From Candidatus Jordarchaeales archaeon (lineage in GTDB: Archaea > Asgardarchaeota > Jordiarchaeia > Jordiarchaeales > Freyrarchaeaceae), in the NCBI GenBank assembly GCA_038889235.1, contig JAWAHN010000001.1, positions 186,001-250,000 of the forward strand: a stretch of 64,000 nucleotides of DNA, written 5' to 3'. The position numbers and the translations under genes were made by a program. How positions within the stretch are numbered: position 1 is the first letter of the stretch; the number at the start of each line of letters is the position of its first letter. Below the pieces are notes generated by a model. The model ran no database searches, was not told the DNA's origin, and saw nothing but the letters and a program-made list of their open reading frames with translations. Of the stretch, positions 1 to 64,000 are shown piece after piece.

Positions 1-612
1 AGGTATTTTCTCCCCTGGCCTGACAAGAATCACTTCTCCAATCAGCACACTGTGACTATGAACCACAACCTGCCCGCCGTCCCTCAGAACTGTCGCCATT
101 GAGGGAAACGACGCCACCAGCTTCTTGATAGAATCTTTAACGCGTCCCTCGGCATGTTTCTCCAGCAACTCAACCAGAGTGAAAAGTATAGCTACAGCTA
201 CGCCTTCCTCCATGCTTCCTATTGCAAAGGCACCCACTATGGCTACCGTTACCAGTAAATCAATGGTTGCACGTCCACTCTTAGCCAGCTCCTTGAATCC
301 AAGGAAAGCAATTCTGCAGCCTGAAAGCACTGCTGCGGCAACCAAAAGAAGGCCGACGGTTGACGGCTCCTAGAAAAGTCTCGCTGAAGGAGGAAGTGGC
401 AGAAAACGCGAGAAAAGATCAGCCAGCTGAGCGTAGAGCAATTGAGGTACATGGGTCGCGGAGCCAGCGTAAAAATGCTCAAGAATTAGGGCTGCCACCA
501 GAAGAGACGTTGAGACAGCTACCCTGATGACCACCCACTTGGCGGAGCCTACCTCCTCTTCTTCTACTTTTAGCTCTGCTGTGCATGTAGGGCACTCGAA
601 TTCGGTGTTCAT
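1..612 (-). pseudogene. Heavy-metal P1B-type ATPase, 5' part, interrupted by an in-frame TAG; runs off the window
   Basis: Read from ATG 612, the product has a CPTC pair near its start, a first membrane helix (about residues 25-45), an amber codon at 372-370, and then, in the same frame, a second helix (STVGLLLVAAAVL) and typical P1B ATPase sequence: AKSGRATIDLLVTVAIVGAF, MEEGVAVAILFTLVELLEKH, and the actuator stretch ending VRPGEKI at the window edge. The family exports or imports Cu, Zn, Cd or Co by ATP hydrolysis. The catalytic DKTG lies outside the window. The stop sits between the first two helices, so termination there would leave no functional pump. TAG is an ordinary stop in several neighbours, which argues against pyrrolysine. 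It is divergent from nikR, which may control it. A nonsense mutation or base error is likeliest. Confidence 0.72.
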
Positions 613-720
613 AGCGTGTTCCTTGTGAGGCACAAATAGAAGCCAATGTTATTAATTTAGTGCTAAAAACTACGGGAAAATTATTAAATGTTAATTGTTT
701 TTCTATCGAAAGTAGTAGAG
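613..720. promoter_or_regulatory. Divergent promoter region between the metal ATPase and nikR
   Basis: AT-rich spacer between two divergent starts. It holds TATA-like tracts (TTATTAATTTAG near 649-660 and AATTATTAAATG near 679-690) and AATGTTA-type repeats on both sides of a short GC-rich core (ACTACGGG, 669-676). A NikR-type repressor next to a metal ATPase suggests autoregulation and metal control here. No textbook NikR palindrome is obvious, so the operator assignment is only a suggestion. Confidence 0.35.
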
Positions 721-1128
721 GTGAAGCGCTTGACCGTGGTGAGCATCTCTTTAGATCCTTTTCTCCTAAAGAAGCTTGACCAGCTTGTAGAGGAGCGGGG
801 TTATTCGAGTAGGTCTGAGGCTATTAGGGACGCTGTGAGAAACTTTCTTTCAGAGTACGAGATGAAGAAGGGTGAGGGGGGGCGTGTGATCTCAGCGATA
901 ATAATAATGTGGGAGTATGAGAGGAGAGAGGTGGATGAGCAGCTCACAAAGCTGCGTCACGAGTACGATTACCTGGTTACAGGTAACATGCATGTGCACT
1001 TGGCGAAAGGGCACTGCGTTGAGATACTGATAGCTGAGGGCGAGTTGGAAGAAATATACAAGTTAATAGGGAAAGTTAGGGCAGTAAAAGGAGTACAACA
1101 AGTAAAGTATGCTTCAATACAGGTATGA
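721..1128 (+). CDS. nikR: NikR-family nickel-responsive regulator (CopG/RHH plus ACT-like metal domain)
   Basis: A ribbon-helix-helix DNA-binding domain (about residues 1-50, with SISLDPFLLKKLDQLVEERG and SRSEAIRDAVRNFL) is followed by the NikR metal-binding domain. The four high-affinity ligands are recognisable as His in KLRHEYDY, then H-x-H in MHVHLAKGH, then Cys in HCVEIL, with spacing like E. coli His76, His87, His89 and Cys95. The GTG at 721 is preferred because GAGGTG-like sequence overlaps it and the protein then starts like its family; an ATG at 688 would add 11 residues. The family represses nickel uptake or controls metal homeostasis. Its nearest possible targets are the divergent metal ATPase and, further away, the cbiM-type transporter at 58-61 kb. 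Confidence 0.9.
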   Translation: MKRLTVVSISLDPFLLKKLDQLVEERGYSSRSEAIRDAVRNFLSEYEMKKGEGGRVISAIIIMWEYERREVDEQLTKLRHEYDYLVTGNMHVHLAKGHCVEILIAEGELEEIYKLIGKVRAVKGVQQVKYASIQV

Positions 1129-1240
1129 AAAAACAATTATAATTGTAGGAGACTGAAGCCGCAGAAGGCAGGACACAGAAATGGTGGGAGGTTATTTTTC
1201 AAAGTTATCGATTTATGTAAAAAATGAATTTTGGGTAAGG

Positions 1241-2941
1241 TTACCCTGCCTGTCTCTTCTTTATTTCCTCTTCTCTAAGCACTCTCCTGAGCAACTTGCC
1301 TACTATTGTCCTTGGTAGGGCGTCCCTGAACTCTACCTCCTTTGGTACCTTGTAGGCTGCAAGGTTCTTCTTGCACCACTCGATTATGTCGTTCTCGGTG
1401 ACTTTGCCCTTGTACTCTGGCTTCAGCACGACGAACACCTTTATTATCTCGCCAACTGATGGGTCAGGTATTCCGACCGCGGCGGCGTCCTGCACGGCTT
1501 CATGCTTGAACAGGACTTCCTCGATCTCTCTTGGATACACAGAGTACCCTTTGTACTTTATTAGCTCCTTCTTTCTGTCCACTACGTAGAAGTAGCCGTC
1601 TTCGTCCATCTTTGCTATATCACCTGTCCTGAGCCATATCTTCCCGTTTATTTCTACGAGTGCTTCAGCGGTCTCCTTGGGTCTGTTCAAGTAGCCTTTC
1701 ATCACTTGCGGTCCACTTACAACGAGTTCACCTTCTTCTCCCGGTCCGAGGAAGCGGTTTTCTTCTAGGTGCATTATGCCGGCGTCGGTGTTTGGAAGAG
1801 GTATTCCTATGCTACCAACTTTTCTCAACTTCTTATCTAGCGGGTTGCTGTGAGTGACTGGTGCAGCCTCGGTTAGCCCATATCCTTCGCATATTATGGC
1901 TCCCGTCAGTTTTTCGAAAGTCTCCTGTATAGCTAACGGAAGTGGACCGGCACCACTTATTCCTGCTTTGAGCGATGAGAGGTCATACTTTTTGACTTTC
2001 GGGTGATTGTTTATCGCGTTATAGATTACGGCTACCGCTGGGAAGAGTGTGACTTTGTGCTCTTGGATCGCCTTCATCACTTGCTCAGGGTCGAAGCGGG
2101 GCAGTACAACGTTTTTGCTTTGGAGAGCTATGGAGGCGTTCAAGCAGACCGTTTGCCCGTAAACGTGGTACCATGGGAGAACTGAGAGCATTACCTCTTG
2201 ACCTTTCGTGCCGCCGACCCATGCATTACACTGGAAAACGTTTGCAACCAGGTTGTAGTGTGTTAACATGGCTCCTTTCGGGAGTCCTGTTGTGCCGCCT
2301 GTGTAGAGTAAGACAGCTACATCTTCTTTGGGTTTAACCTTCTTCTTTGGTGCTTGTGGTTCAGCCTTGTGCTTCTTTATCAAGTCCATCATGAAGTATA
2401 TTCCGGGCTCAGGCTCTATTTTCGCTGACGGGATCTTCTTTAGAAGTTTTCCGAGCGCTCTCTTGACTGGCGGCATAAAGTCGCCAAGGTTAGTTACAAT
2501 GACAGCTTTAACGCCGATTTTCTTAACGACCTCTTTGACGTTTGGGTATAGAGCGTCCAATATGACTAAGGCTTTCGAGCCGCTGTCTGTCATCTGGTGT
2601 TCTACTTCTCTCGGAGTGTACAATGGGTTCATCGTAGTGGATGTGGCGCCTATCCTCGACACCGCATAGTATGCTATCGCAAACTGTGGGCAGTTGGGGA
2701 GCATTATGGCTACCACATCTCCCTGGGAGACTCCTACATCTAGGAGGGCTGCGGCGAAACGGTCAACGAGGGAGTCAAGCTCCTTGAAGGTCAACTCTTT
2801 TCCTAGAAAGTCCATTGCAACTTTGTTGGGCGCCTCTTTTGCAGCCTCGCGAAGAAGCTCGTCAATTCGCATTTCCGGGATCTCTATTGTTTTGGGCACA
2901 TTCGGAGGGTAGAATTTAAACCAGACCTTTTCAGCACTCAA
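1241..2941 (-). CDS. Long-chain fatty-acid/aryl acyl-CoA ligase (AMP-forming)
   Basis: 566 residues, normal length for the FadD-like ANL superfamily, which adenylates a carboxylic acid with ATP and transfers it to CoA. Visible motifs in order: the phosphate-binding loop YTGGTTGLPKGAMLTH (about 215-230), the adenine-site motif YGLTEAAPVTH, the hinge motif GDIAKMDEDGYFYVVDR, the KGYSVYPREIEEVL segment, and the C-terminal catalytic lysine in PRTIVGKLLRR. There is no signal peptide or membrane segment, so it is cytoplasmic. It starts at TTG 2941 behind a purine-rich AGGGAAG. It appears to be a single-gene unit with its own TATA box about 60 bases upstream. Substrate chain length cannot be read from sequence. 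Confidence 0.9.
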   Translation of the reverse strand: MSAEKVWFKFYPPNVPKTIEIPEMRIDELLREAAKEAPNKVAMDFLGKELTFKELDSLVDRFAAALLDVGVSQGDVVAIMLPNCPQFAIAYYAVSRIGATSTTMNPLYTPREVEHQMTDSGSKALVILDALYPNVKEVVKKIGVKAVIVTNLGDFMPPVKRALGKLLKKIPSAKIEPEPGIYFMMDLIKKHKAEPQAPKKKVKPKEDVAVLLYTGGTTGLPKGAMLTHYNLVANVFQCNAWVGGTKGQEVMLSVLPWYHVYGQTVCLNASIALQSKNVVLPRFDPEQVMKAIQEHKVTLFPAVAVIYNAINNHPKVKKYDLSSLKAGISGAGPLPLAIQETFEKLTGAIICEGYGLTEAAPVTHSNPLDKKLRKVGSIGIPLPNTDAGIMHLEENRFLGPGEEGELVVSGPQVMKGYLNRPKETAEALVEINGKIWLRTGDIAKMDEDGYFYVVDRKKELIKYKGYSVYPREIEEVLFKHEAVQDAAAVGIPDPSVGEIIKVFVVLKPEYKGKVTENDIIEWCKKNLAAYKVPKEVEFRDALPRTIVGKLLRRVLREEEIKKRQAG

Positions 2942-2996
2942 CTTCCCTTTCCTCTCCCTCTGGGTTTGGGTCTAGAAGATTAAAGAAATGTGATAA

Positions 2997-3010
2997 CTAT
3001 AAAAATTTTT
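2997..3010 (-). promoter_or_regulatory. TATA-box candidate for the acyl-CoA ligase
   Basis: On the minus strand this reads AAAAATTTTTATAG, about 60 bases upstream of the TTG start. The rest of the 321-base gap (2942-3262) shows no convincing gene: its only longer frame, on the + strand, has no family resemblance. Confidence 0.4.
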
Positions 3011-3262
3011 ACCCTAGTCGCGCGGCGAAACCGGTTAGGATCTTCGCCCAAAGGAGGGAGCGTGGAGACATTTGAAAGAAGGGTTAACGGTGCATTTTTG
3101 ATTAAGATGCTGAGAGTAGCAGCACATTTACTTGTGTCGTCTTCTCGAAAGATTACCTCAACTAAGGTAATTTAGATGGAGGGGGTTAGAGTGATTTCGT
3201 AGTAATTTTGCAGACGCTTTTCGTGAAAAGAAGGAAGGGGGTGAGGACTGACGGAGAAATGA

Positions 3263-3889
3263 CTACTTTTTCTGTTCGGCTGCTTGCTTAATTTTTCTGA
3301 GGAGGTCTGCTGGGCTCTTCACCGGGTACTCCATTTTGTCAAGTATTTCTTCTACCGGTTTTCCTTTGACACTTATTCCTACGAGTCTCTCTTGAAGTTC
3401 CTTCTTCTCTACGGGGAAGTCTAGCCCCCTTATCCTGCTCAGTACTTGGATTGCCCACAGGAACTCTACATTTAGAGATTTTTCTATGCTTCTCGCTTCG
3501 TTATGTGTTATCTCTTCTGCTTCCAGTCGCCCTTCCTTTTTAAGCTTCTCGTAAGCTATTTTGGCCAGTCCGCCTGCCTTGTGCTCGTCGACTTTCTCTG
3601 CCATGCCTTTGAGGTAATCTGCAACCTTCGATGTGTCGGCCTTGAGTATGTTTTTAACAGTCTGCTCGGTTATCCCAAGCTTCTCAGCTATTTGGTAATC
3701 GGTCAGCGTTGCCTCATTTTTCAATACGACGACGTAAGCTGCTTCGGCGAGGGACGGGAGCCACGTTAGGTTCCTGTACTCTATGAGCTTTTTTAGCCCG
3801 CCCGCTGATGCTATAGCCTCCATGAACACCTTCATGGCCATTCGATCATAGTCTGGGAGGATTGGACGTATAACCTCCAAGCTAGTCAC
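3263..3889 (-). CDS. Probable regulatory partner of a KaiC-like ATPase (TIGR03879-like)
   Basis: 208-residue soluble protein. A helix-turn-helix-like segment lies near residues 55-85 (EATLTDYQIAEKLGITEQTV followed by KNILKADTSKV), and the remainder is helical. It starts 13 bases after the KaiC-like gene ends, so the two are co-transcribed. A family of probable regulators that regularly sits beside AF_0351-type KaiC proteins (recalled as TIGR03879) fits length, HTH and position. The target is unknown: it could bind DNA or simply act as an adaptor for the ATPase. Start is GTG 3889, without a clear ribosome site. Confidence 0.65.
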   Translation of the reverse strand: MTSLEVIRPILPDYDRMAMKVFMEAIASAGGLKKLIEYRNLTWLPSLAEAAYVVVLKNEATLTDYQIAEKLGITEQTVKNILKADTSKVADYLKGMAEKVDEHKAGGLAKIAYEKLKKEGRLEAEEITHNEARSIEKSLNVEFLWAIQVLSRIRGLDFPVEKKELQERLVGISVKGKPVEEILDKMEYPVKSPADLLRKIKQAAEQKK

Positions 3890-3902
3890 CCCCGGGAGCT
3901 TT

Positions 3903-4811
3903 TCAGCCTGATCTTTTCCTTATGAAGTCGCTTAGCCTCTCCTTTATTTCGACGAGCCCCACCTCGTTTATCTCCATAACATAGGTGTTCGTGTCGTGCC
4001 CGGACATGCGGCACCCATCTATCCTTATTGTTCTCAGCACGCTTCCTAGAGGAAGGCCATAGAGACCGGCGTCGAACTTGGTCTCCATAAGCTTCTTGTC
4101 CATTACTATCGTTCCGTCAACTATGTGGGCTACTGCCAGTCCACCGGCAGCTTCAGCCGTCTCGGACCCCTGGGACGAGCGCTTCTGGGATACTATAATG
4201 GACGTCAAATGAAACCTTTTAAGGGAGTTGTACACTATGCGGACTATCTGGCGGGCCATGACCTCCCTGTGCTCGTAAAGCCCTGTTATACTGTCTATGA
4301 CCACCACGTCAACTCTCCGTGACTTGACAGCGTACTCCATAGTTTTAACCAGCGCAGAGGTGTTTTCCCTAAGCATGGGTTCCTGCGAGACGTCTATGAC
4401 TGAGATGTTTCTCTCTACGTTCCCAAAATTAAGGTCTAATGCAACCGCCTTCTGCTTAAGAGACGTGTAGAGGAATTCTGCAGGGTTCTCGGTGGTCACG
4501 AAAAGAACCCGACTACCCCTCCCAGCTTGGAAGACGGCGAACTGCTCGGCGAAGACACTCTTCCCCGTGTCGGGTATACCAACTAGGTTCATCACAGCTC
4601 CCTTAGGTATACCACCTAGGGGCTTCCTCACAAGTCTACCAGAAACTTCATCATAATAGACGGTGAAGAAAAGATCGTCAAGCTTCGTCCCCGTCGGAAC
4701 GCCCACTATCTCCGGCGCTTTACCCTTAAGACGAGGAAGTTCGACAATATAACGGGAGTAGTCTATTTCGGGCTCGCTCCTAGCGGCCCTAGCGGCATAT
4801 CCTTCCTCCAA
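3903..4811 (-). CDS. KaiC/RadA-like RecA-fold ATPase (AF_0351 family)
   Basis: 302 residues with a single RecA-like domain. Walker A is GIPDTGKS (about residues 77-84), Walker B is VDVVVIDSITGLYEH (about 168-182), and a later segment VSQKRSSQG resembles the RecA L2 region. An N-terminal extension of about 65 residues precedes the ATPase core. Members are regulatory RecA paralogues and not recombinases; no HhH domain as in RadA is present. Transcription runs into the 208-residue partner. Start is TTG 4811 with GAGGGAG upstream and a TATA-like box about 45 bases further. The biological role of the pair is not established. Confidence 0.82.
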   Translation of the reverse strand: MEEGYAARAARSEPEIDYSRYIVELPRLKGKAPEIVGVPTGTKLDDLFFTVYYDEVSGRLVRKPLGGIPKGAVMNLVGIPDTGKSVFAEQFAVFQAGRGSRVLFVTTENPAEFLYTSLKQKAVALDLNFGNVERNISVIDVSQEPMLRENTSALVKTMEYAVKSRRVDVVVIDSITGLYEHREVMARQIVRIVYNSLKRFHLTSIIVSQKRSSQGSETAEAAGGLAVAHIVDGTIVMDKKLMETKFDAGLYGLPLGSVLRTIRIDGCRMSGHDTNTYVMEINEVGLVEIKERLSDFIRKRSG

Positions 4812-4853
4812 ACTCGACTCCCTCTAATCCGCGACTTTTATCGAAGAGACCCG

Positions 4854-4866
4854 GGTAAATATAGGT
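4854..4866 (-). promoter_or_regulatory. TATA-box candidate for the KaiC-like operon
   Basis: The minus strand reads GACCTATATTTAC about 45 bases upstream of the TTG start. This is the usual archaeal arrangement with a short leader. Confidence 0.4.
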
Positions 4867-5055
4867 CAAGAATATGTGATTCAAGAAATATATTAACTTT
4901 TGGGAGACAATAGAAAATAAGAAATGTTGATTAATGGAGAACGCATGGTCAAGTGTGCAGCTGGGATTCTAAAGTGCTGGTGGTCGTCAGGTTTCGTTGT
5001 ACCTTCAGAAATAGAAAAAAAGTAAGTTTCCGAGTGTATTTGCCTGAATTTAATT

Positions 5056-5238
5056 TTACTTGGCTGGTGTGTAATAACTCCTCTTCGGGGAGGTTATTTC
5101 GCCCCTCTTTTTGAGCCGCCTTATTATTTTCGTTACCTCTTTAACATCGAGCTTGGCGATCTCCGCTATTTCACGGGACTTCAATGGTTTCCCTGCCTTC
5201 TTGAGTGTCTCGAGAACGAGTTTCTCCTTCTCCTCCAT
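5056..5238 (-). CDS. Small winged-helix DNA-binding protein
   Basis: 60 residues from ATG 5238, which has GGAGG about nine bases upstream; a start at 5262 would add eight residues. The whole protein is one wHTH: a first helix (EKEKLVLETLKKAG), the turn motif KPLKSREIAEIAKLDVKEVT, and a recognition helix plus wing ending in GEITSPKRSYYTPAK. Such minimal wHTH proteins are common archaeal transcription regulators or chromatin-associated proteins. It is a monocistronic gene between the KaiC pair and ssb, on the same strand as both. Target unknown. Confidence 0.7.
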   Translation of the reverse strand: MEEKEKLVLETLKKAGKPLKSREIAEIAKLDVKEVTKIIRRLKKRGEITSPKRSYYTPAK

Positions 5239-5361
5239 CCGCCATACCCTCCATTTTCGCAAACCGCTGCAATCATAAGCAAATCATGAGCACTACAAAT
5301 ATTAATTTTACTGTTATGAAAGTAAGAGAAAGGAGAAAAAGTAAGGGGGCAAGCGGAGAAG

Positions 5362-5805
5362 CTAGTATTTCTCCCTTCCCCTTTTGTATCCTCTTCTATC
5401 TTGTTGGAACCTAGGTCTGCGGGGCTTTCTTTCTTGCTCGTAGAATACGTTTGAAAGGTTGTTTTCTGTGTTCACGTTAATCTCGCGTCCTTCGACGTCC
5501 CTTTCTATGACCCCGTGGCGTCCAATGTTTAGCCTCAGAGAGTTTCGGTAAACTGTAGTATAGACGTTCTTTAAAATGTACACTTGGCCGGGGGTCACCT
5601 TGTCGATCTCGTCGTTCCAAAGAGTTAGGTATATGCAACCTGTTTCGTCACCAACTAGGGCGTCGGCGACTCTTAGAGATTCACCAGTCATTTTGGAGAT
5701 TACTTCCCTTTCGGCTCCGATAGAATCGCACTTGACAACGATGTTTATGTTCTTGAGGTATGGTTTCAAGTCAGAAACCTTGCTGAAAGACAATTCGTTC
5801 AACAC
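5362..5805 (-). CDS. ssb: Single-stranded DNA-binding protein, single OB fold with basic tail
   Basis: 147 residues. An OB fold covers about residues 8-105: the KVSDLKPYLKNINIVVK entry strand, VADALVGDETGCIYLTLWND (typical of the crenarchaeal/RPA-like SSB core), and VTPGQVYILKNVYT. A flexible arginine/glycine/glutamine-rich tail follows (RKPRRPRFQQDRRGYKRGRE). The family coats ssDNA during replication and repair. The basic tail differs from the acidic tail of bacterial SSB and may bind DNA or partners. Start is GTG 5805. It has its own well-formed TATA box upstream. Genes for recombination proteins are about 28 kb away, not in this operon. Confidence 0.85.
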   Translation of the reverse strand: MLNELSFSKVSDLKPYLKNINIVVKCDSIGAEREVISKMTGESLRVADALVGDETGCIYLTLWNDEIDKVTPGQVYILKNVYTTVYRNSLRLNIGRHGVIERDVEGREINVNTENNLSNVFYEQERKPRRPRFQQDRRGYKRGREKY

Positions 5806-5879
5806 TTATTCCGTCCTTTTTGTTTTCAGAGAAGAAGACTGTTTACGTCTCTCCTCTGCAAGGAGAGAATGCTGCATAC

Positions 5880-5895
5880 GGCTATTTAAACCTTT
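5880..5895 (-). promoter_or_regulatory. BRE/TATA candidate for ssb
   Basis: The minus strand reads AAAGGTTTAAATAGCC, a good match to the archaeal BRE-TATA pattern, about 75 bases before the GTG start of ssb. Confidence 0.5.
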
Positions 5896-5954
5896 AGTGA
5901 GGCAAAAAAGTATAGATGATTTTTGAAACATTAAATGGAATGTTTAATGATTTG

Positions 5955-7067
5955 TTAAGGGTTCAGCTTTGCGCATTTGAGGCCGCTTTTTCCCGCCATT
6001 CGCAGGCAGTCATTGCAGGAAATGCACTCCGACTTAAGGCTTTCACCTTTCAGCCATTTTGCAGGTAAGTTTGGGTCTCTGATTAGCGGACGAGACATCG
6101 AAATGAAGTCGGAGTACCCTTTCTCGAGCACCTCCTCAGCGGTGCTCTTTGACCTTATCCCGCCGACAAGCATCACGGTTGCTGATGGAAGCGCCTTTTT
6201 CACTTCGACGGCAAACGGTAGGAAGTATGCTTCAGGGACTTCTTCCCCAACCTTCGTTCTGACCGATGAAAGGTTCCCGTATAACGTCGACTCGTATATT
6301 CCTCCGGATACTTCTATGGCGTCAGCCCCGCTCTTCAGGACTATTCTCGCTATCTCAACAGACTCGGGAAGCTTCAGCCTGTCCTCGTCAGCAACGCAGT
6401 CGTCCATTTGGAGTTTCACGAGCACAGGCCAGTCGCCGCCACAAGCCTTCTTTATACCTTTGATTATTTCGACGAGCATCCTAGCCCTATTCTCGGTGCT
6501 TCCACCATACTCGTCGCTCCTCTTGTTTGAGTAAGGAGAGAGGAACTGGGAGACTAGGTAGCCGTGGCATGCTTGAATCTGCACTCCGTCGAAGCCAGCG
6601 TCCTTGGCCCTCTCCGCAGCTCTCACGAAGGCTTCAATCACCTCTTTGACCTCCTCTCTGGTCATCTCCTTTGGTGTAATTTTAACTGTCTTGTCCGGTA
6701 TGGGTGATGGAGCAATAAGTACGCCATTTGTGAGTTTGGGATGTGCCTGTCTTCCGCCGTGCGACAGCTGAACCACAACTTTCACGTCTGGATCAACCGC
6801 ATGGACGGCGTCAACCATCTTCTTCAGAGGGGGTATGCACTCGTCGGAGTGAAGGCCTGTTTGTCCTCTTAGAGCTACCCCATCCTTTCGCACATAGGCG
6901 AACCCTGTGATTATCAGCCCAGTGCCCCCCTTTGCGAGCTCCCTGTACAGCTCGACGTAGCGTTCTCCTACGATGCCGTTTTCGTCCGCCAACCCTTCAT
7001 AAGTAGCTGACCTAACTATCCTGTTTTTAACTTCCATAGAACCAACATGTCCGGGTTCAAAGAGCAA
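5955..7067 (-). CDS. NADH:flavin oxidoreductase, Old Yellow Enzyme family
   Basis: 370 residues forming the FMN-binding TIM barrel alone. Visible features: the N-terminal KNRIVRSATYEGLADENG, the catalytic-site segment VVQLSHGGRQA, FDGVQIQACHGYLVSQFLSP, DEYGGSTENRAR, and a C-terminal cluster CISCNDCLRMAGKSGLKC resembling the 4Fe-4S site of 2,4-dienoyl-CoA reductase-type enzymes. The second, FAD/NAD-binding half of those two-domain enzymes is absent, so electrons probably come from a separate partner. Start is TTG 7067, six bases after GAGGTG. Likely role: flavin-dependent reduction of an activated C=C bond; substrate unknown. Confidence 0.88.
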   Translation of the reverse strand: MLFEPGHVGSMEVKNRIVRSATYEGLADENGIVGERYVELYRELAKGGTGLIITGFAYVRKDGVALRGQTGLHSDECIPPLKKMVDAVHAVDPDVKVVVQLSHGGRQAHPKLTNGVLIAPSPIPDKTVKITPKEMTREEVKEVIEAFVRAAERAKDAGFDGVQIQACHGYLVSQFLSPYSNKRSDEYGGSTENRARMLVEIIKGIKKACGGDWPVLVKLQMDDCVADEDRLKLPESVEIARIVLKSGADAIEVSGGIYESTLYGNLSSVRTKVGEEVPEAYFLPFAVEVKKALPSATVMLVGGIRSKSTAEEVLEKGYSDFISMSRPLIRDPNLPAKWLKGESLKSECISCNDCLRMAGKSGLKCAKLNP

Positions 7068-7112
7068 GCATCACACCTCTAGTTGATTGAGCAAACGACA
7101 ATAGGACAAAGG

Positions 7113-7126
7113 AGTTATTTAAAAAA
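7113..7126 (-). promoter_or_regulatory. TATA-box candidate for the flavin oxidoreductase
   Basis: The minus strand reads AATTTTTTAAATAA about 50 bases upstream of TTG 7067. Confidence 0.4.
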
Positions 7127-7239
7127 TTACCTAAAGGTGGTGTTATGTTCCCGCGCTATTCAGCATCTTTTCAATCCTGCCAAGGGTAGTGTCGGAAAAC
7201 TTTTACTCTTATTTCTCCAATTTTTCTACTTGGCGTAAG

Positions 7240-7470
7240 ATGAAAATAGTTAAGGTTAGCGGCGAAAACACATAGAAGACTCTGCGAGAGGGCTGGGAGA
7301 TTCCAAGCAGAGCTGAAGATGCCTGTGTCCATCGGTGAAACCATATGTCACTTGCCCGACGAAGCGAGAAAGCGCGGGGTAGCCGAACTTGCGGGGAGCT
7401 GGAGCTTTCGGATGAAGAGGCTGAGGAGATTTTCCTCGGCTCCGAAGGTGGTAGAGTAGTTGGAACGTGA
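7240..7470 (+). pseudogene. vapB: Decayed VapB-type antitoxin
   Basis: ATG 7240 opens MKIVKVSGENT, which meets a stop. After a frame change the sequence reads AELKMPVSIGETICHLPDEA and RKRGVAELAGSW, and after a second change it returns to the first frame with ELSDEEAEEIF, ending at TGA 7470. Spliced together, this is a clear archaeal VapB antitoxin of the kind with a C-terminal GELAGSW-(x)n-SDEEAEEIF signature. The opening frame's phase is kept overall, which suggests compensating small indels. The antitoxin cannot be made intact. It overlaps the vapC relic by about 11 bases, the usual vapBC arrangement. Confidence 0.8.
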
Positions 7471-7864
7471 AAATGTCTGCTTAGACTCAGATGTGCTCAT
7501 AGACCATCTAGGGGGTAAAAGCATGGTGGTTGACGAGGTACACAGGCTTAAGGAGAAGTGTATCCTATCGACAACATCGATAAACGTTTTTTGAAGTTTT
7601 ATGGCTCTTATAAGAGCGGAAGAAGGTTGATGTCGAGAGCGTTGCGAGACTCGTGGAAAAAAACTCACAGTGCTCAACTTCGACAGGGCTGCTGAGACAG
7701 CTAACAGATTCTAGTTCAATTAGAGTCTAAGGGGAGAGGTCGTGGAGTTTAGAGATGTGCTTTTAGGGGGAACGTGCCTACTGAACGGGTGTGCTATAGC
7801 AACATGGAACACTAAACACTTCAAGAGAGCTCATGAGTTAAAGGTCATTGAGCTACAGTGCTGA
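7460..7864 (+). pseudogene. vapC: Decayed VapC PIN-domain toxin
   Basis: From TTG 7460 the frame reads MERENVCLDSDVLIDHL (first PIN aspartate region), then ILSTTSINVF, and after a one-base shift E-containing sequence and ERKKVDVESVARLVEK. It returns to the first frame with LTVLNFDRAAETA, LRGEVVEFRDVLLGG (third acidic site), and GCAIATWNTKHFKR, the usual TxNxxHF ending. At least three stops and two frameshifts interrupt it. VapC toxins are Mg-dependent RNases that cleave tRNA or rRNA; this one cannot be active. Its decay together with vapB suggests loss of the whole module. Confidence 0.85.
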
Positions 7865-7878
7865 CTCGTAAACCTCAA

Positions 7879-7894
7879 AAGGCGGTTTCGCCTT
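7879..7894. terminator. Short GC hairpin after the vapC relic
   Basis: AAGGCG-GTTT-CGCCTT is a six-base perfect stem with a four-base loop. No long T run follows at once, so it is only a weak candidate for termination or RNA processing ahead of the MoxR-SMC operon. Confidence 0.25.
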
Positions 7895-7976
7895 CTAAAC
7901 CTGGAGTGTTTCGGTCGCCTATCGTTCTCGAAAGCAATATTTTGAAAGCTTAAGGTAAATAAACTGGGGGAAGTCC

Positions 7977-9683
7977 TTGTCATCCGAGGTTCTTCGTGAA
8001 AAAGTTTTGGAGGTAATTAACACTGTTGAGAGTCATGGGCTCTTCGTTCACGACGAACTGTTGACTGTTAGATGTGAGGGGGAGCATGGAAACGAGATGT
8101 GGAGCATGCCACTCGTCGTCACGCTAGCTGTCCTAAACGCATTAGTCCCTAGGGGGGCTATGCTGCTTTACGGTGGACACGGTGGAGGTAAGACTACTCT
8201 GGCGAAAGTGCTGGGGCGCATGATGACCGGCGCCCACCTTTCAGAGATAGAGGAGGCTGTGGTGCGTGGGCACCCCCAGCTCACAGAGGAGAAAATGATA
8301 GCCACTCTTAAACCTGGGCGGCTTCTCAGAGATGGCGTGGAGGAGGTTGTATGGCGGAAGTTTGTCACAAGCTTTTGGAAAATAGTGGACGAAATTAACA
8401 GGCTTACACCCTATACTCAAAACATTCTCCTATCTCTCCTCGCTGAAGGCAGAGTGAAGTTTTACGACGCTGTTTACGAGTGCGGCTCCTTCGTCCTCTA
8501 CGCCACAATGAACCCACAGGACCCTGGAACCTTCGAAATTGGGCTTCCGCTGCTGGACAGGTTCGGGATAGCTGTACCCATAACCATGCCCAGCGTTACG
8601 GAGATCCCATTCATCCTCTCGGGCCAAGATGAAAGGCTTTACGGCTACGACCCCTACTACCAAGTCCCCCAAGTGCTAAGCGTGGAGGAGTTGCGCTCAA
8701 TATGGCGGCTTGTCGACGCCACGCCGGTGGATGAGGAGGCGAAGCTCTTCGTGGGCAACCTGATATCAGAATTTTCGGCTTGCGAGAGGGCTTCGAAAGA
8801 AAACGTCACGCTCCTCAGAACGGATAGCGGACTATGCGACGGATGCCACTTCAACGTCGAAAAATCGGTTTGCAACAAGGTTGTGACGCCACTCAGCGTG
8901 AGGGCGGCTAAGGACATTTTAAGGTATTCTAAGGCGTTGTCCTGGCTCCTCGGAGCTGAAAAGGTGACCGTGGATATGGTCGTTGCTATAGCTCCCTATG
9001 CCGTTTGGCATAGGGTTAAGTATCCTGAAAGACTCCTCATGGAACCCCCCTACTACGGGGACCAGCTCAAGTTTACCTTCGACGTTATGAAGCTCGTAAT
9101 GGAGAGGTTTGTAGCGAGGAGGAAAGCTCTAGAAATATTTGAGAAGTTTAAGATGGGAGAGGGGGGTGAGGGGGCGCTGAAAAACCTTGAAGAGTGGGGG
9201 AGGAGCGACCTAGTGGTGAAAACAGAGTTAGTGCCAAAAGCGCGCCACTTCGCCACCAGGGAGTATAGGAGCGTGATGGAGAAGATAAGGAAAGCACTTA
9301 GGGTTGACAACGTAAGAGAGCTCGAGAAGGTAAGGAATGTTATACTCTCAGAGAGAGGGTTGCCGAACAGGTTTGAAATCCTACGCAAGCTCGAAGAGGC
9401 AATTCACGAGAAGACAAAGAAGATCTACATGGTGCCGTTTAGAGAGTGGGGGGCGGTGTACGGAAAGCTTGCTGTAAAGTTCCCAGAGCTACAAGAGCCC
9501 CTTAAGCAAACGTTCAAACCGCCCGTGTCAAAGTGCATTAAACACAGGGAGCTTACCATAATAGTCCACGCAACCGGGGGAAGCGACGAGGACCCGGTGT
9601 TCGTGGAAATTGCAGGGGGTAAAGCGGACGAGGTGGCTAAAATCGTGGAGGAGGTTTGCGGAAGTGACAAGAAAGAGGAATAA
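7977..9683 (+). CDS. MoxR-like AAA+ ATPase, first gene of the SMC operon
   Basis: 568 residues, longer than ordinary MoxR (about 330). Walker A is GGHGGGKTT (about 65-73), Walker B is KIVDEINRL, sensor 1 is ATMNPQDPGTFEIG, and an arginine finger candidate lies in LLDRFG. A four-cysteine group follows in the lid region: C266 area (SACERAS) and CDGCHFNVEKSVC (about 288-300), perhaps binding zinc. The C-terminal 180 residues are charged and helical. MoxR proteins act as chaperone-like remodellers together with a VWA partner, which is exactly the next gene. Start is TTG 7977 behind GGGGGAAG. It heads a tightly packed run through ScpB. Confidence 0.85.
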   Translation: MSSEVLREKVLEVINTVESHGLFVHDELLTVRCEGEHGNEMWSMPLVVTLAVLNALVPRGAMLLYGGHGGGKTTLAKVLGRMMTGAHLSEIEEAVVRGHPQLTEEKMIATLKPGRLLRDGVEEVVWRKFVTSFWKIVDEINRLTPYTQNILLSLLAEGRVKFYDAVYECGSFVLYATMNPQDPGTFEIGLPLLDRFGIAVPITMPSVTEIPFILSGQDERLYGYDPYYQVPQVLSVEELRSIWRLVDATPVDEEAKLFVGNLISEFSACERASKENVTLLRTDSGLCDGCHFNVEKSVCNKVVTPLSVRAAKDILRYSKALSWLLGAEKVTVDMVVAIAPYAVWHRVKYPERLLMEPPYYGDQLKFTFDVMKLVMERFVARRKALEIFEKFKMGEGGEGALKNLEEWGRSDLVVKTELVPKARHFATREYRSVMEKIRKALRVDNVRELEKVRNVILSERGLPNRFEILRKLEEAIHEKTKKIYMVPFREWGAVYGKLAVKFPELQEPLKQTFKPPVSKCIKHRELTIIVHATGGSDEDPVFVEIAGGKADEVAKIVEEVCGSDKKEE

Positions 9684-11289
9684 TAAACACATTGCCTCGC
9701 TTGTCAAGGAGGCGGTTTCGCTTGCCCTTAAAGACTTCTACTGCCCCCCGGTCCCAGACCCGGAGGTCAGCGTTGGAAAAGCTAGGAAAACCATGTTCTA
9801 CATTACTGAGGGGAGCTGGAAAGTGCACATAAACGTCAACGAAATCCCACCACTGGAAGAGAGAGAGCTTGTAAAATTCTTCCGGTCCATATGCAGACAC
9901 GAGTTGGGACATTACACTGTATGCCCTTACGATATGACAAATTCCTTGCTTATCCTTAGAAGCGTGATGAAGAATGTCGGGCCAGAACTAGCAGGCTTCG
10001 TCGCCAACTTTTTCTGCGACCTTATCGTCGACCACTACCTCTTTGAAAGATACCGCGAGGAAACACTCTGGGAGAAGAAGGTTACAGCTAACTGGATTGC
10101 CAACTGCTTTGACTATCCAAGCGAGCTGTGGGCTTTACTCATTAAATGCTACGAGAAAATGTGGAACGTGAAAATCCTAGAAGATTTAAGAGTAGCGATG
10201 GTTGTGGATGAAGTTGCAGCAAAGATAGTTAAGGTGATCAAGAGGGGTGGGGTGTTCAACGAGAAGACATGGCCCAGGAAGGCTGGCAAGGTTGCCGAGA
10301 TAATAAGGAACTTCTTGGAATGGGTTCGTAGGGGAGAGGAAGCCAGTTACGACGGATTCACAGTCCCAGAGGATGTCGCGAAGATGATGAGAGGAGACCC
10401 GTTGAAACCACCGCTCGGAAGGAGCGGAGACTATGAGAAAGCAGCGGAGAAGTACATTGAGGAAGGCGGAAGAGTTGAAGAATTTGTCGAAACAATTAGG
10501 GCGGCTGGGCTTAACAAAAACACAAGGGAGATTTTGAGGGCGTGGTATAGGGCTAAGGCGAAATTGAGAATTAAGGTTAAAATCTCCTCGGTGAGGAGGA
10601 GAAAGGAGGATGTGCAAGTTTACCCTGACGTTTGGAGAATTGAAGACCCGTTAGAGGAGCTTGACATACCGCTCTCGCTTCAGTGCTTCCCTAAACTTAT
10701 ACCCGGCCTGACGACTAAGAAGTGGGTCAAGAGTTCAAGTGAAACTGTCAAAGAAAAAGGGGAACCCCCGGACATGTTGATAGTCCTCGACAGTTCCTCC
10801 AGCATGAGCTCTAACGATGGGTTGCCCTTTGACCTAGCTCTCGTAGCAGCCTTCTCGGCTCTTAAGTTTGCGATGAGCAAAAACTGCAGAGTTGCAGCCA
10901 TCAATTTCTCCAATGGAGTGATAGAGTGTTACTGGACCAGGGATAGAGTTAAGGTTGAAGACGTCCTCTTAAGCTACCAGGGGGGCGGCACTGTTCTCCC
11001 CACGAAAAGAATATCGAAACTCGTAGAGGAGAACGGATTCAAAGTCCTGGTGCTAATAATAACTGACACTGGGTTGGCGAACTGGGACGAGGCTGTGAAG
11101 GAGCTTGGAAGGCTCGTAGCCATGGGGCACAGCGTGTGCATGTTCTTTATAGGAGGACGTGAAGGTGAGCTCAACGAGGCGCACAGGAAGTTTCTCTCCA
11201 TGGGTGGGAAGATATATCCCATCCCGGACATTGAGAAGCTACCAGATGTGGTGATAGATGAGGTTAAAGGGCACTACCAGGTAGGGTGA
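9664..11289 (+). CDS. VWA-domain protein with an N-terminal HELGH metal-binding motif
   Basis: About 541 residues from GTG 9664, which lies ten bases after GGAGGAGG inside the end of the MoxR gene; the longer frame from 9610 lacks such a site. The N-terminal third carries RHELGHYTVCPYD (about 78-90), an HExxH zinc-peptidase-like motif, and FCDLIVDHYLFERY, which could supply a third ligand. The C-terminal third is a VWA domain with a MIDAS DxSxS (VLDSSSSMSS), a GGGT loop and ITDTG. MoxR-VWA pairs usually mature or insert cofactors in target complexes. Protease activity is possible but unproven. It overlaps both neighbours, so translation is coupled. Confidence 0.82.
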   Translation: MTRKRNNKHIASLVKEAVSLALKDFYCPPVPDPEVSVGKARKTMFYITEGSWKVHINVNEIPPLEERELVKFFRSICRHELGHYTVCPYDMTNSLLILRSVMKNVGPELAGFVANFFCDLIVDHYLFERYREETLWEKKVTANWIANCFDYPSELWALLIKCYEKMWNVKILEDLRVAMVVDEVAAKIVKVIKRGGVFNEKTWPRKAGKVAEIIRNFLEWVRRGEEASYDGFTVPEDVAKMMRGDPLKPPLGRSGDYEKAAEKYIEEGGRVEEFVETIRAAGLNKNTREILRAWYRAKAKLRIKVKISSVRRRKEDVQVYPDVWRIEDPLEELDIPLSLQCFPKLIPGLTTKKWVKSSSETVKEKGEPPDMLIVLDSSSSMSSNDGLPFDLALVAAFSALKFAMSKNCRVAAINFSNGVIECYWTRDRVKVEDVLLSYQGGGTVLPTKRISKLVEENGFKVLVLIITDTGLANWDEAVKELGRLVAMGHSVCMFFIGGREGELNEAHRKFLSMGGKIYPIPDIEKLPDVVIDEVKGHYQVG

Positions 11290-12116
11290 AACGCTTGAGC
11301 ACGTGGAATGACAAGGTTTCCAAGGCGGCTTTCGCGTGCTGTAGGAAAAGCATGGAGACGCTGAGGGTAATCCTTCACGCCTGGCTTAAGAGAGGCACGC
11401 TGAGAGAGAAGGGGGTTCAGCCTATTAGTAGGGTAGTTGTCGTCGCCGAGGAAGGGATGATGGCTGAGGAGGCCGTCAAGGAGCTCCTAAAAGAGACTGG
11501 GGTCAATTTCAGGAAGGTGGAGGGGGAAGGAGGAGTTAGCATGGTGGTCGACGGTGGCGGTGAGGAGTTCACCGTAGAAGTAGTGAGGTGTGAGAGGGAT
11601 CAGAGCGCGCGTGACGGGCTTACTTTGGTCGTTGAAAGACCGGGGGTTGCTGACAGGATGGAGGCTTTGAGGGTTTTGGCGTCAGAGCTTGGCGATCTCG
11701 ACTTGAAGAGTGTAGCGGAGGCTTGTGAGGGCTTCACGACGTCAGACATTGTGAAACTCGTCCAGTTTGCAGCTTCGAGAAGCATAGCTGAGGGGCGGGA
11801 GAAAGTTGAGGGGGGTGACTTTATGGAGGGAGTATCCGCTCTGCGAAGGGAGGCAAGTGTTCTAGGTGAGACGCTTCCCGACGACCTATCAGAGCAGCTC
11901 TACATTATGGCGGTCAGTGAGAGCGGCGAGGTTTTCTCGGAGCTCGTCCACAAAGTCAACTCTGGGGAGAGGCTCGACAGGAGACTTGAGAAGGCGCTTG
12001 CAAGGTACTCCTTCATCTTGTTCGACGAGCCCGAGGAGAGGATAATAAAGCTTGCAAGGGCTAGGGCGAGCTACGAAAGGCTCAGAAAGGTCTTTGAGGG
12101 TGGGCGGCAGAATTGA
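11286..12116 (+). CDS. Degenerate AAA+ protein (pseudo-ATPase) with intact AAA lid
   Basis: 276 residues. The segment RVVVVAEEGMMAEEAVKELL aligns by eye with the Walker A region of FtsH/Cdc48-type AAA+ proteins, but GPPGTGKT is replaced by AEEGMMAE, so nucleotide binding is unlikely. TLVVERPGVADRMEALRVL resembles sensor 2-proximal PD..R..IL, and LDLKSVAEACEGFTTSDIVK is a clear AAA lid (DLxxxAxxxxGFSGADI). The central Walker B portion is deleted. It begins within the VWA stop codon (GTGA) and its end overlaps the SMC start. Position suggests an adaptor or substrate receptor for the MoxR-VWA machine, or for SMC. Function is inferred only. Confidence 0.7.
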   Translation: MKRLSTWNDKVSKAAFACCRKSMETLRVILHAWLKRGTLREKGVQPISRVVVVAEEGMMAEEAVKELLKETGVNFRKVEGEGGVSMVVDGGGEEFTVEVVRCERDQSARDGLTLVVERPGVADRMEALRVLASELGDLDLKSVAEACEGFTTSDIVKLVQFAASRSIAEGREKVEGGDFMEGVSALRREASVLGETLPDDLSEQLYIMAVSESGEVFSELVHKVNSGERLDRRLEKALARYSFILFDEPEERIIKLARARASYERLRKVFEGGRQN

Positions 12117-15100
12117 ACGGCTTCAAACTCACTTCACTACAACTGAAAAATTTTCTCACATACAGTGAAGAATATCTGAGACTCCCAAAGGAGGGCTTGA
12201 TAGTCATCATAGGCGGAAATGGAACAGGCAAGACCAGCCTATTCAACGCCCTGCGGTTCGTCCTCGGCTCTAATCAGAAAGATCAAAGGTACCGCTCATG
12301 GAGCGACTTCATAAACAACCGTGTGAACGCCGCGTACGGTTGGGTTGAAGCCGTCTTTGAGGGAAACGGAGAGACTATTAAGCTGAGGAGAGAGGTGAGG
12401 CGCGGGGAGGCACCGAGATCATACGTCAACGGGAGAAGGGTAAGCGCGGACGAGTTGAGAAAAGTTGTCCGCGAAAAGCTTGGGATAGACCCAGATAACC
12501 CCCTGGTCTTCGTGCCTCAGGGACGTGTAGATGCGATTAGAGACATGGAGACGGAGAAGCTGAGAGCTTTCATAGAGGAGCTGACTGGTCTCGCAGAGAA
12601 CAGAAGGATTATCGATGAAAAGGAGAGGGAACTTGAAGTGGTACGAAGGGAGGCGGAGAAGCTTAGGGAGGATATTTTAACCTTTCAGGAGAGAGAGGCA
12701 AGGCTGGCTCTGAAGTTTGAAAAGTGGAAGAAGAGGAGGGAGGTGGAGGAGCGGCTTAAGGCGCTTGAGAGCGAGGCCGTATGGAGCAGGATGGCCGAGT
12801 GGGAGGCTAAACTAAAGGAGCTGGCGGAGGCTGAAAGGAGGGCGGCAACATCTGTTGAGGAGAAGTACGCAGCTTTCAAGAAGGTTGCTGGGGAAGTAGA
12901 AGAGCTGGAGAGGGAGTTGGGTGCTAAGAGGGCAAAGGAGGCGGAGATTGATGCTGAGGTTAACAGGCTTAGGGAGGAGAGGATGAACCTTGAAGCTAGA
13001 TTAAGGGGTGTGTTGGGAGGGCGGGATAAGACGCTGGAGAATTTGAGGAGGAAAGAGGAAGAGCTGGAAAGGATTAAGGGAGACGTCGAGGCTCTGAGGA
13101 GGAGAGTGAAGTGGCTTGAGGAAAGAGAGAAAAAACTTGAGGACGACAGGCAGAAAGTGCTGTCAAAAATCGAAGAGTTAAGGAAAGAGCTAGAGAGGAT
13201 TTCCGTTGAGAAGGAGAAGTTTAGGGGGTGGGAGGCTGAGTGGAGAGCTGCTAAGGCCGAGCTGGAGAGGGTGAAGGAGAAAATTGAGGTGCTGAATAAG
13301 GAGAAGGCTCGGGTTGGCTCTGAGCTGGAGAGAGTGGGAAGGAGGATTCTGGAGTGTAACAGGAGGGTGGCGGAGCTCGTTAGCATAGTGGAGAATTACG
13401 ATGAAGATGGGTTGAAGAAGAGGAGAGAGGAGCTGAGGTCGGAAAGGGAGAGGCTTGTAAGGGCGAGTATACGTGTTGAGGATGAAGTCAAGAAGTACGA
13501 TGAGAAGATTAACGCGCTCAGAAAAATGCTTTTAAACGTTGGTAGCAGGGTGCCGGAGCAAGTCGAAATGCTGGAGAGAGATGTGAAAAACAGGAGGATG
13601 GAGGTGGAAGGCCCCCTCCTTAAGCTGATCGAGGTGGATGACAAGTATGCTAAGGCCACCGAGGCGATTTTCGGGAGAGAGCTGCTGGCATTCGTGGCGT
13701 TCGACGAACCCGACTTCCAGGTTTTGAACGAACTTAGAAAAAAGTATAACGCCTGGTGCACCATATACCTTCCGAAAACCCTTGAAGCACCCGCTCTGGG
13801 AAGGATAGAAGACGAAGGGGTTATTGGCTGGCTCGAGGATGTGCTGAAGTTCCCTGAAAGGGTCAGGGTGATTATAAGGGAAATAACCCGAAGGACTTTG
13901 TTAGTTAAAGACTTTAAGAGCGCGCTTGCGCTCAGCAGGAAGTATAAGGGGTTGAGGTTTGTTACAGTTGACGGCGAGGTAGTGGAGGACTTCGAAAACG
14001 TCTTGCGAAGCCCCCACAGGAAAATTAAGGGACTCCTGGACGTTAAGAGAATCACGGAAGAACTGGAGGAGAGCGTTATCGCTAGGGGACGGTTGGAGGA
14101 GGAGCTTAAATCCTTGAAGGAAAAGTTGGACGAGTTGAGGAGGGAGGAGGAGCGGGTTGAAAGAGCGCTCACAGTTATCCCGGAGTGGAGGATGCTTCTA
14201 AGGGAGAAGATGACGCTCGAAGAGGAGGAGAAGAAGCTGAAAGATGAGTTGAGGATGATTGAAGAGAATTTGGCGAGTATTTCAGCGGACAGGGAGAGAG
14301 CGGAAAGGACTCTAAGAAAGGTTGAGGAGAGGAAGCCTAAGGATTACACTGAGCTCGAGAAGGCTGAGATGGAGGCACTAAGAGAGCTCGAAGGGACGAG
14401 GAGAGAGCTTGACAGGTTGGAGGCTGAGCTGAGAAAAGTGATGAAGGAGAGGGAGGGGGCGCTGCTAAATATGAAGATGCTCGAAGCAACCGGCGAGTCT
14501 GTTTCAAAGGAAATCGACCTACTAAGGGAGGAGGTAGTGAGGGGGAGCGAGGAAGCTGAAGAGCTGACTAGAAAGATAGATGAGCTTAAAATAGTGGTTG
14601 AAGAGTGGCTGGCCCGTAAGAGGGACTATGAAAGGTCTATTGAAGTGCTGCTCCAAAAGCTGGGGGAGAGAAGGGAAAGAATGAAAGTGTTGGAGGAGAC
14701 ACTTGGAGAAGGGAGGAAGGAGCTGGAGAGTATTAAGAAAGAGATTTCCGCCGCGAAGGAGAGACTGAAGGAGCTGGAAAGGGAGGTGAGGGAGAGAGGG
14801 TTTGTGAAGCCTGCTAGGGTTAGGTCGCTCCCCGAGATCGAAGTGGAACGCACGCTCCTCGAGGAGGAACTTGCAAGCTTAGCAGACGTGGATGAAGGTG
14901 TCGTGAAAGAGAAGGAGGAGTTGGAGAGGGAGAGAGGATATCTCACTGAGAGATTTGAGAAGGTTAGAGAGGAACTGCAGGGAATTTTGGAGGAGTTAGA
15001 GAGAAGAAAGGAAGAGCACATGGTTAAACTGGTTGAGGCTGTCGATGAAGTTGAGAGGGAGGTTAACGAGCTGCTTGGGAGCGTCAACATGAGGTGCAAG

Positions 15101-15466
15101 TTAAGGGTTGCGGGAGGGTACAGTGAAGCTGGAGTGGAGGTTAAGTTGAGCGTAAAGGGTGGACCTTTAGTCAACGTTACAGCTGCAAGCGGAGGGGAAA
15201 GGTGTTTTTTCGCCATAGCGCTCATGGCGGCACTACAGAAGAAGGCGCGTACACCTCTCGTAGTACTAGACGAGCCGTCGATGCACCTTGACTCTGAAAA
15301 CACCGAGAGGACTGGAAAGATACTCAAGGAGATTTCTTCGGGGAGACAGCTGCTTGTCTTAGTTCCCGACAAGTACTTAGAGTTTACGAAGTATGCTGAC
15401 CAGTGCTACGGGACCGCCACTAGCAGCGGGGTTAGCGTAGTGATACCCGCCCGAATAAAGTGCTGA
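12113..15466 (+). CDS. smc: SMC ATPase (condensin core subunit)
   Basis: 1117 residues. N-terminal head: Walker A IIGGNGTGKTSLFN (about 32-45) and Q-loop VFVPQGRVDAI. Coiled coil from about 165-490. The hinge (about 495-650) includes LLKLIEVDDKYAKATEAIFG and FKSALALSRKYKGLRFVTVD. The return coil runs to about 985. C-terminal head: signature AASGGERCFF (about 1024) and Walker B LVVLDEPSMHLD (about 1049). Most SMCs have LSGGE and DExDAxLD; the A-SGGE and DEPSMHLD here are nearer Rad50/SMC5-6-like variants. ScpA- and ScpB-like genes directly follow, so this is a condensin and not an isolated SMC-like ATPase. Start is TTG 12113, overlapping the previous stop. Confidence 0.88.
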   Translation: MNGFKLTSLQLKNFLTYSEEYLRLPKEGLIVIIGGNGTGKTSLFNALRFVLGSNQKDQRYRSWSDFINNRVNAAYGWVEAVFEGNGETIKLRREVRRGEAPRSYVNGRRVSADELRKVVREKLGIDPDNPLVFVPQGRVDAIRDMETEKLRAFIEELTGLAENRRIIDEKERELEVVRREAEKLREDILTFQEREARLALKFEKWKKRREVEERLKALESEAVWSRMAEWEAKLKELAEAERRAATSVEEKYAAFKKVAGEVEELERELGAKRAKEAEIDAEVNRLREERMNLEARLRGVLGGRDKTLENLRRKEEELERIKGDVEALRRRVKWLEEREKKLEDDRQKVLSKIEELRKELERISVEKEKFRGWEAEWRAAKAELERVKEKIEVLNKEKARVGSELERVGRRILECNRRVAELVSIVENYDEDGLKKRREELRSERERLVRASIRVEDEVKKYDEKINALRKMLLNVGSRVPEQVEMLERDVKNRRMEVEGPLLKLIEVDDKYAKATEAIFGRELLAFVAFDEPDFQVLNELRKKYNAWCTIYLPKTLEAPALGRIEDEGVIGWLEDVLKFPERVRVIIREITRRTLLVKDFKSALALSRKYKGLRFVTVDGEVVEDFENVLRSPHRKIKGLLDVKRITEELEESVIARGRLEEELKSLKEKLDELRREEERVERALTVIPEWRMLLREKMTLEEEEKKLKDELRMIEENLASISADRERAERTLRKVEERKPKDYTELEKAEMEALRELEGTRRELDRLEAELRKVMKEREGALLNMKMLEATGESVSKEIDLLREEVVRGSEEAEELTRKIDELKIVVEEWLARKRDYERSIEVLLQKLGERRERMKVLEETLGEGRKELESIKKEISAAKERLKELEREVRERGFVKPARVRSLPEIEVERTLLEEELASLADVDEGVVKEKEELERERGYLTERFEKVREELQGILEELERRKEEHMVKLVEAVDEVEREVNELLGSVNMRCKLRVAGGYSEAGVEVKLSVKGGPLVNVTAASGGERCFFAIALMAALQKKARTPLVVLDEPSMHLDSENTERTGKILKEISSGRQLLVLVPDKYLEFTKYADQCYGTATSSGVSVVIPARIKC

Positions 15467-15476
15467 GGTGGGTGGC

Positions 15477-16040
15477 GTGATAGACGAGGTACTGGCGATG
15501 GTTGAGACTGGAAAGGTTAACCCAGCCGACGTCGACTTGAAAGCCCTCCTAGTGGAAGTTAGGGAGGCTAGGAGTGGAGTCGAGTGGGGGGAGAAGATTT
15601 CAAAGTTAATACGGCTGGCTAGGCTTAAAGTTAGGGCACTGATTGAAAGTGTGATCTTACGGTTTGGGAAGCCGCCAGGTTTCGGCGTCACCTCCCCGCT
15701 GGTAATTCCGTGGATTGGTTTTAGTGAGGCTGAGAGGGCGCTTAGAGAGCTGGTGGAAGCTATGTCTAAGAGAATGGCTGCGAAGGGTGGTGACGAGACC
15801 TCACCAGCACTGCTCGTAGATAAGGAGACCGTTGAACTACATGTGGCTGAGGAGAGAAAGTACAGGGAATACGTGCAGGGTAAAATTAGAGAGCTGGGAG
15901 AGGCGAGATTGGAGGACTTGCTTGAAGGCGACATCTTAGAAAGGGCTTCCATCTTTGTAGAGGTTTTGAGGCTGATAAGCGAGGGGGTTTTAGGGTATGA
16001 CAAGTTGAGCGGGAGGGTTTTTGCGCTTGAACGAGTATGA
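15477..16040 (+). CDS. scpA: ScpA-like kleisin
   Basis: About 187 residues from GTG 15477, six bases after GAGGTG; GTG 15468 would add three. The N-terminal MIDEVLAMVETGKVNPADVD matches the kleisin entry (LLxLIExGEIDxWDID), followed by a helix KLIRLARLKVRALIESVILR that would contact the SMC neck. The C-terminal winged helix reads ASIFVEVLRLISEGVLGYDK and ends in LSGRVFALERV, like the ScpA cap-binding end. The loop between (about 60-130) is short. The family closes the SMC ring and recruits ScpB. Its end overlaps scpB by 20 bases. The match was made by eye, but the flanking SMC and ScpB make it convincing. Confidence 0.78.
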   Translation: MIDEVLAMVETGKVNPADVDLKALLVEVREARSGVEWGEKISKLIRLARLKVRALIESVILRFGKPPGFGVTSPLVIPWIGFSEAERALRELVEAMSKRMAAKGGDETSPALLVDKETVELHVAEERKYREYVQGKIRELGEARLEDLLEGDILERASIFVEVLRLISEGVLGYDKLSGRVFALERV

Positions 16041-16479
16041 AGTAGTGTTTGCTAGTATGGTTGCCAGTGGTTGGAGAGGGGTTAGCGTTAGGGATGTTGC
16101 AAGGGTCCTAGGAGTGGAGGGGGAGTTGGGAGAGTGGTATGCGATAAGGACTTTAGTGGGTATGGCAAAGATTTTAAGGCCTCTGGGTGTAGTCTTGAAG
16201 TTTAATCCTGTGACTGGGATGTGGGTTGCAACGCAAAGTAGTAAAACAGCTAAGGCTGCTGGGCTCCCGAAAAGGTTGAAGGCAACCCTCGCCGCCGTGC
16301 TTAGAGTTCAAAGCGAGCTTGGAGTTGCATCCATAGAAGAGGTTGTGAAGGTTAGGGGGAAGAGCAGGAGAAGCACTCTGGCAGATCTTAGGGAGCTTGA
16401 AGAAAAAGGGCTTGTTGAGCGTGTAGGAAAAAACGAGTTTAGGGTGTCAGGGGTGCTTGCCCCCTTCCTGGAGGGGTGA
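16021..16479 (+). CDS. scpB: ScpB-like double winged-helix protein
   Basis: 152 residues with two winged helices: EYEVVFASMVASGWRGVSVR followed by DVARVLGVEGELGEW in the first, and LPKRLKATLAAVLRVQSELG, SIEEVVKVRGKSRRSTLADL and LEEKGLVERVGKNEFRV in the second. The RGK-S-LxxLxxxGLVExxGK pattern matches the second wHTH of ScpB (RGxxS...L...GLIExxG). ScpB binds the ScpA linker as a dimer and regulates the SMC ring. TTG 16021 overlaps scpA; TTG 16027 is an alternative. It is the last gene of the operon and ends nine bases before the end of the convergent giant coiled-coil gene. Confidence 0.75.
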   Translation: MRLNEYEVVFASMVASGWRGVSVRDVARVLGVEGELGEWYAIRTLVGMAKILRPLGVVLKFNPVTGMWVATQSSKTAKAAGLPKRLKATLAAVLRVQSELGVASIEEVVKVRGKSRRSTLADLRELEEKGLVERVGKNEFRVSGVLAPFLEG

Positions 16480-16487
16480 GCGCTGGT

Positions 16488-19400
16488 TCATAGCTTCCTA
16501 GCTTTCGCCGTTACATCTTGTAGGACCACGTTAAGCGCCTTTATTAGTTCCATGTTTGTCGTGTATATCCCGACGGGTTGGGGGGCTGCGACCGCCAAAG
16601 CCATCTCTTCGTTGTCCCTGTTTATAATGTAGAGGTTTGTCGGGTAGTGTCTGATTTGTACGTTGGGTGGGAGACCTGCGGGCGGAACACCTTTAACGTC
16701 GGTGACTATTATGGCTCTTTGCCTCGTGAGTTGCTTTACAGTGTCGAGTGGAACGTCGTCTATCGATGGGACCACCATGGTTATGGTGCTCTTGGTGTTT
16801 AGTAGGAGCGCCTTTATGAGTAGGTCCATGTGGGGTTTTCCCGCTATTCTACCGGTGTCCTCGAAGGGTTGAGGCTCTATTTCTTCGGCGAGCCTTGCTA
16901 CCGCGGATATTGTCTCGAGAGAGCGTGAAACGAGGTTCAGCCCTTTGTCGACGAATTCGGCGATCCGTGCTCCGCTTTCCTTAACAAGCGACGAGGACGA
17001 CCTCGCAGAGGAGGACAAGAGCTCATTGACCGAGGACTCAGCAGCTGAAACACTGCCCCGCCACTCTTCTAAGCTCTCTCCGAGTATCTTTGAAATCCTC
17101 TGCTCCGCTTCACTCGCTGTCGCGTCAAGCTCTTTGGAGACTGCTTCAACATGCTGCCTAACGCTTTGAAGGGACTGGAAGAGGCTTGTTTTAAGCGTTG
17201 CATGCCGCTTTTCGAGAGACGCGTGGAGGGAGCGCTGGAAGTCAGCAAGCTTGTCCTTGAGCACTGAGGAGGGCTTCTCCACAATGCTCGAAAGCCCTCT
17301 TACCTTCACTTCTATGACGTCGCGAATTTCCGCCGCGTAGCTGTCAATTGTCGAAAGCAAGTCGTACTTCACCTTTCCAGTGTACGACGCTAGGTCCCTT
17401 GAGACGGTAGCCGCCACCTCTTCGAGCCCCTTTAGAACCTTACCCTTCACCTCTTCCAGTGAGGCTACGCCTTCGCCCAGCAGCCTGCCAGCCTCCTCCC
17501 TGAACTCGGCTACGAATCCCGTCAGCTTTGAAAGGCCTTCCTTCAGCTCATCAGTAAGCCGGCGTTCCAGCTCATCTCTTATCATCGATATCTCCTTCAC
17601 TGAGAAGGAGACTTCTTCCTCAAGTGACGATGCAAACTTGTTAAGCTCCTTGCTTGTTCGCGATGCCACGTCAACTGCTACTTCGCTGAGCTTCGACCTA
17701 ATTTTTTCAGTTTCTTTCTCAGCAGCCTTAGGCAGGTTTGAACCAAGGGATGCAATAGCCTCCTTAAGCTTCGCCACTGATTCTCCAAGTTCGCTGTCAA
17801 CTTTACCTATCAACTGGTTGACGCTTGCCGAGGTTTCTCTGAGGGATGATGTGGCTTCATCAACAGCTTTCTTTAATTCATCTACCTTAGAGCTCATGGA
17901 CTCCTTTACCTTACCCGCCTGCTCCACCCAGGAGTTAGCCAACTCTCTCGTTCTCGCCGACATTGACTGGAACAAGCCCTTAACATTTTCTTCGGCGTTT
18001 GACAGGCTGCGGGCGACGCTCTCCCTAGCACTTGTAAGGGACTTTGCGGCTTTTAACCTTGAGGATTCCAGGTTCTCTTTTATGCTTGAAGCTGTGGACG
18101 AAAGCTTAGACTCTGCCTGCGACGAGGCCTCCTCAAGCATGGAGGACAGCTCTGATAGGAGTCTGTCGGCGGCCGCGCTAGTTTTTGAGCTTAGCGACGC
18201 TGCAAGTTCCGCCACCTTTTTCTCTAGTGATGAAGACAACTCCCCAACTAGTACGTTCACTTGCATTAGCGCCGCTTTCCCCTTTTCTGCGGCTTCATTA
18301 ACCTGTGAGGTAAACGAGTCCACAACGTTCCTAGTCGAAGAGAGAAGACCCCTCAACGTTGAGAGACTTTCGGTGTAGGACTTACCCAGCTGTAACCACG
18401 CCTCCTCGGCTTCAGCTTCCATTGTAGAGGAGTGCGCGGCCACCTCCTTCTCGGCTTCAGCTATCTTGGAACTTATTTTCGTTGATGAACGTGCTGTGGA
18501 TTCCCTTACCGAGCTGGCTTCGGCGGCGGCTTTTTCTAAGAGTGCAAGCATAGCGCTCTTAGCAGAGTTGATTGAGGTTATGGCTTTTTCTGCTTCGTGC
18601 GAGCTTATGGCGTTAAAGCGCTCTTTGAAGTCGTTGAAGAGCGCGTCCACCCGGCTGCGGAGGTCGCCCAGTTGTTTCGAGGTGAGCGTGTTGTACATTG
18701 AGGTGGCATCCCTCAGCTTTGAGGTTAACGCTCTGAATGATTCGTTTAGGGAGCTTGCCGCACCACTGACTAGGGATAGGGCGCCCTCCATGGCGACCCC
18801 GATGTTTCCAGTCATTCTGTTATAGTTGTCAACAATTGTCGACGATAAAGAGTCAACTGTAGCGTTCACCTGCAAGCACGCTTTCTCGAAGCTGGACGAG
18901 GCAGACGAGAGAGTTTCAGCGACTTTCTCAGCGTAGCTCTCAACTTCCCTTCTAATGTTGCTTCCCATGTTCGTAATGGATGCGCGGGCTTTCTCCACAG
19001 TTTTTCCTAACGCTTCCCCAACTTGTGACAATGTCTCAGCTGACAGCGAAGATATTCTCTGCTTTGTGGACTCGTCCTCGCTTTCTATGGATGCAAGCAA
19101 GCTTAACGTTCCCTTCTCAATTCGCTCTCCTAGGTACGTTATCACCTTGTCCACTTCGTCTATAAGCGAGGAGGCTATGGATTCAACTCTTTTCCTCTGG
19201 TCCTCGATAGCGTCTTCAAGTTCAGACCTTAGGCTCAGAACAGCGTCTCTTTGCCCTTTCAACGTGCTTAAGAGGGAGAGGAGTTCATCCTTACCAAGCT
19301 TCTTCTTGCCCTCAGCAACCTCTTCTATCGTTTTTATCACGTCAAGCACCTTGCTGACAACTGCTCTAGCTTTCTCCCCGACCGACGCCAAGCTGCTCCT

Positions 19401-21908
19401 TTGGAAGGCTATGCTGTCACTGAACCTGGCGGACACGTCATCTTTGAGTCTAGCCAGCTCGGAGGATACTGCTTCAGAGAAGGACTTCAAGCTCACATCA
19501 AGCTTTTTCCTTCTCTCGTCGAGCACCTTTGAAAGACCCGACACGAGGCGGTCCAAAAAGTCTTCAACTAGTTTAGCTGTCTCTCTGCCTTCTTTCTCAA
19601 ACGCGGATGAGAGCTCTTCTTCCGCCTTCTTGCAACTTTCAGCAAGTAGGGATGTGGATTCCTTCACATGGCGTGACGTGGAGCTCAGGGAGGAGGAAAC
19701 CTCTTTGGCCACAGCGTCTATTTTGCCTTTCGCATCCCCCGCGAACCTGCCAGCCAGTTCCCCGAACTCTTTTGCAGTCGATTCCACTTCTTTCAGCGTG
19801 TCTTCCTTCGCTTTTCTGACTTTTTCCAGTGTGCCCTTTACAGCGTCCTCGGCTTCTGTTTCAGCCTCATTGGCTGCACTCAACACCACCTTCAAGTATT
19901 CTTCAAGTGCGCTCAACAAGTTCTTTTCGAGCTTTTCAAGGTCAGACTTAACCGACGATGATACGGATTCGGAATAGCTCTTCAGTGATTCGGTTATGGA
20001 AGCGATTAATGCCATCGATGATGACGCAATGTTTTCCGCAGCTGCGGATGCTTCTTTTGATACAGCTTCAATGAGCGCTGCGCAGTTTTCCCCAGCATCG
20101 TTGATAGCCTTCGACGCCAACGCCGCCACACTTTCGAGAACGTTTTTTAACCTACTTTGGAAGGAAGACGACAACCTTTTTACTTCAGACAGGAACTTCT
20201 CCCTAATGGATGAGGCAAGCTTCTCATACTCGCCTAAAGTCGATTCAATAGATGAGACTTCTTCTAGAAGGGAGCTGGAAGAGGCTGAAAAGGAGTTCTG
20301 GAGCCCGGATAGTGAGGTTGAGGCTTTGTCTGCCAGCTCTGCGGCTTTTCCCCTGAGTGACGCAATCTCTTCCGATGCCGAACTGGTAAAAGAGCCACCC
20401 CCCTCTCTGATGGAGGCTACCAGTGACTCTAATTGTTTTTCCGCGCTGCTTCGGAAGCCGCTCAGTGCGCCCCTAACTGTTAGGGAGACAGACGAGAGAG
20501 CGTCTTTGACCAGTTCTTCGGCTAATTTGAGGGCTGACTCTACGTCCGCTTCTGCTCCTGCAACCATGCTTGATATGGTAGAGTTGCACTCACGAAGCAC
20601 CGAACCCGTGGACTTGGCAGCTTCTTCAAGCGACCCCTGCAACGAATTCGCAGCTTCCTGAACTATGCTTACTGCGTTGTCTATTGATGAAGTAGCTTTT
20701 TCAGCCTCGCTCTTCAACGCGCCGCGCAACTCTGTAAGCCTTCCCGAGGCGCTCTCAGCAACATCTGTCAGAGCGCGTGAAAGCTCGGAGCTCACAGACC
20801 TTAACGACGACGCCATGGACTCGACTTGCTCTTGTACTAGGACCTTGAGCCCTTCAGTCTCTCTTATCAGGGACGCGTATGCCTCATTCACTGTTTCAAC
20901 CATCTCATCTGCCGTTGAGAGTATGCTCTCCCTAGCGTCCTCTGATGCCCCTTGACATAACTCTGAAAGACGCGTCGAGAGACGGCCTTTTATTTCTGAG
21001 AGCCGGTTTATGGGTGCCGCCAGCGACTTAGCTAGCTTAGCTGACGTTTCCTCAAGTTCGGACTCAATTTTTCTCAGGGCTTCATCTGATATGCTTGATA
21101 GGCTTCCCTTAAGCGTCTCAGCAAACCTTTCTATTCTAGCTATGGATGCTTCAAGTTCGGGTGAAACTCTTACAAGAAGGTCTCTCGATCTTTCCTCCAT
21201 GCTTCGCAGTGCAGAGTTGACGGATTCTTCTACTCGTTCCCTAAACTTTGAGACCGATGAGCGCGTTTCTTCCATAAAATCTGACAAAAGCTTTTCAATT
21301 GAGTCCTTCAACGCAAGGAGGGATGATGTAAAATCTTCTACGGCTGCTGTGACACTCTCCACTACTTTGCTGGCTGCCAAGAGAGAGTGCTCCTCGTGCG
21401 TTTTCACCGCTTTATCTATGGCTTCATTTATGCTTCGTGCTTCACCTAGAATCTTCACCCTTGGCTCCTCTACGAAAGCCCTGATTTTGCCCACGGTTTT
21501 CTCTTGCACCGAGCTGAGCTTCTTCTCAAGTAGTTCAAGGCTTGCCTCGACGGTCGAGCGGAAGCGGGCGGAGTGCTCCTCCGCCTTCTTGAGTATTTCC
21601 TCGGCGGTCTTAGTGCTCTCGCGTAGAAGACCCTCTTTTAACTCTAAGAGGGATTTCTTCAGCTCATCCACAGTTTTACCGGTGAGGGTTATTCGCGGCG
21701 TTAGGGCAATGTACTGGTCGACTTTTCCGGCTATCTTTTTCACGAGGCCGGCTAACTGGAGGGCGGCGAGCTCCCTTTCAACTTCCTCCAGTGGAAGTCC
21801 TGTGTAGACGGATAGCTCGGCTGCCGTCTTAGCCCCGAACCCTACACATGCCGCGTAAATCTTCATTCTCGCTCCTTCGAGCCCGACCTCTTTTAAAACC
21901 TCCTCCAA
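16488..21908 (-). CDS. Giant 1806-residue coiled-coil protein with TrmB-like N and C ends
   Basis: Residues 1-70 form a TrmB-type winged helix (MKIYAACVGFGAKTAAELSV, GLPLEEVERELAALQLAGLV). Residues from about 75 to 1690 are almost proline-free, rich in Ala, Ser, Glu, Lys and Leu, with continuous heptad-like helix. The last 115 residues return to a compact fold (KPHMDLLIKALLLNTKSTIT, IDDVPLDTVKQLTRQRAIIV) that resembles the C-terminal domain of TrmB-like regulators. In ordinary TrmB proteins these two ends are joined by a short helix; here the insert is more than 1600 residues, which as one helix would exceed 200 nm. It is the third gene of its operon, 7 bases after the 767-residue gene. Role unknown: a DNA-tethered scaffold beside condensin is plausible. 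Confidence 0.75.
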   Translation of the reverse strand: MEEVLKEVGLEGARMKIYAACVGFGAKTAAELSVYTGLPLEEVERELAALQLAGLVKKIAGKVDQYIALTPRITLTGKTVDELKKSLLELKEGLLRESTKTAEEILKKAEEHSARFRSTVEASLELLEKKLSSVQEKTVGKIRAFVEEPRVKILGEARSINEAIDKAVKTHEEHSLLAASKVVESVTAAVEDFTSSLLALKDSIEKLLSDFMEETRSSVSKFRERVEESVNSALRSMEERSRDLLVRVSPELEASIARIERFAETLKGSLSSISDEALRKIESELEETSAKLAKSLAAPINRLSEIKGRLSTRLSELCQGASEDARESILSTADEMVETVNEAYASLIRETEGLKVLVQEQVESMASSLRSVSSELSRALTDVAESASGRLTELRGALKSEAEKATSSIDNAVSIVQEAANSLQGSLEEAAKSTGSVLRECNSTISSMVAGAEADVESALKLAEELVKDALSSVSLTVRGALSGFRSSAEKQLESLVASIREGGGSFTSSASEEIASLRGKAAELADKASTSLSGLQNSFSASSSSLLEEVSSIESTLGEYEKLASSIREKFLSEVKRLSSSFQSRLKNVLESVAALASKAINDAGENCAALIEAVSKEASAAAENIASSSMALIASITESLKSYSESVSSSVKSDLEKLEKNLLSALEEYLKVVLSAANEAETEAEDAVKGTLEKVRKAKEDTLKEVESTAKEFGELAGRFAGDAKGKIDAVAKEVSSSLSSTSRHVKESTSLLAESCKKAEEELSSAFEKEGRETAKLVEDFLDRLVSGLSKVLDERRKKLDVSLKSFSEAVSSELARLKDDVSARFSDSIAFQRSSLASVGEKARAVVSKVLDVIKTIEEVAEGKKKLGKDELLSLLSTLKGQRDAVLSLRSELEDAIEDQRKRVESIASSLIDEVDKVITYLGERIEKGTLSLLASIESEDESTKQRISSLSAETLSQVGEALGKTVEKARASITNMGSNIRREVESYAEKVAETLSSASSSFEKACLQVNATVDSLSSTIVDNYNRMTGNIGVAMEGALSLVSGAASSLNESFRALTSKLRDATSMYNTLTSKQLGDLRSRVDALFNDFKERFNAISSHEAEKAITSINSAKSAMLALLEKAAAEASSVRESTARSSTKISSKIAEAEKEVAAHSSTMEAEAEEAWLQLGKSYTESLSTLRGLLSSTRNVVDSFTSQVNEAAEKGKAALMQVNVLVGELSSSLEKKVAELAASLSSKTSAAADRLLSELSSMLEEASSQAESKLSSTASSIKENLESSRLKAAKSLTSARESVARSLSNAEENVKGLFQSMSARTRELANSWVEQAGKVKESMSSKVDELKKAVDEATSSLRETSASVNQLIGKVDSELGESVAKLKEAIASLGSNLPKAAEKETEKIRSKLSEVAVDVASRTSKELNKFASSLEEEVSFSVKEISMIRDELERRLTDELKEGLSKLTGFVAEFREEAGRLLGEGVASLEEVKGKVLKGLEEVAATVSRDLASYTGKVKYDLLSTIDSYAAEIRDVIEVKVRGLSSIVEKPSSVLKDKLADFQRSLHASLEKRHATLKTSLFQSLQSVRQHVEAVSKELDATASEAEQRISKILGESLEEWRGSVSAAESSVNELLSSSARSSSSLVKESGARIAEFVDKGLNLVSRSLETISAVARLAEEIEPQPFEDTGRIAGKPHMDLLIKALLLNTKSTITMVVPSIDDVPLDTVKQLTRQRAIIVTDVKGVPPAGLPPNVQIRHYPTNLYIINRDNEEMALAVAAPQPVGIYTTNMELIKALNVVLQDVTAKARKL

Positions 21909-21915
21909 ACATTCT

Positions 21916-24219
21916 TCACCCCTTTGAGAGCTCCTTGCTTACGGCTTCAAGCGCCTTGTAAGCATCCTCTACAACCTTTAGAAGGGAGGAGATCTTCTTC
22001 GAAATGTTGCCTCCAGCTTTCTTCACCTCAGATTCGTTCTTTTCGAGGAACTCCTGGAACTCCTTTAGGGACGACTCCACCTTGGAAAGGGCTTCTCCTA
22101 TCTGGGAGGCTATGTTTGACAGAGTGCTTGAAAGTTCCTCTCTCCCGGACTCTGCAACTTTCTCAATCTGTTTCGATGCACCTTCATTTATGCTTCCAGC
22201 TTGTGCGTCTATTTTGCCGTGGTGCTCTTCGAGGACACGCTTCACCGACGAGGTGAACGATGAATACGCGGAATCCACAGAAGTTATGGCGCTGCTGAAT
22301 GAGGCCTCAACAGAGGCCGCGTTCGACTCAACCTCCTCTCTAAGTCTCGAAATGCCGTCTGATACCTCACCTTTCAGTTTTCCGGAGAGGTTTAGCAGAG
22401 CCTCTTCCACGTCTGATTGCGCTGACTCTACGGTTGAGGCTACCGAGGAGTCTAGTTCCAAGAGAGCGCGGCTGGAGACGCCTTTCAGTCGTTCACCCAA
22501 TTTCGCTATAGCTTCCACTAGAGCTGCACCCTGACCATCAACTTCTCCAATCAGAGTTTTTAGCTGGAACTCCGAAGCTCTCTTGGCTTCCTCGAAGTCA
22601 GCTTGTACAGCCTTTTGCCTCTCCTCTATTCTATACGCTGTTTCCTGTGAGATGTCGTCGACGCGTTTCTTAACGCTCTCAACCAAGCTTTTGAGGCTTG
22701 CCTCAGCACTTTCCTTAAATTTGTCTGTTCTCTTCGACGCTTCTTCCGCCATCTTGAATGCCAAAGAGGAAGTTTCTGTACTGAATGAGCTGCTCAGCTC
22801 TCTACCTGATTTGAGGAGGGCTTCAGCCAATTCGTGCATGCTGTTCTTGAAAGACTCCAGTTCGCTCCTCATCTTTTCTCTGCTCTCTCTCAAGCGCTCT
22901 TCGAACCCCTTGCTCACCTCTAGAACCCTCTCGTAAAATAGGTTGATCGACTCGTCCACTACGTTTGTGAACCCTTCCTCGTATTGTTGGAAGAGCGCTT
23001 GGATGAAGTTGAGTTCACTTGAAAGCGTCTCGTCGATGCTCTTGTTTATGGCTTCCACGGTCAACGTGAACTGGTTCACTAGGCTTGAAAGCTGCCCGCT
23101 CACCTTGTCCTGCAACGATTTCACCACGCCCTCCAGGTGTTCTAGGTAGTCTACTAGCCCGGACCCTAGATCAGACGTGAACGATGAGACCTTGCTGAAG
23201 AAAGCCTCCTTCTCCGCTTCTACAACCTGGTTCAGCTTTTCCTTCGCCTCGGCGCTCGCCGCCTCTATGGAGCTCACGGTTTCCGCAGCCACCGCATCTA
23301 TCTTTTCCTTGAACTCAGCTGTTAAGCGTTCAAGCCGGTTTACTAGGGTGGATGAAACTGTTGAAGCCTTGTCTCTGATTTCAGATGACATCGTTGAGAC
23401 CTGGGACTTGTATGCTTCAACCTCGCCACTAAGAGCCTCAGCTATCCTGCCAGCGCTTTCTTCAACCTCGCTTTTAAGTGACACTGCTGTGCTGTTCACC
23501 AGTTCCTTCGTGTCGTTCAGCGTGGAGACGAGATCTGCTGATGAGGACTCAAGCAGGCTTATATTGGACTTGAACGATGAGTCGATTCTTTCTTTCAACG
23601 AACCAACGTGCCGCTCAATGGAGGACTGTGATGAGGAGACAACCTCATCTATTTCGGACTGCAAGAGTAACGATGTCTCCCTTAACTTGGAGGACGACTC
23701 TTTCTTGAGGCTTTCCATAGTGGAGGTCAGGGTTGAAGAAGCGCTCTTGATGGTTTCCTCCACTATTTCCACGTGGTTTTCAAGCCACCTTCCAGCTGAT
23801 GACGAGACTTCGCGCAAAACATCGGCGACGCGCTCCCCGCTCTCCATAAGGGATGACTTTAAGGTCCCCTCTTCGCCGCCTACGGCTGAAAGAATGCTGT
23901 TCACGACGTCTTCTACGCTTTTCTTGAGCTCCTCAGCTTCCTCCGACACCAAAGCTCCAACTTTTTCAGCCATAGAGTCTATCCAGGACGATATATTGTT
24001 TTGAAGTTCCTGGACGACTGAGGAGAAGCTGCCTTTGAGCTCTTTCCCTAATGTTGCAGTGTCCTTCGAGGCTTTCTTAAGCTGGTTGACCATTGAAGAG
24101 AAGGCTTCAACAACGCTGGAAAACGATGCTTCAACCTCTTTTTGAAGAGAGGCAAGACTGCTCCTAGCCTCACCTATCTCGCCTAGGCGGGCGTCAATCT
24201 TCTGCCTTAATTTTTCCAC
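21916..24219 (-). CDS. 767-residue coiled-coil protein
   Basis: Essentially the whole length is predicted helix with the same Ala/Ser/Glu/Lys/Leu composition as the downstream giant protein, including recurring SS/AS pairs (for example EVSSSAGRWLENHVEIVEET and KLRETSLLLQSEIDEVVSSS). There is no signal peptide, membrane segment, globular domain or catalytic motif. Prolines are absent over most of the sequence. It lies between the STAND-like ATPase (5 bases upstream) and the giant coiled-coil gene (7 bases downstream), so all three are made together. It could pair in a hetero-coiled coil with the giant protein. Apparent similarity to methyl-accepting proteins or SMC arms would be compositional; neither family's signature is present. 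Confidence 0.72.
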   Translation of the reverse strand: MEKLRQKIDARLGEIGEARSSLASLQKEVEASFSSVVEAFSSMVNQLKKASKDTATLGKELKGSFSSVVQELQNNISSWIDSMAEKVGALVSEEAEELKKSVEDVVNSILSAVGGEEGTLKSSLMESGERVADVLREVSSSAGRWLENHVEIVEETIKSASSTLTSTMESLKKESSSKLRETSLLLQSEIDEVVSSSQSSIERHVGSLKERIDSSFKSNISLLESSSADLVSTLNDTKELVNSTAVSLKSEVEESAGRIAEALSGEVEAYKSQVSTMSSEIRDKASTVSSTLVNRLERLTAEFKEKIDAVAAETVSSIEAASAEAKEKLNQVVEAEKEAFFSKVSSFTSDLGSGLVDYLEHLEGVVKSLQDKVSGQLSSLVNQFTLTVEAINKSIDETLSSELNFIQALFQQYEEGFTNVVDESINLFYERVLEVSKGFEERLRESREKMRSELESFKNSMHELAEALLKSGRELSSSFSTETSSLAFKMAEEASKRTDKFKESAEASLKSLVESVKKRVDDISQETAYRIEERQKAVQADFEEAKRASEFQLKTLIGEVDGQGAALVEAIAKLGERLKGVSSRALLELDSSVASTVESAQSDVEEALLNLSGKLKGEVSDGISRLREEVESNAASVEASFSSAITSVDSAYSSFTSSVKRVLEEHHGKIDAQAGSINEGASKQIEKVAESGREELSSTLSNIASQIGEALSKVESSLKEFQEFLEKNESEVKKAGGNISKKISSLLKVVEDAYKALEAVSKELSKG

Positions 24220-24224
24220 TTCAA

Positions 24225-25943
24225 TCAGCCTCCAATCTTTTCTTTAATAAGTCTGAAGTCCCTCTCTAGCGCTTTATTCCCTCTAAAAGATTTCAGGGCT
24301 TTCTCGCACAGAGAGAGGGCATGGGCGGAGTCTCCAGCTTTGATGAGGTACTCGGCCGCCCTCCTGTAAAATACCCTTGAAAGCATCAAGGAACCCGCCT
24401 TGAAGTACTCGTCTCCGGCATCCTCAAACATCCTAGCTGCAGACCTAGCAGACGACTTTGCCCGCCACTCGACGCCAGACTTTTCGTAGAGCTCTGAGGC
24501 TTGAGCCAACATCACCCTTGCGTAGTGCAACTTTCCAGCGTCAAAGAAGAGCCTCGAAGCCGCGTCTAGAACCATTCCCGCTCTTTCGTAGTCACCCAGC
24601 CTTCTGTGGAGGTCTGCCGCAATGTTAAAGAGGACGCATGCGTCGTAGAATAGTCTTTTTTCAAGTGCCTCCTTAGCGGCGTCTTCAACACTGCTAGCGA
24701 GCTCGACGACTAGGGATTGAAGTTTTCTCGCCGCGAGTATTGTGGCGGAATCTTTAAACCAGTTGACGATCGTCTCGTTTACGGGCATCCCACTCTCGAC
24801 TGTTTTAAGGATCAATTTTAGAAGAATGCTCGCCTTGCCATAAATCTGGTCGACATTGACAGATAGCCGCAGGTCGTGGAAGAGGGCGTCGGAGACCAGA
24901 AGTATAAACGAGTCCTCGACCTCCACCAACCCCTTTTCCTTCAGTGACGCTATGGTGCTCTCGAAAATGTCGCCAAGCGACTGTTTGATGGCGTCGAGGG
25001 GGGCGAAATTGTATTCTCCCGAGATTATACGGTCTATTACGAAGGTCTCATCCCCCGAAATTTGAAAGATGCCGCCCAGCGGGTTTTCCTTTAAAAGCTC
25101 GCTTGCCTTTCTGAGTGACTCATATGTGACCCCGCGTTCACCCGAAACTGCGAGTGAGGAGTAGAGGAGTAAGCAGAGCTTGTATGGAATCCCGCCAGAG
25201 TCCTTTATCATTTCATCTACAACTTTCTCTTCTACCTTGAAACCGAGCTTCCCTGATAATTTTTGGATCAGAACACGCATGTCAGATATCGGCATGGGTC
25301 CAAGCTCGACCACGTGGAAAAGGTTACTAGCACCCCCCACTATTTCCCCCACGAAATCTCTCTCGGCGGCTACAACAAAAAACGCGGGAAAACCGCTTTC
25401 CGCGAAAACTGAAAGAACTCTCCGGAATAAAGGGTAAGCCGAGTTGTATCCAAGCCAGGCGAAGCGCTCAAAAGAGTCACAGAAAAAGAAGACAGGCCTC
25501 GTGATGGCTTCTTTCACCTTGTCCATGTCCTCCATGAAGCGCCCAATGAACAACTCCTCAAATGCGGAGTCAACTTCCTTGGGTAGGGGGGGAGGAGCGG
25601 CAAATGGCTTCTCCCCTATGAGCTTCTTGCGAGCTCCAGGAGCTAGGGAATCTAAGCGCTTCTTAACTTCTTCAAAGAAGGTTCGTGCCCTAGAGAAGGA
25701 GACTGTAAGAGGTATCGTTGTGACGCCTTCAACACTTGCAATATCCCTAAACTTGTTGAGGAGAGATGACTTGCCTATCCCGGGGATGCCCGAAACTAAA
25801 ACGGCTCTCCTAGTCTCAGAGCCAGACTTAACATCCAGTATGAATCGCTGGAAGAAGCGCACTTCATCTGACCTTCCAGTAAAAGTATCGCTCGCTGCAG
25901 GTGACAGTAAGGGCCTAAGCAACAATCCACCCCCAACCCACAT
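24225..25943 (-). CDS. STAND-like P-loop ATPase with C-terminal TPR-like repeats
   Basis: 572 residues. The ATPase core opens with DTFTGRSDEVRFFQRF (box typical of AAA_16/Orc-like STAND NTPases), Walker A VSGIPGIGKSSLLN (about 50-63) and Walker B PVFFFCDSFERFAW. A winged-helix-like region follows (about 300-350). The last 150 residues repeat TPR-like helices: YDACVLFNIAADLHRRLGDY, GMVLDAASRLFFDAGKLHYA and FYRRAAEYLIKAGDSAHALS. STAND proteins couple ligand sensing to assembly. It heads the coiled-coil operon. ATG 25943 has no ribosome site; a TTG at 25922 sits just after GGGGGTGG and may be the real start. Confidence 0.78.
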   Translation of the reverse strand: MWVGGGLLLRPLLSPAASDTFTGRSDEVRFFQRFILDVKSGSETRRAVLVSGIPGIGKSSLLNKFRDIASVEGVTTIPLTVSFSRARTFFEEVKKRLDSLAPGARKKLIGEKPFAAPPPLPKEVDSAFEELFIGRFMEDMDKVKEAITRPVFFFCDSFERFAWLGYNSAYPLFRRVLSVFAESGFPAFFVVAAERDFVGEIVGGASNLFHVVELGPMPISDMRVLIQKLSGKLGFKVEEKVVDEMIKDSGGIPYKLCLLLYSSLAVSGERGVTYESLRKASELLKENPLGGIFQISGDETFVIDRIISGEYNFAPLDAIKQSLGDIFESTIASLKEKGLVEVEDSFILLVSDALFHDLRLSVNVDQIYGKASILLKLILKTVESGMPVNETIVNWFKDSATILAARKLQSLVVELASSVEDAAKEALEKRLFYDACVLFNIAADLHRRLGDYERAGMVLDAASRLFFDAGKLHYARVMLAQASELYEKSGVEWRAKSSARSAARMFEDAGDEYFKAGSLMLSRVFYRRAAEYLIKAGDSAHALSLCEKALKSFRGNKALERDFRLIKEKIGG

Positions 25944-26094
25944 ACACTACTAATTAGTGGACGAAACAAAAATAACTTTTTCAGAGCCTGAGGAAGACGC
26001 TATTAAATGAAGAAATAGTTTTCTTTGACGTGGGACTCATTTGCTGTTAAGAAAAAAAACTGGAAATGGGAGAATGTTTAGAAAATGACCGCCC

Positions 26095-27927
26095 TCATAT
26101 TTTTGCTGCTATGTCTCCGAGTCCAAGCTCTTCGAGCTTTTCTTTTGTTGGTTTTCCAGTCTCCCAATCCCATTTTCTGAACTTGTAGTATTCTTTCAGG
26201 AGCACTTCCATGTTGGGTGTTTTTCCGGCTGTTGATCCTTCCTCAAGCGGGGTTATGGCTATCTTAGGAAGTTTATCATGCTGTCTTGTTACGCCAAACT
26301 TGTTGTTCAACGCTCGTTTTATGTTAAAGATCCTTTCCCCTGTCTTGCGAATAGACTCCGGCGTGTAGTCCCACCCTGTTATAGCGTTTAGGAAGTCGCA
26401 AACCATGGTTAAGGTGGCAGAGGAGAACTTGCAGAGAATCAAGGAGTCGTAGACTTCACGTACATCCTGGTATTTGACCACGGCGTCCACTCTACCTTCA
26501 AGAGTGAAGCGATCCATCTGGAGTATGTTAAGCTCCGGTATTGCTCCAACTCCCAGGTCTACTTCGTAGAAGTCGCCTCTGAGGTGGCATGCCCCCCTGT
26601 TGCCGGTAGCGTAGGATAAGGCTTGCCCAAAGAACGCCCTTGGATCATGCATTGGAATCTCGAGGCCCTTCACGTTTGCCGCTTCCTCTGGGTTCACTTT
26701 GAAGTGCTCCGCCATTCCCTTGGTTCCCTCTGCCAGTATGTTGCCTATGCCCTCCCGTTTCGCGATCATTCCTATCAACTTTATTATTGTCTCACTGTTC
26801 CCCCATTCGAGCTTCATGCCAGCGTCTTTCTTCTTTATAACTCCCTTCTCGTAAAGGTAGAAGGCGAAGGCGATGCTCACGCCGGCCGAAATTGTGTCGA
26901 TTCCGTAAACGTTGCAAAGGTGGTTCGCGTAGAGTATTGCGTCTAGATCGTAGTGTTCTAAGAGGGGGCCGAAAGCAACCATGGTCTCGTATTCGGGTGT
27001 ATCTATTTCTTTTACTCCTCTTTTGTTGTATTCCACAATTTTGCCGCACGCTACGGGGCACCCATAGCATGCATAGTTTCTCACCATGTACTTATCCTTG
27101 AACAATGCTGAACTGATCTTTTCTATCGGGAAGAGAGCGCGAGTGAAATACCTTGTAGGTGCATCACCTATCTCGAATGCCATGTCGAGGTAGCCGTAAG
27201 TTCCAAACTCCTTTAGCAGGTGGTAGAAGGGAGATGCTTCCATCAGAAGCCTGTGAAAGTCTACGAGACTCTTTAACATATCCTCATTAGCAATTTCTGC
27301 CCTTGCACTGCCAACCGCAGCCACGGCCTTAAGTTTCTTGGCGCCCATTACTGCTCCAAGCCCGCATCGCCCGGCTGCTCGACCCTCGTCGTTCATTATG
27401 GAAGCATATTTAACTTTGTTTTCCCCTCCGATACCTATGCAGGCGACTCTAACCCTCCGCTCTCCCAAGTCTTTCTTGATTATCTCTTGGGTTTCATACG
27501 TGTCCTTACCCCAGAGGTGGCTCGCATCCTTTATCTCCGCCGTCGAGTCGTGAATGAAAACATAAACAGGTTTCTCCGCGGCACCAGTAATTATGACTCC
27601 ATCTACCCCTGCCCCCTTGAGTGCTGGACCGAAAGCTCCACCAGAGCAAGCCTCCCCCCAGAAGCCATGCGCAGATTTTCCTGCAACAATATACCTGCTC
27701 CCTTGAGGAACTGCTGTTGCCGTGAAGGGCCCTGTCATGAAAGCGAGGTAGTTGTCGGGGCCTAAGGGGTTGGTTTTTGCGTCTAGAACGTCGAACAGTA
27801 GTCGAGCGGCGAGCCCGCTCCCCCCAATGAATGCCTTGGCGTCCTCCTCTTTCAGCTTTATCGTTTCAACAGAGCCCTTAGAAAGATCTATCTTCAAGAT
27901 TTTGCCGTGGTATCCATACATTGCCAT
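26095..27927 (-). CDS. Aldehyde ferredoxin oxidoreductase family tungstoenzyme
   Basis: About 610 residues. The N-terminal GYHGKILKIDLSKGSVETIK and FIGGSGLAARLLFDVLD are standard AOR starts; TGPFTATAVPQGSRYIVAGK and NDEGRAAGRCGLGAVMGAKK bind the bis-pterin cofactor. The 4Fe-4S ligands are C-x2-C-x3-C in YACYGCPVACGK plus a distal Cys in DSLILCKFSS. The family oxidises aldehydes to acids with ferredoxin. ATG 27927 shares its A with the TGA of the alcohol dehydrogenase gene (TGATG), so translation is coupled. That neighbour would make or use the aldehyde, pairing alcohol and aldehyde redox chemistry. No separate accessory gene is adjacent. Confidence 0.9.
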   Translation of the reverse strand: MAMYGYHGKILKIDLSKGSVETIKLKEEDAKAFIGGSGLAARLLFDVLDAKTNPLGPDNYLAFMTGPFTATAVPQGSRYIVAGKSAHGFWGEACSGGAFGPALKGAGVDGVIITGAAEKPVYVFIHDSTAEIKDASHLWGKDTYETQEIIKKDLGERRVRVACIGIGGENKVKYASIMNDEGRAAGRCGLGAVMGAKKLKAVAAVGSARAEIANEDMLKSLVDFHRLLMEASPFYHLLKEFGTYGYLDMAFEIGDAPTRYFTRALFPIEKISSALFKDKYMVRNYACYGCPVACGKIVEYNKRGVKEIDTPEYETMVAFGPLLEHYDLDAILYANHLCNVYGIDTISAGVSIAFAFYLYEKGVIKKKDAGMKLEWGNSETIIKLIGMIAKREGIGNILAEGTKGMAEHFKVNPEEAANVKGLEIPMHDPRAFFGQALSYATGNRGACHLRGDFYEVDLGVGAIPELNILQMDRFTLEGRVDAVVKYQDVREVYDSLILCKFSSATLTMVCDFLNAITGWDYTPESIRKTGERIFNIKRALNNKFGVTRQHDKLPKIAITPLEEGSTAGKTPNMEVLLKEYYKFRKWDWETGKPTKEKLEELGLGDIAAKI

Positions 27928-29243
27928 CACCAATCCACATCTTTTCCTTCATACGCGTAATCAAACAGCTTCCTAAAGTCGTCTATACTAGCTGGCCGCG
28001 TGCTAAAGATCGCCGTCGGGTCTTCGTACGCGTACTTTACAAGAACCTCCTTCTTCTCCTCGAACTCGCTTCTACTTATCCCGAGATCCTTGATCGCTAT
28101 TGGAACACCGAGACCTGTTATGAACTCCTTGAAGAACTGAGTGAGCTTTTCAAGTGTTTTCTCCTTAGTCTTTCCTACCACGTCCAAGTCTAGGCTGAAG
28201 TTCAGCCACTTCGCAAGACCAACGTATCCATCGGTCACTTTCGCCTCAAACCTTAGGGAGTAAGGTATGAACATTCCGACCGCTCTGCCGTGATGAATGT
28301 TAAAGACTTTCCCGAAGGAGTGGCCCAGCGCGTGGGTTATAGCTGTTCCCGCGTTTCCGAAAGCCAGCCCAGCCATAGTCGCGGCTATTAACATTTTTTC
28401 TCTGGCATTCATGTTTCTGGGCTGCTTGTATACTATTGGGAGATACCTTATGATGAGCTCTATGGCTTTGAGAGCCATCGGGTCTGTTAGATCGCTTCCC
28501 CAGTTCCTGTTTATGTAGGCGTCTACCGCGTGAGCTAAGGCGTCTAAGCCTGTTCCTACAGTGAGTTCGGGAGGCATTCCAACGGTTAGCTCCGGTAGAA
28601 GTATTGCGAATTCAGGTACACACTCAGGGTGCTGCGCGGCTAGTTTTCTCGGTGGAGTCTGGCTAACGTCCGTCAATACGAAAGCCTGCGTGGCTTCGGA
28701 CCCTGTTCCAGCGGTGGTTGGTACAGCCGCCAGGTAGGCCTTCTTTCTTAGCCCCAAAGGTGTCAGAGCTTCGACCATGGAGAAGTCTATGTCAGGCCGC
28801 TCGTAGAGGATCCATGCCGCCTTAGCTGTGTCTATGGCTGAACCGCCTCCTACAGCTACTATGAGGTCTGGTTCAAACTCGCGCATTTCCTCGACTATTT
28901 CGCGCACTACTGGTATGGGTGGCTCCGGGACAGCCTTGTCACATATTTTAACAGTAAATTGCACCATTTCGAAGTAGGGTATTAGGGACTCTGCAAGGTT
29001 CCTTATGGCTTTGTCTGTAATAATGAAGGCTCGCTTCTTTTCAAGCATAGCTGCCCCGATGGACAACCCTATTACAAGGCCAAATTTTCCTATTAGGATC
29101 CTTGGACAGAGGAAATATCCTACAAGGCTGCGCATCGGCTTGGCTCCAAGCAAAGTGTAAAGCATGCGTGTCCCGTATTCATAAGGCTTCCAAGTCACTC
29201 TCCATCCCCCTTTTGAAAAAACCTCCTCAAACCCCCGAAACAC
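27927..29243 (-). CDS. Iron-containing alcohol dehydrogenase (group III)
   Basis: 438 residues, a little longer than the usual 385-400 owing to an N-terminal extension of about 50. NAD(P)-binding GGGSAIDTAKA and PTTAGTGSEATQAFVLTD are present. The metal ligands are D and H in TGLDALAHAVDAYINR, then H in TAITHALGHSFG and H in FNIHHGRAVGM. It probably interconverts an alcohol and aldehyde. It is co-transcribed with the AOR-type enzyme that overlaps its end. GTG 29243 lacks a ribosome site, and a TATA box lies only about 28 bases upstream, so the transcript is probably leaderless. Confidence 0.9.
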   Translation of the reverse strand: MFRGFEEVFSKGGWRVTWKPYEYGTRMLYTLLGAKPMRSLVGYFLCPRILIGKFGLVIGLSIGAAMLEKKRAFIITDKAIRNLAESLIPYFEMVQFTVKICDKAVPEPPIPVVREIVEEMREFEPDLIVAVGGGSAIDTAKAAWILYERPDIDFSMVEALTPLGLRKKAYLAAVPTTAGTGSEATQAFVLTDVSQTPPRKLAAQHPECVPEFAILLPELTVGMPPELTVGTGLDALAHAVDAYINRNWGSDLTDPMALKAIELIIRYLPIVYKQPRNMNAREKMLIAATMAGLAFGNAGTAITHALGHSFGKVFNIHHGRAVGMFIPYSLRFEAKVTDGYVGLAKWLNFSLDLDVVGKTKEKTLEKLTQFFKEFITGLGVPIAIKDLGISRSEFEEKKEVLVKYAYEDPTAIFSTRPASIDDFRKLFDYAYEGKDVDW

Positions 29244-29266
29244 TGGGGGAAATTATGAAAGAAGCA

Positions 29267-29277
29267 AGTATAAAATC
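29267..29277 (-). promoter_or_regulatory. TATA box of the adh-aor operon (leaderless)
   Basis: The minus strand reads ATTTTATACTT centred about 28 bases upstream of GTG 29243, the distance expected when transcription begins at or next to the start codon. Confidence 0.5.
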
Positions 29278-29303
29278 TTTTCTTTTTACTCTCGATTACG
29301 TTT

Positions 29304-29323
29304 TCTCCTCTTATACGAGGAGA
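29304..29323. other. Perfect hairpin in the divergent adh/permease spacer
   Basis: TCTCCTC-TTATAC-GAGGAGA: a seven-base perfect inverted repeat around a six-base centre. It lies about 60 bases upstream of the alcohol dehydrogenase start and 110 bases before the permease gene, so it could be an operator for either promoter. No T run follows that would make it a terminator. Confidence 0.35.
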
Positions 29324-29435
29324 CCTTTGTTTGTGTAGGATTAAAGGGTAAAGCTTAAGCTTACAGCGATGTACTCCTTTTTTGTCAATTAATCTTTGAA
29401 CAAGTGGATCAGTTTAGTTTGAGCAACCATGCCGG

Positions 29436-31040
29436 GTGGTATGCTTGGCCATTCAGGGGGCTGAGCATTATCTTATCGAGTTCATAAGAGAGTGGATCTA
29501 TACTCCTCCCGTCCACGTCGTTGGCGTTTTCGCCGCCATAATGATCACGACTTATGTTTTGATTATGACTGAAAGGTTTCATGAGACATTAGCTGCTATG
29601 GGTGGGGCTGTTGCTACGGTTGTTGCCGGCAAATACTTCGAGATTGCCTATAGTTGGGTGCCTTTTGTGGACGCGTTCCTGGCGTGGATTTCTGGTGAAG
29701 TTCCCAGGTTTAAGCCTCTGCTTTTCACCAGCGGGCAGGTGCTTACGGAGATGGTGGATTGGCAAACAATAGTGATAGTAGTGTCGCTAGTTATAATTGC
29801 GGCAGCGGCTTCCAAGTCCGGTTTGTTCGAGTTTATATGTGTTAAAGTGGTGAAGCGCAGTGGGGGGGACCTTGGCAAGCTCTTCATTTACCTATGCCTG
29901 CTTAGCTTCGCTTTAACGGCATTGATAGGTAATGATCCAGCTTTCATCGTAATCAGCGCTCTTACGCTCACGCTTACACGCGCCCTTGGAGTTGACCCGC
30001 GACCCTACATTTTGGGGGAGGTTTTCGTTATGAACGCTGCTGGTGCTTCGACTCTAGTTGGAAGCTTCGTTAACGTCTTGGTATCAGCACGCTTCAACTT
30101 AGACCCTAAGTACTTCCTCTCCTACGTTCACTTCATAGCGCTGGGAGCTCCCTTCGCCGTAGTTTGTTCGCTCATCGCTGTGTTCGTTGTCAGGAGAGCT
30201 TTTAGGGACGCGTTCATCGTTTCCGAGGAAAGAGATGTGAAGAGGAGGAAAAGGGCAATTCTCGCCCTCGACGAGTACAACCTTATAGAGGATGTCTCCC
30301 TTTTCAGGAGGATCTGCGTGCTTTTCGTTCTAACAATCGCTGGATTCGTTATAGCTGGAACACTCAACATACCACTTTACATAATTGCCGTAGCTTCGGC
30401 TTTCGCATTCCTCCTCTTCAGTGGCGCGAGACCAGAGAGGATGCTTCGAGAAGTTGACTGGGAGCTCGTCATCTTCCTGGCAAGTATACTAATAGTAGTA
30501 GAGGGCGTACATAGCACGGGACTCTTAGAAAATATAGGAAAAACTCTTGGCTCCCTGACTAGTGGAAACATACCTGCAACCATATTCCTGGTAATACTCA
30601 CGACTGGGAGTCTTTCAGGGATAATGGACAACGTGTCAGTTACCTCAGCGCTACTCTACGTGGTGCCGCCCTTATCACTCAACGCTCTAGTTCTGGATAA
30701 GACAGTCATCTGGGCCCTGATCTACGGCGCGAACTCGGGAGCCAACTTGACTCCTATAGGGGGAATACCTAACCTCATCGCTTGCTCTCTGCTTGAAAGA
30801 GACGGAAAGCCGGTAACGTGGAGGGAGTTTGTGAAGCTCGGCGCCCCCCTCTGTATAGCATCGTTCCTGATTGGGACAGGAATTATCTACGCTTTCGCCA
30901 CCCTGCTAGGCTGGACAAGCATGAACCTAGAGCTCATACTGACGCTCATATCAGAGTACCTAGCAGTAACCGGGTTTAAGGCCGAGGAGCTAGGGCTTCC
31001 ATCATGGCTCACATTACTATACAGTTTCTACAGCCACTAG
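29436..31040 (+). CDS. ArsB/NhaD/SLC13-type ion permease
   Basis: 534 residues with about eleven hydrophobic helices. The repeated half-motifs of the ion transporter superfamily are visible: MVDWQTIVIVVSLVIIAAAA and NAAGASTLVGSFVNVLVSAR in the first half, and VDWELVIFLASILIVVEGVH, GIMDNVSVTSALLYVVPPL and GANSGANLTPIGGIPNLIAC in the second. The inverted pairs of N-rich re-entrant segments bind ion and substrate. Substrate could be arsenite, Na/H or a dicarboxylate; sequence alone does not settle it. Start is GTG 29436; the hydrophilic N-terminal 30 residues leave room for a later start. It is divergent from the adh-aor operon. Confidence 0.82.
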   Translation: MVCLAIQGAEHYLIEFIREWIYTPPVHVVGVFAAIMITTYVLIMTERFHETLAAMGGAVATVVAGKYFEIAYSWVPFVDAFLAWISGEVPRFKPLLFTSGQVLTEMVDWQTIVIVVSLVIIAAAASKSGLFEFICVKVVKRSGGDLGKLFIYLCLLSFALTALIGNDPAFIVISALTLTLTRALGVDPRPYILGEVFVMNAAGASTLVGSFVNVLVSARFNLDPKYFLSYVHFIALGAPFAVVCSLIAVFVVRRAFRDAFIVSEERDVKRRKRAILALDEYNLIEDVSLFRRICVLFVLTIAGFVIAGTLNIPLYIIAVASAFAFLLFSGARPERMLREVDWELVIFLASILIVVEGVHSTGLLENIGKTLGSLTSGNIPATIFLVILTTGSLSGIMDNVSVTSALLYVVPPLSLNALVLDKTVIWALIYGANSGANLTPIGGIPNLIACSLLERDGKPVTWREFVKLGAPLCIASFLIGTGIIYAFATLLGWTSMNLELILTLISEYLAVTGFKAEELGLPSWLTLLYSFYSH

Positions 31041-31198
31041 GTTAAAACGTGGAAGACGAAAGACTTCGGATGCTCCACTGCGACTCACACCAACATCAAC
31101 AAGACTCTTCCAGCACCAGTTCACTAAAAACAAAATCTTCTTTAACCAAGAAGTTATTATTGTTCTTGTTCTAATATGGAAACGGTGGGGGTTTACAT

Positions 31199-32929
31199 TT
31201 GACTAAGAGGATTTCTGGTGGAGAGCTTCTCGTCAGGTGCCTACTTGAGGAAGGTGTTAAATACGTCTTCGGCGTCCCCGGAGCACAACTCTTGACTATT
31301 CTCGACGCTATAAAGAGGATTGGCGAGCCGCGCGGCATGAAGTTCGTCACCTGCAGGCATGAGCAAGCCGCAGCTAACATGGCGGACGCTTGGGCGAGGG
31401 TAACGGGAGAGCCGGGTGTGTGTATAGGAACTGTAGGTCCGGGAGGGGCGAACCTAGTACCCGGAGTCTACCCTGCTTGGGCTGACGGGGTTCCAATGAT
31501 AGTCTTAACCGCTCAGAACCAAACCTGGAGAAGCTACCCCGACCACGGCTGCATGCAGGCGTTAGACCAATATCACCTGTTTAAGCCTATCACCAAGTGG
31601 AATGCTGTGGTCTCCCATTGGGAGAGGATTCCCGAGCTGGTGCAACACGCTTTTAGGGTTGCTACTTCGGGGAGACCTGGACCCGTGCACCTAGACTTGC
31701 CGTCAGACGTTCTCTACGATAGGAAAGAGGAGGGGGGTGTTAGAGTTTACCCGCCTCACAGGTACAGGGCGACCAAGCCTCCTGTCGGCGACCCGGAACT
31801 TGTGGAGAAAGCTGCTGACATGCTTGCTGGAGCGCAAATGCCTCTAATACATCCTGGAGGAGGTGTTCTGAGGGCGGGTGCGTGGAGGGAGGTCGTTGAG
31901 ATAGCCGAGCACCTAGGGGCACCTGTGATCACCACGCTCGGTGCTAGAGGGATAATCTCCGAGGATCACCCGTTGTGCCTTCTACCCGCAACTCCCGGTG
32001 CCATAATGGCTCAGAACGAGGCTGACGTCGTGCTCGTGGTTGGAAGCAGAATGGGTGACGTGGACTTTTGGGGGAGAGCGCCTGTTTGGGGGGACCCGGA
32101 CAAACAGAAAACTATTCAGATAGATGTTGATCCGGCGATGATTGGTTACAACAGGCCTGTCGACTTAGCTATAGTTGGCGATGCTAAAGCGACGCTAAGG
32201 GCTTTGCTTGAAGCGCTTAAGAAGAGGACGGATAAGAGGAAGCCGCACGCCAAGATCGCGGATTACAGGAGGGCTCAGGACGAGTGGATGACGAACTTCC
32301 TTAAGCAGGCTGAGAGCAGCGAGAAGCCCATCCACCCCCTTAGGCTCATGAAGGAGGTTAGAGCTTTCTATCCGAGGGACGCCATAGCGTGCCTTGACGG
32401 GGGGAACACTCCTGTCTGGGCTTACTACGTGCACCGCATATATGAGCCGGGGACCTTCCTTTGGGCTGCCGACTCGGGACATCTTGGAGTTGGGTTACCA
32501 TATGCCATAGGAGCGAAGCTCGCGGCGCCCGACAAGCAGGTCTACCTCATAACGGGGGACGGGGCTTTCGGGACGAACATGCAAGAGCTTGAGACCGCAA
32601 GCAGGCTCGGAGTAAAGATAACGGTGATAGTGGTGAACGACCGCGCTTGGGGCATGATTAAGGGAGCACAGAAGATCTCTTTCAAGGGTAGGTACATAGG
32701 GGTCGACTTCAGCGATGTAAGGTATGACAAGATAGCTCAGGGAATGAACTGGTATGGTGAAAGAGTAGAGGACCCGGAGGATATAGCTCCAGCTTTGGAG
32801 AGGGCTGAAGCTGCTGAGGAGCCTGCTCTTCTAGATGTCGTCGTGTCGCAGGAGGCACACTTGACACCGCCAGACCTTGTAACGCTAGCCATGATATGGC
32901 TTGAGGGGTGCACGCCGCCAGAGGAGTGA
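31199..32929 (+). CDS. Thiamine-diphosphate enzyme, acetolactate synthase-like
   Basis: 576 residues with the three-domain ThDP decarboxylase layout. The N-terminal pyrimidine domain has GVPGAQLLTILDA, the catalytic glutamate in CRHEQAAANMADAWARVTG and VGPGGANLVPG. A central nucleotide-like domain follows. The C-terminal ThDP site is GDGAFGTNMQELETASRLGV and ending VVNDRAWGMIKG (GDG-x26-N motif). Acetolactate synthase, benzoylformate decarboxylase and related enzymes share this plan. No small regulatory subunit (ilvN-like) is adjacent, so a biosynthetic acetolactate synthase is less certain. Start is TTG 31199 about nine bases after GGTGGGGG. Confidence 0.85.
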   Translation: MTKRISGGELLVRCLLEEGVKYVFGVPGAQLLTILDAIKRIGEPRGMKFVTCRHEQAAANMADAWARVTGEPGVCIGTVGPGGANLVPGVYPAWADGVPMIVLTAQNQTWRSYPDHGCMQALDQYHLFKPITKWNAVVSHWERIPELVQHAFRVATSGRPGPVHLDLPSDVLYDRKEEGGVRVYPPHRYRATKPPVGDPELVEKAADMLAGAQMPLIHPGGGVLRAGAWREVVEIAEHLGAPVITTLGARGIISEDHPLCLLPATPGAIMAQNEADVVLVVGSRMGDVDFWGRAPVWGDPDKQKTIQIDVDPAMIGYNRPVDLAIVGDAKATLRALLEALKKRTDKRKPHAKIADYRRAQDEWMTNFLKQAESSEKPIHPLRLMKEVRAFYPRDAIACLDGGNTPVWAYYVHRIYEPGTFLWAADSGHLGVGLPYAIGAKLAAPDKQVYLITGDGAFGTNMQELETASRLGVKITVIVVNDRAWGMIKGAQKISFKGRYIGVDFSDVRYDKIAQGMNWYGERVEDPEDIAPALERAEAAEEPALLDVVVSQEAHLTPPDLVTLAMIWLEGCTPPEE

Positions 32930-32998
32930 GCGAGTGTCCGGTGGCGCTACGCGCTGAATACTTGGTAAGCTGCGCGGTTTTTGTGTGAAAACATTTCG

Positions 32999-33008
32999 CT
33001 TTTATTTT
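32999..33008 (+). promoter_or_regulatory. TATA-box candidate for the nurA-herA-mre11-rad50 operon
   Basis: CTTTTATTTT lies about 60 bases upstream of GTG 33065. The whole resection operon would be read from here, as gaps between its genes are tiny or negative. Confidence 0.4.
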
Positions 33009-33064
33009 TCTTGTGTGCGCTAACTTCATATACTGTCAATTTTTTGGGTTTCGTGGTGGTTTAA

Positions 33065-34135
33065 GTGTTGGGGGAGGTTTACGAGTTTACAATTGAGAGG
33101 CTCCCGGTCTTAAGAGAGAAAGCGGCCGCGGTGCGCTTTAACAGCAAGGTTGTCGAGAAGTTTTGGATTAGCAAGGAGTTTAGGGGGAGAGGGGTGGGGT
33201 GTGTAGTTGGGGTTGATGGTGGGAGAAATTGGATTGAGTGCAAGAATTTTGTTCTCTACATTGTTGACGCTGAAGCTGTAATATTTGAGGACGAAGTGGA
33301 GAAGGGTTCCCTAAAAGTGCTTGATGTGGACTTGCTGTACCCTCACAGGCATGTGGAGGACAGGGTGGCGTCGTACAGTGAAATACTCGAGGGGAAGGCT
33401 GCTTACAAGGCGCTTCAAGAGAGAAGTGATGGCACGGTTTTCATGGATGGCTCGATAATAGGCGTGCTGATAAGGCCGCCCTTCAGAGGTTATGCCCTCG
33501 GTTGGGATTTCGAGCGAGAACTCAAAGAATACGTCGACATCATGGCTTCTTCTTGGAGTGAAGTGCTCGAGGATGCCATTTTCTCGAAGAGGATGCTTGA
33601 GGATGTTGTGAAAGAGTATGGGGAGGCGGGGGGAGCTGCCGCCAGCTTCCTTGAAAATGCCGAGAAGCTTTTGGTTTACAGGAGGCTGCTTGAAGAACAT
33701 GGAAGACGCCTAGTGTTCGTCTCAAAAATGTCTAGGGGTTGCGATTACTTCAAGTTCTCTAAATCTGACATGTCCATTTTTGGCGAGTGTACGAAGGGTG
33801 CGGGATACTCGCTTCCGCTGCACTTGGAAATAAGTAATAAGGTTAAGTGGAGGTTTCCGGTTTTTAACGAGTACTTCAGGGACTTTAAGGTGACGATGTT
33901 CTATGCTAGACTAGAAGAGCGTGGGCCTGTCTTGAGGTTCGAGGTTCCCGGGTTTGCTGATGAAGGGAAAGTGGAGGATGTGTTAGCTCAAGCTGTGGCG
34001 TACTCGGTTTCCGGCTACCCCTACCCGCTTAGGAAGGCACACGAGGAGGTTAAGGTCTCCGACGAGGAGGCTAGAAGGGTTTTCAGGCTTGTAGGATTTT
34101 ATGAGGCTGAAAGGGGGAGAGAGATACTTGAGTGA
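33065..34135 (+). CDS. nurA: NurA 5'-3' nuclease
   Basis: 356 residues. The NurA signature aspartate lies in GVGCVVGVDGGRNWIECKNF (about 40-60), with further conserved acids in SDGTVFMDGSIIGVL (about 122-136). The C-terminal half contains FVSKMSRGCDYF and the late PYPLRKAHEEVKVS segment. NurA is a Mn-dependent nuclease that works inside the HerA hexamer to resect DNA ends. HerA is the next gene and overlaps its end by eight bases, giving the standard coupled pair. GTG 33065 follows GGTGG by about five bases. It is the first gene of the four-gene repair operon. Confidence 0.9.
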   Translation: MLGEVYEFTIERLPVLREKAAAVRFNSKVVEKFWISKEFRGRGVGCVVGVDGGRNWIECKNFVLYIVDAEAVIFEDEVEKGSLKVLDVDLLYPHRHVEDRVASYSEILEGKAAYKALQERSDGTVFMDGSIIGVLIRPPFRGYALGWDFERELKEYVDIMASSWSEVLEDAIFSKRMLEDVVKEYGEAGGAAASFLENAEKLLVYRRLLEEHGRRLVFVSKMSRGCDYFKFSKSDMSIFGECTKGAGYSLPLHLEISNKVKWRFPVFNEYFRDFKVTMFYARLEERGPVLRFEVPGFADEGKVEDVLAQAVAYSVSGYPYPLRKAHEEVKVSDEEARRVFRLVGFYEAERGREILE

Positions 34136-35609
34136 CAGGATTATTGGTTACGTTATAGGTGAGGCAACCCCGACGGAGGCTTCCTTCATTTCCGTGGAGC
34201 CGCCGAGGCTGGGGGAGTATGTTGTTCTGGAGTACAATGGAAAAAGCGTACTCGGAATGGTTCAAGCGTTGATAAGTGGAAGTGTTTCCCTCAGCAGCGA
34301 TATACACGACCCCCAAGTTGTTGAGAGGATAAGGAGGTTGGAGAGGGGACGAGACATCTACGTGAAGGGGATTGTCGGCATTCTCGGCGACGTAGAGGAG
34401 TTGAAGATTCCGCGTACTCCGCCCCCGCCAGGAGTGGAGATTAGGAGAGCTGACAGCGAGACGCTAAAGAGAGTTTTCGGGGGGCGTAGTGAGACATCGC
34501 TCAGAATTGGAACACTCGTATCACATGAAGATGTACCCGTGTGCGTAGACGTGAATAGAATGGTTTCACGCCACCTTGCAATACTGGCTGTGACTGGGGC
34601 TGGGAAATCTAACACTGTAGCCGTTATAGCTGACGGGATAGTTAAGATGGGTGGGACGGTCGTGATATTTGACATGCACTCCGAGTATGTTGACTCGGAT
34701 ATTGGCGGGGGCCGCGTTAACCCCATCTCGCCTGTTCTCGATCCTTACTCGTTGAGTGTCGGGGAGCTCATGACTTTGATGAACATACGGCCAGAGTACC
34801 ACGCGCAGGAGAGGGCTTTCAGAGAGGTCTACGGGAGGGTTGTGGAGAGGATAAAGAAGGGGGAGGACCCGGTGCTCTTCCTGGAACTTCTCAGAGAGGA
34901 GCTGGAAAACAGCGACAAGAAGGAAAAGGACATCATCCTAAATAAGGTCGACGGGTTCGAGGAGAAGTACTCGAAGGTTATAAAGCCGGGGATGGGTGAC
35001 ATCATAGGCAAGCTCAGGTTGGGTTATGCTAACGTTGTGGACCTAGGACAGGTCGATGAGGACTGTGCCGACGTGGTAGTAAGCCACACGCTTAGGAGGC
35101 TTCTCGAGGAGAGGAAGAAGTTTGTGATCGAGAAAGGGGCTTCGGGCTTCAGACACCCGGTCCTAACCGTAGTGGAGGAGGCTCACATATTGGCGCCTAA
35201 CAGTGAGGACACGTTGTCAAGTTACTGGATTAGCAGGGTGGCGCGCGAGGGGAGAAAGTTCGGAGTTGGACTGTGCCTCGTAAGCCAAAGACCGAAGGCG
35301 TTGAGCATCAACGCACTCTCCCAAGTCAACAACATGATAATATTGAAGCTCGTTGAGCCCTCCGATCAGAGGCACGTCCAAGCGGCGAGCGAGGCGCTAA
35401 GCAACGAGCTACTCGATCAGCTGTCTTCACTTAACACTGGAGAAGCTGTGGTGCTGGGGATGATGGTGAAAGTGCCAGCCATTGTAAAGATAGACAAGTA
35501 TAGAGGTAAACTAGTTGGAGCGGACATAGACGTGGTGGCCCACTGGAAGGGGGGTGAAGCCGTGGAGGAGAAGAGGAAGGAGATAGACGGGCTGCTGGAT
35601 ATGGGGTGA
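34128..35609 (+). CDS. herA: HerA hexameric DNA translocase
   Basis: About 493 residues from TTG 34128, six bases after GGGGGAGAG; the longer frame from ATG 34101 lies inside nurA and has a poorer site. The N-terminal HAS barrel begins DRIIGYVIGEATPTEA. Walker A is LAVTGAGKSNTVAV (about 153-166), Walker B is VLTVVEEAHILAP, and a sensor/arginine region reads LVSQRPKALSINALSQVNN. HerA pumps dsDNA and drives NurA, cooperating with Mre11-Rad50 to make 3' overhangs. Length is ordinary for the family, and all catalytic motifs are present. Confidence 0.92.
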   Translation: MSDRIIGYVIGEATPTEASFISVEPPRLGEYVVLEYNGKSVLGMVQALISGSVSLSSDIHDPQVVERIRRLERGRDIYVKGIVGILGDVEELKIPRTPPPPGVEIRRADSETLKRVFGGRSETSLRIGTLVSHEDVPVCVDVNRMVSRHLAILAVTGAGKSNTVAVIADGIVKMGGTVVIFDMHSEYVDSDIGGGRVNPISPVLDPYSLSVGELMTLMNIRPEYHAQERAFREVYGRVVERIKKGEDPVLFLELLREELENSDKKEKDIILNKVDGFEEKYSKVIKPGMGDIIGKLRLGYANVVDLGQVDEDCADVVVSHTLRRLLEERKKFVIEKGASGFRHPVLTVVEEAHILAPNSEDTLSSYWISRVAREGRKFGVGLCLVSQRPKALSINALSQVNNMIILKLVEPSDQRHVQAASEALSNELLDQLSSLNTGEAVVLGMMVKVPAIVKIDKYRGKLVGADIDVVAHWKGGEAVEEKRKEIDGLLDMG

Positions 35610-35618
35610 AAGAGGTGG

Positions 35619-36776
35619 TTGGAGGTGCTCTTAGCCCACGTTTCAGACACGCACCTAGGTTATAAGCAGTACAACCTTGATGAGAGAGAAGACGACTTTA
35701 ACAAGGTTTTCGAGGAGTTTGTTGACAAGGTCCTAGAAGACCACGTTAAGGTAGTGGTGCACTCTGGAGACATGTTCGACTCCTTTAGACCAACGATTAA
35801 AGCACTGTACACTGCTAAGGAGCAGCTGAAAAGACTGAAAGACAAGAATGTTAAAGTTTTCACGGTTCTCGGCGACCATGACTTTCCGAAGAGAAGAGGA
35901 ATGCCTCCTCACAAGCTTTTCGACGACTCGCTAACTCTCCTAGGCGTCGAAGAGAGGGGCAGGGGTGTTAGGAGGGGGTGTATCGTCGAGAGCGACGGGA
36001 AGGAAGTCTACGTAGGCGGTGTAGTGAACATGACGAGAAGGTACAGGGATGTCTTGTTGAGCGAGTTAAACAGGGTTGTTGAGGAGGCTAGAAAGTACTG
36101 GAGGAGTGTAGTGGTTATGCACCAAGCGGTGAACGTGTACATGGACTACGATTTCCAGCTCTCTGTGAACGAAATACCGACTGGGATCAGTTATTACGCC
36201 ATGGGGCATTTCCACAACAGAAGGAAGATGACGATCGGTGACGGAGTTTTAGCTTATGCTGGGTCCACGGAGATAACGAGGAGAGATGAGATAGATGAGT
36301 GGAAGAGAAACGGAAAGGGGTTCTACCTCATCGACGTCAGCAGTGACATCCCGGAGGTCCAGCCTGTTGAGCTTAGCGTCAGACCGCAGGCAGAAGTCAC
36401 TATAAAGTACGAGCGGCTAAGGGAGGAAGCGGAGGAAGCTGTTAGGGCTTTTAAAGGAGGGGTGAAGCCCATACTACACGTTAAAGTGACTGGGGCAAAC
36501 ATTGACAGGCGAGCAGCTCTAGACATCCTCGAAAAAGTTTTCTCCCACGACAAGGTGCTCCACTGGAGACCTGAGTTTGAGGACGAGACCGTAAGGGAAC
36601 TGGTGGGGTCGAGCTGGAGGACGTTATCGCACAAGGAGCTCTTAGGAGAGCTTTTGGGAGGTGACCTTGCAGAGTTTGCCTGGGAACTCTTCAACATCCT
36701 TAAGGGTGGTGGAAAGGAGGACTTAGAGGAAGCTAAAAAGCTTGTTGAGAGGTTCTTCGAGGAGGGCTCATGGTGA
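35619..36776 (+). CDS. mre11: Mre11 nuclease
   Basis: 385 residues. The metallophosphoesterase motifs appear in order: AHVSDTHLGYKQ (residues about 6-17), VVHSGDMFDSF, TVLGDHDFPKR (GDHD), VVVMHQAVN, and MGHFHNRR (GHxH). A C-terminal helical region beyond about 320 would bind the Rad50 coil. With Rad50 it processes DNA double-strand ends using Mn. Start is TTG 35619 behind AGAGGTGG, ten bases after herA ends. Its last bases overlap the rad50 start by seven. Confidence 0.92.
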   Translation: MEVLLAHVSDTHLGYKQYNLDEREDDFNKVFEEFVDKVLEDHVKVVVHSGDMFDSFRPTIKALYTAKEQLKRLKDKNVKVFTVLGDHDFPKRRGMPPHKLFDDSLTLLGVEERGRGVRRGCIVESDGKEVYVGGVVNMTRRYRDVLLSELNRVVEEARKYWRSVVVMHQAVNVYMDYDFQLSVNEIPTGISYYAMGHFHNRRKMTIGDGVLAYAGSTEITRRDEIDEWKRNGKGFYLIDVSSDIPEVQPVELSVRPQAEVTIKYERLREEAEEAVRAFKGGVKPILHVKVTGANIDRRAALDILEKVFSHDKVLHWRPEFEDETVRELVGSSWRTLSHKELLGELLGGDLAEFAWELFNILKGGGKEDLEEAKKLVERFFEEGSW

Positions 36777-39193
36777 TAATTGAAGAGCTTGAGCTCGAGA
36801 ACTTCGTATCTCACAAGAAGACCAAGGTGAAGTTTGACTTAGGAGTTACATTGATAGTTGGGCCGAACGGTGCAGGGAAAACGAGCATACTTGATGGTAT
36901 AAGTTTCGCCCTTTTTAAGCTCCACTCTAGGGGGAAAGATGAGAACATTGTCAACAAGAGAGCGAGACACGCAAAGGTCAGCCTTAAGTTTTCTGTGCCG
37001 GGGAGAGGAAGGTACATCGCTGAGTGGGACATAGAGAGAAAGAAGGAAGGGTGCAACGTGAAGGGGGTTGTTTACGAGGTAACTGACGGGGGGCGAAAGC
37101 CTATTACTAGGGAGGCTGGGTCGAAAACACTACTTCCGGAAATAGCGAGGATAGTGGGGATAGAGAAGGAGACCTTCGAAAGCTCGATATACGTTCGTCA
37201 AGGTGAAATAGAGAAACTTGTCACCGAAAAACCCGCTGAAAGGAAGAAGCTCATATCCAAGCTTCTTGGAATAGAAGACTTCGAGCAAGCATGGAGGGTA
37301 ATGGAAGAGATAGTGAGAGAATACAGGGAGAAACTTGCGAAACTTAGAGGAATGTTGGAGGAGAAGGAAAGAGTCTCCCGAGAACTTGAGGAGGTAAGGG
37401 AAAAGGTTGCTAGGGTGAGGGAGAGAATAGGAGAGGTGAGGGAGATTGTCAGAAAGCTCAAGGAGGAGAAGGAGAAAGCTGAGGAGAAGCTGAGGAAGAT
37501 TGAGGACGTTAAGAGGAGGTTCGATGGGCTGAGGATAAGGCTTGCTGAGGCTAAGGCGGATCTAAAAGACAAGGAGAGCAAGGTTGATTCCATAAAGGAG
37601 AAACTTGAGAAACTCGAGACGCTGAAGAGCAAGATTGAGAGAAGTAAGGCCGGTTACGAGAGGTACTCTGAACTCGAGAAGGAAATTGAGAGGATCGAAG
37701 AAGAAAAGAGGGATTATGAGGGGGCGAGGGATGCGGTTAAAATATGCGAAAAAGAGCTTGAAAATCGCAGGAAAAAGGAGAAGAGGCTCGAGGATAGTGT
37801 TAAGGATCTCATGGCAAGATGCGCTGGAATATTTGGCGCGGAGTTAAGCATGGAGGAGATTCCAGTTGCTAGCAAGAGAGAGAAAGAGAGAGTTGAAAGG
37901 GAGATCAAGGCTTTAAATGAAAGGCACAGTGAGCTCGTTGCATTGGCGGGCGAGCTTGACGGCAGAATGAAAGATGTTGAAGAAAAAATTAGGAAGCTTA
38001 AAGAAGCTGAAGCCAGGTGCCCCCTCTGTGGGAGGGAGCTGACAAAGGAGCACAAGGAAAAACTGCTTAGTGAGCTCACAGAGCTCGTCACGAGACTCGA
38101 AGAGGAGAAAAAGGTGGTTGAAAGAGAGATAGAGAAAGCTAAGAGAGAGCTCGAGGAAAAGTACGAGAAGAGGAGGAGCCTTGAGGGAGTTGATGTCGAG
38201 GCACAAAGTCTCAGATCAAGCTTAGACGAAGTACGAAGGGAGCGAGGTGAAATTGAGGCTAAGCTTGAAGAGGCCAAGGTAAAGCTTGAGAAACTCATTG
38301 AGCTGGAGAGAATGATTGAGGAAAAGGAGGCGGAAGCTGAAAAGTTCAAGGAAGACTATGATGTTTACATGGAAGCTAAAAGCCAGCTTAAATTGATTGG
38401 GGATGAAGAGGAGCTCATGGAAGCTTACAGAGTTGCTGTGAGCGATGTTGAGAAAGCTAGGATAGAGGTTTCGAACATCGAAAAAGAAATCGACGCTCTG
38501 GGCTACTCTGAGGAAGAATATAACAGGGTGAAAGGGGAAGTGGACGAAGTTGGTGCGAAACTAGAGGAGAAAAAAATGGAGCTTGCAAAGCTCGAGGGAG
38601 AGGAGAGACAGTTAAGTGACCGTGTGGAAAAGCTTGAGGAAAGGATTAGAGAGCTCAGGGAGAAGGAGGCTGAAGCTAAGAAGCTTGAGGCCTTCGTCAA
38701 CCTGCTTGAAAAAGTCAGAGGGGCTTATGGAAAGGATGGAATCCAGAAGCTTATAAGGTCCAGGGCTAAGCCGCTCATAGAAAAATATACGAAAGAGTAC
38801 CTCAACAGGTTTAACCTAGAGTACTCTGACGTTAAATTAGATGACGACTACGAGATAACAGTGATAGGTCCTTCTGGAAGTCAGAGCGTCGACGCTGTTA
38901 GTGGAGGCGAAAGGGTGGCGCTCGCCATAGCTCTCAGAATGGCTATAGCAAAAGTTATAGCGGAGGGTAAGGTGAGCACGATGATAATGGATGAACCAAC
39001 AGTTTTCCTAGATGAGGAGAGGAGAAGGGAGCTCATAGAGATTCTCAAGAAAGCTTTCAAAGAGGAAGCGAAAATTATACCCCAACTGATAATAGTGAGC
39101 CATGACAGGGAGCTTGAAGACGCCGCAGACGTGGTCTACATGGTTACAAAGGAGGGGGGATGGTCTAAAGTGGAGCAGGTTGAGTGGACGTGA
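36770..39193 (+). CDS. rad50: Rad50 ABC-type ATPase with zinc hook
   Basis: 807 residues. Head: Walker A IVGPNGAGKTSILD (about 29-42) and Q-loop YVRQGEIEKL. Two long coiled-coil arms flank the zinc-hook CPLC (about residues 417-420, in EARCPLCGRELT). The returning arm leads to the C-terminal head with signature AVSGGERVALAIALRMA and Walker B TMIMDEPTVFLDEE. At about 800 residues it is typical of archaeal Rad50. It tethers and processes broken DNA with Mre11. Start is ATG 36770, overlapping mre11. It is the last gene of the resection operon. Confidence 0.93.
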   Translation: MVIIEELELENFVSHKKTKVKFDLGVTLIVGPNGAGKTSILDGISFALFKLHSRGKDENIVNKRARHAKVSLKFSVPGRGRYIAEWDIERKKEGCNVKGVVYEVTDGGRKPITREAGSKTLLPEIARIVGIEKETFESSIYVRQGEIEKLVTEKPAERKKLISKLLGIEDFEQAWRVMEEIVREYREKLAKLRGMLEEKERVSRELEEVREKVARVRERIGEVREIVRKLKEEKEKAEEKLRKIEDVKRRFDGLRIRLAEAKADLKDKESKVDSIKEKLEKLETLKSKIERSKAGYERYSELEKEIERIEEEKRDYEGARDAVKICEKELENRRKKEKRLEDSVKDLMARCAGIFGAELSMEEIPVASKREKERVEREIKALNERHSELVALAGELDGRMKDVEEKIRKLKEAEARCPLCGRELTKEHKEKLLSELTELVTRLEEEKKVVEREIEKAKRELEEKYEKRRSLEGVDVEAQSLRSSLDEVRRERGEIEAKLEEAKVKLEKLIELERMIEEKEAEAEKFKEDYDVYMEAKSQLKLIGDEEELMEAYRVAVSDVEKARIEVSNIEKEIDALGYSEEEYNRVKGEVDEVGAKLEEKKMELAKLEGEERQLSDRVEKLEERIRELREKEAEAKKLEAFVNLLEKVRGAYGKDGIQKLIRSRAKPLIEKYTKEYLNRFNLEYSDVKLDDDYEITVIGPSGSQSVDAVSGGERVALAIALRMAIAKVIAEGKVSTMIMDEPTVFLDEERRRELIEILKKAFKEEAKIIPQLIIVSHDRELEDAADVVYMVTKEGGWSKVEQVEWT

Positions 39194-39367
39194 AAAGAGT
39201 TGGTTCAGGGGGGCGTGGACTACATTTTCCCACGTAGAAAAGCGCACTGCCATCCATATGCTGGTGTTTCTGCGTGATGAAAGAGGTTTATTTTGGGAAG
39301 GTAAAGCGTTTAATTCCTACAACAAAATCTCTACTTTACATAAGAGAAGTGTCTAGGCGGGTTTGTG

Positions 39368-40411
39368 ATGATTAAGGCGTCCATGTCCAAGAAAGTGAAA
39401 GAAGCAGTTGAAAAGTATAGGGCTGGGAGGAAGAGGGAGGCGGTGCTCCAACTTATCTATCTTCTCGGCGACAGCGAGGAGAAAGTTAAGCTTGACGCCC
39501 TAGAAGCTTTGGGGGAAGTTGGCGACGCCGACGCTGTAACGGAAATTTCAAAGCTTGCCGGCGACGAGAAGGAGGAGGTTAGAATTAGGGTGGCGCAAGC
39601 TCTCGGTAAGATAGGCGGTCCGGCTTCTATGGAAACGCTCGAAAAGCTATTGGTTGACAAAAGTGGAGAGGTGAGACTTGCAGCCCTCAAATCTATTGTT
39701 AAAGTTTCCGGTGGAAGAAATGTGGAAGCACTGATTAAGGCTTTGAGCGACGATGACGAGAGGGTTAGGGGTGCAGCCATAGAGGCACTGGTGAAAGTTG
39801 CTCCGAAAAACCACGACAAGCTCATGGAACTTCTTAAAAGTGATGATTGGAGGGTCAGAGCTGGTGTTGCACGCGTCTTCGGGGAACTCGGAGAGACTAG
39901 GGTTAAGGATAAGCTGCTCGATCTACTAAATGACTGGAACTGGACGGTTAGAAAAGAAGCAGCAGAAGCTCTTGGAAAAATAGGTGGCGAAGAAGCGATA
40001 CCCTATTTGAGTAGAATGCTGGGGGAAAAGGAGCCGGAAGTCAGAGTGAGCGCCGTCAGGGCGCTGGCTGCAACAAGGTCCCCTAAGGCGAGGGAGGCTT
40101 TAGAGGAAGCCTTGAAAGACGAAGACGACAAAGTGCGTTTGTGGGCAGTTCTCGCTCTGGGTGAGATAGGGGACGAAGAGACTGAGGACGCATTGATTGG
40201 CACTCTAATGGATGAAGACGTGCAAGTTAAGGCTGCTGCGTTAAAGGCTTTGGCAAAAATTGGGGGAGTTAAGTCCGCTAAGGCAATAGAGCCGCTGCGC
40301 TTCCACCCAGATGAAAACGTCAGGACTGAAGCGGAGAGAGCTATCAAAATGATTGCGTTAAGACACAACATGACCGTTGAAGGATTGCTGAAGAAGGCTA
40401 GGGAATCGTAG
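39368..40411 (+). CDS. HEAT-repeat (PBS lyase-like) protein
   Basis: 347 residues made almost entirely of about ten 31-residue helical repeats with the pattern EVRxxAxxALGKIG: VKLDALEALGEVGDADAV, VRIRVAQALGKIGGPASM, VRLAALKSIVKVSGGRNV, VRGAAIEALVKVAP, VRAGVARVFGELGETRV, VRKEAAEALGKIGGEEAI, VRVSAVRALAATRSPKAR and VRLWAVLALGEIGDEETE. It should form a protein-binding solenoid; no catalytic residues are expected. ATG 39368 is preferred over GTG 39365. It follows rad50 after 174 bases, so it may be read separately. Partner unknown; in some relatives the family acts as a lyase or chaperone for phycobilins, which does not apply here. Confidence 0.85.
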   Translation: MIKASMSKKVKEAVEKYRAGRKREAVLQLIYLLGDSEEKVKLDALEALGEVGDADAVTEISKLAGDEKEEVRIRVAQALGKIGGPASMETLEKLLVDKSGEVRLAALKSIVKVSGGRNVEALIKALSDDDERVRGAAIEALVKVAPKNHDKLMELLKSDDWRVRAGVARVFGELGETRVKDKLLDLLNDWNWTVRKEAAEALGKIGGEEAIPYLSRMLGEKEPEVRVSAVRALAATRSPKAREALEEALKDEDDKVRLWAVLALGEIGDEETEDALIGTLMDEDVQVKAAALKALAKIGGVKSAKAIEPLRFHPDENVRTEAERAIKMIALRHNMTVEGLLKKARES

Positions 40412-40412
40412 C

Positions 40413-41318
40413 TTACGGCATCCTGCCGGCGTTTAGAAGCCCTAATTCATACATTTTTTCCTCAAGTTTTTTTAGCTGCTCCTTCGAAAGGCTTGGGAGG
40501 GGGTTCCTGACGTCGGGGTTTATCGGGCGCCCGGCGAGCTTCATCGCGTTTTTCAGTATGGATGGGATGAACTGTGCTGGAGCGATCGATAGAAGTTGCA
40601 AGAAGCTAACTACTCTTGGAAGGAGAGAGCGGGCTCTGGCTATATCGCCGGACCGGTACGCGTTGTACAGTTCGATGGCTGGTCTAGGGTCGATGTTCGT
40701 TGAGCCAAGTATCATTCCACTCGCCCCAGCCTCCATCGCAGCTTGAAGCGTGACCTCTGATCCGGGGAAAACCGAGAAATCCTTTGGAGCTAGTTCAAGT
40801 ATTTTCAAGGTATGCTGAGGGTCAACCACGGTGTCCTTAATGCCAACCACGTTGCCGACCTCTGCTAGGCGTACAACAGTTTCTGGACTAATGTTGAAGC
40901 CTGTGACCGTTGGGAAGTTGTAGATTAGCGTTGGAAGCCCAGTGGATTTGGCTAGAGACGCGTAGTACTCGTAAGCCATTGCGTCCGTTACGGGGAAATA
41001 AGGAAGGAGTATCGCTACTAATCCGTCCGCTCCGAGGCGCTCGGCAGCCTTAGCATAGTTAAGGGATACCCTGAAGCTAAAGTGGCCGACGCCCACTAGG
41101 ACGGGGACTCGCCCAGCTACTTCCTCCACGACGATTTCAATAATTTTGAGCTTCTCTTCGTCTGACAGGTAGGCGAACTCGCCGACGCTGCTCAAACAGA
41201 AGACACCGTGGACGCCGCACTCAACCAGGTAGTCGACGTGGGTTCTCAGAAAGGTCTCGTCAATTTCGCCTTCTCTGTTAAACGGGGTGATAAGCGGAGG
41301 AATAACCCCGTGAAGCAC
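40413..41318 (-). CDS. DHDPS/NanA-family class I aldolase
   Basis: About 301 residues from GTG 41318, five bases after GGTGG; a frame extending to 41381 has no such site. The (beta/alpha)8 barrel has HGVIPPLITPFN at its start, the catalytic tyrosine in LIYNFPTVTG and the Schiff-base lysine in VVGIKDTVVD. The usual GTTGE/GSTGE substrate loop is SSVGE, so true dihydrodipicolinate synthase is less likely than an aldolase acting on 2-oxo-acids such as 2-keto-3-deoxy sugars. No lysine genes lie nearby. It converges on the HEAT-repeat gene with only one base between them. Confidence 0.82.
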   Translation of the reverse strand: MLHGVIPPLITPFNREGEIDETFLRTHVDYLVECGVHGVFCLSSVGEFAYLSDEEKLKIIEIVVEEVAGRVPVLVGVGHFSFRVSLNYAKAAERLGADGLVAILLPYFPVTDAMAYEYYASLAKSTGLPTLIYNFPTVTGFNISPETVVRLAEVGNVVGIKDTVVDPQHTLKILELAPKDFSVFPGSEVTLQAAMEAGASGMILGSTNIDPRPAIELYNAYRSGDIARARSLLPRVVSFLQLLSIAPAQFIPSILKNAMKLAGRPINPDVRNPLPSLSKEQLKKLEEKMYELGLLNAGRMP

Positions 41319-41581
41319 ACTTACCACCAGTCGGATAGAAAGCGCGCCAGCAACTTTTTTATTTTTGTGCTCAGGACTCACGCCTACCGCTTCGAGTTTC
41401 TAAGTCGCCGGCGGGCGTCTAAGGGAGACAGAACCTACTTTTGCAATGGAAACTGTTTGACCTGCACTTTCGCTTGGCTGAGGTTCCGGCTTGTCGAGCT
41501 AGTTGATTTAAACACTTCCGAAACGTTTTACTGTGAAAACATGTTAAAGGTGGATTGTTCCACGTTGAGGAGGAGCTGTGC

Positions 41582-42616
41582 ATGTTTTACAGGGAAAGAT
41601 GTAATCTTTGTGGGGAGTGCCTTGAGAGGTGTCCTTACCTAGCGTACCCTAGGGAGAGAGCGAGGGAAGAGTTCAGGAGGCTTGTCGAGGGAAAGCCTAG
41701 CCCGGTTACATCTGAATGCATTACGTGTGCTGCTTGCAACACCTTTTGCCCTAATGGGGCAAACCCATTCGATCTCATAAACGAGAGACAGGAGGAGACT
41801 GGAAGTTTTCCCGCCACAGAGAGGGCTATAGGAGCAATGGTTATGGCGGCGCAAACGCCGTCACAAGTCGTGGAGGGTAAACGTGGAATGCCCATATTGA
41901 ACCTCTGTAGCGTCGACTTCATCCCTGGCGTGGTGGAGGGAAGGCTCTTCGATGGATTAACCGTCACAAAGGGGGGCGAGTACTTCTGTTACATAGGCTG
42001 GATACACCTCGGAAGGCCCAGCATGGTTAGAGGAAACGCCTGCAGGTTTGTGGAGAACTTGGCGAAAGTTGCGGGTAGCGTTGGAGCCAGAGAAGTGATA
42101 TGCTACCACGATGACTGCTATGTGATGCTAACCGTCAAGGCTGAAGAGTACGGGCTCTACGTACCCTTCAAGCCTGTTCACATCATAGAATACTTGCTGG
42201 ATTACGTGAAGAGACATGAAGACGAAGTTGAGAAGCTCGACATGAGGGTGGCCTATCAGCAGCCATGTGCCTCAAGGTACACCCTCTGGAAAGATAGGCT
42301 ACTTGACGAGCTCTTTGAGCGGATAGGAGTTGAGAGAGTTAAAAGAAAGTATGACAGGGTTAACGCGATCTGCTGTGGCGGACCTATGACTGGGATGTCC
42401 ACTGTGCCCAGGGAGAAAGTGGAGGAGTGGAAGATGAGGAATGTCCTTGACGCCAAGGAGAGCGGGGCGGAAGCCATGGTTTTCTTATGCCCGCTGTGCG
42501 CCTTAAACTTGAGAAGCAGGGCGAAGGCACAGGGAATAGAGCCGTTTATGCTGAGCAACCTAGTCCGCTTAGCTTTAGGCGAAAAGCTTACGCATGGAGG
42601 AGCCGGGAAAACGTGA
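41582..42616 (+). CDS. HdrD/GlpC-like Fe-S oxidoreductase subunit
   Basis: About 344 residues from ATG 41582, six bases after AGGAGGAG. Two 4Fe-4S motifs lie at the N terminus: RCNLCGECLERCP and ECITCAACNTFCPNG. Two CCG-type cysteine domains follow: a first with ICYHDDCYVM, and a second with VAYQQPCASRY, NAICCGGPMTGMS and MVFLCPLCALNL, which in heterodisulfide reductase HdrB/HdrD bind noncubane clusters. The first CCG domain looks incomplete. The protein is soluble and should pass electrons between a ferredoxin-type donor and a disulfide or flavin partner. No HdrA- or HdrE-type gene is adjacent, so the partner is unknown. Confidence 0.78.
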   Translation: MFYRERCNLCGECLERCPYLAYPRERAREEFRRLVEGKPSPVTSECITCAACNTFCPNGANPFDLINERQEETGSFPATERAIGAMVMAAQTPSQVVEGKRGMPILNLCSVDFIPGVVEGRLFDGLTVTKGGEYFCYIGWIHLGRPSMVRGNACRFVENLAKVAGSVGAREVICYHDDCYVMLTVKAEEYGLYVPFKPVHIIEYLLDYVKRHEDEVEKLDMRVAYQQPCASRYTLWKDRLLDELFERIGVERVKRKYDRVNAICCGGPMTGMSTVPREKVEEWKMRNVLDAKESGAEAMVFLCPLCALNLRSRAKAQGIEPFMLSNLVRLALGEKLTHGGAGKT

Positions 42617-42767
42617 AGGGGATTCCGTGTAGAAGTTAATTCACTTGACTTACCCGGGACCAGAAAAAAAGCTTTAGGAGCTTATGGTGTCTTTGTAGAC
42701 TCCTCGGTTCTCTGTAGGAGGAAATTTAAGAGCAAACAACGTCTCCCTATAATTTGAGGAGAGCTTT

Positions 42768-43928
42768 ATGGACACTCTTGCTAAGTTGAGGATTTTAGGG
42801 GCTGGCGCCAAGTTTGACAAGTGTTCTTCTTCTCCGTCAACAGGTAAGGTTAAGAGGGCGGCTGGCTCTTGCCCACTTGTCGGTCCGTGGATTTATCCTG
42901 CAGCCCTCCCCGATGGGGGTTGCATGAATCTTCTTAAGATACTTTACGGCAATATTTGTGTTCACGATTGTGGCTACTGCGCGTTTTCACGCTCAACCCG
43001 GGTGAGGAGGGTCAAGTTCAGCCCGGAGGAGTTTGCTAGGCTGTTCATGGAGCTGTACCGTGAAGGGTACGTTGAGGGGCTTTTCCTCTCGTCTAGCGTG
43101 TGCGGTGACAGCGACTCCACGATGAGTGAGATGATAGAGGCTGTCAGGATTATCAGGGAGAAGTACGGCTTTTCCGGTTACGTTCACCTGAAGGTTCTTC
43201 CAGGGGCATCATACTCTATGGTTAGGGAAGCGAGCATACTCGCGGATAGAGTCAGCGTTAACCTTGAGGCACCTAGCAGCGTTAGGCTTCAAGAGCTTTC
43301 CTCAACCAAGGACTTTGGAGTCGACTTGCTTAGGAGGCTCGAGTGGATTAGTGGACTGAAAAGGAGGGGGCTGCTTCCCTCGGGTCACTCAACGCAGTTC
43401 GTGGTAGGCGGTGGGGGGGAATCGGATTACGAGATTCTCAAAACAGTGGACTGGCTTTACAAGAAAATGAACCTTAGTAGGGCATACTACTCGGCTTTTA
43501 CCCCGATAAAGGGGACGCGTTTCGAGATAAAAGCGCAGGTTCCTAAAGTTAGGGAGCGCAGACTTTACCAGGCTGACTGGCTCCTCAGGTTTTACGGTTT
43601 TAAGTTGGGAGAATTGGTGTTCAACGACGACGGGAACCTGCCTTTGAACGTTGACCCGAAGCTTGCGTTCGCCGTCAATAACCCTCACCTATACCCTGTT
43701 GACGTTAACGATGCAAGCTACGTGGAGTTGCTGAAGGTTCCCGGAATAGGTCCTAGGCTGGCGAGAAGGATAGTAGACTTGAGAGAGAGGGAGGGGAAGA
43801 TTACGAGTATGGGGGAGCTGGCTAAACTGGGTGTTCCGCTTAGAAGGGCTGCCCCATTCATTGTAGTGGCTGGGAGAAGACAGCTGAAGCTGGATGAAGT
43901 ATATGAAAAGCCGTTCAGAACAGTTTAG
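42768..43928 (+). CDS. Radical SAM protein with C-terminal helix-hairpin-helix (putative DNA modification/repair)
   Basis: 386 residues. The radical SAM cluster is C-x3-C-x2-C in NICVHDCGYCAFSR (about 65-78), with a GGGGESDYEI segment later. The C-terminal VPGIGPRLARRIVDLRERE (about 325-343) is a helix-hairpin-helix typical of DNA contact. This matches the family annotated as putative DNA modification/repair radical SAM protein (COG4277-type), normally about 400 residues. In many genomes a uracil-DNA-glycosylase-like partner is adjacent; none is here. Start is ATG 42768 after GAGGAG. Biochemical reaction unknown. Confidence 0.85.
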   Translation: MDTLAKLRILGAGAKFDKCSSSPSTGKVKRAAGSCPLVGPWIYPAALPDGGCMNLLKILYGNICVHDCGYCAFSRSTRVRRVKFSPEEFARLFMELYREGYVEGLFLSSSVCGDSDSTMSEMIEAVRIIREKYGFSGYVHLKVLPGASYSMVREASILADRVSVNLEAPSSVRLQELSSTKDFGVDLLRRLEWISGLKRRGLLPSGHSTQFVVGGGGESDYEILKTVDWLYKKMNLSRAYYSAFTPIKGTRFEIKAQVPKVRERRLYQADWLLRFYGFKLGELVFNDDGNLPLNVDPKLAFAVNNPHLYPVDVNDASYVELLKVPGIGPRLARRIVDLREREGKITSMGELAKLGVPLRRAAPFIVVAGRRQLKLDEVYEKPFRTV

Positions 43929-44001
43929 GAAGATGGCTGAAGAGGGCGCACATACCGCTCCGTGAAGGAAGGGTGGCAGACTGCCTCCTGCTTCCAGAGT
44001 T

Positions 44002-44910
44002 TTACAGGGCTTTGAACTTTCCTTCTCGCTCCTCGATCAAACCCTTCTCTAGGAGAAGTTCTAGGTGTTTTTCGAGCATTATTCTTTCGCTGACCCTGAA
44101 GAGGTCTTTTGGTTCCGGGAAGCGCTTGTAGATTATAGCTAAGTCGGCTAGTTCGTCTAAGCTCATCCACCGCTCCTTAAGGATGCTAATTATTTGCCTC
44201 TCCCTTTCCTGCAACTTTGAGGCATATTCGTCGACGAGTTTCAGTATCTCGCTGCGTCCCTTCACGGGGTCCTTCCTGTGGCTTGTCACAGCTATTTCGG
44301 CATCAATCGACCGCAGTTTTTCCAGCGAGCAGATCGTTTCGGTGAGGCTTGAGTCGACCCCCCCGTACCATGGACCGAAAGGTGTTAGGTCGTAGTCTGA
44401 CATAAACAACACTTTCTCCTTAGGAAAGTAGAAGCAGCAGTGGCCGGCAGAGTGGCCGGGTGTGTGAATGACCTTCATTTTTGTGAAATCTAAGTCGAAC
44501 GTGTAACCATCCTCGAACTCTAGGTCGACTTTCGAGTCCTTCAAGTTGAGGAGGAGGCGGAGGAACTGCTCGCCTATCTTGGCCAGCTCGCTGTCCTTTG
44601 GGGTGAAATACCTGTTGTTTAACTCTGTTACGCTTCTGACGGCGGGCGCGTCTAGCCTATGGCAGCATATTTGTACGTCTTGGAAGAGGTGGTTCATCAA
44701 GATGTGGTCTTCGTGGCAGTGCGAGTTAACAACCGCCTCCACTTCAAACTTCTCCCTAAGCTCTTTCACCACTTGAGGAGAGAGCGAGAAACCCGTGTCG
44801 ACCAGTATAAAGCTTTCATCTCCAACTAGGAGTGAGTTCGAAGAAGGATATCTACCCCCTCTCTCTCCTCCGACGAGAATTATGCCCTCGGCGAGCTCTA
44901 CGGTTTCCAT
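44002..44910 (-). CDS. Metallo-beta-lactamase-fold hydrolase with C-terminal winged helix
   Basis: 302 residues. The MBL motif H-x-H-x-D-H is present as NSHCHEDHILMNH (about 62-74), with further ligands in HTPGHSAGHCCFYFP (about 140-154), an aspartate in FMSDYDLTPFG, and a late His in VTSHRKDPV. The last 80 residues (QIISILKERWMSLDELADLA and LEKHLELLLEKGLIEERE) form a winged helix, as in LACTB2-type endoribonucleases and related hydrolases. Zinc-dependent hydrolysis of a thioester, phosphodiester or lactone is possible. ATG 44910 overlaps the upstream gene stop (TAATG), so the pair is coupled. Confidence 0.83.
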   Translation of the reverse strand: METVELAEGIILVGGERGGRYPSSNSLLVGDESFILVDTGFSLSPQVVKELREKFEVEAVVNSHCHEDHILMNHLFQDVQICCHRLDAPAVRSVTELNNRYFTPKDSELAKIGEQFLRLLLNLKDSKVDLEFEDGYTFDLDFTKMKVIHTPGHSAGHCCFYFPKEKVLFMSDYDLTPFGPWYGGVDSSLTETICSLEKLRSIDAEIAVTSHRKDPVKGRSEILKLVDEYASKLQERERQIISILKERWMSLDELADLAIIYKRFPEPKDLFRVSERIMLEKHLELLLEKGLIEEREGKFKAL

Positions 44911-45278
44911 TAGAATCCATCCATAACCACTTTTGCGAAGTATTCTCCGTTTTCCATCAATCTCTTCACGTGTTCCCTATAAGTAAGGTTTGCGTATGAA
45001 AGTTTCCCCTCAGTCCACTTCTTGTAGTGGTTAGGGTTTAGCCTGGCTGAGATGAGGAGTAAGCGAACTTTTTTGAAGTTCTCTTCGAACTGCTTCCAGT
45101 TGCCCTTCTCAGCCCAGTAGGGGTCGTCGCGATAGTGGAAGTAGATGTACTCCATGTGCTCTATCATTTCAAACAGCTGGGTGAGCGTCATGGATTTCAA
45201 AACTTCGTCACTTATCGGCTTCTCGTAATCAATCACTAGGTCGTCCCATTCTATCCCGTAGACCGGCTTATCGCTCAA
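44910..45278 (-). CDS. Hypothetical protein coupled to the MBL-fold hydrolase
   Basis: 122 residues, soluble, rich in Tyr, Trp and charged residues (YGIEWDDLVIDYEKPISDEV, YIYFHYRDDPYWAEKGNW, ARLNPNHYKKWTEGKLSYAN). There is no signal peptide, membrane segment or recognised catalytic motif. The predicted fold is mostly helical. Its stop overlaps the ATG of the hydrolase gene and it begins 24 bases after the GNAT gene ends, so GNAT, this gene and the hydrolase form one unit. I do not recognise the family. Confidence 0.7.
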   Translation of the reverse strand: MSDKPVYGIEWDDLVIDYEKPISDEVLKSMTLTQLFEMIEHMEYIYFHYRDDPYWAEKGNWKQFEENFKKVRLLLISARLNPNHYKKWTEGKLSYANLTYREHVKRLMENGEYFAKVVMDGF

Positions 45279-45302
45279 AGCGACACCCCCAAAAAAGGGG
45301 AC

Positions 45303-45755
45303 TCAGAGTCTTTTCTCGAAGACAACGTATACGGGGTTGAACCCCAACTTCTCGAGTCTCTTAGAAAGCTTGTCGACGAAGCGCAGTCCAACGTTGACGC
45401 GTATAACGTCCACTTTGAGCTTCGAGAGGATTTCTACGGCTGCTTCGGCGAGCATTTTTCCCACACCTTTGTCTCTGTACTCTTTGTCGACAACCCAGTT
45501 TGTGAGGTAGCCGACGAGCTGACCGGTAGGCTCAAGACGGGCTTCAATTATCCCCATGCCAACCACTCTGCCCGTCTCTTCATCTTCAGCCACTAGGGTC
45601 TGCCTTCGCAAACCCGGGCTAAATAAGCGCAGGTAGTCGGACTCACGCCACTTTTCGGGGTTAAACGCGAAACCTACCTCACTTGCGAGAGTCCTCATTA
45701 GTAGCATTGTGTCGTCGCTGTCTGAAGGCTGGTAATTGCGTATCTTGATTTTCAT
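45303..45755 (-). CDS. GNAT-family N-acetyltransferase
   Basis: 150 residues from ATG 45755, which follows GGAAGGTG; an earlier in-frame codon at 45794 has no ribosome site. The GNAT fold is clear: IKIRNYQPSDSDD at the start, LVAEDEETGRVVGMGII as strands 2-4, and the acetyl-CoA pyrophosphate loop WVVDKEYRDKGVGKMLAEAA (R/Q-x2-G-x-G as RDKGVG). The C-terminal strand is DVIRVNVGLRFVDKLSKRLE. The acceptor could be a protein N terminus, amino acid or small amine. It is the first gene of a three-gene unit with the hypothetical protein and the MBL hydrolase. Confidence 0.85.
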   Translation of the reverse strand: MKIKIRNYQPSDSDDTMLLMRTLASEVGFAFNPEKWRESDYLRLFSPGLRRQTLVAEDEETGRVVGMGIIEARLEPTGQLVGYLTNWVVDKEYRDKGVGKMLAEAAVEILSKLKVDVIRVNVGLRFVDKLSKRLEKLGFNPVYVVFEKRL

Positions 45756-45846
45756 GGAAAAACACCTTCCGCCCTTGTATATGTCGGGGTACAATTTAGT
45801 TCACATTTAAGTTAACCTTAAGGTTTACGCTCAATGTGGCCGCTCT

Positions 45847-46647
45847 TCACGTCTTCTCTACGAGCTTCCACTTTTCCAGTAAGACGGCAAGCTTACTGGC
45901 TATTTCCTCCAGTGCCCTTTCGGTTTCCAGCTCACTCCAGTGGTTTAATGGGTCCGCCAGCGTTAGGGCACCGTTGTCCGAGATCTCGTCGAACCTCGAG
46001 AGAGCGCTAGCTATTATGTTCGACTTGAGCTGCGGGTTGCCCTCAGCAAGTTTCAGGGATTCGGCAACGTGTCTTTTGAAGCTCACTTTCGGCTTCGACG
46101 GCCTATTCCTCCGCACAAGATCCGGACGCACGAGGTTGACTATGCTGGTCTCCAGTATTCCTGCGTGAAGATCCATGCTCTCCTCCAATTGGTTTTTGAG
46201 CTCCGGTGGGAGGAGGGATGTTAGCTCGTTGGGCCCGATGTATAAAGCGTCAACGCCTAAGCTTAGGTTTACTTCGGAAACTGCTAACCTGAGAGCGGCG
46301 TCGTTCCCCCCATGGGCGTTGATAACCACGATTTTCCTGAACCCGTGGGAGGCTAGACTTTTCACGACGTCGCGTACCACTCTTAGCAGCGTATCGCTCT
46401 CCAATGTCAGCGTTCCTTTAAACGCCATGTGCTCCTTCGAGAAGCCAACCCATAGTGCTGGCGCTATTATGGACCCTGTCTTCTCAGCAACTCGCCTAGA
46501 GATTTCAAGCGCCACGAAGACGTCTGTCCCTAGAGGCAGGTGGACCCCGTGTTGCTCCACGCTCCCCATCGGTATTATTACCGCGGCGCCTTCTTTCACT
46601 TTTTGTTCAACTTCAACGTGCGTCATCTCGTACAGAAAGACGCTCAA
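45847..46647 (-). CDS. Creatininase-family amidohydrolase (ArfB/MftE-like)
   Basis: 266 residues. The metal ligands of the family are visible: E and H in IPMGSVEQHGVHLPLGTD, H in GFSKEHMAFKGTLTL, H in VINAHGGNDAAL, and E in DLHAGILETSIVNL. Members hydrolyse cyclic or formyl amides; in archaea the best-known member, ArfB, deformylates an intermediate of riboflavin and F420 biosynthesis. Creatinine itself is an unlikely substrate here. TTG 46647 lies seven bases after GGGAGG. It is on the same strand as the phosphatase gene upstream, separated by 41 bases, so the two may be co-transcribed. Confidence 0.83.
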   Translation of the reverse strand: MSVFLYEMTHVEVEQKVKEGAAVIIPMGSVEQHGVHLPLGTDVFVALEISRRVAEKTGSIIAPALWVGFSKEHMAFKGTLTLESDTLLRVVRDVVKSLASHGFRKIVVINAHGGNDAALRLAVSEVNLSLGVDALYIGPNELTSLLPPELKNQLEESMDLHAGILETSIVNLVRPDLVRRNRPSKPKVSFKRHVAESLKLAEGNPQLKSNIIASALSRFDEISDNGALTLADPLNHWSELETERALEEIASKLAVLLEKWKLVEKT

Positions 46648-46688
46648 AATCGAACCTCCCGGGAAAGATGCTCATCATTCCCAATTAC

Positions 46689-47534
46689 TCACGCCACCTG
46701 TGAAGCTCTAACCATCTCCCCTATGAGAAGTCTCGCCTCCTCAACCGACTCGACAGCAAACCTGGCCCTAGAGGGAGATAACCCAACCTTCACCGAGTAA
46801 GCTGAGCTCGGGAGGGCGGCGAACATTTCCTCGTCCGTTGTGTCGTCGCCCATGGCCAGCACGAAGTCCCAGTTTTCCTTCGACAACCAGTGAAGGGCTG
46901 CGAGTCCCTTGCTTACCCCAGAGCTTCTCGCCTCAACGTATTTGTTTCCCGCTATCACATCCACTTTGAGGACAGGGGCGAGACGTGAGAGGACGTCTAT
47001 CAGCTCTCTTAACTTTAAAACACTTACCTTCGGGTCAGCCCCCCTATAGTGCCACACGAGGGAGAAGCTTTTCTCTTCTATGAGAGATCCCGGGGTGGCT
47101 TCAACGTACTGTTCCATTATCGGGCGAATATGCATCTTCCACTGGTTGTCCAGCTCTCTTACGAGGCGCCACTCGCCGCCTTTCTCTTTAATCCATGCCC
47201 CGTGTTCAGCGACTATCCCCAGCCACATTCCCCTAAAACATTCATCTAGAAACTCTTTACCGCGTCCACTAACTATGACTACCTCGTTACGGGCGTCCCG
47301 GGTTAGCAGCGTGAGCAAGCTCAGTATTTCCTCGTCGGGCTTAGCGTCCTCAGGCCTCTTCGTGAACGGAACAATAGTTCCATCGTAATCTAGCAGTATC
47401 AGTCTACGCTTCCCCCTCTTGTACTTGTCTAGTAGGGCGTCTTTCAAGTTTGGGGTTAACCTTTTAGGGAGATGGTCTTCCTGAGACTTTCCGGCCTTGA
47501 ACGTTTTACGCGTAAAGGGGTCTAGTTGATTCAA
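46689..47534 (-). CDS. otsB: Trehalose-6-phosphate phosphatase-like HAD hydrolase
   Basis: 281 residues. HAD motif I is LILLDYDGTIVPFTKRPEDA (DxDGT, about 41-60), motif II is VIVSGRGKEF, and motif IV is LAMGDDTTDEEMFAAL. The C1 cap includes VAEHGAWIKEKGGEWR and NKYVEARSSGVSKG, which are typical of OtsB. The family removes phosphate from trehalose-6-phosphate; trehalose is a common compatible solute. No trehalose-phosphate synthase is in the window, so a related sugar phosphate remains possible. Start is TTG 47534 about nine bases after GAGGTG. Confidence 0.85.
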   Translation of the reverse strand: MNQLDPFTRKTFKAGKSQEDHLPKRLTPNLKDALLDKYKRGKRRLILLDYDGTIVPFTKRPEDAKPDEEILSLLTLLTRDARNEVVIVSGRGKEFLDECFRGMWLGIVAEHGAWIKEKGGEWRLVRELDNQWKMHIRPIMEQYVEATPGSLIEEKSFSLVWHYRGADPKVSVLKLRELIDVLSRLAPVLKVDVIAGNKYVEARSSGVSKGLAALHWLSKENWDFVLAMGDDTTDEEMFAALPSSAYSVKVGLSPSRARFAVESVEEARLLIGEMVRASQVA

Positions 47535-47730
47535 GACTATTGCACCTCGCGGTTACTAGAGGAGAACGATAACCCTTTCTTTTCCCACCTTTCAGCTTTA
47601 ACTTGCCCGATAAAAGGGGTTAAAGCGATGACAGCTTAAAAGCTTAGACCTTGACCAAGAGCTACTTACGCTGACCGCTTTTATAAAGATGCACGCGCGC
47701 TCGGCGCTTAACTGAGTACTCATCGATCGT

Positions 47731-47760
47731 TGAAGCTACACTTTATAGGGATGAAGCTAC
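47731..47760 (+). promoter_or_regulatory. Direct repeats TGAAGCTAC flanking a TATA box
   Basis: TGAAGCTAC occurs at 47731-47739 and again at 47752-47760, exactly 21 bases apart (two helical turns), with CTTTATAGGG between them at 47741-47750. A second TATA-like CTTTTATAAA lies at about 47678. Repeats straddling the TATA box about 50 bases before the flavin reductase gene look like an operator. Confidence 0.4.
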
Positions 47761-47795
47761 TTTTTCTTTAGTGAAACGTGGGGAGTGTGTGTACA

Positions 47796-48311
47796 TTGGA
47801 TTTGAAAGCGCTCTACAAGATTAGTTACGGGTTGTACATTGTTGCTTCAAGGAGGAACGGGGAAATCAATGGCCAGATCGCAAACACAGTGTTCCAAGTC
47901 ACAGCAAACCCGCCCACTGTGGCTGTGAGTATAAACAAGCAGAACTTAACGCACGAGTTCATTAAAGAGAGTGGTGTCTTCTCGGTTTCTATCTTGGCGA
48001 AGGACACCCCCTTGAAGTTTATCGGGCTGTTTGGCTTTAGGACGGGCAAAGAGACGAAAAAGTTTGAGAGTGTGAAGTACAAGCTTGGTGTGACGGGAGC
48101 GCCCATAGTGCTCGAAAACACTGTAGGCTACATTGAAGCGGAGGTCATCAATAGCGTCGACGTAGGAACGCACACAATATTCATTGGAAGAGTGGTTGAT
48201 GCAGGAATCTTGAGCGATGAGGAGCCCATGACCTATGCATACTACCACGAGGTGAAGCAAGGGAAGACACCGGAGAAAGCAGCCACATACATTAGGGAGC
48301 CGAAAAAATAG
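47796..48311 (+). CDS. Flavin reductase-like (FMN-binding split barrel) protein
   Basis: About 171 residues from TTG 47796; GTG 47778 would add six. The split-barrel flavin-binding fold is visible as KISYGLYIVASRRNGEINGQ, NTVFQVTANPPTVAVSINKQ, ESGVFSVSILAKDTPLKFIG and the C-terminal THTIFIGRVVDAGI. Family members are NAD(P)H:flavin reductases or flavin-binding electron carriers and often pair with rubredoxin. The gene is monocistronic, with its own TATA box and flanking repeats. No rubredoxin gene was noticed nearby. Confidence 0.88.
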   Translation: MDLKALYKISYGLYIVASRRNGEINGQIANTVFQVTANPPTVAVSINKQNLTHEFIKESGVFSVSILAKDTPLKFIGLFGFRTGKETKKFESVKYKLGVTGAPIVLENTVGYIEAEVINSVDVGTHTIFIGRVVDAGILSDEEPMTYAYYHEVKQGKTPEKAATYIREPKK

Positions 48312-48446
48312 TGGCAGGACTCTCCCTCACTTCCTCTATTTGTTTCCAAAGGGCGGTGAAAGACCTGCCAGGATATTTTGTTGATGGTACTGCGTTTAAA
48401 TTGCCGCTTTAGGAGCTGTGATGTTTGATAAGGAGGCGAAGCCGGG

Positions 48447-49166
48447 TTGGAGCCGACGAGGGACGGTATTTTGGCTGCTGTGAGGAAAGCGTTTGAAGAA
48501 AAGCTGTCCAGCATTGTAGAGGAAGAGTGGTTTAAAGTCGTTGAAAAACGTGTTAAGACAGGCGAGTTGAGCTTGGAATGTGCTGCTGAGGAGTTGCTGT
48601 TGATGGTGCTTAAAACGGGGTGTATAAGGTCCTCGCCCCGACGCAGGCTTGAAATGGGGCTCGTTCAGGTTTACACTGGTGAAGGGAAAGGTAAGACGAG
48701 TGCAGCCTTCGGGTTGGCTCTAAGGGCCGTGGGAAGAGGGCTACGTGTCTGCGTAATACAGTTTATTAAAGGAGGGTTCGATTACGGAGAGCTACACTCA
48801 TCATTATACCTTCCAAACTTGCGCGTCGAAGCGTATGGGAGGGGGTGTCTCGTTCCAGACCCTCCGTCGAAGGAAGACTACGCTGAAGCGGAAAAGGCGT
48901 TAAGGAGGGCGAGAGAGGCCTTGATGAGTGGGGACTACGACATAGTCATATTAGATGAGGTGAACACTGCCCTAAACTTGAAACTCATTAAGCTTGAGGA
49001 CGTAATGAGGCTGCTCACTGAAAAACCCGGAAACGTTGAACTGGTGCTCACGGGAAGGGGGGCCCCGAAGGAGGTTATTGATGCAGCGGACCTTGTTACC
49101 GAGATGAGGGAAGTTAAACATCCATACAAGAGAGGAGTACAGGCGAGGGTGGGCATAGAGTACTGA
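48447..49166 (+). CDS. cobA: Cob(I)alamin adenosyltransferase (CobA/BtuR type) with N-terminal extension
   Basis: 239 residues. Residues about 70-239 are CobA/BtuR: P-loop VYTGEGKGKTSAAFGLALRA, VCVIQFIKGGFDYGE, Walker B-like DIVILDEVNTAL, and the C-terminal VTEMREVKHPYKRGVQARVG. It transfers adenosyl from ATP to cob(I)alamin, making coenzyme B12. The first 68 residues (RKAFEEKLSSIVEEEWFKVV and LECAAEELLLMVL) are a helical extension not found in E. coli BtuR. Start is TTG 48447 with GGAGG upstream, slightly distant at ten bases. The cobalt-type transporter at 58-61 kb would serve the same pathway. Confidence 0.88.
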   Translation: MEPTRDGILAAVRKAFEEKLSSIVEEEWFKVVEKRVKTGELSLECAAEELLLMVLKTGCIRSSPRRRLEMGLVQVYTGEGKGKTSAAFGLALRAVGRGLRVCVIQFIKGGFDYGELHSSLYLPNLRVEAYGRGCLVPDPPSKEDYAEAEKALRRAREALMSGDYDIVILDEVNTALNLKLIKLEDVMRLLTEKPGNVELVLTGRGAPKEVIDAADLVTEMREVKHPYKRGVQARVGIEY

Positions 49167-50065
49167 ACACGTCTCCCGTTGGCCTGCAAGCAACCTTTGC
49201 AAGATGACTGAGGGTTGGGCAATTCTTATCCGAGGCCTAGTTTCAGGAAAGTTGTCGAAGGCACCTGGAGTAACCGAGACAGCACTCGTCCAGGCTCAAG
49301 GAGGCTTGGAAGCTCTCCACTAGTTCAGACTAGCGACATAACGGTTTGAGTGACTGATTTTACGTTTCCCGCGAAAGTTGGACTAAGGTGACAAAAATGT
49401 AAGGTTCCCATTGGGAAGTCCATTAAGAAACCTCACCGGGATACACCTTCACAAAAGGAAAGGCTGCAAGTGTGTAAGGGGAACGGAGAAGTTGTTGAAG
49501 GATTAAAGTAGACTTAAAAGGTAAAATTGTATAAAATTAAAATTGATAAGGGTATAACGAAGTACTGCGGAGGCGCTTTTGACAAAGTGTACTTGGTGTA
49601 GGTGCAGCATTTGTTCCTAAGGTTTACAATAGCTTGGGTTCAGTTGTTACTCTTTCGCAGGCAAGATGGAGATCTTAGGCGACGTGTTTTTGTGTATTGT
49701 TGCCAGCCCAAGGGATGATTCGTTGTTTCACGGCTGCAGCGTGTGGCCGTCGTGAGGAGGCACGTTCGAAGCATGCAGAAAGCGAGCAGAAGCAGAATGG
49801 GGAACTGAATAGAAGCGCAAGTGGAGAACGGTATAGCACTAGCTTAGACTCAGAAAAAACAGGCGTGTAAAAACTATTTCTCCGCTACAAATAAAGGGCT
49901 AGTTTTTACTCTGCTCCTGCCGCGTTGAAGACCTATTTGCTTCTTTATTTTTAGGGGGCTTCAGCGTCTTCAGCTTAACTGCTTCGCATTCCAAGTCGTG
50001 GAGGATAGATAGTTTTAAATTTTATAATTTAGGTTTTTAACCTGTGCTGGGTTCACATGTTTTAG
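49167..50065. other. 899-base stretch without an intact gene; possible gene relic
   Basis: No tRNA-like cloverleaf, CRISPR or intact long frame is visible. A coding-looking frame begins at ATG 49204 (MTEGWAILIRGLVSGKLSKA then PGVTETALVQAQGGLEALH) and is cut by a stop after 39 codons. After more stops the same frame resumes with NVRFPLGSPLRNLTGIHLHK and RKGCKCVRGTEKLLKD. I could not identify the family. This may be a decayed gene. From about 49850 the stretch becomes AT-rich and probably holds the promoter of the next operon. Confidence 0.35.
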
Positions 50066-50074
50066 GTGGGCTTG

Positions 50075-50680
50075 ATGATTGTTGGTGTTTGTGGTAGCCC
50101 TAGGCGGGGGGCGACTGAGTATTGTTTAAGAGAGGCCCTAAACATGTTAGAGGAGGAGGGGTTTAAGACCGCTTTTTTCACTGTTCGGGGGAAGAACATC
50201 GGTTTCTGTAGACACTGTGACTACTGCTTGAAGAATGGGGAGTGCGCCATTAGAGATGACATGTATGAGCTTTACCCGTTGCTTAGGGAGGCGAGGGGGT
50301 TTGTCTTCGCTACACCAGTTTACAACGGTGGCGTTAGCGCACAAATTAAAGCGGTCATGGACAGGTGTAGGGCTCTCGTAGCCGCGGACAGGAATGTTTT
50401 CAGGAACAAAGTCGGGATGGCCATAGCTGTCGGCGGTGATAGGGTTGGGGGCCAAGAGCTTGCCCTTCAACAGATAATCACATTTTACATACTCAATGGT
50501 GTGATACCCGTGAGCGGAGGATTTTTCGGGGCGAACCTTGGGGCTACCTTTTGGTCTAAGGATAGTGTTGAGGAGGTTATGAGGGACGAGGAGGGGTTTA
50601 GGAGCCTTAGGAAAACTGTCAAGAAGTTTGCTTCATTATTAAGGTTGATTGAGAAGGTTGGTGGTCTTGTTGAGTTATGA
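50075..50680 (+). CDS. Iron-sulfur flavoprotein (ISF-type, flavodoxin-like fold)
   Basis: 201 residues from ATG 50075, five bases after GGTGGG. The N terminus MIVGVCGSPRRGATEYCLRE is the FMN phosphate loop of the NADPH-dependent FMN reductase fold. It is followed by a compact cysteine motif FCRHCDYCLKNGECAIRDDM, that is C-x2-C-x2-C-x5-C, the hallmark 4Fe-4S site of archaeal iron-sulfur flavoproteins. FATPVYNGGVSAQIKAVMDR completes the flavin site. ISF proteins are homodimeric electron carriers implicated in oxygen and peroxide defence of anaerobes. The next gene, afpA, overlaps its end and encodes a known type of ISF electron donor. Confidence 0.87.
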   Translation: MIVGVCGSPRRGATEYCLREALNMLEEEGFKTAFFTVRGKNIGFCRHCDYCLKNGECAIRDDMYELYPLLREARGFVFATPVYNGGVSAQIKAVMDRCRALVAADRNVFRNKVGMAIAVGGDRVGGQELALQQIITFYILNGVIPVSGGFFGANLGATFWSKDSVEEVMRDEEGFRSLRKTVKKFASLLRLIEKVGGLVEL

Positions 50681-51281
50681 GAAGGCGATAAAAAGGGTTG
50701 CTTGGGGTATTACCGGCAGCGGAGATAGACTAATTGAGACCGTCGAGACCATGATCAAAGTTAAGGATGAGTATGCTGATGAGGTCGAAATAAAAGTTTA
50801 TCTTTCGAAGGCTGGCGACCAAGTTATTAAGTACTACAAGTTGTCTGACGTCTTGAAGAGGGAGTTTGGCAAGGTTTGGGTTGAAGTGAACGCGAACTCT
50901 CCTTTCCTCGCTGGCCAGCTCCAGTCGGGGAAATTCGAGTTCCTTTTAATTGCACCCGCCACGTCGAACACCGTAGCGAAGATAGCGAACGGTGTAGCGG
51001 ATACATTACTCTCAAATTCGGCATTGATGGCGCTTAAAGCCTTCGTCCCAGTTTACATAATGCCGTCAGACTATAGGGAAGGTGTAGTGGTCACTAAGCT
51101 GCCTGATGGAAGAGACCTCAAATTGAGGATAAGGAAGGAGGACGTGGAACACGTGAGGAAGCTTATGAATATGGATGGGATTTACGTTCTCGAAAAACCA
51201 GAGGACATACCTGCAGTTTTCGAGAGGCACTTTAAAGGGGCGAACGCTCGAGGTTGGGGGACAGGAATAGACATCTACTGA
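50670..51281 (+). CDS. afpA: Archaeoflavoprotein AfpA
   Basis: About 203 residues from TTG 50670, after GGTGG; a longer frame starts at 50649 inside the previous gene. The flavoprotein (Dfp/UbiX-like) fold starts AWGITGSGDRLIETVETMIK, continues with KFEFLLIAPATSNTVAKIAN, and has the FMN-site segment LSNSALMALKAFVPVYIMPS. This matches AF1518-type archaeoflavoprotein, which in Archaeoglobus passes electrons from ferredoxin to ISF. The overlapping ISF gene strongly supports a ferredoxin-AfpA-ISF chain. A related family member acts as dihydromethanopterin reductase, an alternative here. It converges with the membrane-protein gene, overlapping it by seven bases. Confidence 0.85.
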   Translation: MSYEKAIKRVAWGITGSGDRLIETVETMIKVKDEYADEVEIKVYLSKAGDQVIKYYKLSDVLKREFGKVWVEVNANSPFLAGQLQSGKFEFLLIAPATSNTVAKIANGVADTLLSNSALMALKAFVPVYIMPSDYREGVVVTKLPDGRDLKLRIRKEDVEHVRKLMNMDGIYVLEKPEDIPAVFERHFKGANARGWGTGIDIY

Positions 51282-52410
51282 GCCCGCCGAGTAGGGAGCG
51301 GAGTTTTGTTACTATTGCACTTGCCTGTCTTGCTGCCTCCCGTGAATATGTTTTTCGCGAGGATCTCTGCTGGTTTAAATATACTGATGTTTCCATCCCA
51401 CGATTCGAGCAGTTCCCCGTAAAGTTCGTTGAACTTTTTCAGGAACTCGTCGATCTTCCGTTGTATGATGGCTAAATTTTCTTTCACTACTAAGACCAGA
51501 AGGGCGCTTTTTGAGTATCCGAAAAGGAATTTCAGTTTCCCTTGGTCAACCATTCTCACTTTTCCGTTTATACCTGTCCCCTCCAACCCCAGTGATAGAG
51601 CGGATATTACCGCCGCCTTTAGCGCTTGGTCGGGACCTACAATATTCAGTCCACTTTTGAAGTTAATATAGAGTAGTGGGATTCCTGCACGCGAAATGAG
51701 GTATAGCTCGTCGATTTTGTCTTGCCAGTCAAGCTCGCCGAATGACGGCATCTTTAACACCGCAAAGTTTACGGACAAAATTCCTACAATCATTAGGAGG
51801 GCGCCAAACACGTAAGATAGCCCTTTCGAGAACTGGACAGGGGCATCTGCTGTTAGAACGAAGCCGCTTAAAAACGAAACAAAGCCAAGCGCGAAGAAGC
51901 TGACCTGCTTTTTCAACGGCTCTTCGGCTTTCTCGTAAAGGCGGTAAAGCAACGACACGAAAAACATTGAGAACGCGGGAAAGAGGAACGTGTAGGAGAC
52001 GTACTTGAGAATTGAGTGGGGGAGAAGCAATGTGAGGATTATTCCCGCCACGCTAATCGAAGTAAACAAAAGTTTTGTCCCCAGGAGCTTTCTTTCAGCT
52101 ACAAAGGCGAGAAATGTAATGCCGAGAAGGGCGGAAATGTAGCCGATTTTGACCCAGAACTCCCGCTCCCAACTTAGAGCATAGAAGTCTGAAACGATGA
52201 ATGAAAAAACAGAACGACAAAGGAGACAACAAGAATCGACCAGACGAAGCGTATGTCGTCCAGTCTGCGGGGGCTCTTAAACCACTGATAGAGGAGCAGA
52301 GCGAGGAACTCAGCTAAGAGAAATATCGTTGCAACTACAAGCGAAAGAGAGACATCCCGTATGACCCCTGAATCTGGAAAAAACGCCACGGAACACTCGC
52401 CCCGCTCCAT
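51275..52410 (-). pseudogene. Membrane protein gene split by a one-base frameshift
   Basis: From ATG 52410 the frame gives a lumenal/external start and two hydrophobic helices (LSLVVATIFLLAEFLALLLY, WSILVVSFVVLFF), then hits an A6 tract at 52204-52209 (T6 on the coding strand). With one extra T the sequence would continue FSFIVSDFYALSWEREFWVK, IGYISALLGITFLAFVAERK and smoothly on into five further helices and a soluble C-terminal domain of about 130 residues (DELYLISRAGIPLLYINFKS, GKLKFLFGYSKSALLVLVV). Total would be about 378 residues. The downstream part alone begins at a poor internal start. Either a recent mutation, an assembly error or slippage. Family not recognised. Confidence 0.72.
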
Positions 52411-52907
52411 TTCTCAATGGTATCATAGAGAGGATATATTCTTAAAATGTTTCCGTCAGCAGTCTCGGTCTGGAAGACCATAAGCACCTCTAGGAAGCAC
52501 CATCTAACATTATAAGCTTATATGTTACTGAGTGTCTCGGCGCTGGTTGTCTCTGTAATCGCTGGAGGACAACCTCAAACACGTCTCTCAAAGAAATTTA
52601 TTAATCCCATTCTTTCAACCAGTGCTTGAATAACCTTCTTCCTGCCGCTCTGAAGTAAACGTTAAATGGCCCTCTCTTGATATGCCCATTCTGCGGTCTG
52701 CTTTCTTTCTGCAGTAGGTCAAGTTGGTTGACGAGACGCTTTTACTTCAGGTTAGTCATCGTAGAGGACAATTGGAATTAGAGGGAGAGCTGAAGGCTTG
52801 AAAAACTGGGATGAAGCGCGTGACGTGCGGCTTAATTTCTATTTCTCTTGGGATCAGTGGGCGCTCCTGCACTTCTTTCTGCACCTTACTGGACCGCGCG
52901 AAACTGT
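52411..52907. other. 497-base stretch without a recognisable gene
   Basis: No intact frame with family resemblance on either strand. AT-rich segments (TATATT near 52435, AACATTATAAGCTTATATG near 52505-52524) could be promoter debris for the membrane protein. A C-x2-C-like fragment is visible near 52680 but is too short to call. Confidence 0.3.
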
Positions 52908-53753
52908 TCATGTCCCTTTAGGTTTTTCTCCTTCGACGGCTTTCACTACACGCTCAACTATTTCTTTGAAGGCTTTAGTGGCAGGCGAGTCGGGGTGGTT
53001 AAGCGTGAAAGGCGTGCCCTGGTCAGTGTCCTCGCTTATGGTTGGGTCTATCGGTATCTTCCCCAAGAAGGGGACTCCCATGTCCATGGATATCTTTTCT
53101 CCCCCTCCTGAGCCAAAGAGGTTGAAGCGTGCTCCGCAGTTGGGGCAGACGAACCCACTCATGTTCTCAATTATCCCTATGACTCTAACACCCACTTTGT
53201 TAGCCATAGCAACAGCTTTCTTTACAACGTACTGGGAGAGATCCGATGGAGCCGTCACTATAATGACGCCGTCTATTCCGGGTATGAGCTGCATCACGCT
53301 TAGCGGCTCATCCCCAGTTCCTGGAGGCAGATCGACGAGCAAGTAGTCGAGCTCGCCCCACTCTACGTCTGAAAGGAACTGCCTTATCGCAGACATTTTC
53401 AGCGGCCCCCTCCAGATCACAGGTGAGTCGCTGGATGGGAGGAAAAAGTCTATTGAGATCACTTTTATGCCGCGTTCAGCTATGACCGGTTGTATCCTTG
53501 TCGGACCAACTTGTGGCTGTATGCCTTGGACCCCGAGTATTTTAGGTATGGACGGACCGTGGAAGTCCGCGTCCATTAGGCCAACCTTTCGACCCATTTC
53601 CGCTAGAACAACGGCGAGGTTTGCTGTAACGGTGCTTTTGCCTACACCTCCCTTACCGCTCATAACAACAACTTTGTGCTTCACGTGAGACATCCGCTTT
53701 TTTATTTCGTCTAATTGGAGGCGTTGCACTTGGCGCTTCCCTTTCTCAGCCAT
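52908..53753 (-). CDS. Mrp/NBP35-family Fe-S carrier P-loop ATPase
   Basis: 281 residues from ATG 53753, five bases after GGTGAG. The deviant Walker A is VMSGKGGVGKSTVTANLAVV (about 32-51); further motifs are GLMDADFHGPSIP, LLVDLPPGTGDEPLSV, and ENMSGFVCPNCGARFNLFGS, whose CxxC binds a bridging 4Fe-4S cluster at the dimer interface. The family assembles or delivers Fe-S clusters to apoproteins, needed by the many Fe-S enzymes in this window. It is monocistronic. Length and motifs are all standard for archaeal ApbC/Nbp35. Confidence 0.93.
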   Translation of the reverse strand: MAEKGKRQVQRLQLDEIKKRMSHVKHKVVVMSGKGGVGKSTVTANLAVVLAEMGRKVGLMDADFHGPSIPKILGVQGIQPQVGPTRIQPVIAERGIKVISIDFFLPSSDSPVIWRGPLKMSAIRQFLSDVEWGELDYLLVDLPPGTGDEPLSVMQLIPGIDGVIIVTAPSDLSQYVVKKAVAMANKVGVRVIGIIENMSGFVCPNCGARFNLFGSGGGEKISMDMGVPFLGKIPIDPTISEDTDQGTPFTLNHPDSPATKAFKEIVERVVKAVEGEKPKGT

Positions 53754-53762
53754 TTTTCTCAC

Positions 53763-54150
53763 CTTTCACGCTTATGATTATGGTGACGCCCCCACATATG
53801 TAAGCACTGGAAAGGTACTCTTTAAAGTGCGCGTTAACAACGTCCTTCCAAGGCTAAGGCGTCACAAGACACCACCTTGACACACATTGACCCAAATATG
53901 CTTATAGCTCTTGGCCTTACACCCTTAACCATCAACACGTTAGGGGAGAGGCGGCTGCGAGCTCAGCAGACTTCCAAAGTGCCCGCTGATGCTTTCTCTT
54001 CTTTTATGGAGAGGGGCATTTCCGTTGTCAGAAACATCGGCAACCGCGAATGATGGGGGCTCCCAAAATGGTTGCGGATAACGGATTCCACGCCTCTCTG
54101 CAGCATTTTTAAAATAGATTAAATAGTCATAAATAATTTGTAATATCTTC
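53763..54150. other. 388-base spacer before the IS607-type element
   Basis: One frame, TTG 53877 to TGA 54053 (58 codons, beginning THIDPNMLIALGLTPLTINT), has no recognised relatives and may be a remnant cut by the transposon. The last 45 bases are AT-rich (AAATAGATTAAATAGTCATAA) and probably hold the element's left end and the tnpA promoter. No inverted repeats mark the end, as expected for this family. Confidence 0.3.
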
Positions 54151-54153
54151 TTG

Positions 54154-54759
54154 ATGGAGAAGCTTTACACTCTCAAAGAGGCTAAGAGACTTCTGGGCGT
54201 TACAACTAGGACTATTCAAAGGTGGGATAAGGAGGGCAAGATTAGGTGTGTTAGGACTGTTGGAGGACGTAGGAGGATTCCTGAAAGTGAAATAAAACGA
54301 ATTCTTGGTTTAAGAGAGAAAAGAATCATTGTAGGGTATGTAAGGGTTTCATCCTCAACCCAAAAAGATGATTTAGAGAGGCAAAGGCAGTTGATACTAA
54401 CTTATGCCAAGGAAAAGGGTTACGGTGAAGTTCAGGTTCTTTCAGATGTGGGCTCTGGGCTTAATGAGAATAGGAAGAATTTTCTAAGACTTTTAGACAT
54501 GGTCTTTGAGAGAAGGATCTCAAAGGTTATAGTTGCTTATGAGGATAGGCTTACAAGATTTGGGATTGAAACTCTGAGGAGAGTGTTCTCAGTTTTGGGA
54601 CGGAGATAGAGGTAATAAACCATGGAGAGAAGACACCCAAGAAGAGCTTATTGAAGACTTAATCACTATAGTTTCTCACTTTGCTGGAAAGCTCTACGGT
54701 ATGAGAAGCCACAAGTACAAGGAGGTTATTGAAGGTGTCAAGCAGCTTATATCAGGTTA
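54154..54759 (+). pseudogene. tnpA: IS607-type serine recombinase (TnpA) with two frameshifts
   Basis: ATG 54154. The N-terminal MerR-like helix-turn-helix is [20 protein letters not shown], followed by a serine-recombinase domain: [20 protein letters not shown] (catalytic Ser within VRVSS) and [13 protein letters not shown]. The open frame ends at 54609. Adding one T at the T4 run 54593-54596 and one C at the C3 run 54636-54638 restores [35 protein letters not shown] and a normal end at TAG 54759. Thus the recombinase is a full-length copy broken by two one-base deletions. It normally catalyses excision and integration with loose target choice. If the lesions are real, this copy cannot move itself. 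Confidence 0.85.
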
Positions 54760-55982
54760 GAGCGTATAACATTAAGCATGGCTATGAAGTTTCAGAGTTT
54801 CTGGAAGCGTATAGGCTAATGCTTCAGAGGGCGATAGACGAAATATGGGCTAGGATTAGGTGGGTTGAGAAATTCAATAGATTTGGGAGGCGTAGGATCA
54901 TCCCAATCATACCTAAAGATGGAGCGTTCAAGAACCATTACTTAAGGGATTTGTTGATGAAGGATTGGGCCTACTCAAAGCACTACGTCGATTCAGCTAT
55001 TAAGCAGGCATACAGCATCCTGAAGTCTTGGAGGAGAAATTATGTTAAAGGCGAGAAGAGTAGGCAGAAGCCAACCGTCAAGAAAAGGTTTGTTAGAATC
55101 AAGGAGACGTTGTATAGCTTTAGGGATGGAAAGATAAGAGTGAGTCTTAAACCTTATAGGGAGTACCTAGAGTTCGACATCTCAAAAGCGTGGTTTTTAA
55201 AGAAGGTAAGGGGAGAGTTAGGCGAGCTCATACTTGGAGAGAAGTATCTAACGGTCATGTTTAGGTTCAAAGAAAAGAAGGGAGACGCGAAAGGCAGGAT
55301 CGCATGGGACTGCAATGAGAGAAGCTTGGATGGATTTAATCCGAAGCTAGGCTGGGTTAGGGTTGATTTAACGGAGCTCTTCCACATTCACAGGGTCTAT
55401 GAATTGAAGAGGAGGCGGCTGCAGGAGAAAGCGTCTAAGAAGCCCTCGCTCAGAAGGGTTCTAGACAAATATTCGAGGAGGGAGAGAAACAGGGCTAGAG
55501 ACTTCATCCATAAGCTGACAACTTTCCTCTCCAGAGAATACGAAGGATACATACATGGCTTCGAAGACTTGGAGAAGAAGCGGATGTTTAACAGCTCAAA
55601 GAGACATAACAGGGAGGTTGCGAAGAGCAACTGGAAGACCATACAGTCCTTTATGGCATATAAGTCGAAGACAATGCCCATCAACCCGAAGAATACAAGC
55701 AAAAGATGCTCCAGATGTGGGATGATTAATGCCCCGAAAGGAGCGAGATACGAATGCAAGGGATGCGGGTTGAGGATCGATAGACAGCTAAACGCTGCCA
55801 TAAACCTATACCTTCAGATGAAGGGGCTTTCTCCAAGCAAAAGGCTCTTTAATGAGCTGATGAGGGCTTGGAGCGGGTTCACCCTGACAGGGGGAGAGGC
55901 CAATGAGGGCTCCTATGAACTCGTGAGGAGCCCTAGGCTAGTGAACCCCAAGAGCTACGCAAGTCTATCTAAGACTACGTAG
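54729..55982 (+). CDS. tnpB: TnpB RNA-guided nuclease of an IS607-type element
   Basis: 417 residues. The RuvC catalytic residues are recognisable: Asp in [14 protein letters not shown], Glu in [14 protein letters not shown], and Asp in [16 protein letters not shown]. The zinc site is CSRCGM and CKGCG. The N-terminal half is the basic wedge/REC-like region. TnpB is an omega-RNA-guided DNA nuclease that helps the element persist by cutting the empty donor site. TTG 54729 overlaps the end of tnpA; GTG 54735 is also possible. The frame is intact although tnpA is broken. The tail after the last RuvC motif (about 50 residues) overlaps nested RNA hairpins. Confidence 0.9.
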
Positions 55983-55985
55983 CTC
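55875..55985 (+). ncRNA. Candidate omega-RNA (reRNA) scaffold at the 3' end of tnpB
   Basis: Four perfect stems are packed into about 110 bases. GGGTTCAC (55875-55882) pairs with GTGAACCC (55941-55948), enclosing CCCT-GAC-AGGG (55882-55892, its first base shared with the outer stem) and AGGGCTCCT (55906-55914) with AGGAGCCCT (55926-55934). Then GAGCTACG (55952-55959) pairs with CGTAGCTC (55978-55985), enclosing AGTCT (55962-55966) with AGACT (55972-55976). TnpB omega-RNAs arise from exactly this place, overlapping the ORF end, with the guide just beyond the element's right end. The tnpB stop codon lies in the last stem. Confidence 0.55.
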
Positions 55986-56501
55986 AGAACCCTAAAACTC
56001 TAACACGGGGACAACTATGCCAACCATTTATATCACTTCCCTTTTTATCGCCTTCCGTACTCAAAGGTCTTAACGGGGAACTACTGCGAGAAAGTGGAAG
56101 CTGCTCTTCTCCAGCGTGCCTTAAGCGGCAACGTGCTTTGTGACGCTATCGTTCAAGCAGTTTTTAACTCTCCTATCTGCGGATGGAGTTTGATGGACTC
56201 AGATGTTCAAAGACCTAAGAAGTATCTTGAAGCCGCCAGGAAGGTTAAGAGTATGGTTTGCAAGCATAGATCCAAGGGTGGTTGCCCGTGTTGTTTGTTT
56301 GGGTTTGCTTGGTTGTTTTTGAATGTCTCGGGTTGGCAGGGGCTTCTCCCTCGGCTCATGCTCACTTGTCGCAGGGTCATCGGGAGCCACATCGGTGAGC
56401 ACCACAGAGCCCGCCTCAACGGATAGGTTTATCACCCCACCCCCTAATGGCCACCCCGCCGTCATCGAGATAGGACACCTAAGCAACTAAAACAACTTTA
56501 A
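55986..56501. other. 516-base stretch of probable degraded DNA
   Basis: Frames of up to about 110 codons occur (for example 56094-56426 on the + strand) but look like chance: odd composition, no family resemblance, and overlap with equal-length antisense frames. A helical fragment (near 56190-56260, DSDVQRPKKYLEAARKVKSM) could be the remnant of a HEPN-type partner of the nucleotidyltransferase that follows; this is weak. Confidence 0.3.
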
Positions 56502-56745
56502 AAACTTTACAGAGACACTGTCTACGTTTTCGGCTCAGTTGTTGGGAGAAGCAACAGCGATGAGCGACATGGACGTAGTGGGTCGCGGAAGTTGGCGGGC
56601 ACAAGTGCTAGATGATGGAAGGTTTACGAGAGCATAGAGGAGCTGGGTGGAGATTCGCGTGATCACCAGGAGGCGGCTGGAAAAATGGTATAGGAGGTTT
56701 ATACCGGAGGGGGCGTCGAAGTTTAGAGGAGCGTGGGGGGGCTGT
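56502..56745 (+). pseudogene. Decayed minimal nucleotidyltransferase (MNT/KNTase-like)
   Basis: The frame KLYRDTVYVFGSVV is the start of the nucleotidyltransferase motif. One base shift later it continues GEATAMSDMDVV, completing GS-(x)n-SD-x-DV with the metal-binding Asp pair. A further shift gives EIRVITRRRLEKWYRRFIPE, the usual C-terminal VxTxxxxERWYxRFI ending of small archaeal MNT proteins. The centre is shortened and frameshifted, so no product is possible. MNT proteins normally pair with HEPN RNases as toxin-antitoxin modules. Confidence 0.65.
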
Positions 56746-57027
56746 TTAGTCTTCGCTTATCGAGCGGCAGTATCCGAGTATTTCGAAGTCTTCTTCGTCG
56801 AATTCGTCTTCGCTCCAGCTTTCGACTTCTGTAAGGAGCTCTGAGACCGCTGTGTCGCTTCCTGAAATTTCACCTTTCTCCACGCTTAGCCGCCTTGACC
56901 TAGCAGCCTCCTCTATGGCTATCCTGAGGAAGTTTTCAGCCTGCCGCTCGCTTATCCGAAACTTTCTTGCAATGGCAGGAATGATGTCTTTTTTCATGCG
57001 CAAAAGATCGTTAACGTTAACCTTCAA
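56746..57027 (-). CDS. Hypothetical small acidic protein
   Basis: About 93 residues from TTG 57027, five bases after GGTGG; GTG 57054 is an alternative. The first half is helical and basic (RMKKDIIPAIARKFRISERQ, AENFLRIAIEEAARSRRLSV) and could be an HTH-like or helix-bundle segment. The second half is strongly acidic (ESWSEDEFDEEDFEILGYC). No signal peptide or membrane helix. It is divergent from the CBS gene with about 155 bases between. Family not recognised. Confidence 0.55.
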   Translation of the reverse strand: MKVNVNDLLRMKKDIIPAIARKFRISERQAENFLRIAIEEAARSRRLSVEKGEISGSDTAVSELLTEVESWSEDEFDEEDFEILGYCRSISED

Positions 57028-57183
57028 CCAGACCACCACGAAGAGTTTGTTCACTAGAAAGGTGGAACCTTTTTTAAGGGTTGTGAAGCCGGGGGAAGCT
57101 CCTGCGGCAACTAAGTGGAAAAGTTTATTATTAGTCCTGGTCTTCTGTTTATATTTTGCAAAAATAGGTTTTGAGGTGGAATT

Positions 57184-57582
57184 TTGAAGGTTGAAGACGT
57201 TGCGAGACGTAAACTGGTCACATGCAAGATTGACGACGACATCCCATCTGTCGCTAGATTGATGGTTGAGGAGGAGGTTGGGTCTGTTTTCGTCGAGGAT
57301 AAGAGCGGTAAGATCGTTGGCTTAATAACTGATGGACAGATATTCCGGCTTCTTGCCCAGCGCCGGGACACCGCTACCGTTAAGGCGGGAGACATTATGA
57401 CTAGGGAGGTTTACTCGATAGACAAGAACGCGTCGCTTGCAGATGCTTGGAAACTCTTCCAGTCGACAGGAGTCAAAAGACTCGCTGTGACCGACGAGGG
57501 GAGGATAATTGGGGTCTTGAGTAGGAAAGTGGTTCAGCGACTCATGAAGTTCGAGAAGGCGACTTCGCTCGCCCGCAGCTAG
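57184..57582 (+). CDS. CBS-domain pair protein
   Basis: 132 residues making two CBS motifs: VEDVARRKLVTCKIDDDIPS and MVEEEVGSVFVEDKSGKIVG in the first, VKAGDIMTREVYSIDKNASL and VKRLAVTDEGRIIGVLS in the second. CBS pairs bind adenosine nucleotides or S-adenosylmethionine and act as energy or ligand sensors. There is no attached effector domain, so it probably works by contacting another protein. TTG 57184 follows GAGGTGG by five bases. Confidence 0.88.
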   Translation: MKVEDVARRKLVTCKIDDDIPSVARLMVEEEVGSVFVEDKSGKIVGLITDGQIFRLLAQRRDTATVKAGDIMTREVYSIDKNASLADAWKLFQSTGVKRLAVTDEGRIIGVLSRKVVQRLMKFEKATSLARS

Positions 57583-57710
57583 AAGGACGACGCCTGGTTC
57601 TCAGATGGCTTGCTTACCTCTACGACAGCGTCCGTTCGGCTCCTTGCGCGAGGAACTCGTTCTAGCTTGCAGTTCCTCTTGTCCACCTGCGGGGTCGGTG
57701 TTTACATTGT

Positions 57711-57938
57711 TTACATGAATGGCATAGACGATTCTTTCAAATTCCTGATGAACGTGTCGAGCTCTTTTGCGCTCTTGAAAACGTGTATGGTGTTCATGTC
57801 TCTGATTTCTACTATGGCCATTTTTGGCTTGATAGTGACGTAGATGCCGCCTACATTGTCCCAGTGTGTTATGTATTGAAGTTCGTCGCTCCTCCTATTC
57901 CTTCGGAAACCATGCTTAAGGAGAACTTTCTTGAACAT
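57711..57938 (-). CDS. Hypothetical small protein
   Basis: 75 residues from ATG 57938; GTG 57944 would add two. It reads as a small alpha/beta protein (FKKVLLKHGFRRNRRSDELQ, GGIYVTIKPKMAIVEIRDMN, FKSAKELDTFIRNLKESSMP). No cysteine pairs, signal peptide or membrane segment. It is antisense to nothing convincing and converges on the CBS gene. Family not recognised; coding status rests on composition and an uninterrupted frame. Confidence 0.5.
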   Translation of the reverse strand: MFKKVLLKHGFRRNRRSDELQYITHWDNVGGIYVTIKPKMAIVEIRDMNTIHVFKSAKELDTFIRNLKESSMPFM

Positions 57939-58221
57939 CAACACTAACCAACCCCTTAACTCCGCCCTCCAGCAATATCTGGAATTGCCACCACTTGGGA
58001 TATGAGCTTATCTCTTTAAGAAACGCACAAGTAAATTTAAGTTGAAATATGTTTTCGAAAAGTGGGATAAAATAGTTGAGTGGAAAGCTAAAACATATGT
58101 TAAAGGTGTTTCCTGCTTTTTCAGAGTGTAATCAGGTAAACTATGGGTTTTTGTGGAAGAAAAAAACGTTTTTAGAGAAAAATTACCTTTTTTCGTTGAA
58201 AAAAGGTAAAAAACTACTTTT

Positions 58222-59055
58222 TTAGAAAGCTGGGGTTTTGTTTGTCTTCTTTAAGAGTTTCGAGATTAGTGAGACGGCTTCGTCTAAGGTTAAGGGTTTC
58301 TCCTCTAAATTTAAGGCTTCAGCTAGCCTTACGTATGGTGGGAGGTCGAGGCGCGCCTCTCTGAGAAGACGGGTGTTGGTTAGCGCGCTCCTCACGTCCC
58401 CTTGGTAAATGGTGCACCCGTTTTTGAGCACTACCACTTTGTCGGCGAGTAACGGTACTATTTCAACGTCAAAGGTGGAAAAAATCAGGGTTAGCTTGTA
58501 GCGCTCTTTAAGTAAAGATAGTGTCTGAATTATTCTGTCTCGAGCCTCCGAGTCTAATCCTACAGTTGGCTCGTCGAGGACGAGGATTTTGGGCTTCATC
58601 GCTATGACCCCTGCTATGGCGACAAGTCTCTTTTGTCCCTCGCTGAGAAAGTGGGGGACCCTGTCCTTTAACTCTGTGATGCCAAGCTCCTCCATTGCGG
58701 CTTCAGCTTCTATTAGAGCCTCCTCTCGGGGCATAGTGTTCAGAGGGCCGAAGGCCACGTCATCGAAAACTGTGGGCATGAAGAGCTGGTCGTCGGGGTT
58801 TTGAAACACTACGCCCACGGTCTTCCTAACCCAGTCGAGGTTTTTCTTAGATACTGGTTTCCCAAATATTTTGACGGCGCCCTCGCTTGGAAGAAGTGTT
58901 CCGTTCAGGTGGAGGATCAGGGTTGTCTTGCCGGAGCCGTTTGGCCCAAGTATTGCTACCGCTTCTCCTTCCTCAACGTCTAGGCGAGCACCGCACAGTG
59001 CCTTGGTTCCATCAGGGTAAGCGTGCTCGACACATACTACCTCAACGGCTTTCAA
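58222..59055 (-). CDS. cbiO: Cobalt/nickel ECF-type ABC transporter ATPase (CbiO/EcfA)
   Basis: 277 residues. Walker A LGPNGSGKTTL (about 36-46), Q-loop VFQNPDDQLFMPTVFDDVAF, signature FLSEGQKRLVAIAG, Walker B KILVLDEPTVGLDSEA. The usual switch histidine (STHD) is replaced: the sequence reads FSTFDVEIVPLLADK, with Phe where His polarises the attacking water. The signature is LSEGQ in place of LSGGQ. It powers uptake through CbiM and CbiQ. TTG 59055 lies eight bases after GGAGGTG and overlaps the cbiQ stop, so the three genes form one operon. Confidence 0.88.
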   Translation of the reverse strand: MKAVEVVCVEHAYPDGTKALCGARLDVEEGEAVAILGPNGSGKTTLILHLNGTLLPSEGAVKIFGKPVSKKNLDWVRKTVGVVFQNPDDQLFMPTVFDDVAFGPLNTMPREEALIEAEAAMEELGITELKDRVPHFLSEGQKRLVAIAGVIAMKPKILVLDEPTVGLDSEARDRIIQTLSLLKERYKLTLIFSTFDVEIVPLLADKVVVLKNGCTIYQGDVRSALTNTRLLREARLDLPPYVRLAEALNLEEKPLTLDEAVSLISKLLKKTNKTPAF

Positions 59056-59789
59056 AAAACGAACACCTCCAAGTAGACGAGTAGAGATGAGAAGGCGAGT
59101 GCCGCGGCGACGAAAAGAGCGTCTCGAAGTTTAAAGCGTTCATGGAACGTTGAAGGGATTTTTCCATTATACCCCCTGGAGACCATCGCTATATACACTT
59201 TCTCCGCTCTCTCGTAGCCTCTTACGAAAAGGTCGGCCATAATATTGGCGACGAGCGCCACTTTCCTGGTTAGCGGAGGGTTGCCCCTCGCATTCATGGC
59301 TTTAAACATCCTTTGAGCTTCGTCGAAGAACAGGAAGAAGTACCTTGAAACAAGCATCAGCATGTCAGCGAGCCACGGAGGAGAAATCTTCGAGACGACC
59401 CTTGAAAGACTGGTTATGGGCGTGGTTAACACCAGCAGCAACATGAACCACGCAGCTGTAACAGCTTTAATGACTAGTAGGGCGGCGCTGAGAGGAGGGT
59501 AGCCTATTAACGGCAGGAAAATACAGAAAGTTGCAGCGAAGAAAAGGGGTGCAAGGGACCACGATAAGACGTTTTTCATCGGGAGGCGGGCGAGCAGCAT
59601 GAATGAAACAGCCACTATGGAGGTTAAAGTAACCAGTAAAGCGGTCTTAAGGTAAACGGTGACGAGCACCATGGAGAGAGAGAATACGAGCTTAGAAATA
59701 GTGTGGAAAGTGTGGTAAAATGACTTACGCGTGGAGAAGTACTCGATCATAGGTGTGCTTGGAAGATAGCTTTCAACGACCAGCGGCAA
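59052..59789 (-). CDS. cbiQ: Cobalt/nickel ECF transporter transmembrane component (CbiQ/EcfT)
   Basis: About 245 residues from TTG 59789, six bases after GGAGG. Several membrane helices occupy residues about 35-130, followed by the cytoplasmic coupling helices with the two A/S-R-G motifs: KAMNARGNPPL and IAMVSRGYNGK, which dock on the ATPase. The helix HTISKLVFSLSMVLVTVYLK begins the membrane domain. EcfT couples ATP hydrolysis to substrate toppling by the S component, here CbiM. It overlaps cbiM by 17 bases and cbiO by four. Confidence 0.87.
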   Translation of the reverse strand: MPLVVESYLPSTPMIEYFSTRKSFYHTFHTISKLVFSLSMVLVTVYLKTALLVTLTSIVAVSFMLLARLPMKNVLSWSLAPLFFAATFCIFLPLIGYPPLSAALLVIKAVTAAWFMLLLVLTTPITSLSRVVSKISPPWLADMLMLVSRYFFLFFDEAQRMFKAMNARGNPPLTRKVALVANIMADLFVRGYERAEKVYIAMVSRGYNGKIPSTFHERFKLRDALFVAAALAFSSLLVYLEVFVF

Positions 59790-60687
59790 GGCCACCCTCC
59801 TCCGTTACACGCTGCTCCGCTGTGACAATGTCAGACCTTGACCTCACTATGCTTTGAACTATGACGCCTGTAACAATAGCTTCGATAATGGCTACGAAAA
59901 GGTTTACAGGTAACGTGGCAGCAGTGAAAACTACGAAAAACCGCGTCGGGGATGAAAGCTCAACGGCCCTCAGAACCAAGAACAAAAACTCCTCGAACTC
60001 GGGAGCCGCTGAAAACCAGAACCAGAGAATCAAGGGGTTAGACGACAATTCGTGGACAGTCTCGTGAAGCCAGACATTCCCCAAAACGTACTCGTGCACC
60101 AGTTCATGTACTAACAAGTTTCCCGCCAGCTCTTCAGGAACCAAACAATGCACCAGGATGCTTTCAGCCGCATACTTGCTGAAATAGTATGAAGGAGACC
60201 CAGATATCGAAACTGAAAGTATGCCGCTCGCTAGGAGAGTACTAAGAGAAAGAGGGATGAGCACTGCGGCAAACGCCGACACGTACACCCCAAAGCGTCC
60301 CCTCAAAGCCCTGTAAACCAAGTAGGCGGCAATACACTCAAAGTAGAGGACAAGCATGTTAGCTCCAAGAACAGTGACACCACCATGCCCAATCAGAGCT
60401 GCGAGAGCGCTGACAACCAAGACGACTAAAGCCGACGCGATGGGGCCAGCAACAATCCCCGCGAGAGGGGTCATGTTCATGTGAGTACCACCAAAAGGCG
60501 ACGGTACAGGAATAAGCATGGCTACGAAAACGATCACGGTAAGGAATGCCGCCGCCACCCTTTGTTTAAGCTCCAGCCGTCTGCCACCAAAAATCACAGC
60601 TAAGCCAACCAGTAGGCCGGCTGCTAAAAACCACAACACACACCACTCTAAAGGCATAATTCCGTCAGGGAGGTGAACGTGAGCCAA
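59773..60687 (-). CDS. cbiM: CbiM/NikM-type substrate-binding membrane component with His-rich insert
   Basis: About 304 residues from TTG 60687, five bases after GGTGG, which places the metal-binding N terminus as MAHVHLPDGIMPLEW, close to the family's MHI(x)DG. Membrane helices follow, with PSPFGGTHMNMTPLAGIVAG and IGHGGVTVLGANMLVLYFE as conserved loops. Near residues 175-215 an insert carries many histidines, including two HExxH-like segments (LVHELVHEYVLG and WLHETVHEL). The usual small CbiN/NikN gene is absent; the insert may replace it as an outer metal trap. Cobalt or nickel is the likely substrate. Confidence 0.87.
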   Translation of the reverse strand: MAHVHLPDGIMPLEWCVLWFLAAGLLVGLAVIFGGRRLELKQRVAAAFLTVIVFVAMLIPVPSPFGGTHMNMTPLAGIVAGPIASALVVLVVSALAALIGHGGVTVLGANMLVLYFECIAAYLVYRALRGRFGVYVSAFAAVLIPLSLSTLLASGILSVSISGSPSYYFSKYAAESILVHCLVPEELAGNLLVHELVHEYVLGNVWLHETVHELSSNPLILWFWFSAAPEFEEFLFLVLRAVELSSPTRFFVVFTAATLPVNLFVAIIEAIVTGVIVQSIVRSRSDIVTAEQRVTEEGGLAAGR

Positions 60688-60816
60688 TAAAACCACCGTT
60701 AATAACTGAGAAGGAATAATTAATAAATTTTACTAACTTTACTGAAAAAAATAATAAAGGGAATTAGGCACTAGACGGCTTAAGATGCAGGGAAAAAGGA
60801 GGAGGAAAAAGGGGTT

Positions 60817-61842
60817 TTACGCCCTTTTCTTCCATGCGAGGAATGCTGTTGTGGCTGCTGCTAGGGCCACTGCGAGGCCCCCTGCTGCGATGAAAAGTTT
60901 AAGCTGCTGGGAGGATTGCTGTAAGAAGTAGAGGAAGATAAGCATTTGCTGTTCTGGAGTGGTAAACACGAGACTATAATCCTGTAAGTCAGCTGTGTAT
61001 ATTAACTCTCCTTCTATCGAGAGGCCGAGTTTTGCGATGTTTTTAACTTCAGGCGAGTACCAGACAGTTAGCACGCCGGGGCATTCAGTGTACTCTATTT
61101 TCCAGCATTCAAAGGTTCCAGCTGAAACAGTTACCTCTTCTACTCCTGTGACATTGAGGGGAGGGAACAGTAAGAAGAGAAAGTCTGTGGACAAAGATAT
61201 TGTTGATGAGGGGGTCATATTGTTCCAACTGCCGTTGTAAACGTAGAGGTAGCCTTGAAACGTGCAATTTAGTTCACTCGTGTAGTTGCCGAATGTTGAG
61301 TTGACCGTTAGGGGGAACTTGAGAAGATATGGGTATGCTTCTTCGAAAAGTAGGGTGGCATTGAGATCAATTCCAGCGTTATTCGATTCGTCCAGGTAGT
61401 AGAAGTAGATGTGTATGCCGACTAGCTCATTGTTGGATTTTGTTAAGTAGAATTCGGAATAACTGCTGTTCTTGAGAATTTCTACAAATTCAGTTACACT
61501 TACATTTCCTGCAAACAAGTCTGAACATAAGAGGTATAGTAGGAAGAAAGTAGATGGATCTAGAGCAGGTTGGTGTCTGAAGACATAGCAGTCCTTAGGG
61601 GTTCCATTGAACGTTATTACGTTTTGGGTTCCGACGATGGAGTATGTGAGAGGAGTGCTCGTAGTAGTATTATTTGACGTGACCGTGATTGTCATGTTGT
61701 ATCTCCATGTATCTCCTACAGTGTATGCTGGTTGTTCTCCAGTTATCGCTAAGACAGGTTGGGGGACAAGTAGTACTTGCAGCAGAACGAGGGACAACAC
61801 TGAAGCAACTAAAATTGCTACCAGCAAACGAGAATTTCTCAT
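60817..61842 (-). CDS. Secreted, membrane-anchored, sequon-rich hypothetical protein
   Basis: 341 residues. An N-terminal signal peptide (LLVAILVASVLSLVLLQVLL) precedes an external domain of about 285 residues with more than ten N-x-S/T sites (for example TVTSNNTTTSTP, NVSVTEFVEI, YNGSWNNMTPSS). A C-terminal helix (KLFIAAGGLAVALAAATTAF) and WKKRA tail anchor it. Strand-rich repeats suggest a beta-sandwich. It is on the same strand as cbiM but 121 bases upstream, with its own AT-rich spacer between. Could be an S-layer-associated or binding protein; family not recognised. Confidence 0.75.
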   Translation of the reverse strand: MRNSRLLVAILVASVLSLVLLQVLLVPQPVLAITGEQPAYTVGDTWRYNMTITVTSNNTTTSTPLTYSIVGTQNVITFNGTPKDCYVFRHQPALDPSTFFLLYLLCSDLFAGNVSVTEFVEILKNSSYSEFYLTKSNNELVGIHIYFYYLDESNNAGIDLNATLLFEEAYPYLLKFPLTVNSTFGNYTSELNCTFQGYLYVYNGSWNNMTPSSTISLSTDFLFLLFPPLNVTGVEEVTVSAGTFECWKIEYTECPGVLTVWYSPEVKNIAKLGLSIEGELIYTADLQDYSLVFTTPEQQMLIFLYFLQQSSQQLKLFIAAGGLAVALAAATTAFLAWKKRA

Positions 61843-62092
61843 TAACTCACTACCAGTTGTTTCGTAAATAATCCTGAAAGGTATTAATAAACTTTCTGGG
61901 AAAAGGTTTCCCCAGTGAGGGGGCTGCGAAGGCGCGAAACACGCGTTTTAGTAGCTGAACTAGGTGCTGACGTCTTTCATTGCGAAAGATTTAATATGCA
62001 AGTTCTGGTAGTTGTAGGTGGTGTTCGCTAGCTTCTTGTTTTAAATGGGTGTAGAGCACCTTTGTCGTTCAAATTTACAGGGGTGGTTGACT

Positions 62093-62281
62093 GTGGACGT
62101 CTTCGAGTTCGTGGAAAAAGAGGTGGAACGGTTGACCTTAGAGGAAGAAAAGGAACTTAGGAGGCTCAACCTCACTAGGGAAAGATTCGCCTTCATGCTG
62201 AAGGAGCTGCTGGAAGCTGCTAAGGAGAAGAAGGATAGGCAAAAAATCATAAGCGAAATACTGTCTAAGTACACGAATTGA
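62093..62281 (+). CDS. Hypothetical small charged helical protein
   Basis: 62 residues from GTG 62093, six bases after GGTGG; a frame from ATG 62045 would add 16 residues without a site. The sequence is entirely charged helix (VFEFVEKEVERLTLEEEKEL, FAFMLKELLEAAKEKKDRQK, IISEILSKYTN), consistent with a coiled-coil or small helical bundle. No signal or metal site. A TATA-like ATTTAATATG lies near 61990. Family not recognised. Confidence 0.55.
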   Translation: MDVFEFVEKEVERLTLEEEKELRRLNLTRERFAFMLKELLEAAKEKKDRQKIISEILSKYTN

Positions 62282-62444
62282 AACAAGTGGGGGAGGCTCA
62301 GTTTTCGGAGAACGCTGGTTAGGATGTTTTGCTTTTTGATCAAGCAGACTGGTTTGGCTCAGGATGCTTTCTTAGTTTTAGGAGGGCAATGGTTTTAAGC
62401 GTTGGTGGTTTTTAGTGATGGGGAACTGTGGAAGGTGATGGCGG

Positions 62445-62891
62445 TTGGTGGATGTCGTAGTGGTTTACTCGACTAGATCTGGAAACACCGGAAAGATGGC
62501 TAAAGCGGTAGCTGAAGGCGTTGCCGAGAAGGGGTTTGAAGTTAAAGTGTACGATCTTCGCAGGAGCATCTTTGAGGATTTTAGAGAGGAGCTTGAGAAG
62601 GCGAAAGGTATAGCGGTTGGTACACCCACTCACAACTATATGCCGGCGTATGAGGTCGGCATTTTCTTGTCTAAGATGAGGGAGCTGAACGTTAAGGGTA
62701 AAGCTGCAGCCGTGTTCGGCTCATACGGGTGGAGTGGGGAAGCAGTCTACGAGGTTCAACGGGTAATGAGGGAGCTGGGCTTCGACATTGTGGCTGAGCC
62801 TCTAAGGGTTATCGAAGAACCAGGCGAGGAAGAATTGAAGAAGTGCAAGGAGCTAGGTTTAGCGCTAGCTGAGAAAATTAAAGGGAAGTGA
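62445..62891 (+). CDS. Flavodoxin-like protein
   Basis: 148 residues. The FMN phosphate loop is VVVVYSTRSGNTGKMAKAVA at the N terminus, with the flavin-flanking loops VGTPTHNYMPAYEVG and VFGSYGWSGEAVYEVQRVMR later, as in flavodoxins and the flavodoxin domain of FprA-type flavoproteins. It is a free electron carrier, probably alternating with ferredoxin. TTG 62445 follows a GGTG site. It converges on the DUF504 gene with six bases between. Confidence 0.9.
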   Translation: MVDVVVVYSTRSGNTGKMAKAVAEGVAEKGFEVKVYDLRRSIFEDFREELEKAKGIAVGTPTHNYMPAYEVGIFLSKMRELNVKGKAAAVFGSYGWSGEAVYEVQRVMRELGFDIVAEPLRVIEEPGEEELKKCKELGLALAEKIKGK

Positions 62892-62897
62892 AGATGG

Positions 62898-63140
62898 CTA
62901 CCTTGAAAGCAGGGTTGCCCCCGTCTTAATGTTATATATCTTCTTTATCCTGTGCAGTGGTATAAATGCTCCCGACTTCAAGGCCACGAAGCCTCCTTCA
63001 ACGCGTTCAACATCAGCCAAACTGAACTCCTTGTAGGAGTTTTCGAACCGGTCCACGTAAACCGCCTTAAAATCCTCTGATCTTAGGGAAGGGTCCCACA
63101 AAATTTTGTTCACGACAGATTTGATGCTTCTGGGATCCAT
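62898..63140 (-). CDS. DUF504 (UPF0248) family protein
   Basis: 80 residues with the family pattern RSIKSVVNKILWDPSLRSED, KAVYVDRFENSYKEFSLADV and an ending IPLHRIKKIYN. DUF504 proteins are small archaeal proteins often found with RNA-related genes, and in some species fused to RNA ligase-like domains; their activity is unknown. Start codon ATG 63140. It converges on the flavodoxin gene, and a long AT-rich spacer upstream holds divergent promoters for it and the next gene. Confidence 0.8.
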   Translation of the reverse strand: MDPRSIKSVVNKILWDPSLRSEDFKAVYVDRFENSYKEFSLADVERVEGGFVALKSGAFIPLHRIKKIYNIKTGATLLSR

Positions 63141-63355
63141 TTGCCACTCCTCTAGGAAAATGTTTCAACACTTTTAAGTAACAATCAGAAAATCTAAACA
63201 TTTTCATGTTTCCACACATTAGTATTTACAAAATGTCTCGTTTGTTTTCAATTTTTTAAATAAATATGTAAAACAAAAAATATATTCTTTGAGGTATGAA
63301 GTTATTCATTTGGGGAAACAAATAAAGTTTCTCATGTTGGGAGGAAGAGGGGAGG

Positions 63356-64000
63356 TTGAGTGGGATTAATGAAGTCTATAGAGTCTCGCTTTTACTTGAA
63401 GAATTAAACGACTTGGTTAGAAGGGCTGCATCCATTGTTGAAGGGACTTTCTTCGAGTTTGTTTTAAAGTGGTACCTTTCTGGCTTCACGTCTGAGGCCG
63501 ACGAGGCTGTTTGGGAGATTAGGGAACTCGTGGTGCAGTACGGTAAACTTGCTTTGAGGCTGTTGCAATTTCTTCAGGACTTAAACTTGTTCGTTATTAC
63601 GGGGGGAAGGGAGGGAGAGAGGGCTGGTTTGCTGAGGACGGAACTAGAGGCGCTTACAAGTAGGATAAATGAAGCGTTTATAGTTGCAGCTCACAGGATT
63701 AATGAGTTTGAGGGCCTTTTAGAAGCCGTCGGGTTGCTTGAGAGGAGTAGGCGTGTGCTGGTGGAAGCTGTAAACGAGTGGGATGGGATTAAGAAGAGCG
63801 ACATTCTGGTTCTCTATTCAGTGCTTTTGGAGGGAGCCGACCTTAGGAGTGTTGTTTCCAGCATAAATGCTTGCAGGCGGTTTGTCTCTAAGTTTATAGG
63901 CGTATTCGACCTTCTAAATTTGAGAGAAAAGTACGAGGGGAGGGAGTTTGAGCTTCTAGAAGAAATGGGAAGGGTCGGTGAGCTCCTGTTTGACTTTCTA
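63356..64000 (+). CDS. Hypothetical helical protein, 5' part; runs off the window
   Basis: 215 codons without a stop from TTG 63356, three bases after GGGAGG-like sequence; there is no upstream alternative in frame. The product is almost wholly helical (VYRVSLLLEELNDLVRRAAS, LVVQYGKLALRLLQFLQDLN, SRINEAFIVAAHRINEFEGL, LLEAVGLLERSRRVLVEAVN), soluble and without cysteine motifs. It may be a helical bundle or coiled-coil structural protein. An AT-rich stretch at 63170-63300 likely carries its promoter. Family not recognised and the C terminus is missing. Confidence 0.6.
   Translation, partial: MSGINEVYRVSLLLEELNDLVRRAASIVEGTFFEFVLKWYLSGFTSEADEAVWEIRELVVQYGKLALRLLQFLQDLNLFVITGGREGERAGLLRTELEALTSRINEAFIVAAHRINEFEGLLEAVGLLERSRRVLVEAVNEWDGIKKSDILVLYSVLLEGADLRSVVSSINACRRFVSKFIGVFDLLNLREKYEGREFELLEEMGRVGELLFDFL

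Follow-up and report, generated by a model that had tools for sequence, protein, structure and literature searches.

A three-gene cassette of Asgard archaea encodes a STAND-type ATPase and two long, apparently antiparallel hendecad rods

Adjacent to the SMC operon of an Asgard archaeon (Jordarchaeia/Freyarchaeia), there are genes for an ATPase and two very long coiled-coil proteins. What kind of system these genes encode, and whether it works with condensin, are the questions that this locus raises. The window analysed here is the entire 64,000-nucleotide stretch of DNA that contains both sets of genes.

Gene content and inheritance of the cassette

The cassette is encoded on the minus strand, in the order STAND-type P-loop ATPase (P0003, 572 aa; 24225..25943), middle coiled-coil protein M (P0002, 767 aa; 21916..24219) and giant TrmB-ended coiled-coil protein G (P0001, 1806 aa; 16488..21908), with intergenic gaps of 5 and 7 bases. 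P0003 was assigned from above-cut-off AAA_16 and nSTAND1 matches and invariant residues, M from its hendecad coil, conserved midpoint block and equal arms, and G from domain, period and arm analyses. The same gene order and content recur in relatives, and homologues back the chosen starts and ends, so that these open reading frames are not chance occurrences. The three-gene operon and the treatment of the two coiled-coil proteins as one conserved unit, both proposed in a previous sequence-only reading of this DNA, are thereby upheld; the epithet 'giant' is also fair for G, given its 1806 residues and the range of 1168-1812 residues in the closest families. The ATPase gene adjoins a long coiled-coil gene at every locus with a complete neighbourhood.

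The complete cassette was identified, in single copy, in eight families of the phylum. Cassette matches were detected in 56 of the 228 genomes of the phylum, and the system is therefore not universal; none was detected in about 165 genomes outside the phylum or in viral contigs. The cassette is vertically inherited: family labels change 13 times, 13 being the minimum possible number. Asgard archaea are the closest known relatives of eukaryotes, which are thought to stem from this phylum. The literature searched yielded no description of the cassette; as far as could be found, this conserved gene set is previously undescribed.

STAND ATPases are often defence proteins, and an anti-virus or anti-plasmid system akin to Avs, Lamassu or Wadjet, with rods that sense or seize foreign DNA, has to be considered. 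The SMC-like Wadjet and Lamassu systems employ rod proteins (PMC10586767), and PADLOC models match the coils of the cassette. However, the models in question (ZorA, LmuB, Leo) are coil-rich themselves, and the ATPase has no PADLOC match; the cassette is a vertically inherited single-copy element that is absent from viral contigs; and neither defence genes among the neighbours examined nor a nuclease or other effector were found. We consider a defence role quite improbable. Membership in Zorya, LmuB or Leo, as suggested by PADLOC and NCBIfam, was rejected because the matches fall on the coil only: the long coiled tail of ZorA yields profile matches to both cassette rods, which, unlike ZorA, lack a MotA-like membrane domain or a transmembrane segment. 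Likewise, above-cut-off Pfam matches to Apolipoprotein, ApoLp-III and similar families probably reflect an 11-residue amphipathic periodicity rather than homology.

Genomic neighbourhood

The gene of G ends 8 bases from an open reading frame on the plus strand (16021-16479), the final gene of the SMC operon, in a tail-to-tail arrangement; the 152-residue product of this frame, previously labelled 'scpB', matches only generic winged-helix models. This arrangement, in this one genome, is what favours the proposal of the sequence-only reading that the cassette is a partner of condensin. That reading made proximity to smc its own criterion, and cassette homologues lie mainly far from smc. Among the cassette loci of other genomes, about 50 in number, none has a homologue of P0006 (the SMC protein), P0009, P0010 or P0011; the one match of P0008 is marginal (E=5e-4) and has the ATPase of the cassette as its target; and P0007, as a query without any phmmer match, is uninformative on cassette synteny. 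The sister family has smc and the cassette on separate contigs, and its SMC is much more distant (about 25% identity). Conversely, another family has a MoxR-VWA-SMC operon with matching gene content and no cassette (locus L058). As a claim of synteny, the condensin partnership is refuted by these observations, and the functional tie, which is left unsupported, is highly improbable.

A second neighbourhood is compatible with a cell-envelope or cytoskeletal scaffold, in which the rods would connect a membrane system with the nucleoid or cytoplasm, and genes of the MoxR-DUF58-CARDB-membrane type would encode the partners. Directly upstream of the cassette, and co-directional with it, families f15 and f21 have genes for DUF58, CARDB and polytopic membrane proteins; MoxR lies further upstream in the f21 locus, and a polytopic membrane gene adjoins the f20 cassette. 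However, this setting is limited to f15, f20 and f21, whereas the neighbours in other families are unrelated metabolic genes; more than 350 kb separate DUF58 from the cassette in the present genome; and none of the core proteins contains a transmembrane segment. A scaffold of this kind thus seems unlikely.

The ATPase and the ends of the giant protein

The STAND-like character of the ATPase, surmised from sequence alone, is borne out by Pfam searches and motif conservation. P0003 scores above the curated cut-offs of both AAA_16 (37.1 bits) and nSTAND1 (35.3 bits). In an alignment with 16 homologues, G55, G57 and K58 of the Walker A motif (GIPGIGKSS, residues 52-60; 25764..25790, minus strand) are invariant, as is D156 of a Walker B-like strand (FFFCDSFER, residues 151-159; 25467..25493, minus strand), in which the next acidic residue is variable. 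The alignment also includes the GxP motif, a STAND hallmark (SGGIP, residues 249-253; 25185..25199, minus strand), which is retained in the closer families and degraded in f15 and f17. Towards its C-terminus, the protein matches TPR and SNAP models, in each case under the cut-off. P0003 resembles STAND NTPases (nSTAND1, MalT-like) in the P-loop, Walker B, GxP motif and putative C-terminal TPR-like sensor repeats, and differs from them in the lack of its own effector domain and the loss of GxP in some families.

The ends of G point to a different family. The N-terminal residues 1-75 (21684..21908, minus strand) comprise a TrmB-type winged helix, with a profile match to the TrmB structure 3qph at E=3.9e-12. 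The corresponding Pfam model, PF01978, was found in all nine G members tested; the isolated head scores 32.0 bits against a cut-off of 25.6, whereas the whole protein, at 22.6, remains under the cut-off. The C-terminal domain (residues 1660-1806; 16491..16931, minus strand) resembles the TrmB effector domain and carries a conserved RDxEE motif, with R108, D109 and E112 invariant. An hhalign comparison with ordinary Asgard TrmB proteins aligns it to their C-terminal part with a probability of 96%; PF11495, the TrmB effector domain model, matches one of 10 members (E=2.1e-6), and the PDB yielded no match for this domain. TrmB is a family of archaeal transcription regulators (structure 3qph; reviewed in PMC4158304), with which G shares the succession of N-terminal winged helix, coiled-coil helix and apparently TrmB-like C-domain. 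It departs from this family in that an apparently self-folded coil of about 900-1550 residues stands in place of the short dimerising helix, the relation of the C-domain is remote, and the gene shares an operon with those for a STAND ATPase and a second rod. SMC_N matches neither P0001 nor P0002, and the TrmB-like termini of G include no ABC-type head; among the window proteins tested with Pfam, the PF06470 hinge domain is present in P0006 only. The TrmB-type ends of G, along with the midpoint symmetry of both rods, were absent from the sequence-only reading. A TrmB-ended coil of 1238 aa also occurs outside the cassette (locus L056, family f7), with uncertain arm boundaries and unclear arm symmetry.

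Arm symmetry of the two rods and the proposed complex

Both G and M show a hydrophobic period of 3.66, that is, an 11-residue (hendecad) repeat, whereas that of SMC is 3.50; with both proteins also rich in S, E, L, A and K, the shared composition noted from the sequence stands. The coil of G consists of an N-arm (residues 96-799; 19512..21623) and a C-arm (residues 946-1645; 16974..19073), both delimited by period and arm analysis, and between them a midpoint block conserved in the alignment (residues 800-945; 19074..19511), all on the minus strand. A conserved loop occupies the exact midpoint of the coil: this G/K-rich tip loop (residues 864-878; 19275..19319, minus strand) is marked by indels and Pro-Gly in relatives, a shift of the hendecad phase and a helix break in a low-confidence model. 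In 32 giants, the two arms are equal (705 and 700 residues in this genome) even as their lengths range from 374 to 706 residues; the lengths correlate at r=0.995 over 12 length classes, with 0 of 200,000 permutations as good. Indels tend to be mirrored as well. In a pair of G proteins with 76% identity, losses of 33 and 40 residues at -353 and -156, counted from the tip, have counterparts of 33 and 33 residues at +353 and +173; the combined p of 0.0006 includes two of the five pairs in which the effect is non-significant, and one pair from family f2 shows unequal losses of 103 and 74 residues. The charge complementarity of the arms ranks 6-19 of 401 (tolerance 1-3, with near pairs kept or lightly excluded) and is weaker otherwise, which is merely suggestive of antiparallel pairing. 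Taken together, the matched arm lengths and the mirrored indels about the loop imply that G folds back into a rod, SMC-like but without an ABC head, with predicted lengths of about 105 nm for the arms and about 116 nm from the winged helix to the tip. The AlphaFold models are of low confidence (pLDDT 62 and 45), and the turn positions are merely suggested by them.

In M, a conserved central block (residues 320-445; 22885..23262, minus strand) spans 125-129 residues in 40 complete relatives, with the hendecad phase unbroken. The arms about the midpoint are equal in 41 M proteins, and their lengths correlate at r=0.998 across distinct length classes (0 of 200,000 permutations as good). In the charge test, for which SMC served as the positive control, complementarity peaks at the midpoint at tolerance 2-3 (rank 1-2 of 201 offsets, z about -3.4 to -4.2); at tolerance 0-1, offset 0 shows no peak, and the minimum is 2 residues off. 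The charge pattern and the equal arms support antiparallel pairing of M about its own midpoint. Arm symmetry alone cannot tell a hairpin from an antiparallel dimer; because the coil of M is unbroken through the middle, the dimer is the more likely form. Foldseek searches with the low-confidence model of M yielded weak matches that include MukB, Smc5/6, condensin and JetABC.

Several other comparisons of the rods were dropped. Equality of the G arm length and the M length is true in f1, part of f2 and part of f17 and fails in other families; hydrophobic cross-correlation of the arms is uninformative as a pairing test because the signal is periodic; and we make no claim of paralogy between G and M, for which the midpoint blocks reach 90% by hhalign in forced global mode, with controls that have too few effective sequences.

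Matched antiparallel arms with the end domains joined characterise SMC and Rad50 machines. Like SMC, MukB and Rad50, G would have two matched long arms around a conserved midpoint, termini that come together and an ATPase in the complex. Unlike them, the cassette has no ABC head halves, and its coil is hendecad rather than heptad. A short loop within a helix takes the place of a globular hinge at the tip of G, the ATPase is encoded by a gene of its own as a STAND protein, and no sequence relation was detected. Equal-length arms about a midpoint, a trait of the SMC superfamily, are thus present in the cassette rods at the level of sequence, not of structure; the earlier description of the giant as 'SMC-like' holds for its architecture and fails for its identity, since G is not an SMC.

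The TrmB-like ends of G could instead mean that it is a ligand-sensing transcription regulator with an oversized stalk, with the STAND ATPase as a co-regulator and the rods relaying signals or clustering regulators at promoters. The STAND and TPR layout, which resembles MalT-like STAND regulators, would fit such a role, as would the pairing of a TrmB winged helix with a TrmB-like C-domain. However, the same phylum also contains ordinary TrmB proteins with a length of about 240-270 residues, so that regulation can do without a 1550-residue coil; the arm symmetry survives large changes in length, which would be needless for a mere linker; and Pfam recognises no DNA-binding domain in M. This explanation is rather unlikely; were it true, one would still have to explain why a transcription factor carries a stalk of about 100 nm.

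The explanation that we prefer, and that we consider about evenly balanced overall, is an Asgard-specific three-gene system that forms an ATP-switched, DNA-anchored complex of two antiparallel hendecad rods; the architecture of the rods is well supported, and the function proposed here is conjectural. Under this scheme, G would be a TrmB-family protein in which a hairpin with arms of equal length has taken the place of the dimerising helix, so that the DNA-binding-type head and the effector-type domain would sit together at one end and the conserved tip at the other. The head would hold DNA, perhaps under the control of a ligand. The STAND ATPase might sense a signal via its repeats and oligomerise in an ATP-dependent manner, with the rods assembled or released as a result, and the complex could space or tether DNA over about 100 nm. 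Such a rod machine would be of the SMC type in shape, with a STAND protein in the role of the ATPase. A bolder version, which is possible although doubtful, is a second, independent SMC-like machine, in which DNA-anchored antiparallel rods of about 100 nm with TrmB heads, driven or gated by the STAND protein, organise or tether the Asgard chromosome. If so, long-rod DNA machines would have arisen more than once, on unrelated end domains and with the ATPase as a separate subunit. The cassette proteins are predicted to be soluble, and the shorter relatives of G (1168-1260 aa) and M (427-485 aa) should be expressible.

Cassette genes and the adjacent SMC operon

The cassette consists of three minus-strand genes that encode a STAND-type ATPase (24225-25943), a middle coiled-coil protein (M; 21916-24219), and a giant coiled-coil protein with TrmB-type ends (G; 16488-21908). 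The genes are separated by gaps of 5 and 7 bases, in agreement with the operon proposed in the sequence-only reading, and 8 bases separate the end of the G gene from the SMC operon's terminal gene. The description of the first gene product as a STAND-like ATPase also holds: AAA_16 and nSTAND1 scored above the cut-off in the profile search, the protein appears to contain TPR/SNAP-like repeats, and, on the motifs examined, it can be assigned to the STAND class. M and G are helical coil over nearly their entire length. Upstream of the cassette are genes named, by reading the sequence, as aldehyde ferredoxin oxidoreductase-like and iron alcohol dehydrogenase-like (26095-29243, minus strand); the oxidoreductase also adjoins the cassette in one genome of family f2 (L039). 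Most large ORFs throughout the window were called with a TTG or GTG start.

A partnership of the cassette with condensin, suggested previously from the tail-to-tail placement, was not borne out by the synteny survey. Among ~50 cassette loci from other genomes, there were no relatives of the SMC (P0006) or of P0009-P0011 from the same operon; P0008 gave a weak match confined to the cassette ATPase, and no match was obtained for P0007, which is uninformative. Co-occurrence with the MoxR-SMC operon failed likewise: another family has an operon of this type but no cassette beside it (L058), and the sister family has its smc gene and the cassette on separate contigs. The juxtaposition in the window is thus most plausibly coincidental. 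The operon itself (7977-16479, plus strand) encodes MoxR-type AAA, VWA/metallopeptidase-like, AAA-lid, SMC (1117 aa), 190-aa, and 152-aa winged-helix proteins; the combination of MoxR/VWA and SMC genes seems unusual.

Coil symmetry and probable antiparallel arms

The hydrophobic period of M, G, and all their relatives is 3.65-3.67, the hendecad value; that of the SMC of the same window is 3.50. Conservation in G peaks at the two ends and in a block near residue 870, the midpoint of the coil, and in M, near residue 383, again the midpoint. Measured from anchored blocks, the two arms are matched in length in all cassette members: 705/700, 706/700, 475/459, 374/391, 490/484, 563/551, 524/525, 418/420, 502/509, 524/528, 400/394, 520/514, and 446/435 in G, and from about 320/322 down to 157/145 in M. 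Across distinct length classes, the correlation coefficient r reached 0.995 for G and 0.998 for M; none of 200,000 permutations was as good, a generous p-value given that the length classes are not all phylogenetically independent. In close pairs, indels tend toward mirror placement about the tip: one f13 pair shows N-side losses of 33 and 40 residues at -353 and -156 and C-side losses of 33 and 33 at +353 and +173, and in an f17 pair, a loss of 106 residues at -151 is accompanied by one of 104 at +128 to +138. The mirroring is closer than random (combined p=0.0006, with 2 of the 5 pairs not significant singly).

When M was folded about residue 383, opposite charges faced each other best (first or second among 201 offsets at tolerance 2-3, with z between about -3.4 and -4.2), also with near pairs omitted; at tolerance 0-1, the minimum was 2 residues off this position. 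The same test recovered the known antiparallel arms of SMC, used as a control, as an offset cluster. For G, the signal is suggestive only, as expected if the register drifts along the 700-residue arms. The tip of G shows a hendecad phase shift, variable loop length, and Pro or Pro-Gly in several relatives, which marks it as a turn and makes G most likely a hairpin. In M, the hendecad phase is continuous through the midpoint, and the block spans 125-129 residues in all complete relatives, which makes an antiparallel dimer likelier than a hairpin. Low-confidence models, weak and used as consistent hints only, place helix breaks in M at 204, 382-384, and 559-563, symmetrically about the middle, and in a 1168-residue G, at the FGK loop. 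Foldseek matches of the M model, all of low TM-score, included MukB, Smc5/6, condensin, and JetABC. Of the giant SMC-like tether envisaged earlier, the layout stands, given that the cassette rods resemble SMC, but neither an ABC head nor a globular hinge is present, and the cassette is accordingly not counted among SMC systems.

TrmB-type ends and the putative assembly

The N-terminal domain of G from the window scores 32.0 bits for TrmB (PF01978; cut-off 25.6), isolated N-terminal domains of relatives match in 9/9 cases, and their profile matches the TrmB structure 3qph (3.9e-12). In the C-terminal domain, an R-D and a following E are invariant; hhalign against ordinary Asgard TrmB proteins gave a probability of 96%, PF11495 was matched in one member, and a PDB search yielded no match. 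Thus, the N-terminal domain belongs to TrmB, and the C-terminal domain is remotely TrmB-like, its membership being uncertain. In ordinary TrmB proteins, a short dimerising helix joins the same two domain kinds (PMC4158304). Two further TrmB-like finds lie elsewhere: a 1238-aa coiled-coil protein with TrmB ends outside the cassette, without clear arm symmetry and adjoining a transporter-like gene (L056:5823-9539, f7), and another large TrmB-like protein, encoded in a congeneric genome (L117) by a 643-aa ORF that matches the G C-terminal profile (4e-14).

The sequences show the conserved cassette, the TrmB-type ends, hendecad coils, arm matching, and the tip loop. From these, we infer that G would be a TrmB core with a projecting rod of about 105-116 nm (at the standard rise of 0.15 nm/residue), that its head would hold DNA, and that the STAND ATPase would switch the assembly. 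Alternatively, G could be a regulator with a long stalk.

Distribution and neighbourhood

The nearest named records with the cassette are Jordarchaeia/Freyarchaeota MAGs (Asgard archaea). Among 228 genomes from the phylum, the ATPase profile detected a single copy in each of 56; a broader set of 393 genomes (~165 outside the phylum) added one more genome, with a weak match and also within the phylum. The ATPase-M-G order is present in families f1, f2, f8 (where the contig stops within G), f13, f15, f17, f20, and f21; in f11, the contig stops after M. Families f22, f23, and f25-f27 have two-gene forms. In f22 and f23 (L094, L095, L098, L099), the locus combines the ATPase with just an M-like protein of 718-721 aa; in f25-f27 (L091, L092, L097), the partner is a single 1048-1123-aa protein that may be a merger of M and G. 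It has a winged-helix-like N-terminus and a TrmB-like C-domain, and several of its stretches resemble the M block. The ATPase tree contains 13 family-label changes, the minimum possible, and the cassette hence looks vertically inherited; no relatives were found in viral contigs. A defence system is another reading to set beside the ATPase-switched rod. As a whole, the cassette matches no described kind of system that we could find in the open-licence papers searched.

An envelope scaffold is a further rival to this DNA-holding assembly. In f15 and f21, the cassette lies downstream of co-directional DUF58, CARDB, and polytopic membrane genes, with MoxR farther upstream in the f21 locus, and in f20, the polytopic membrane gene lies next to it; in the other families, the neighbours are unrelated enzymes, and in the window's genome, DUF58 (569.4 kb of the contig) is >350 kb from the cassette (202.5-211.9 kb). 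The run directly upstream of the ATPase in f15 and f21 (L118-L121) comprises MoxR (f21 locus), membrane proteins, DUF58, a CARDB protein, and a polytopic HEAT protein. V4R-domain genes lie near the cassette, at varying positions, in f13 and f25-f27 (L044-L047, L091, L092, L097), a proximity that may be coincidence.
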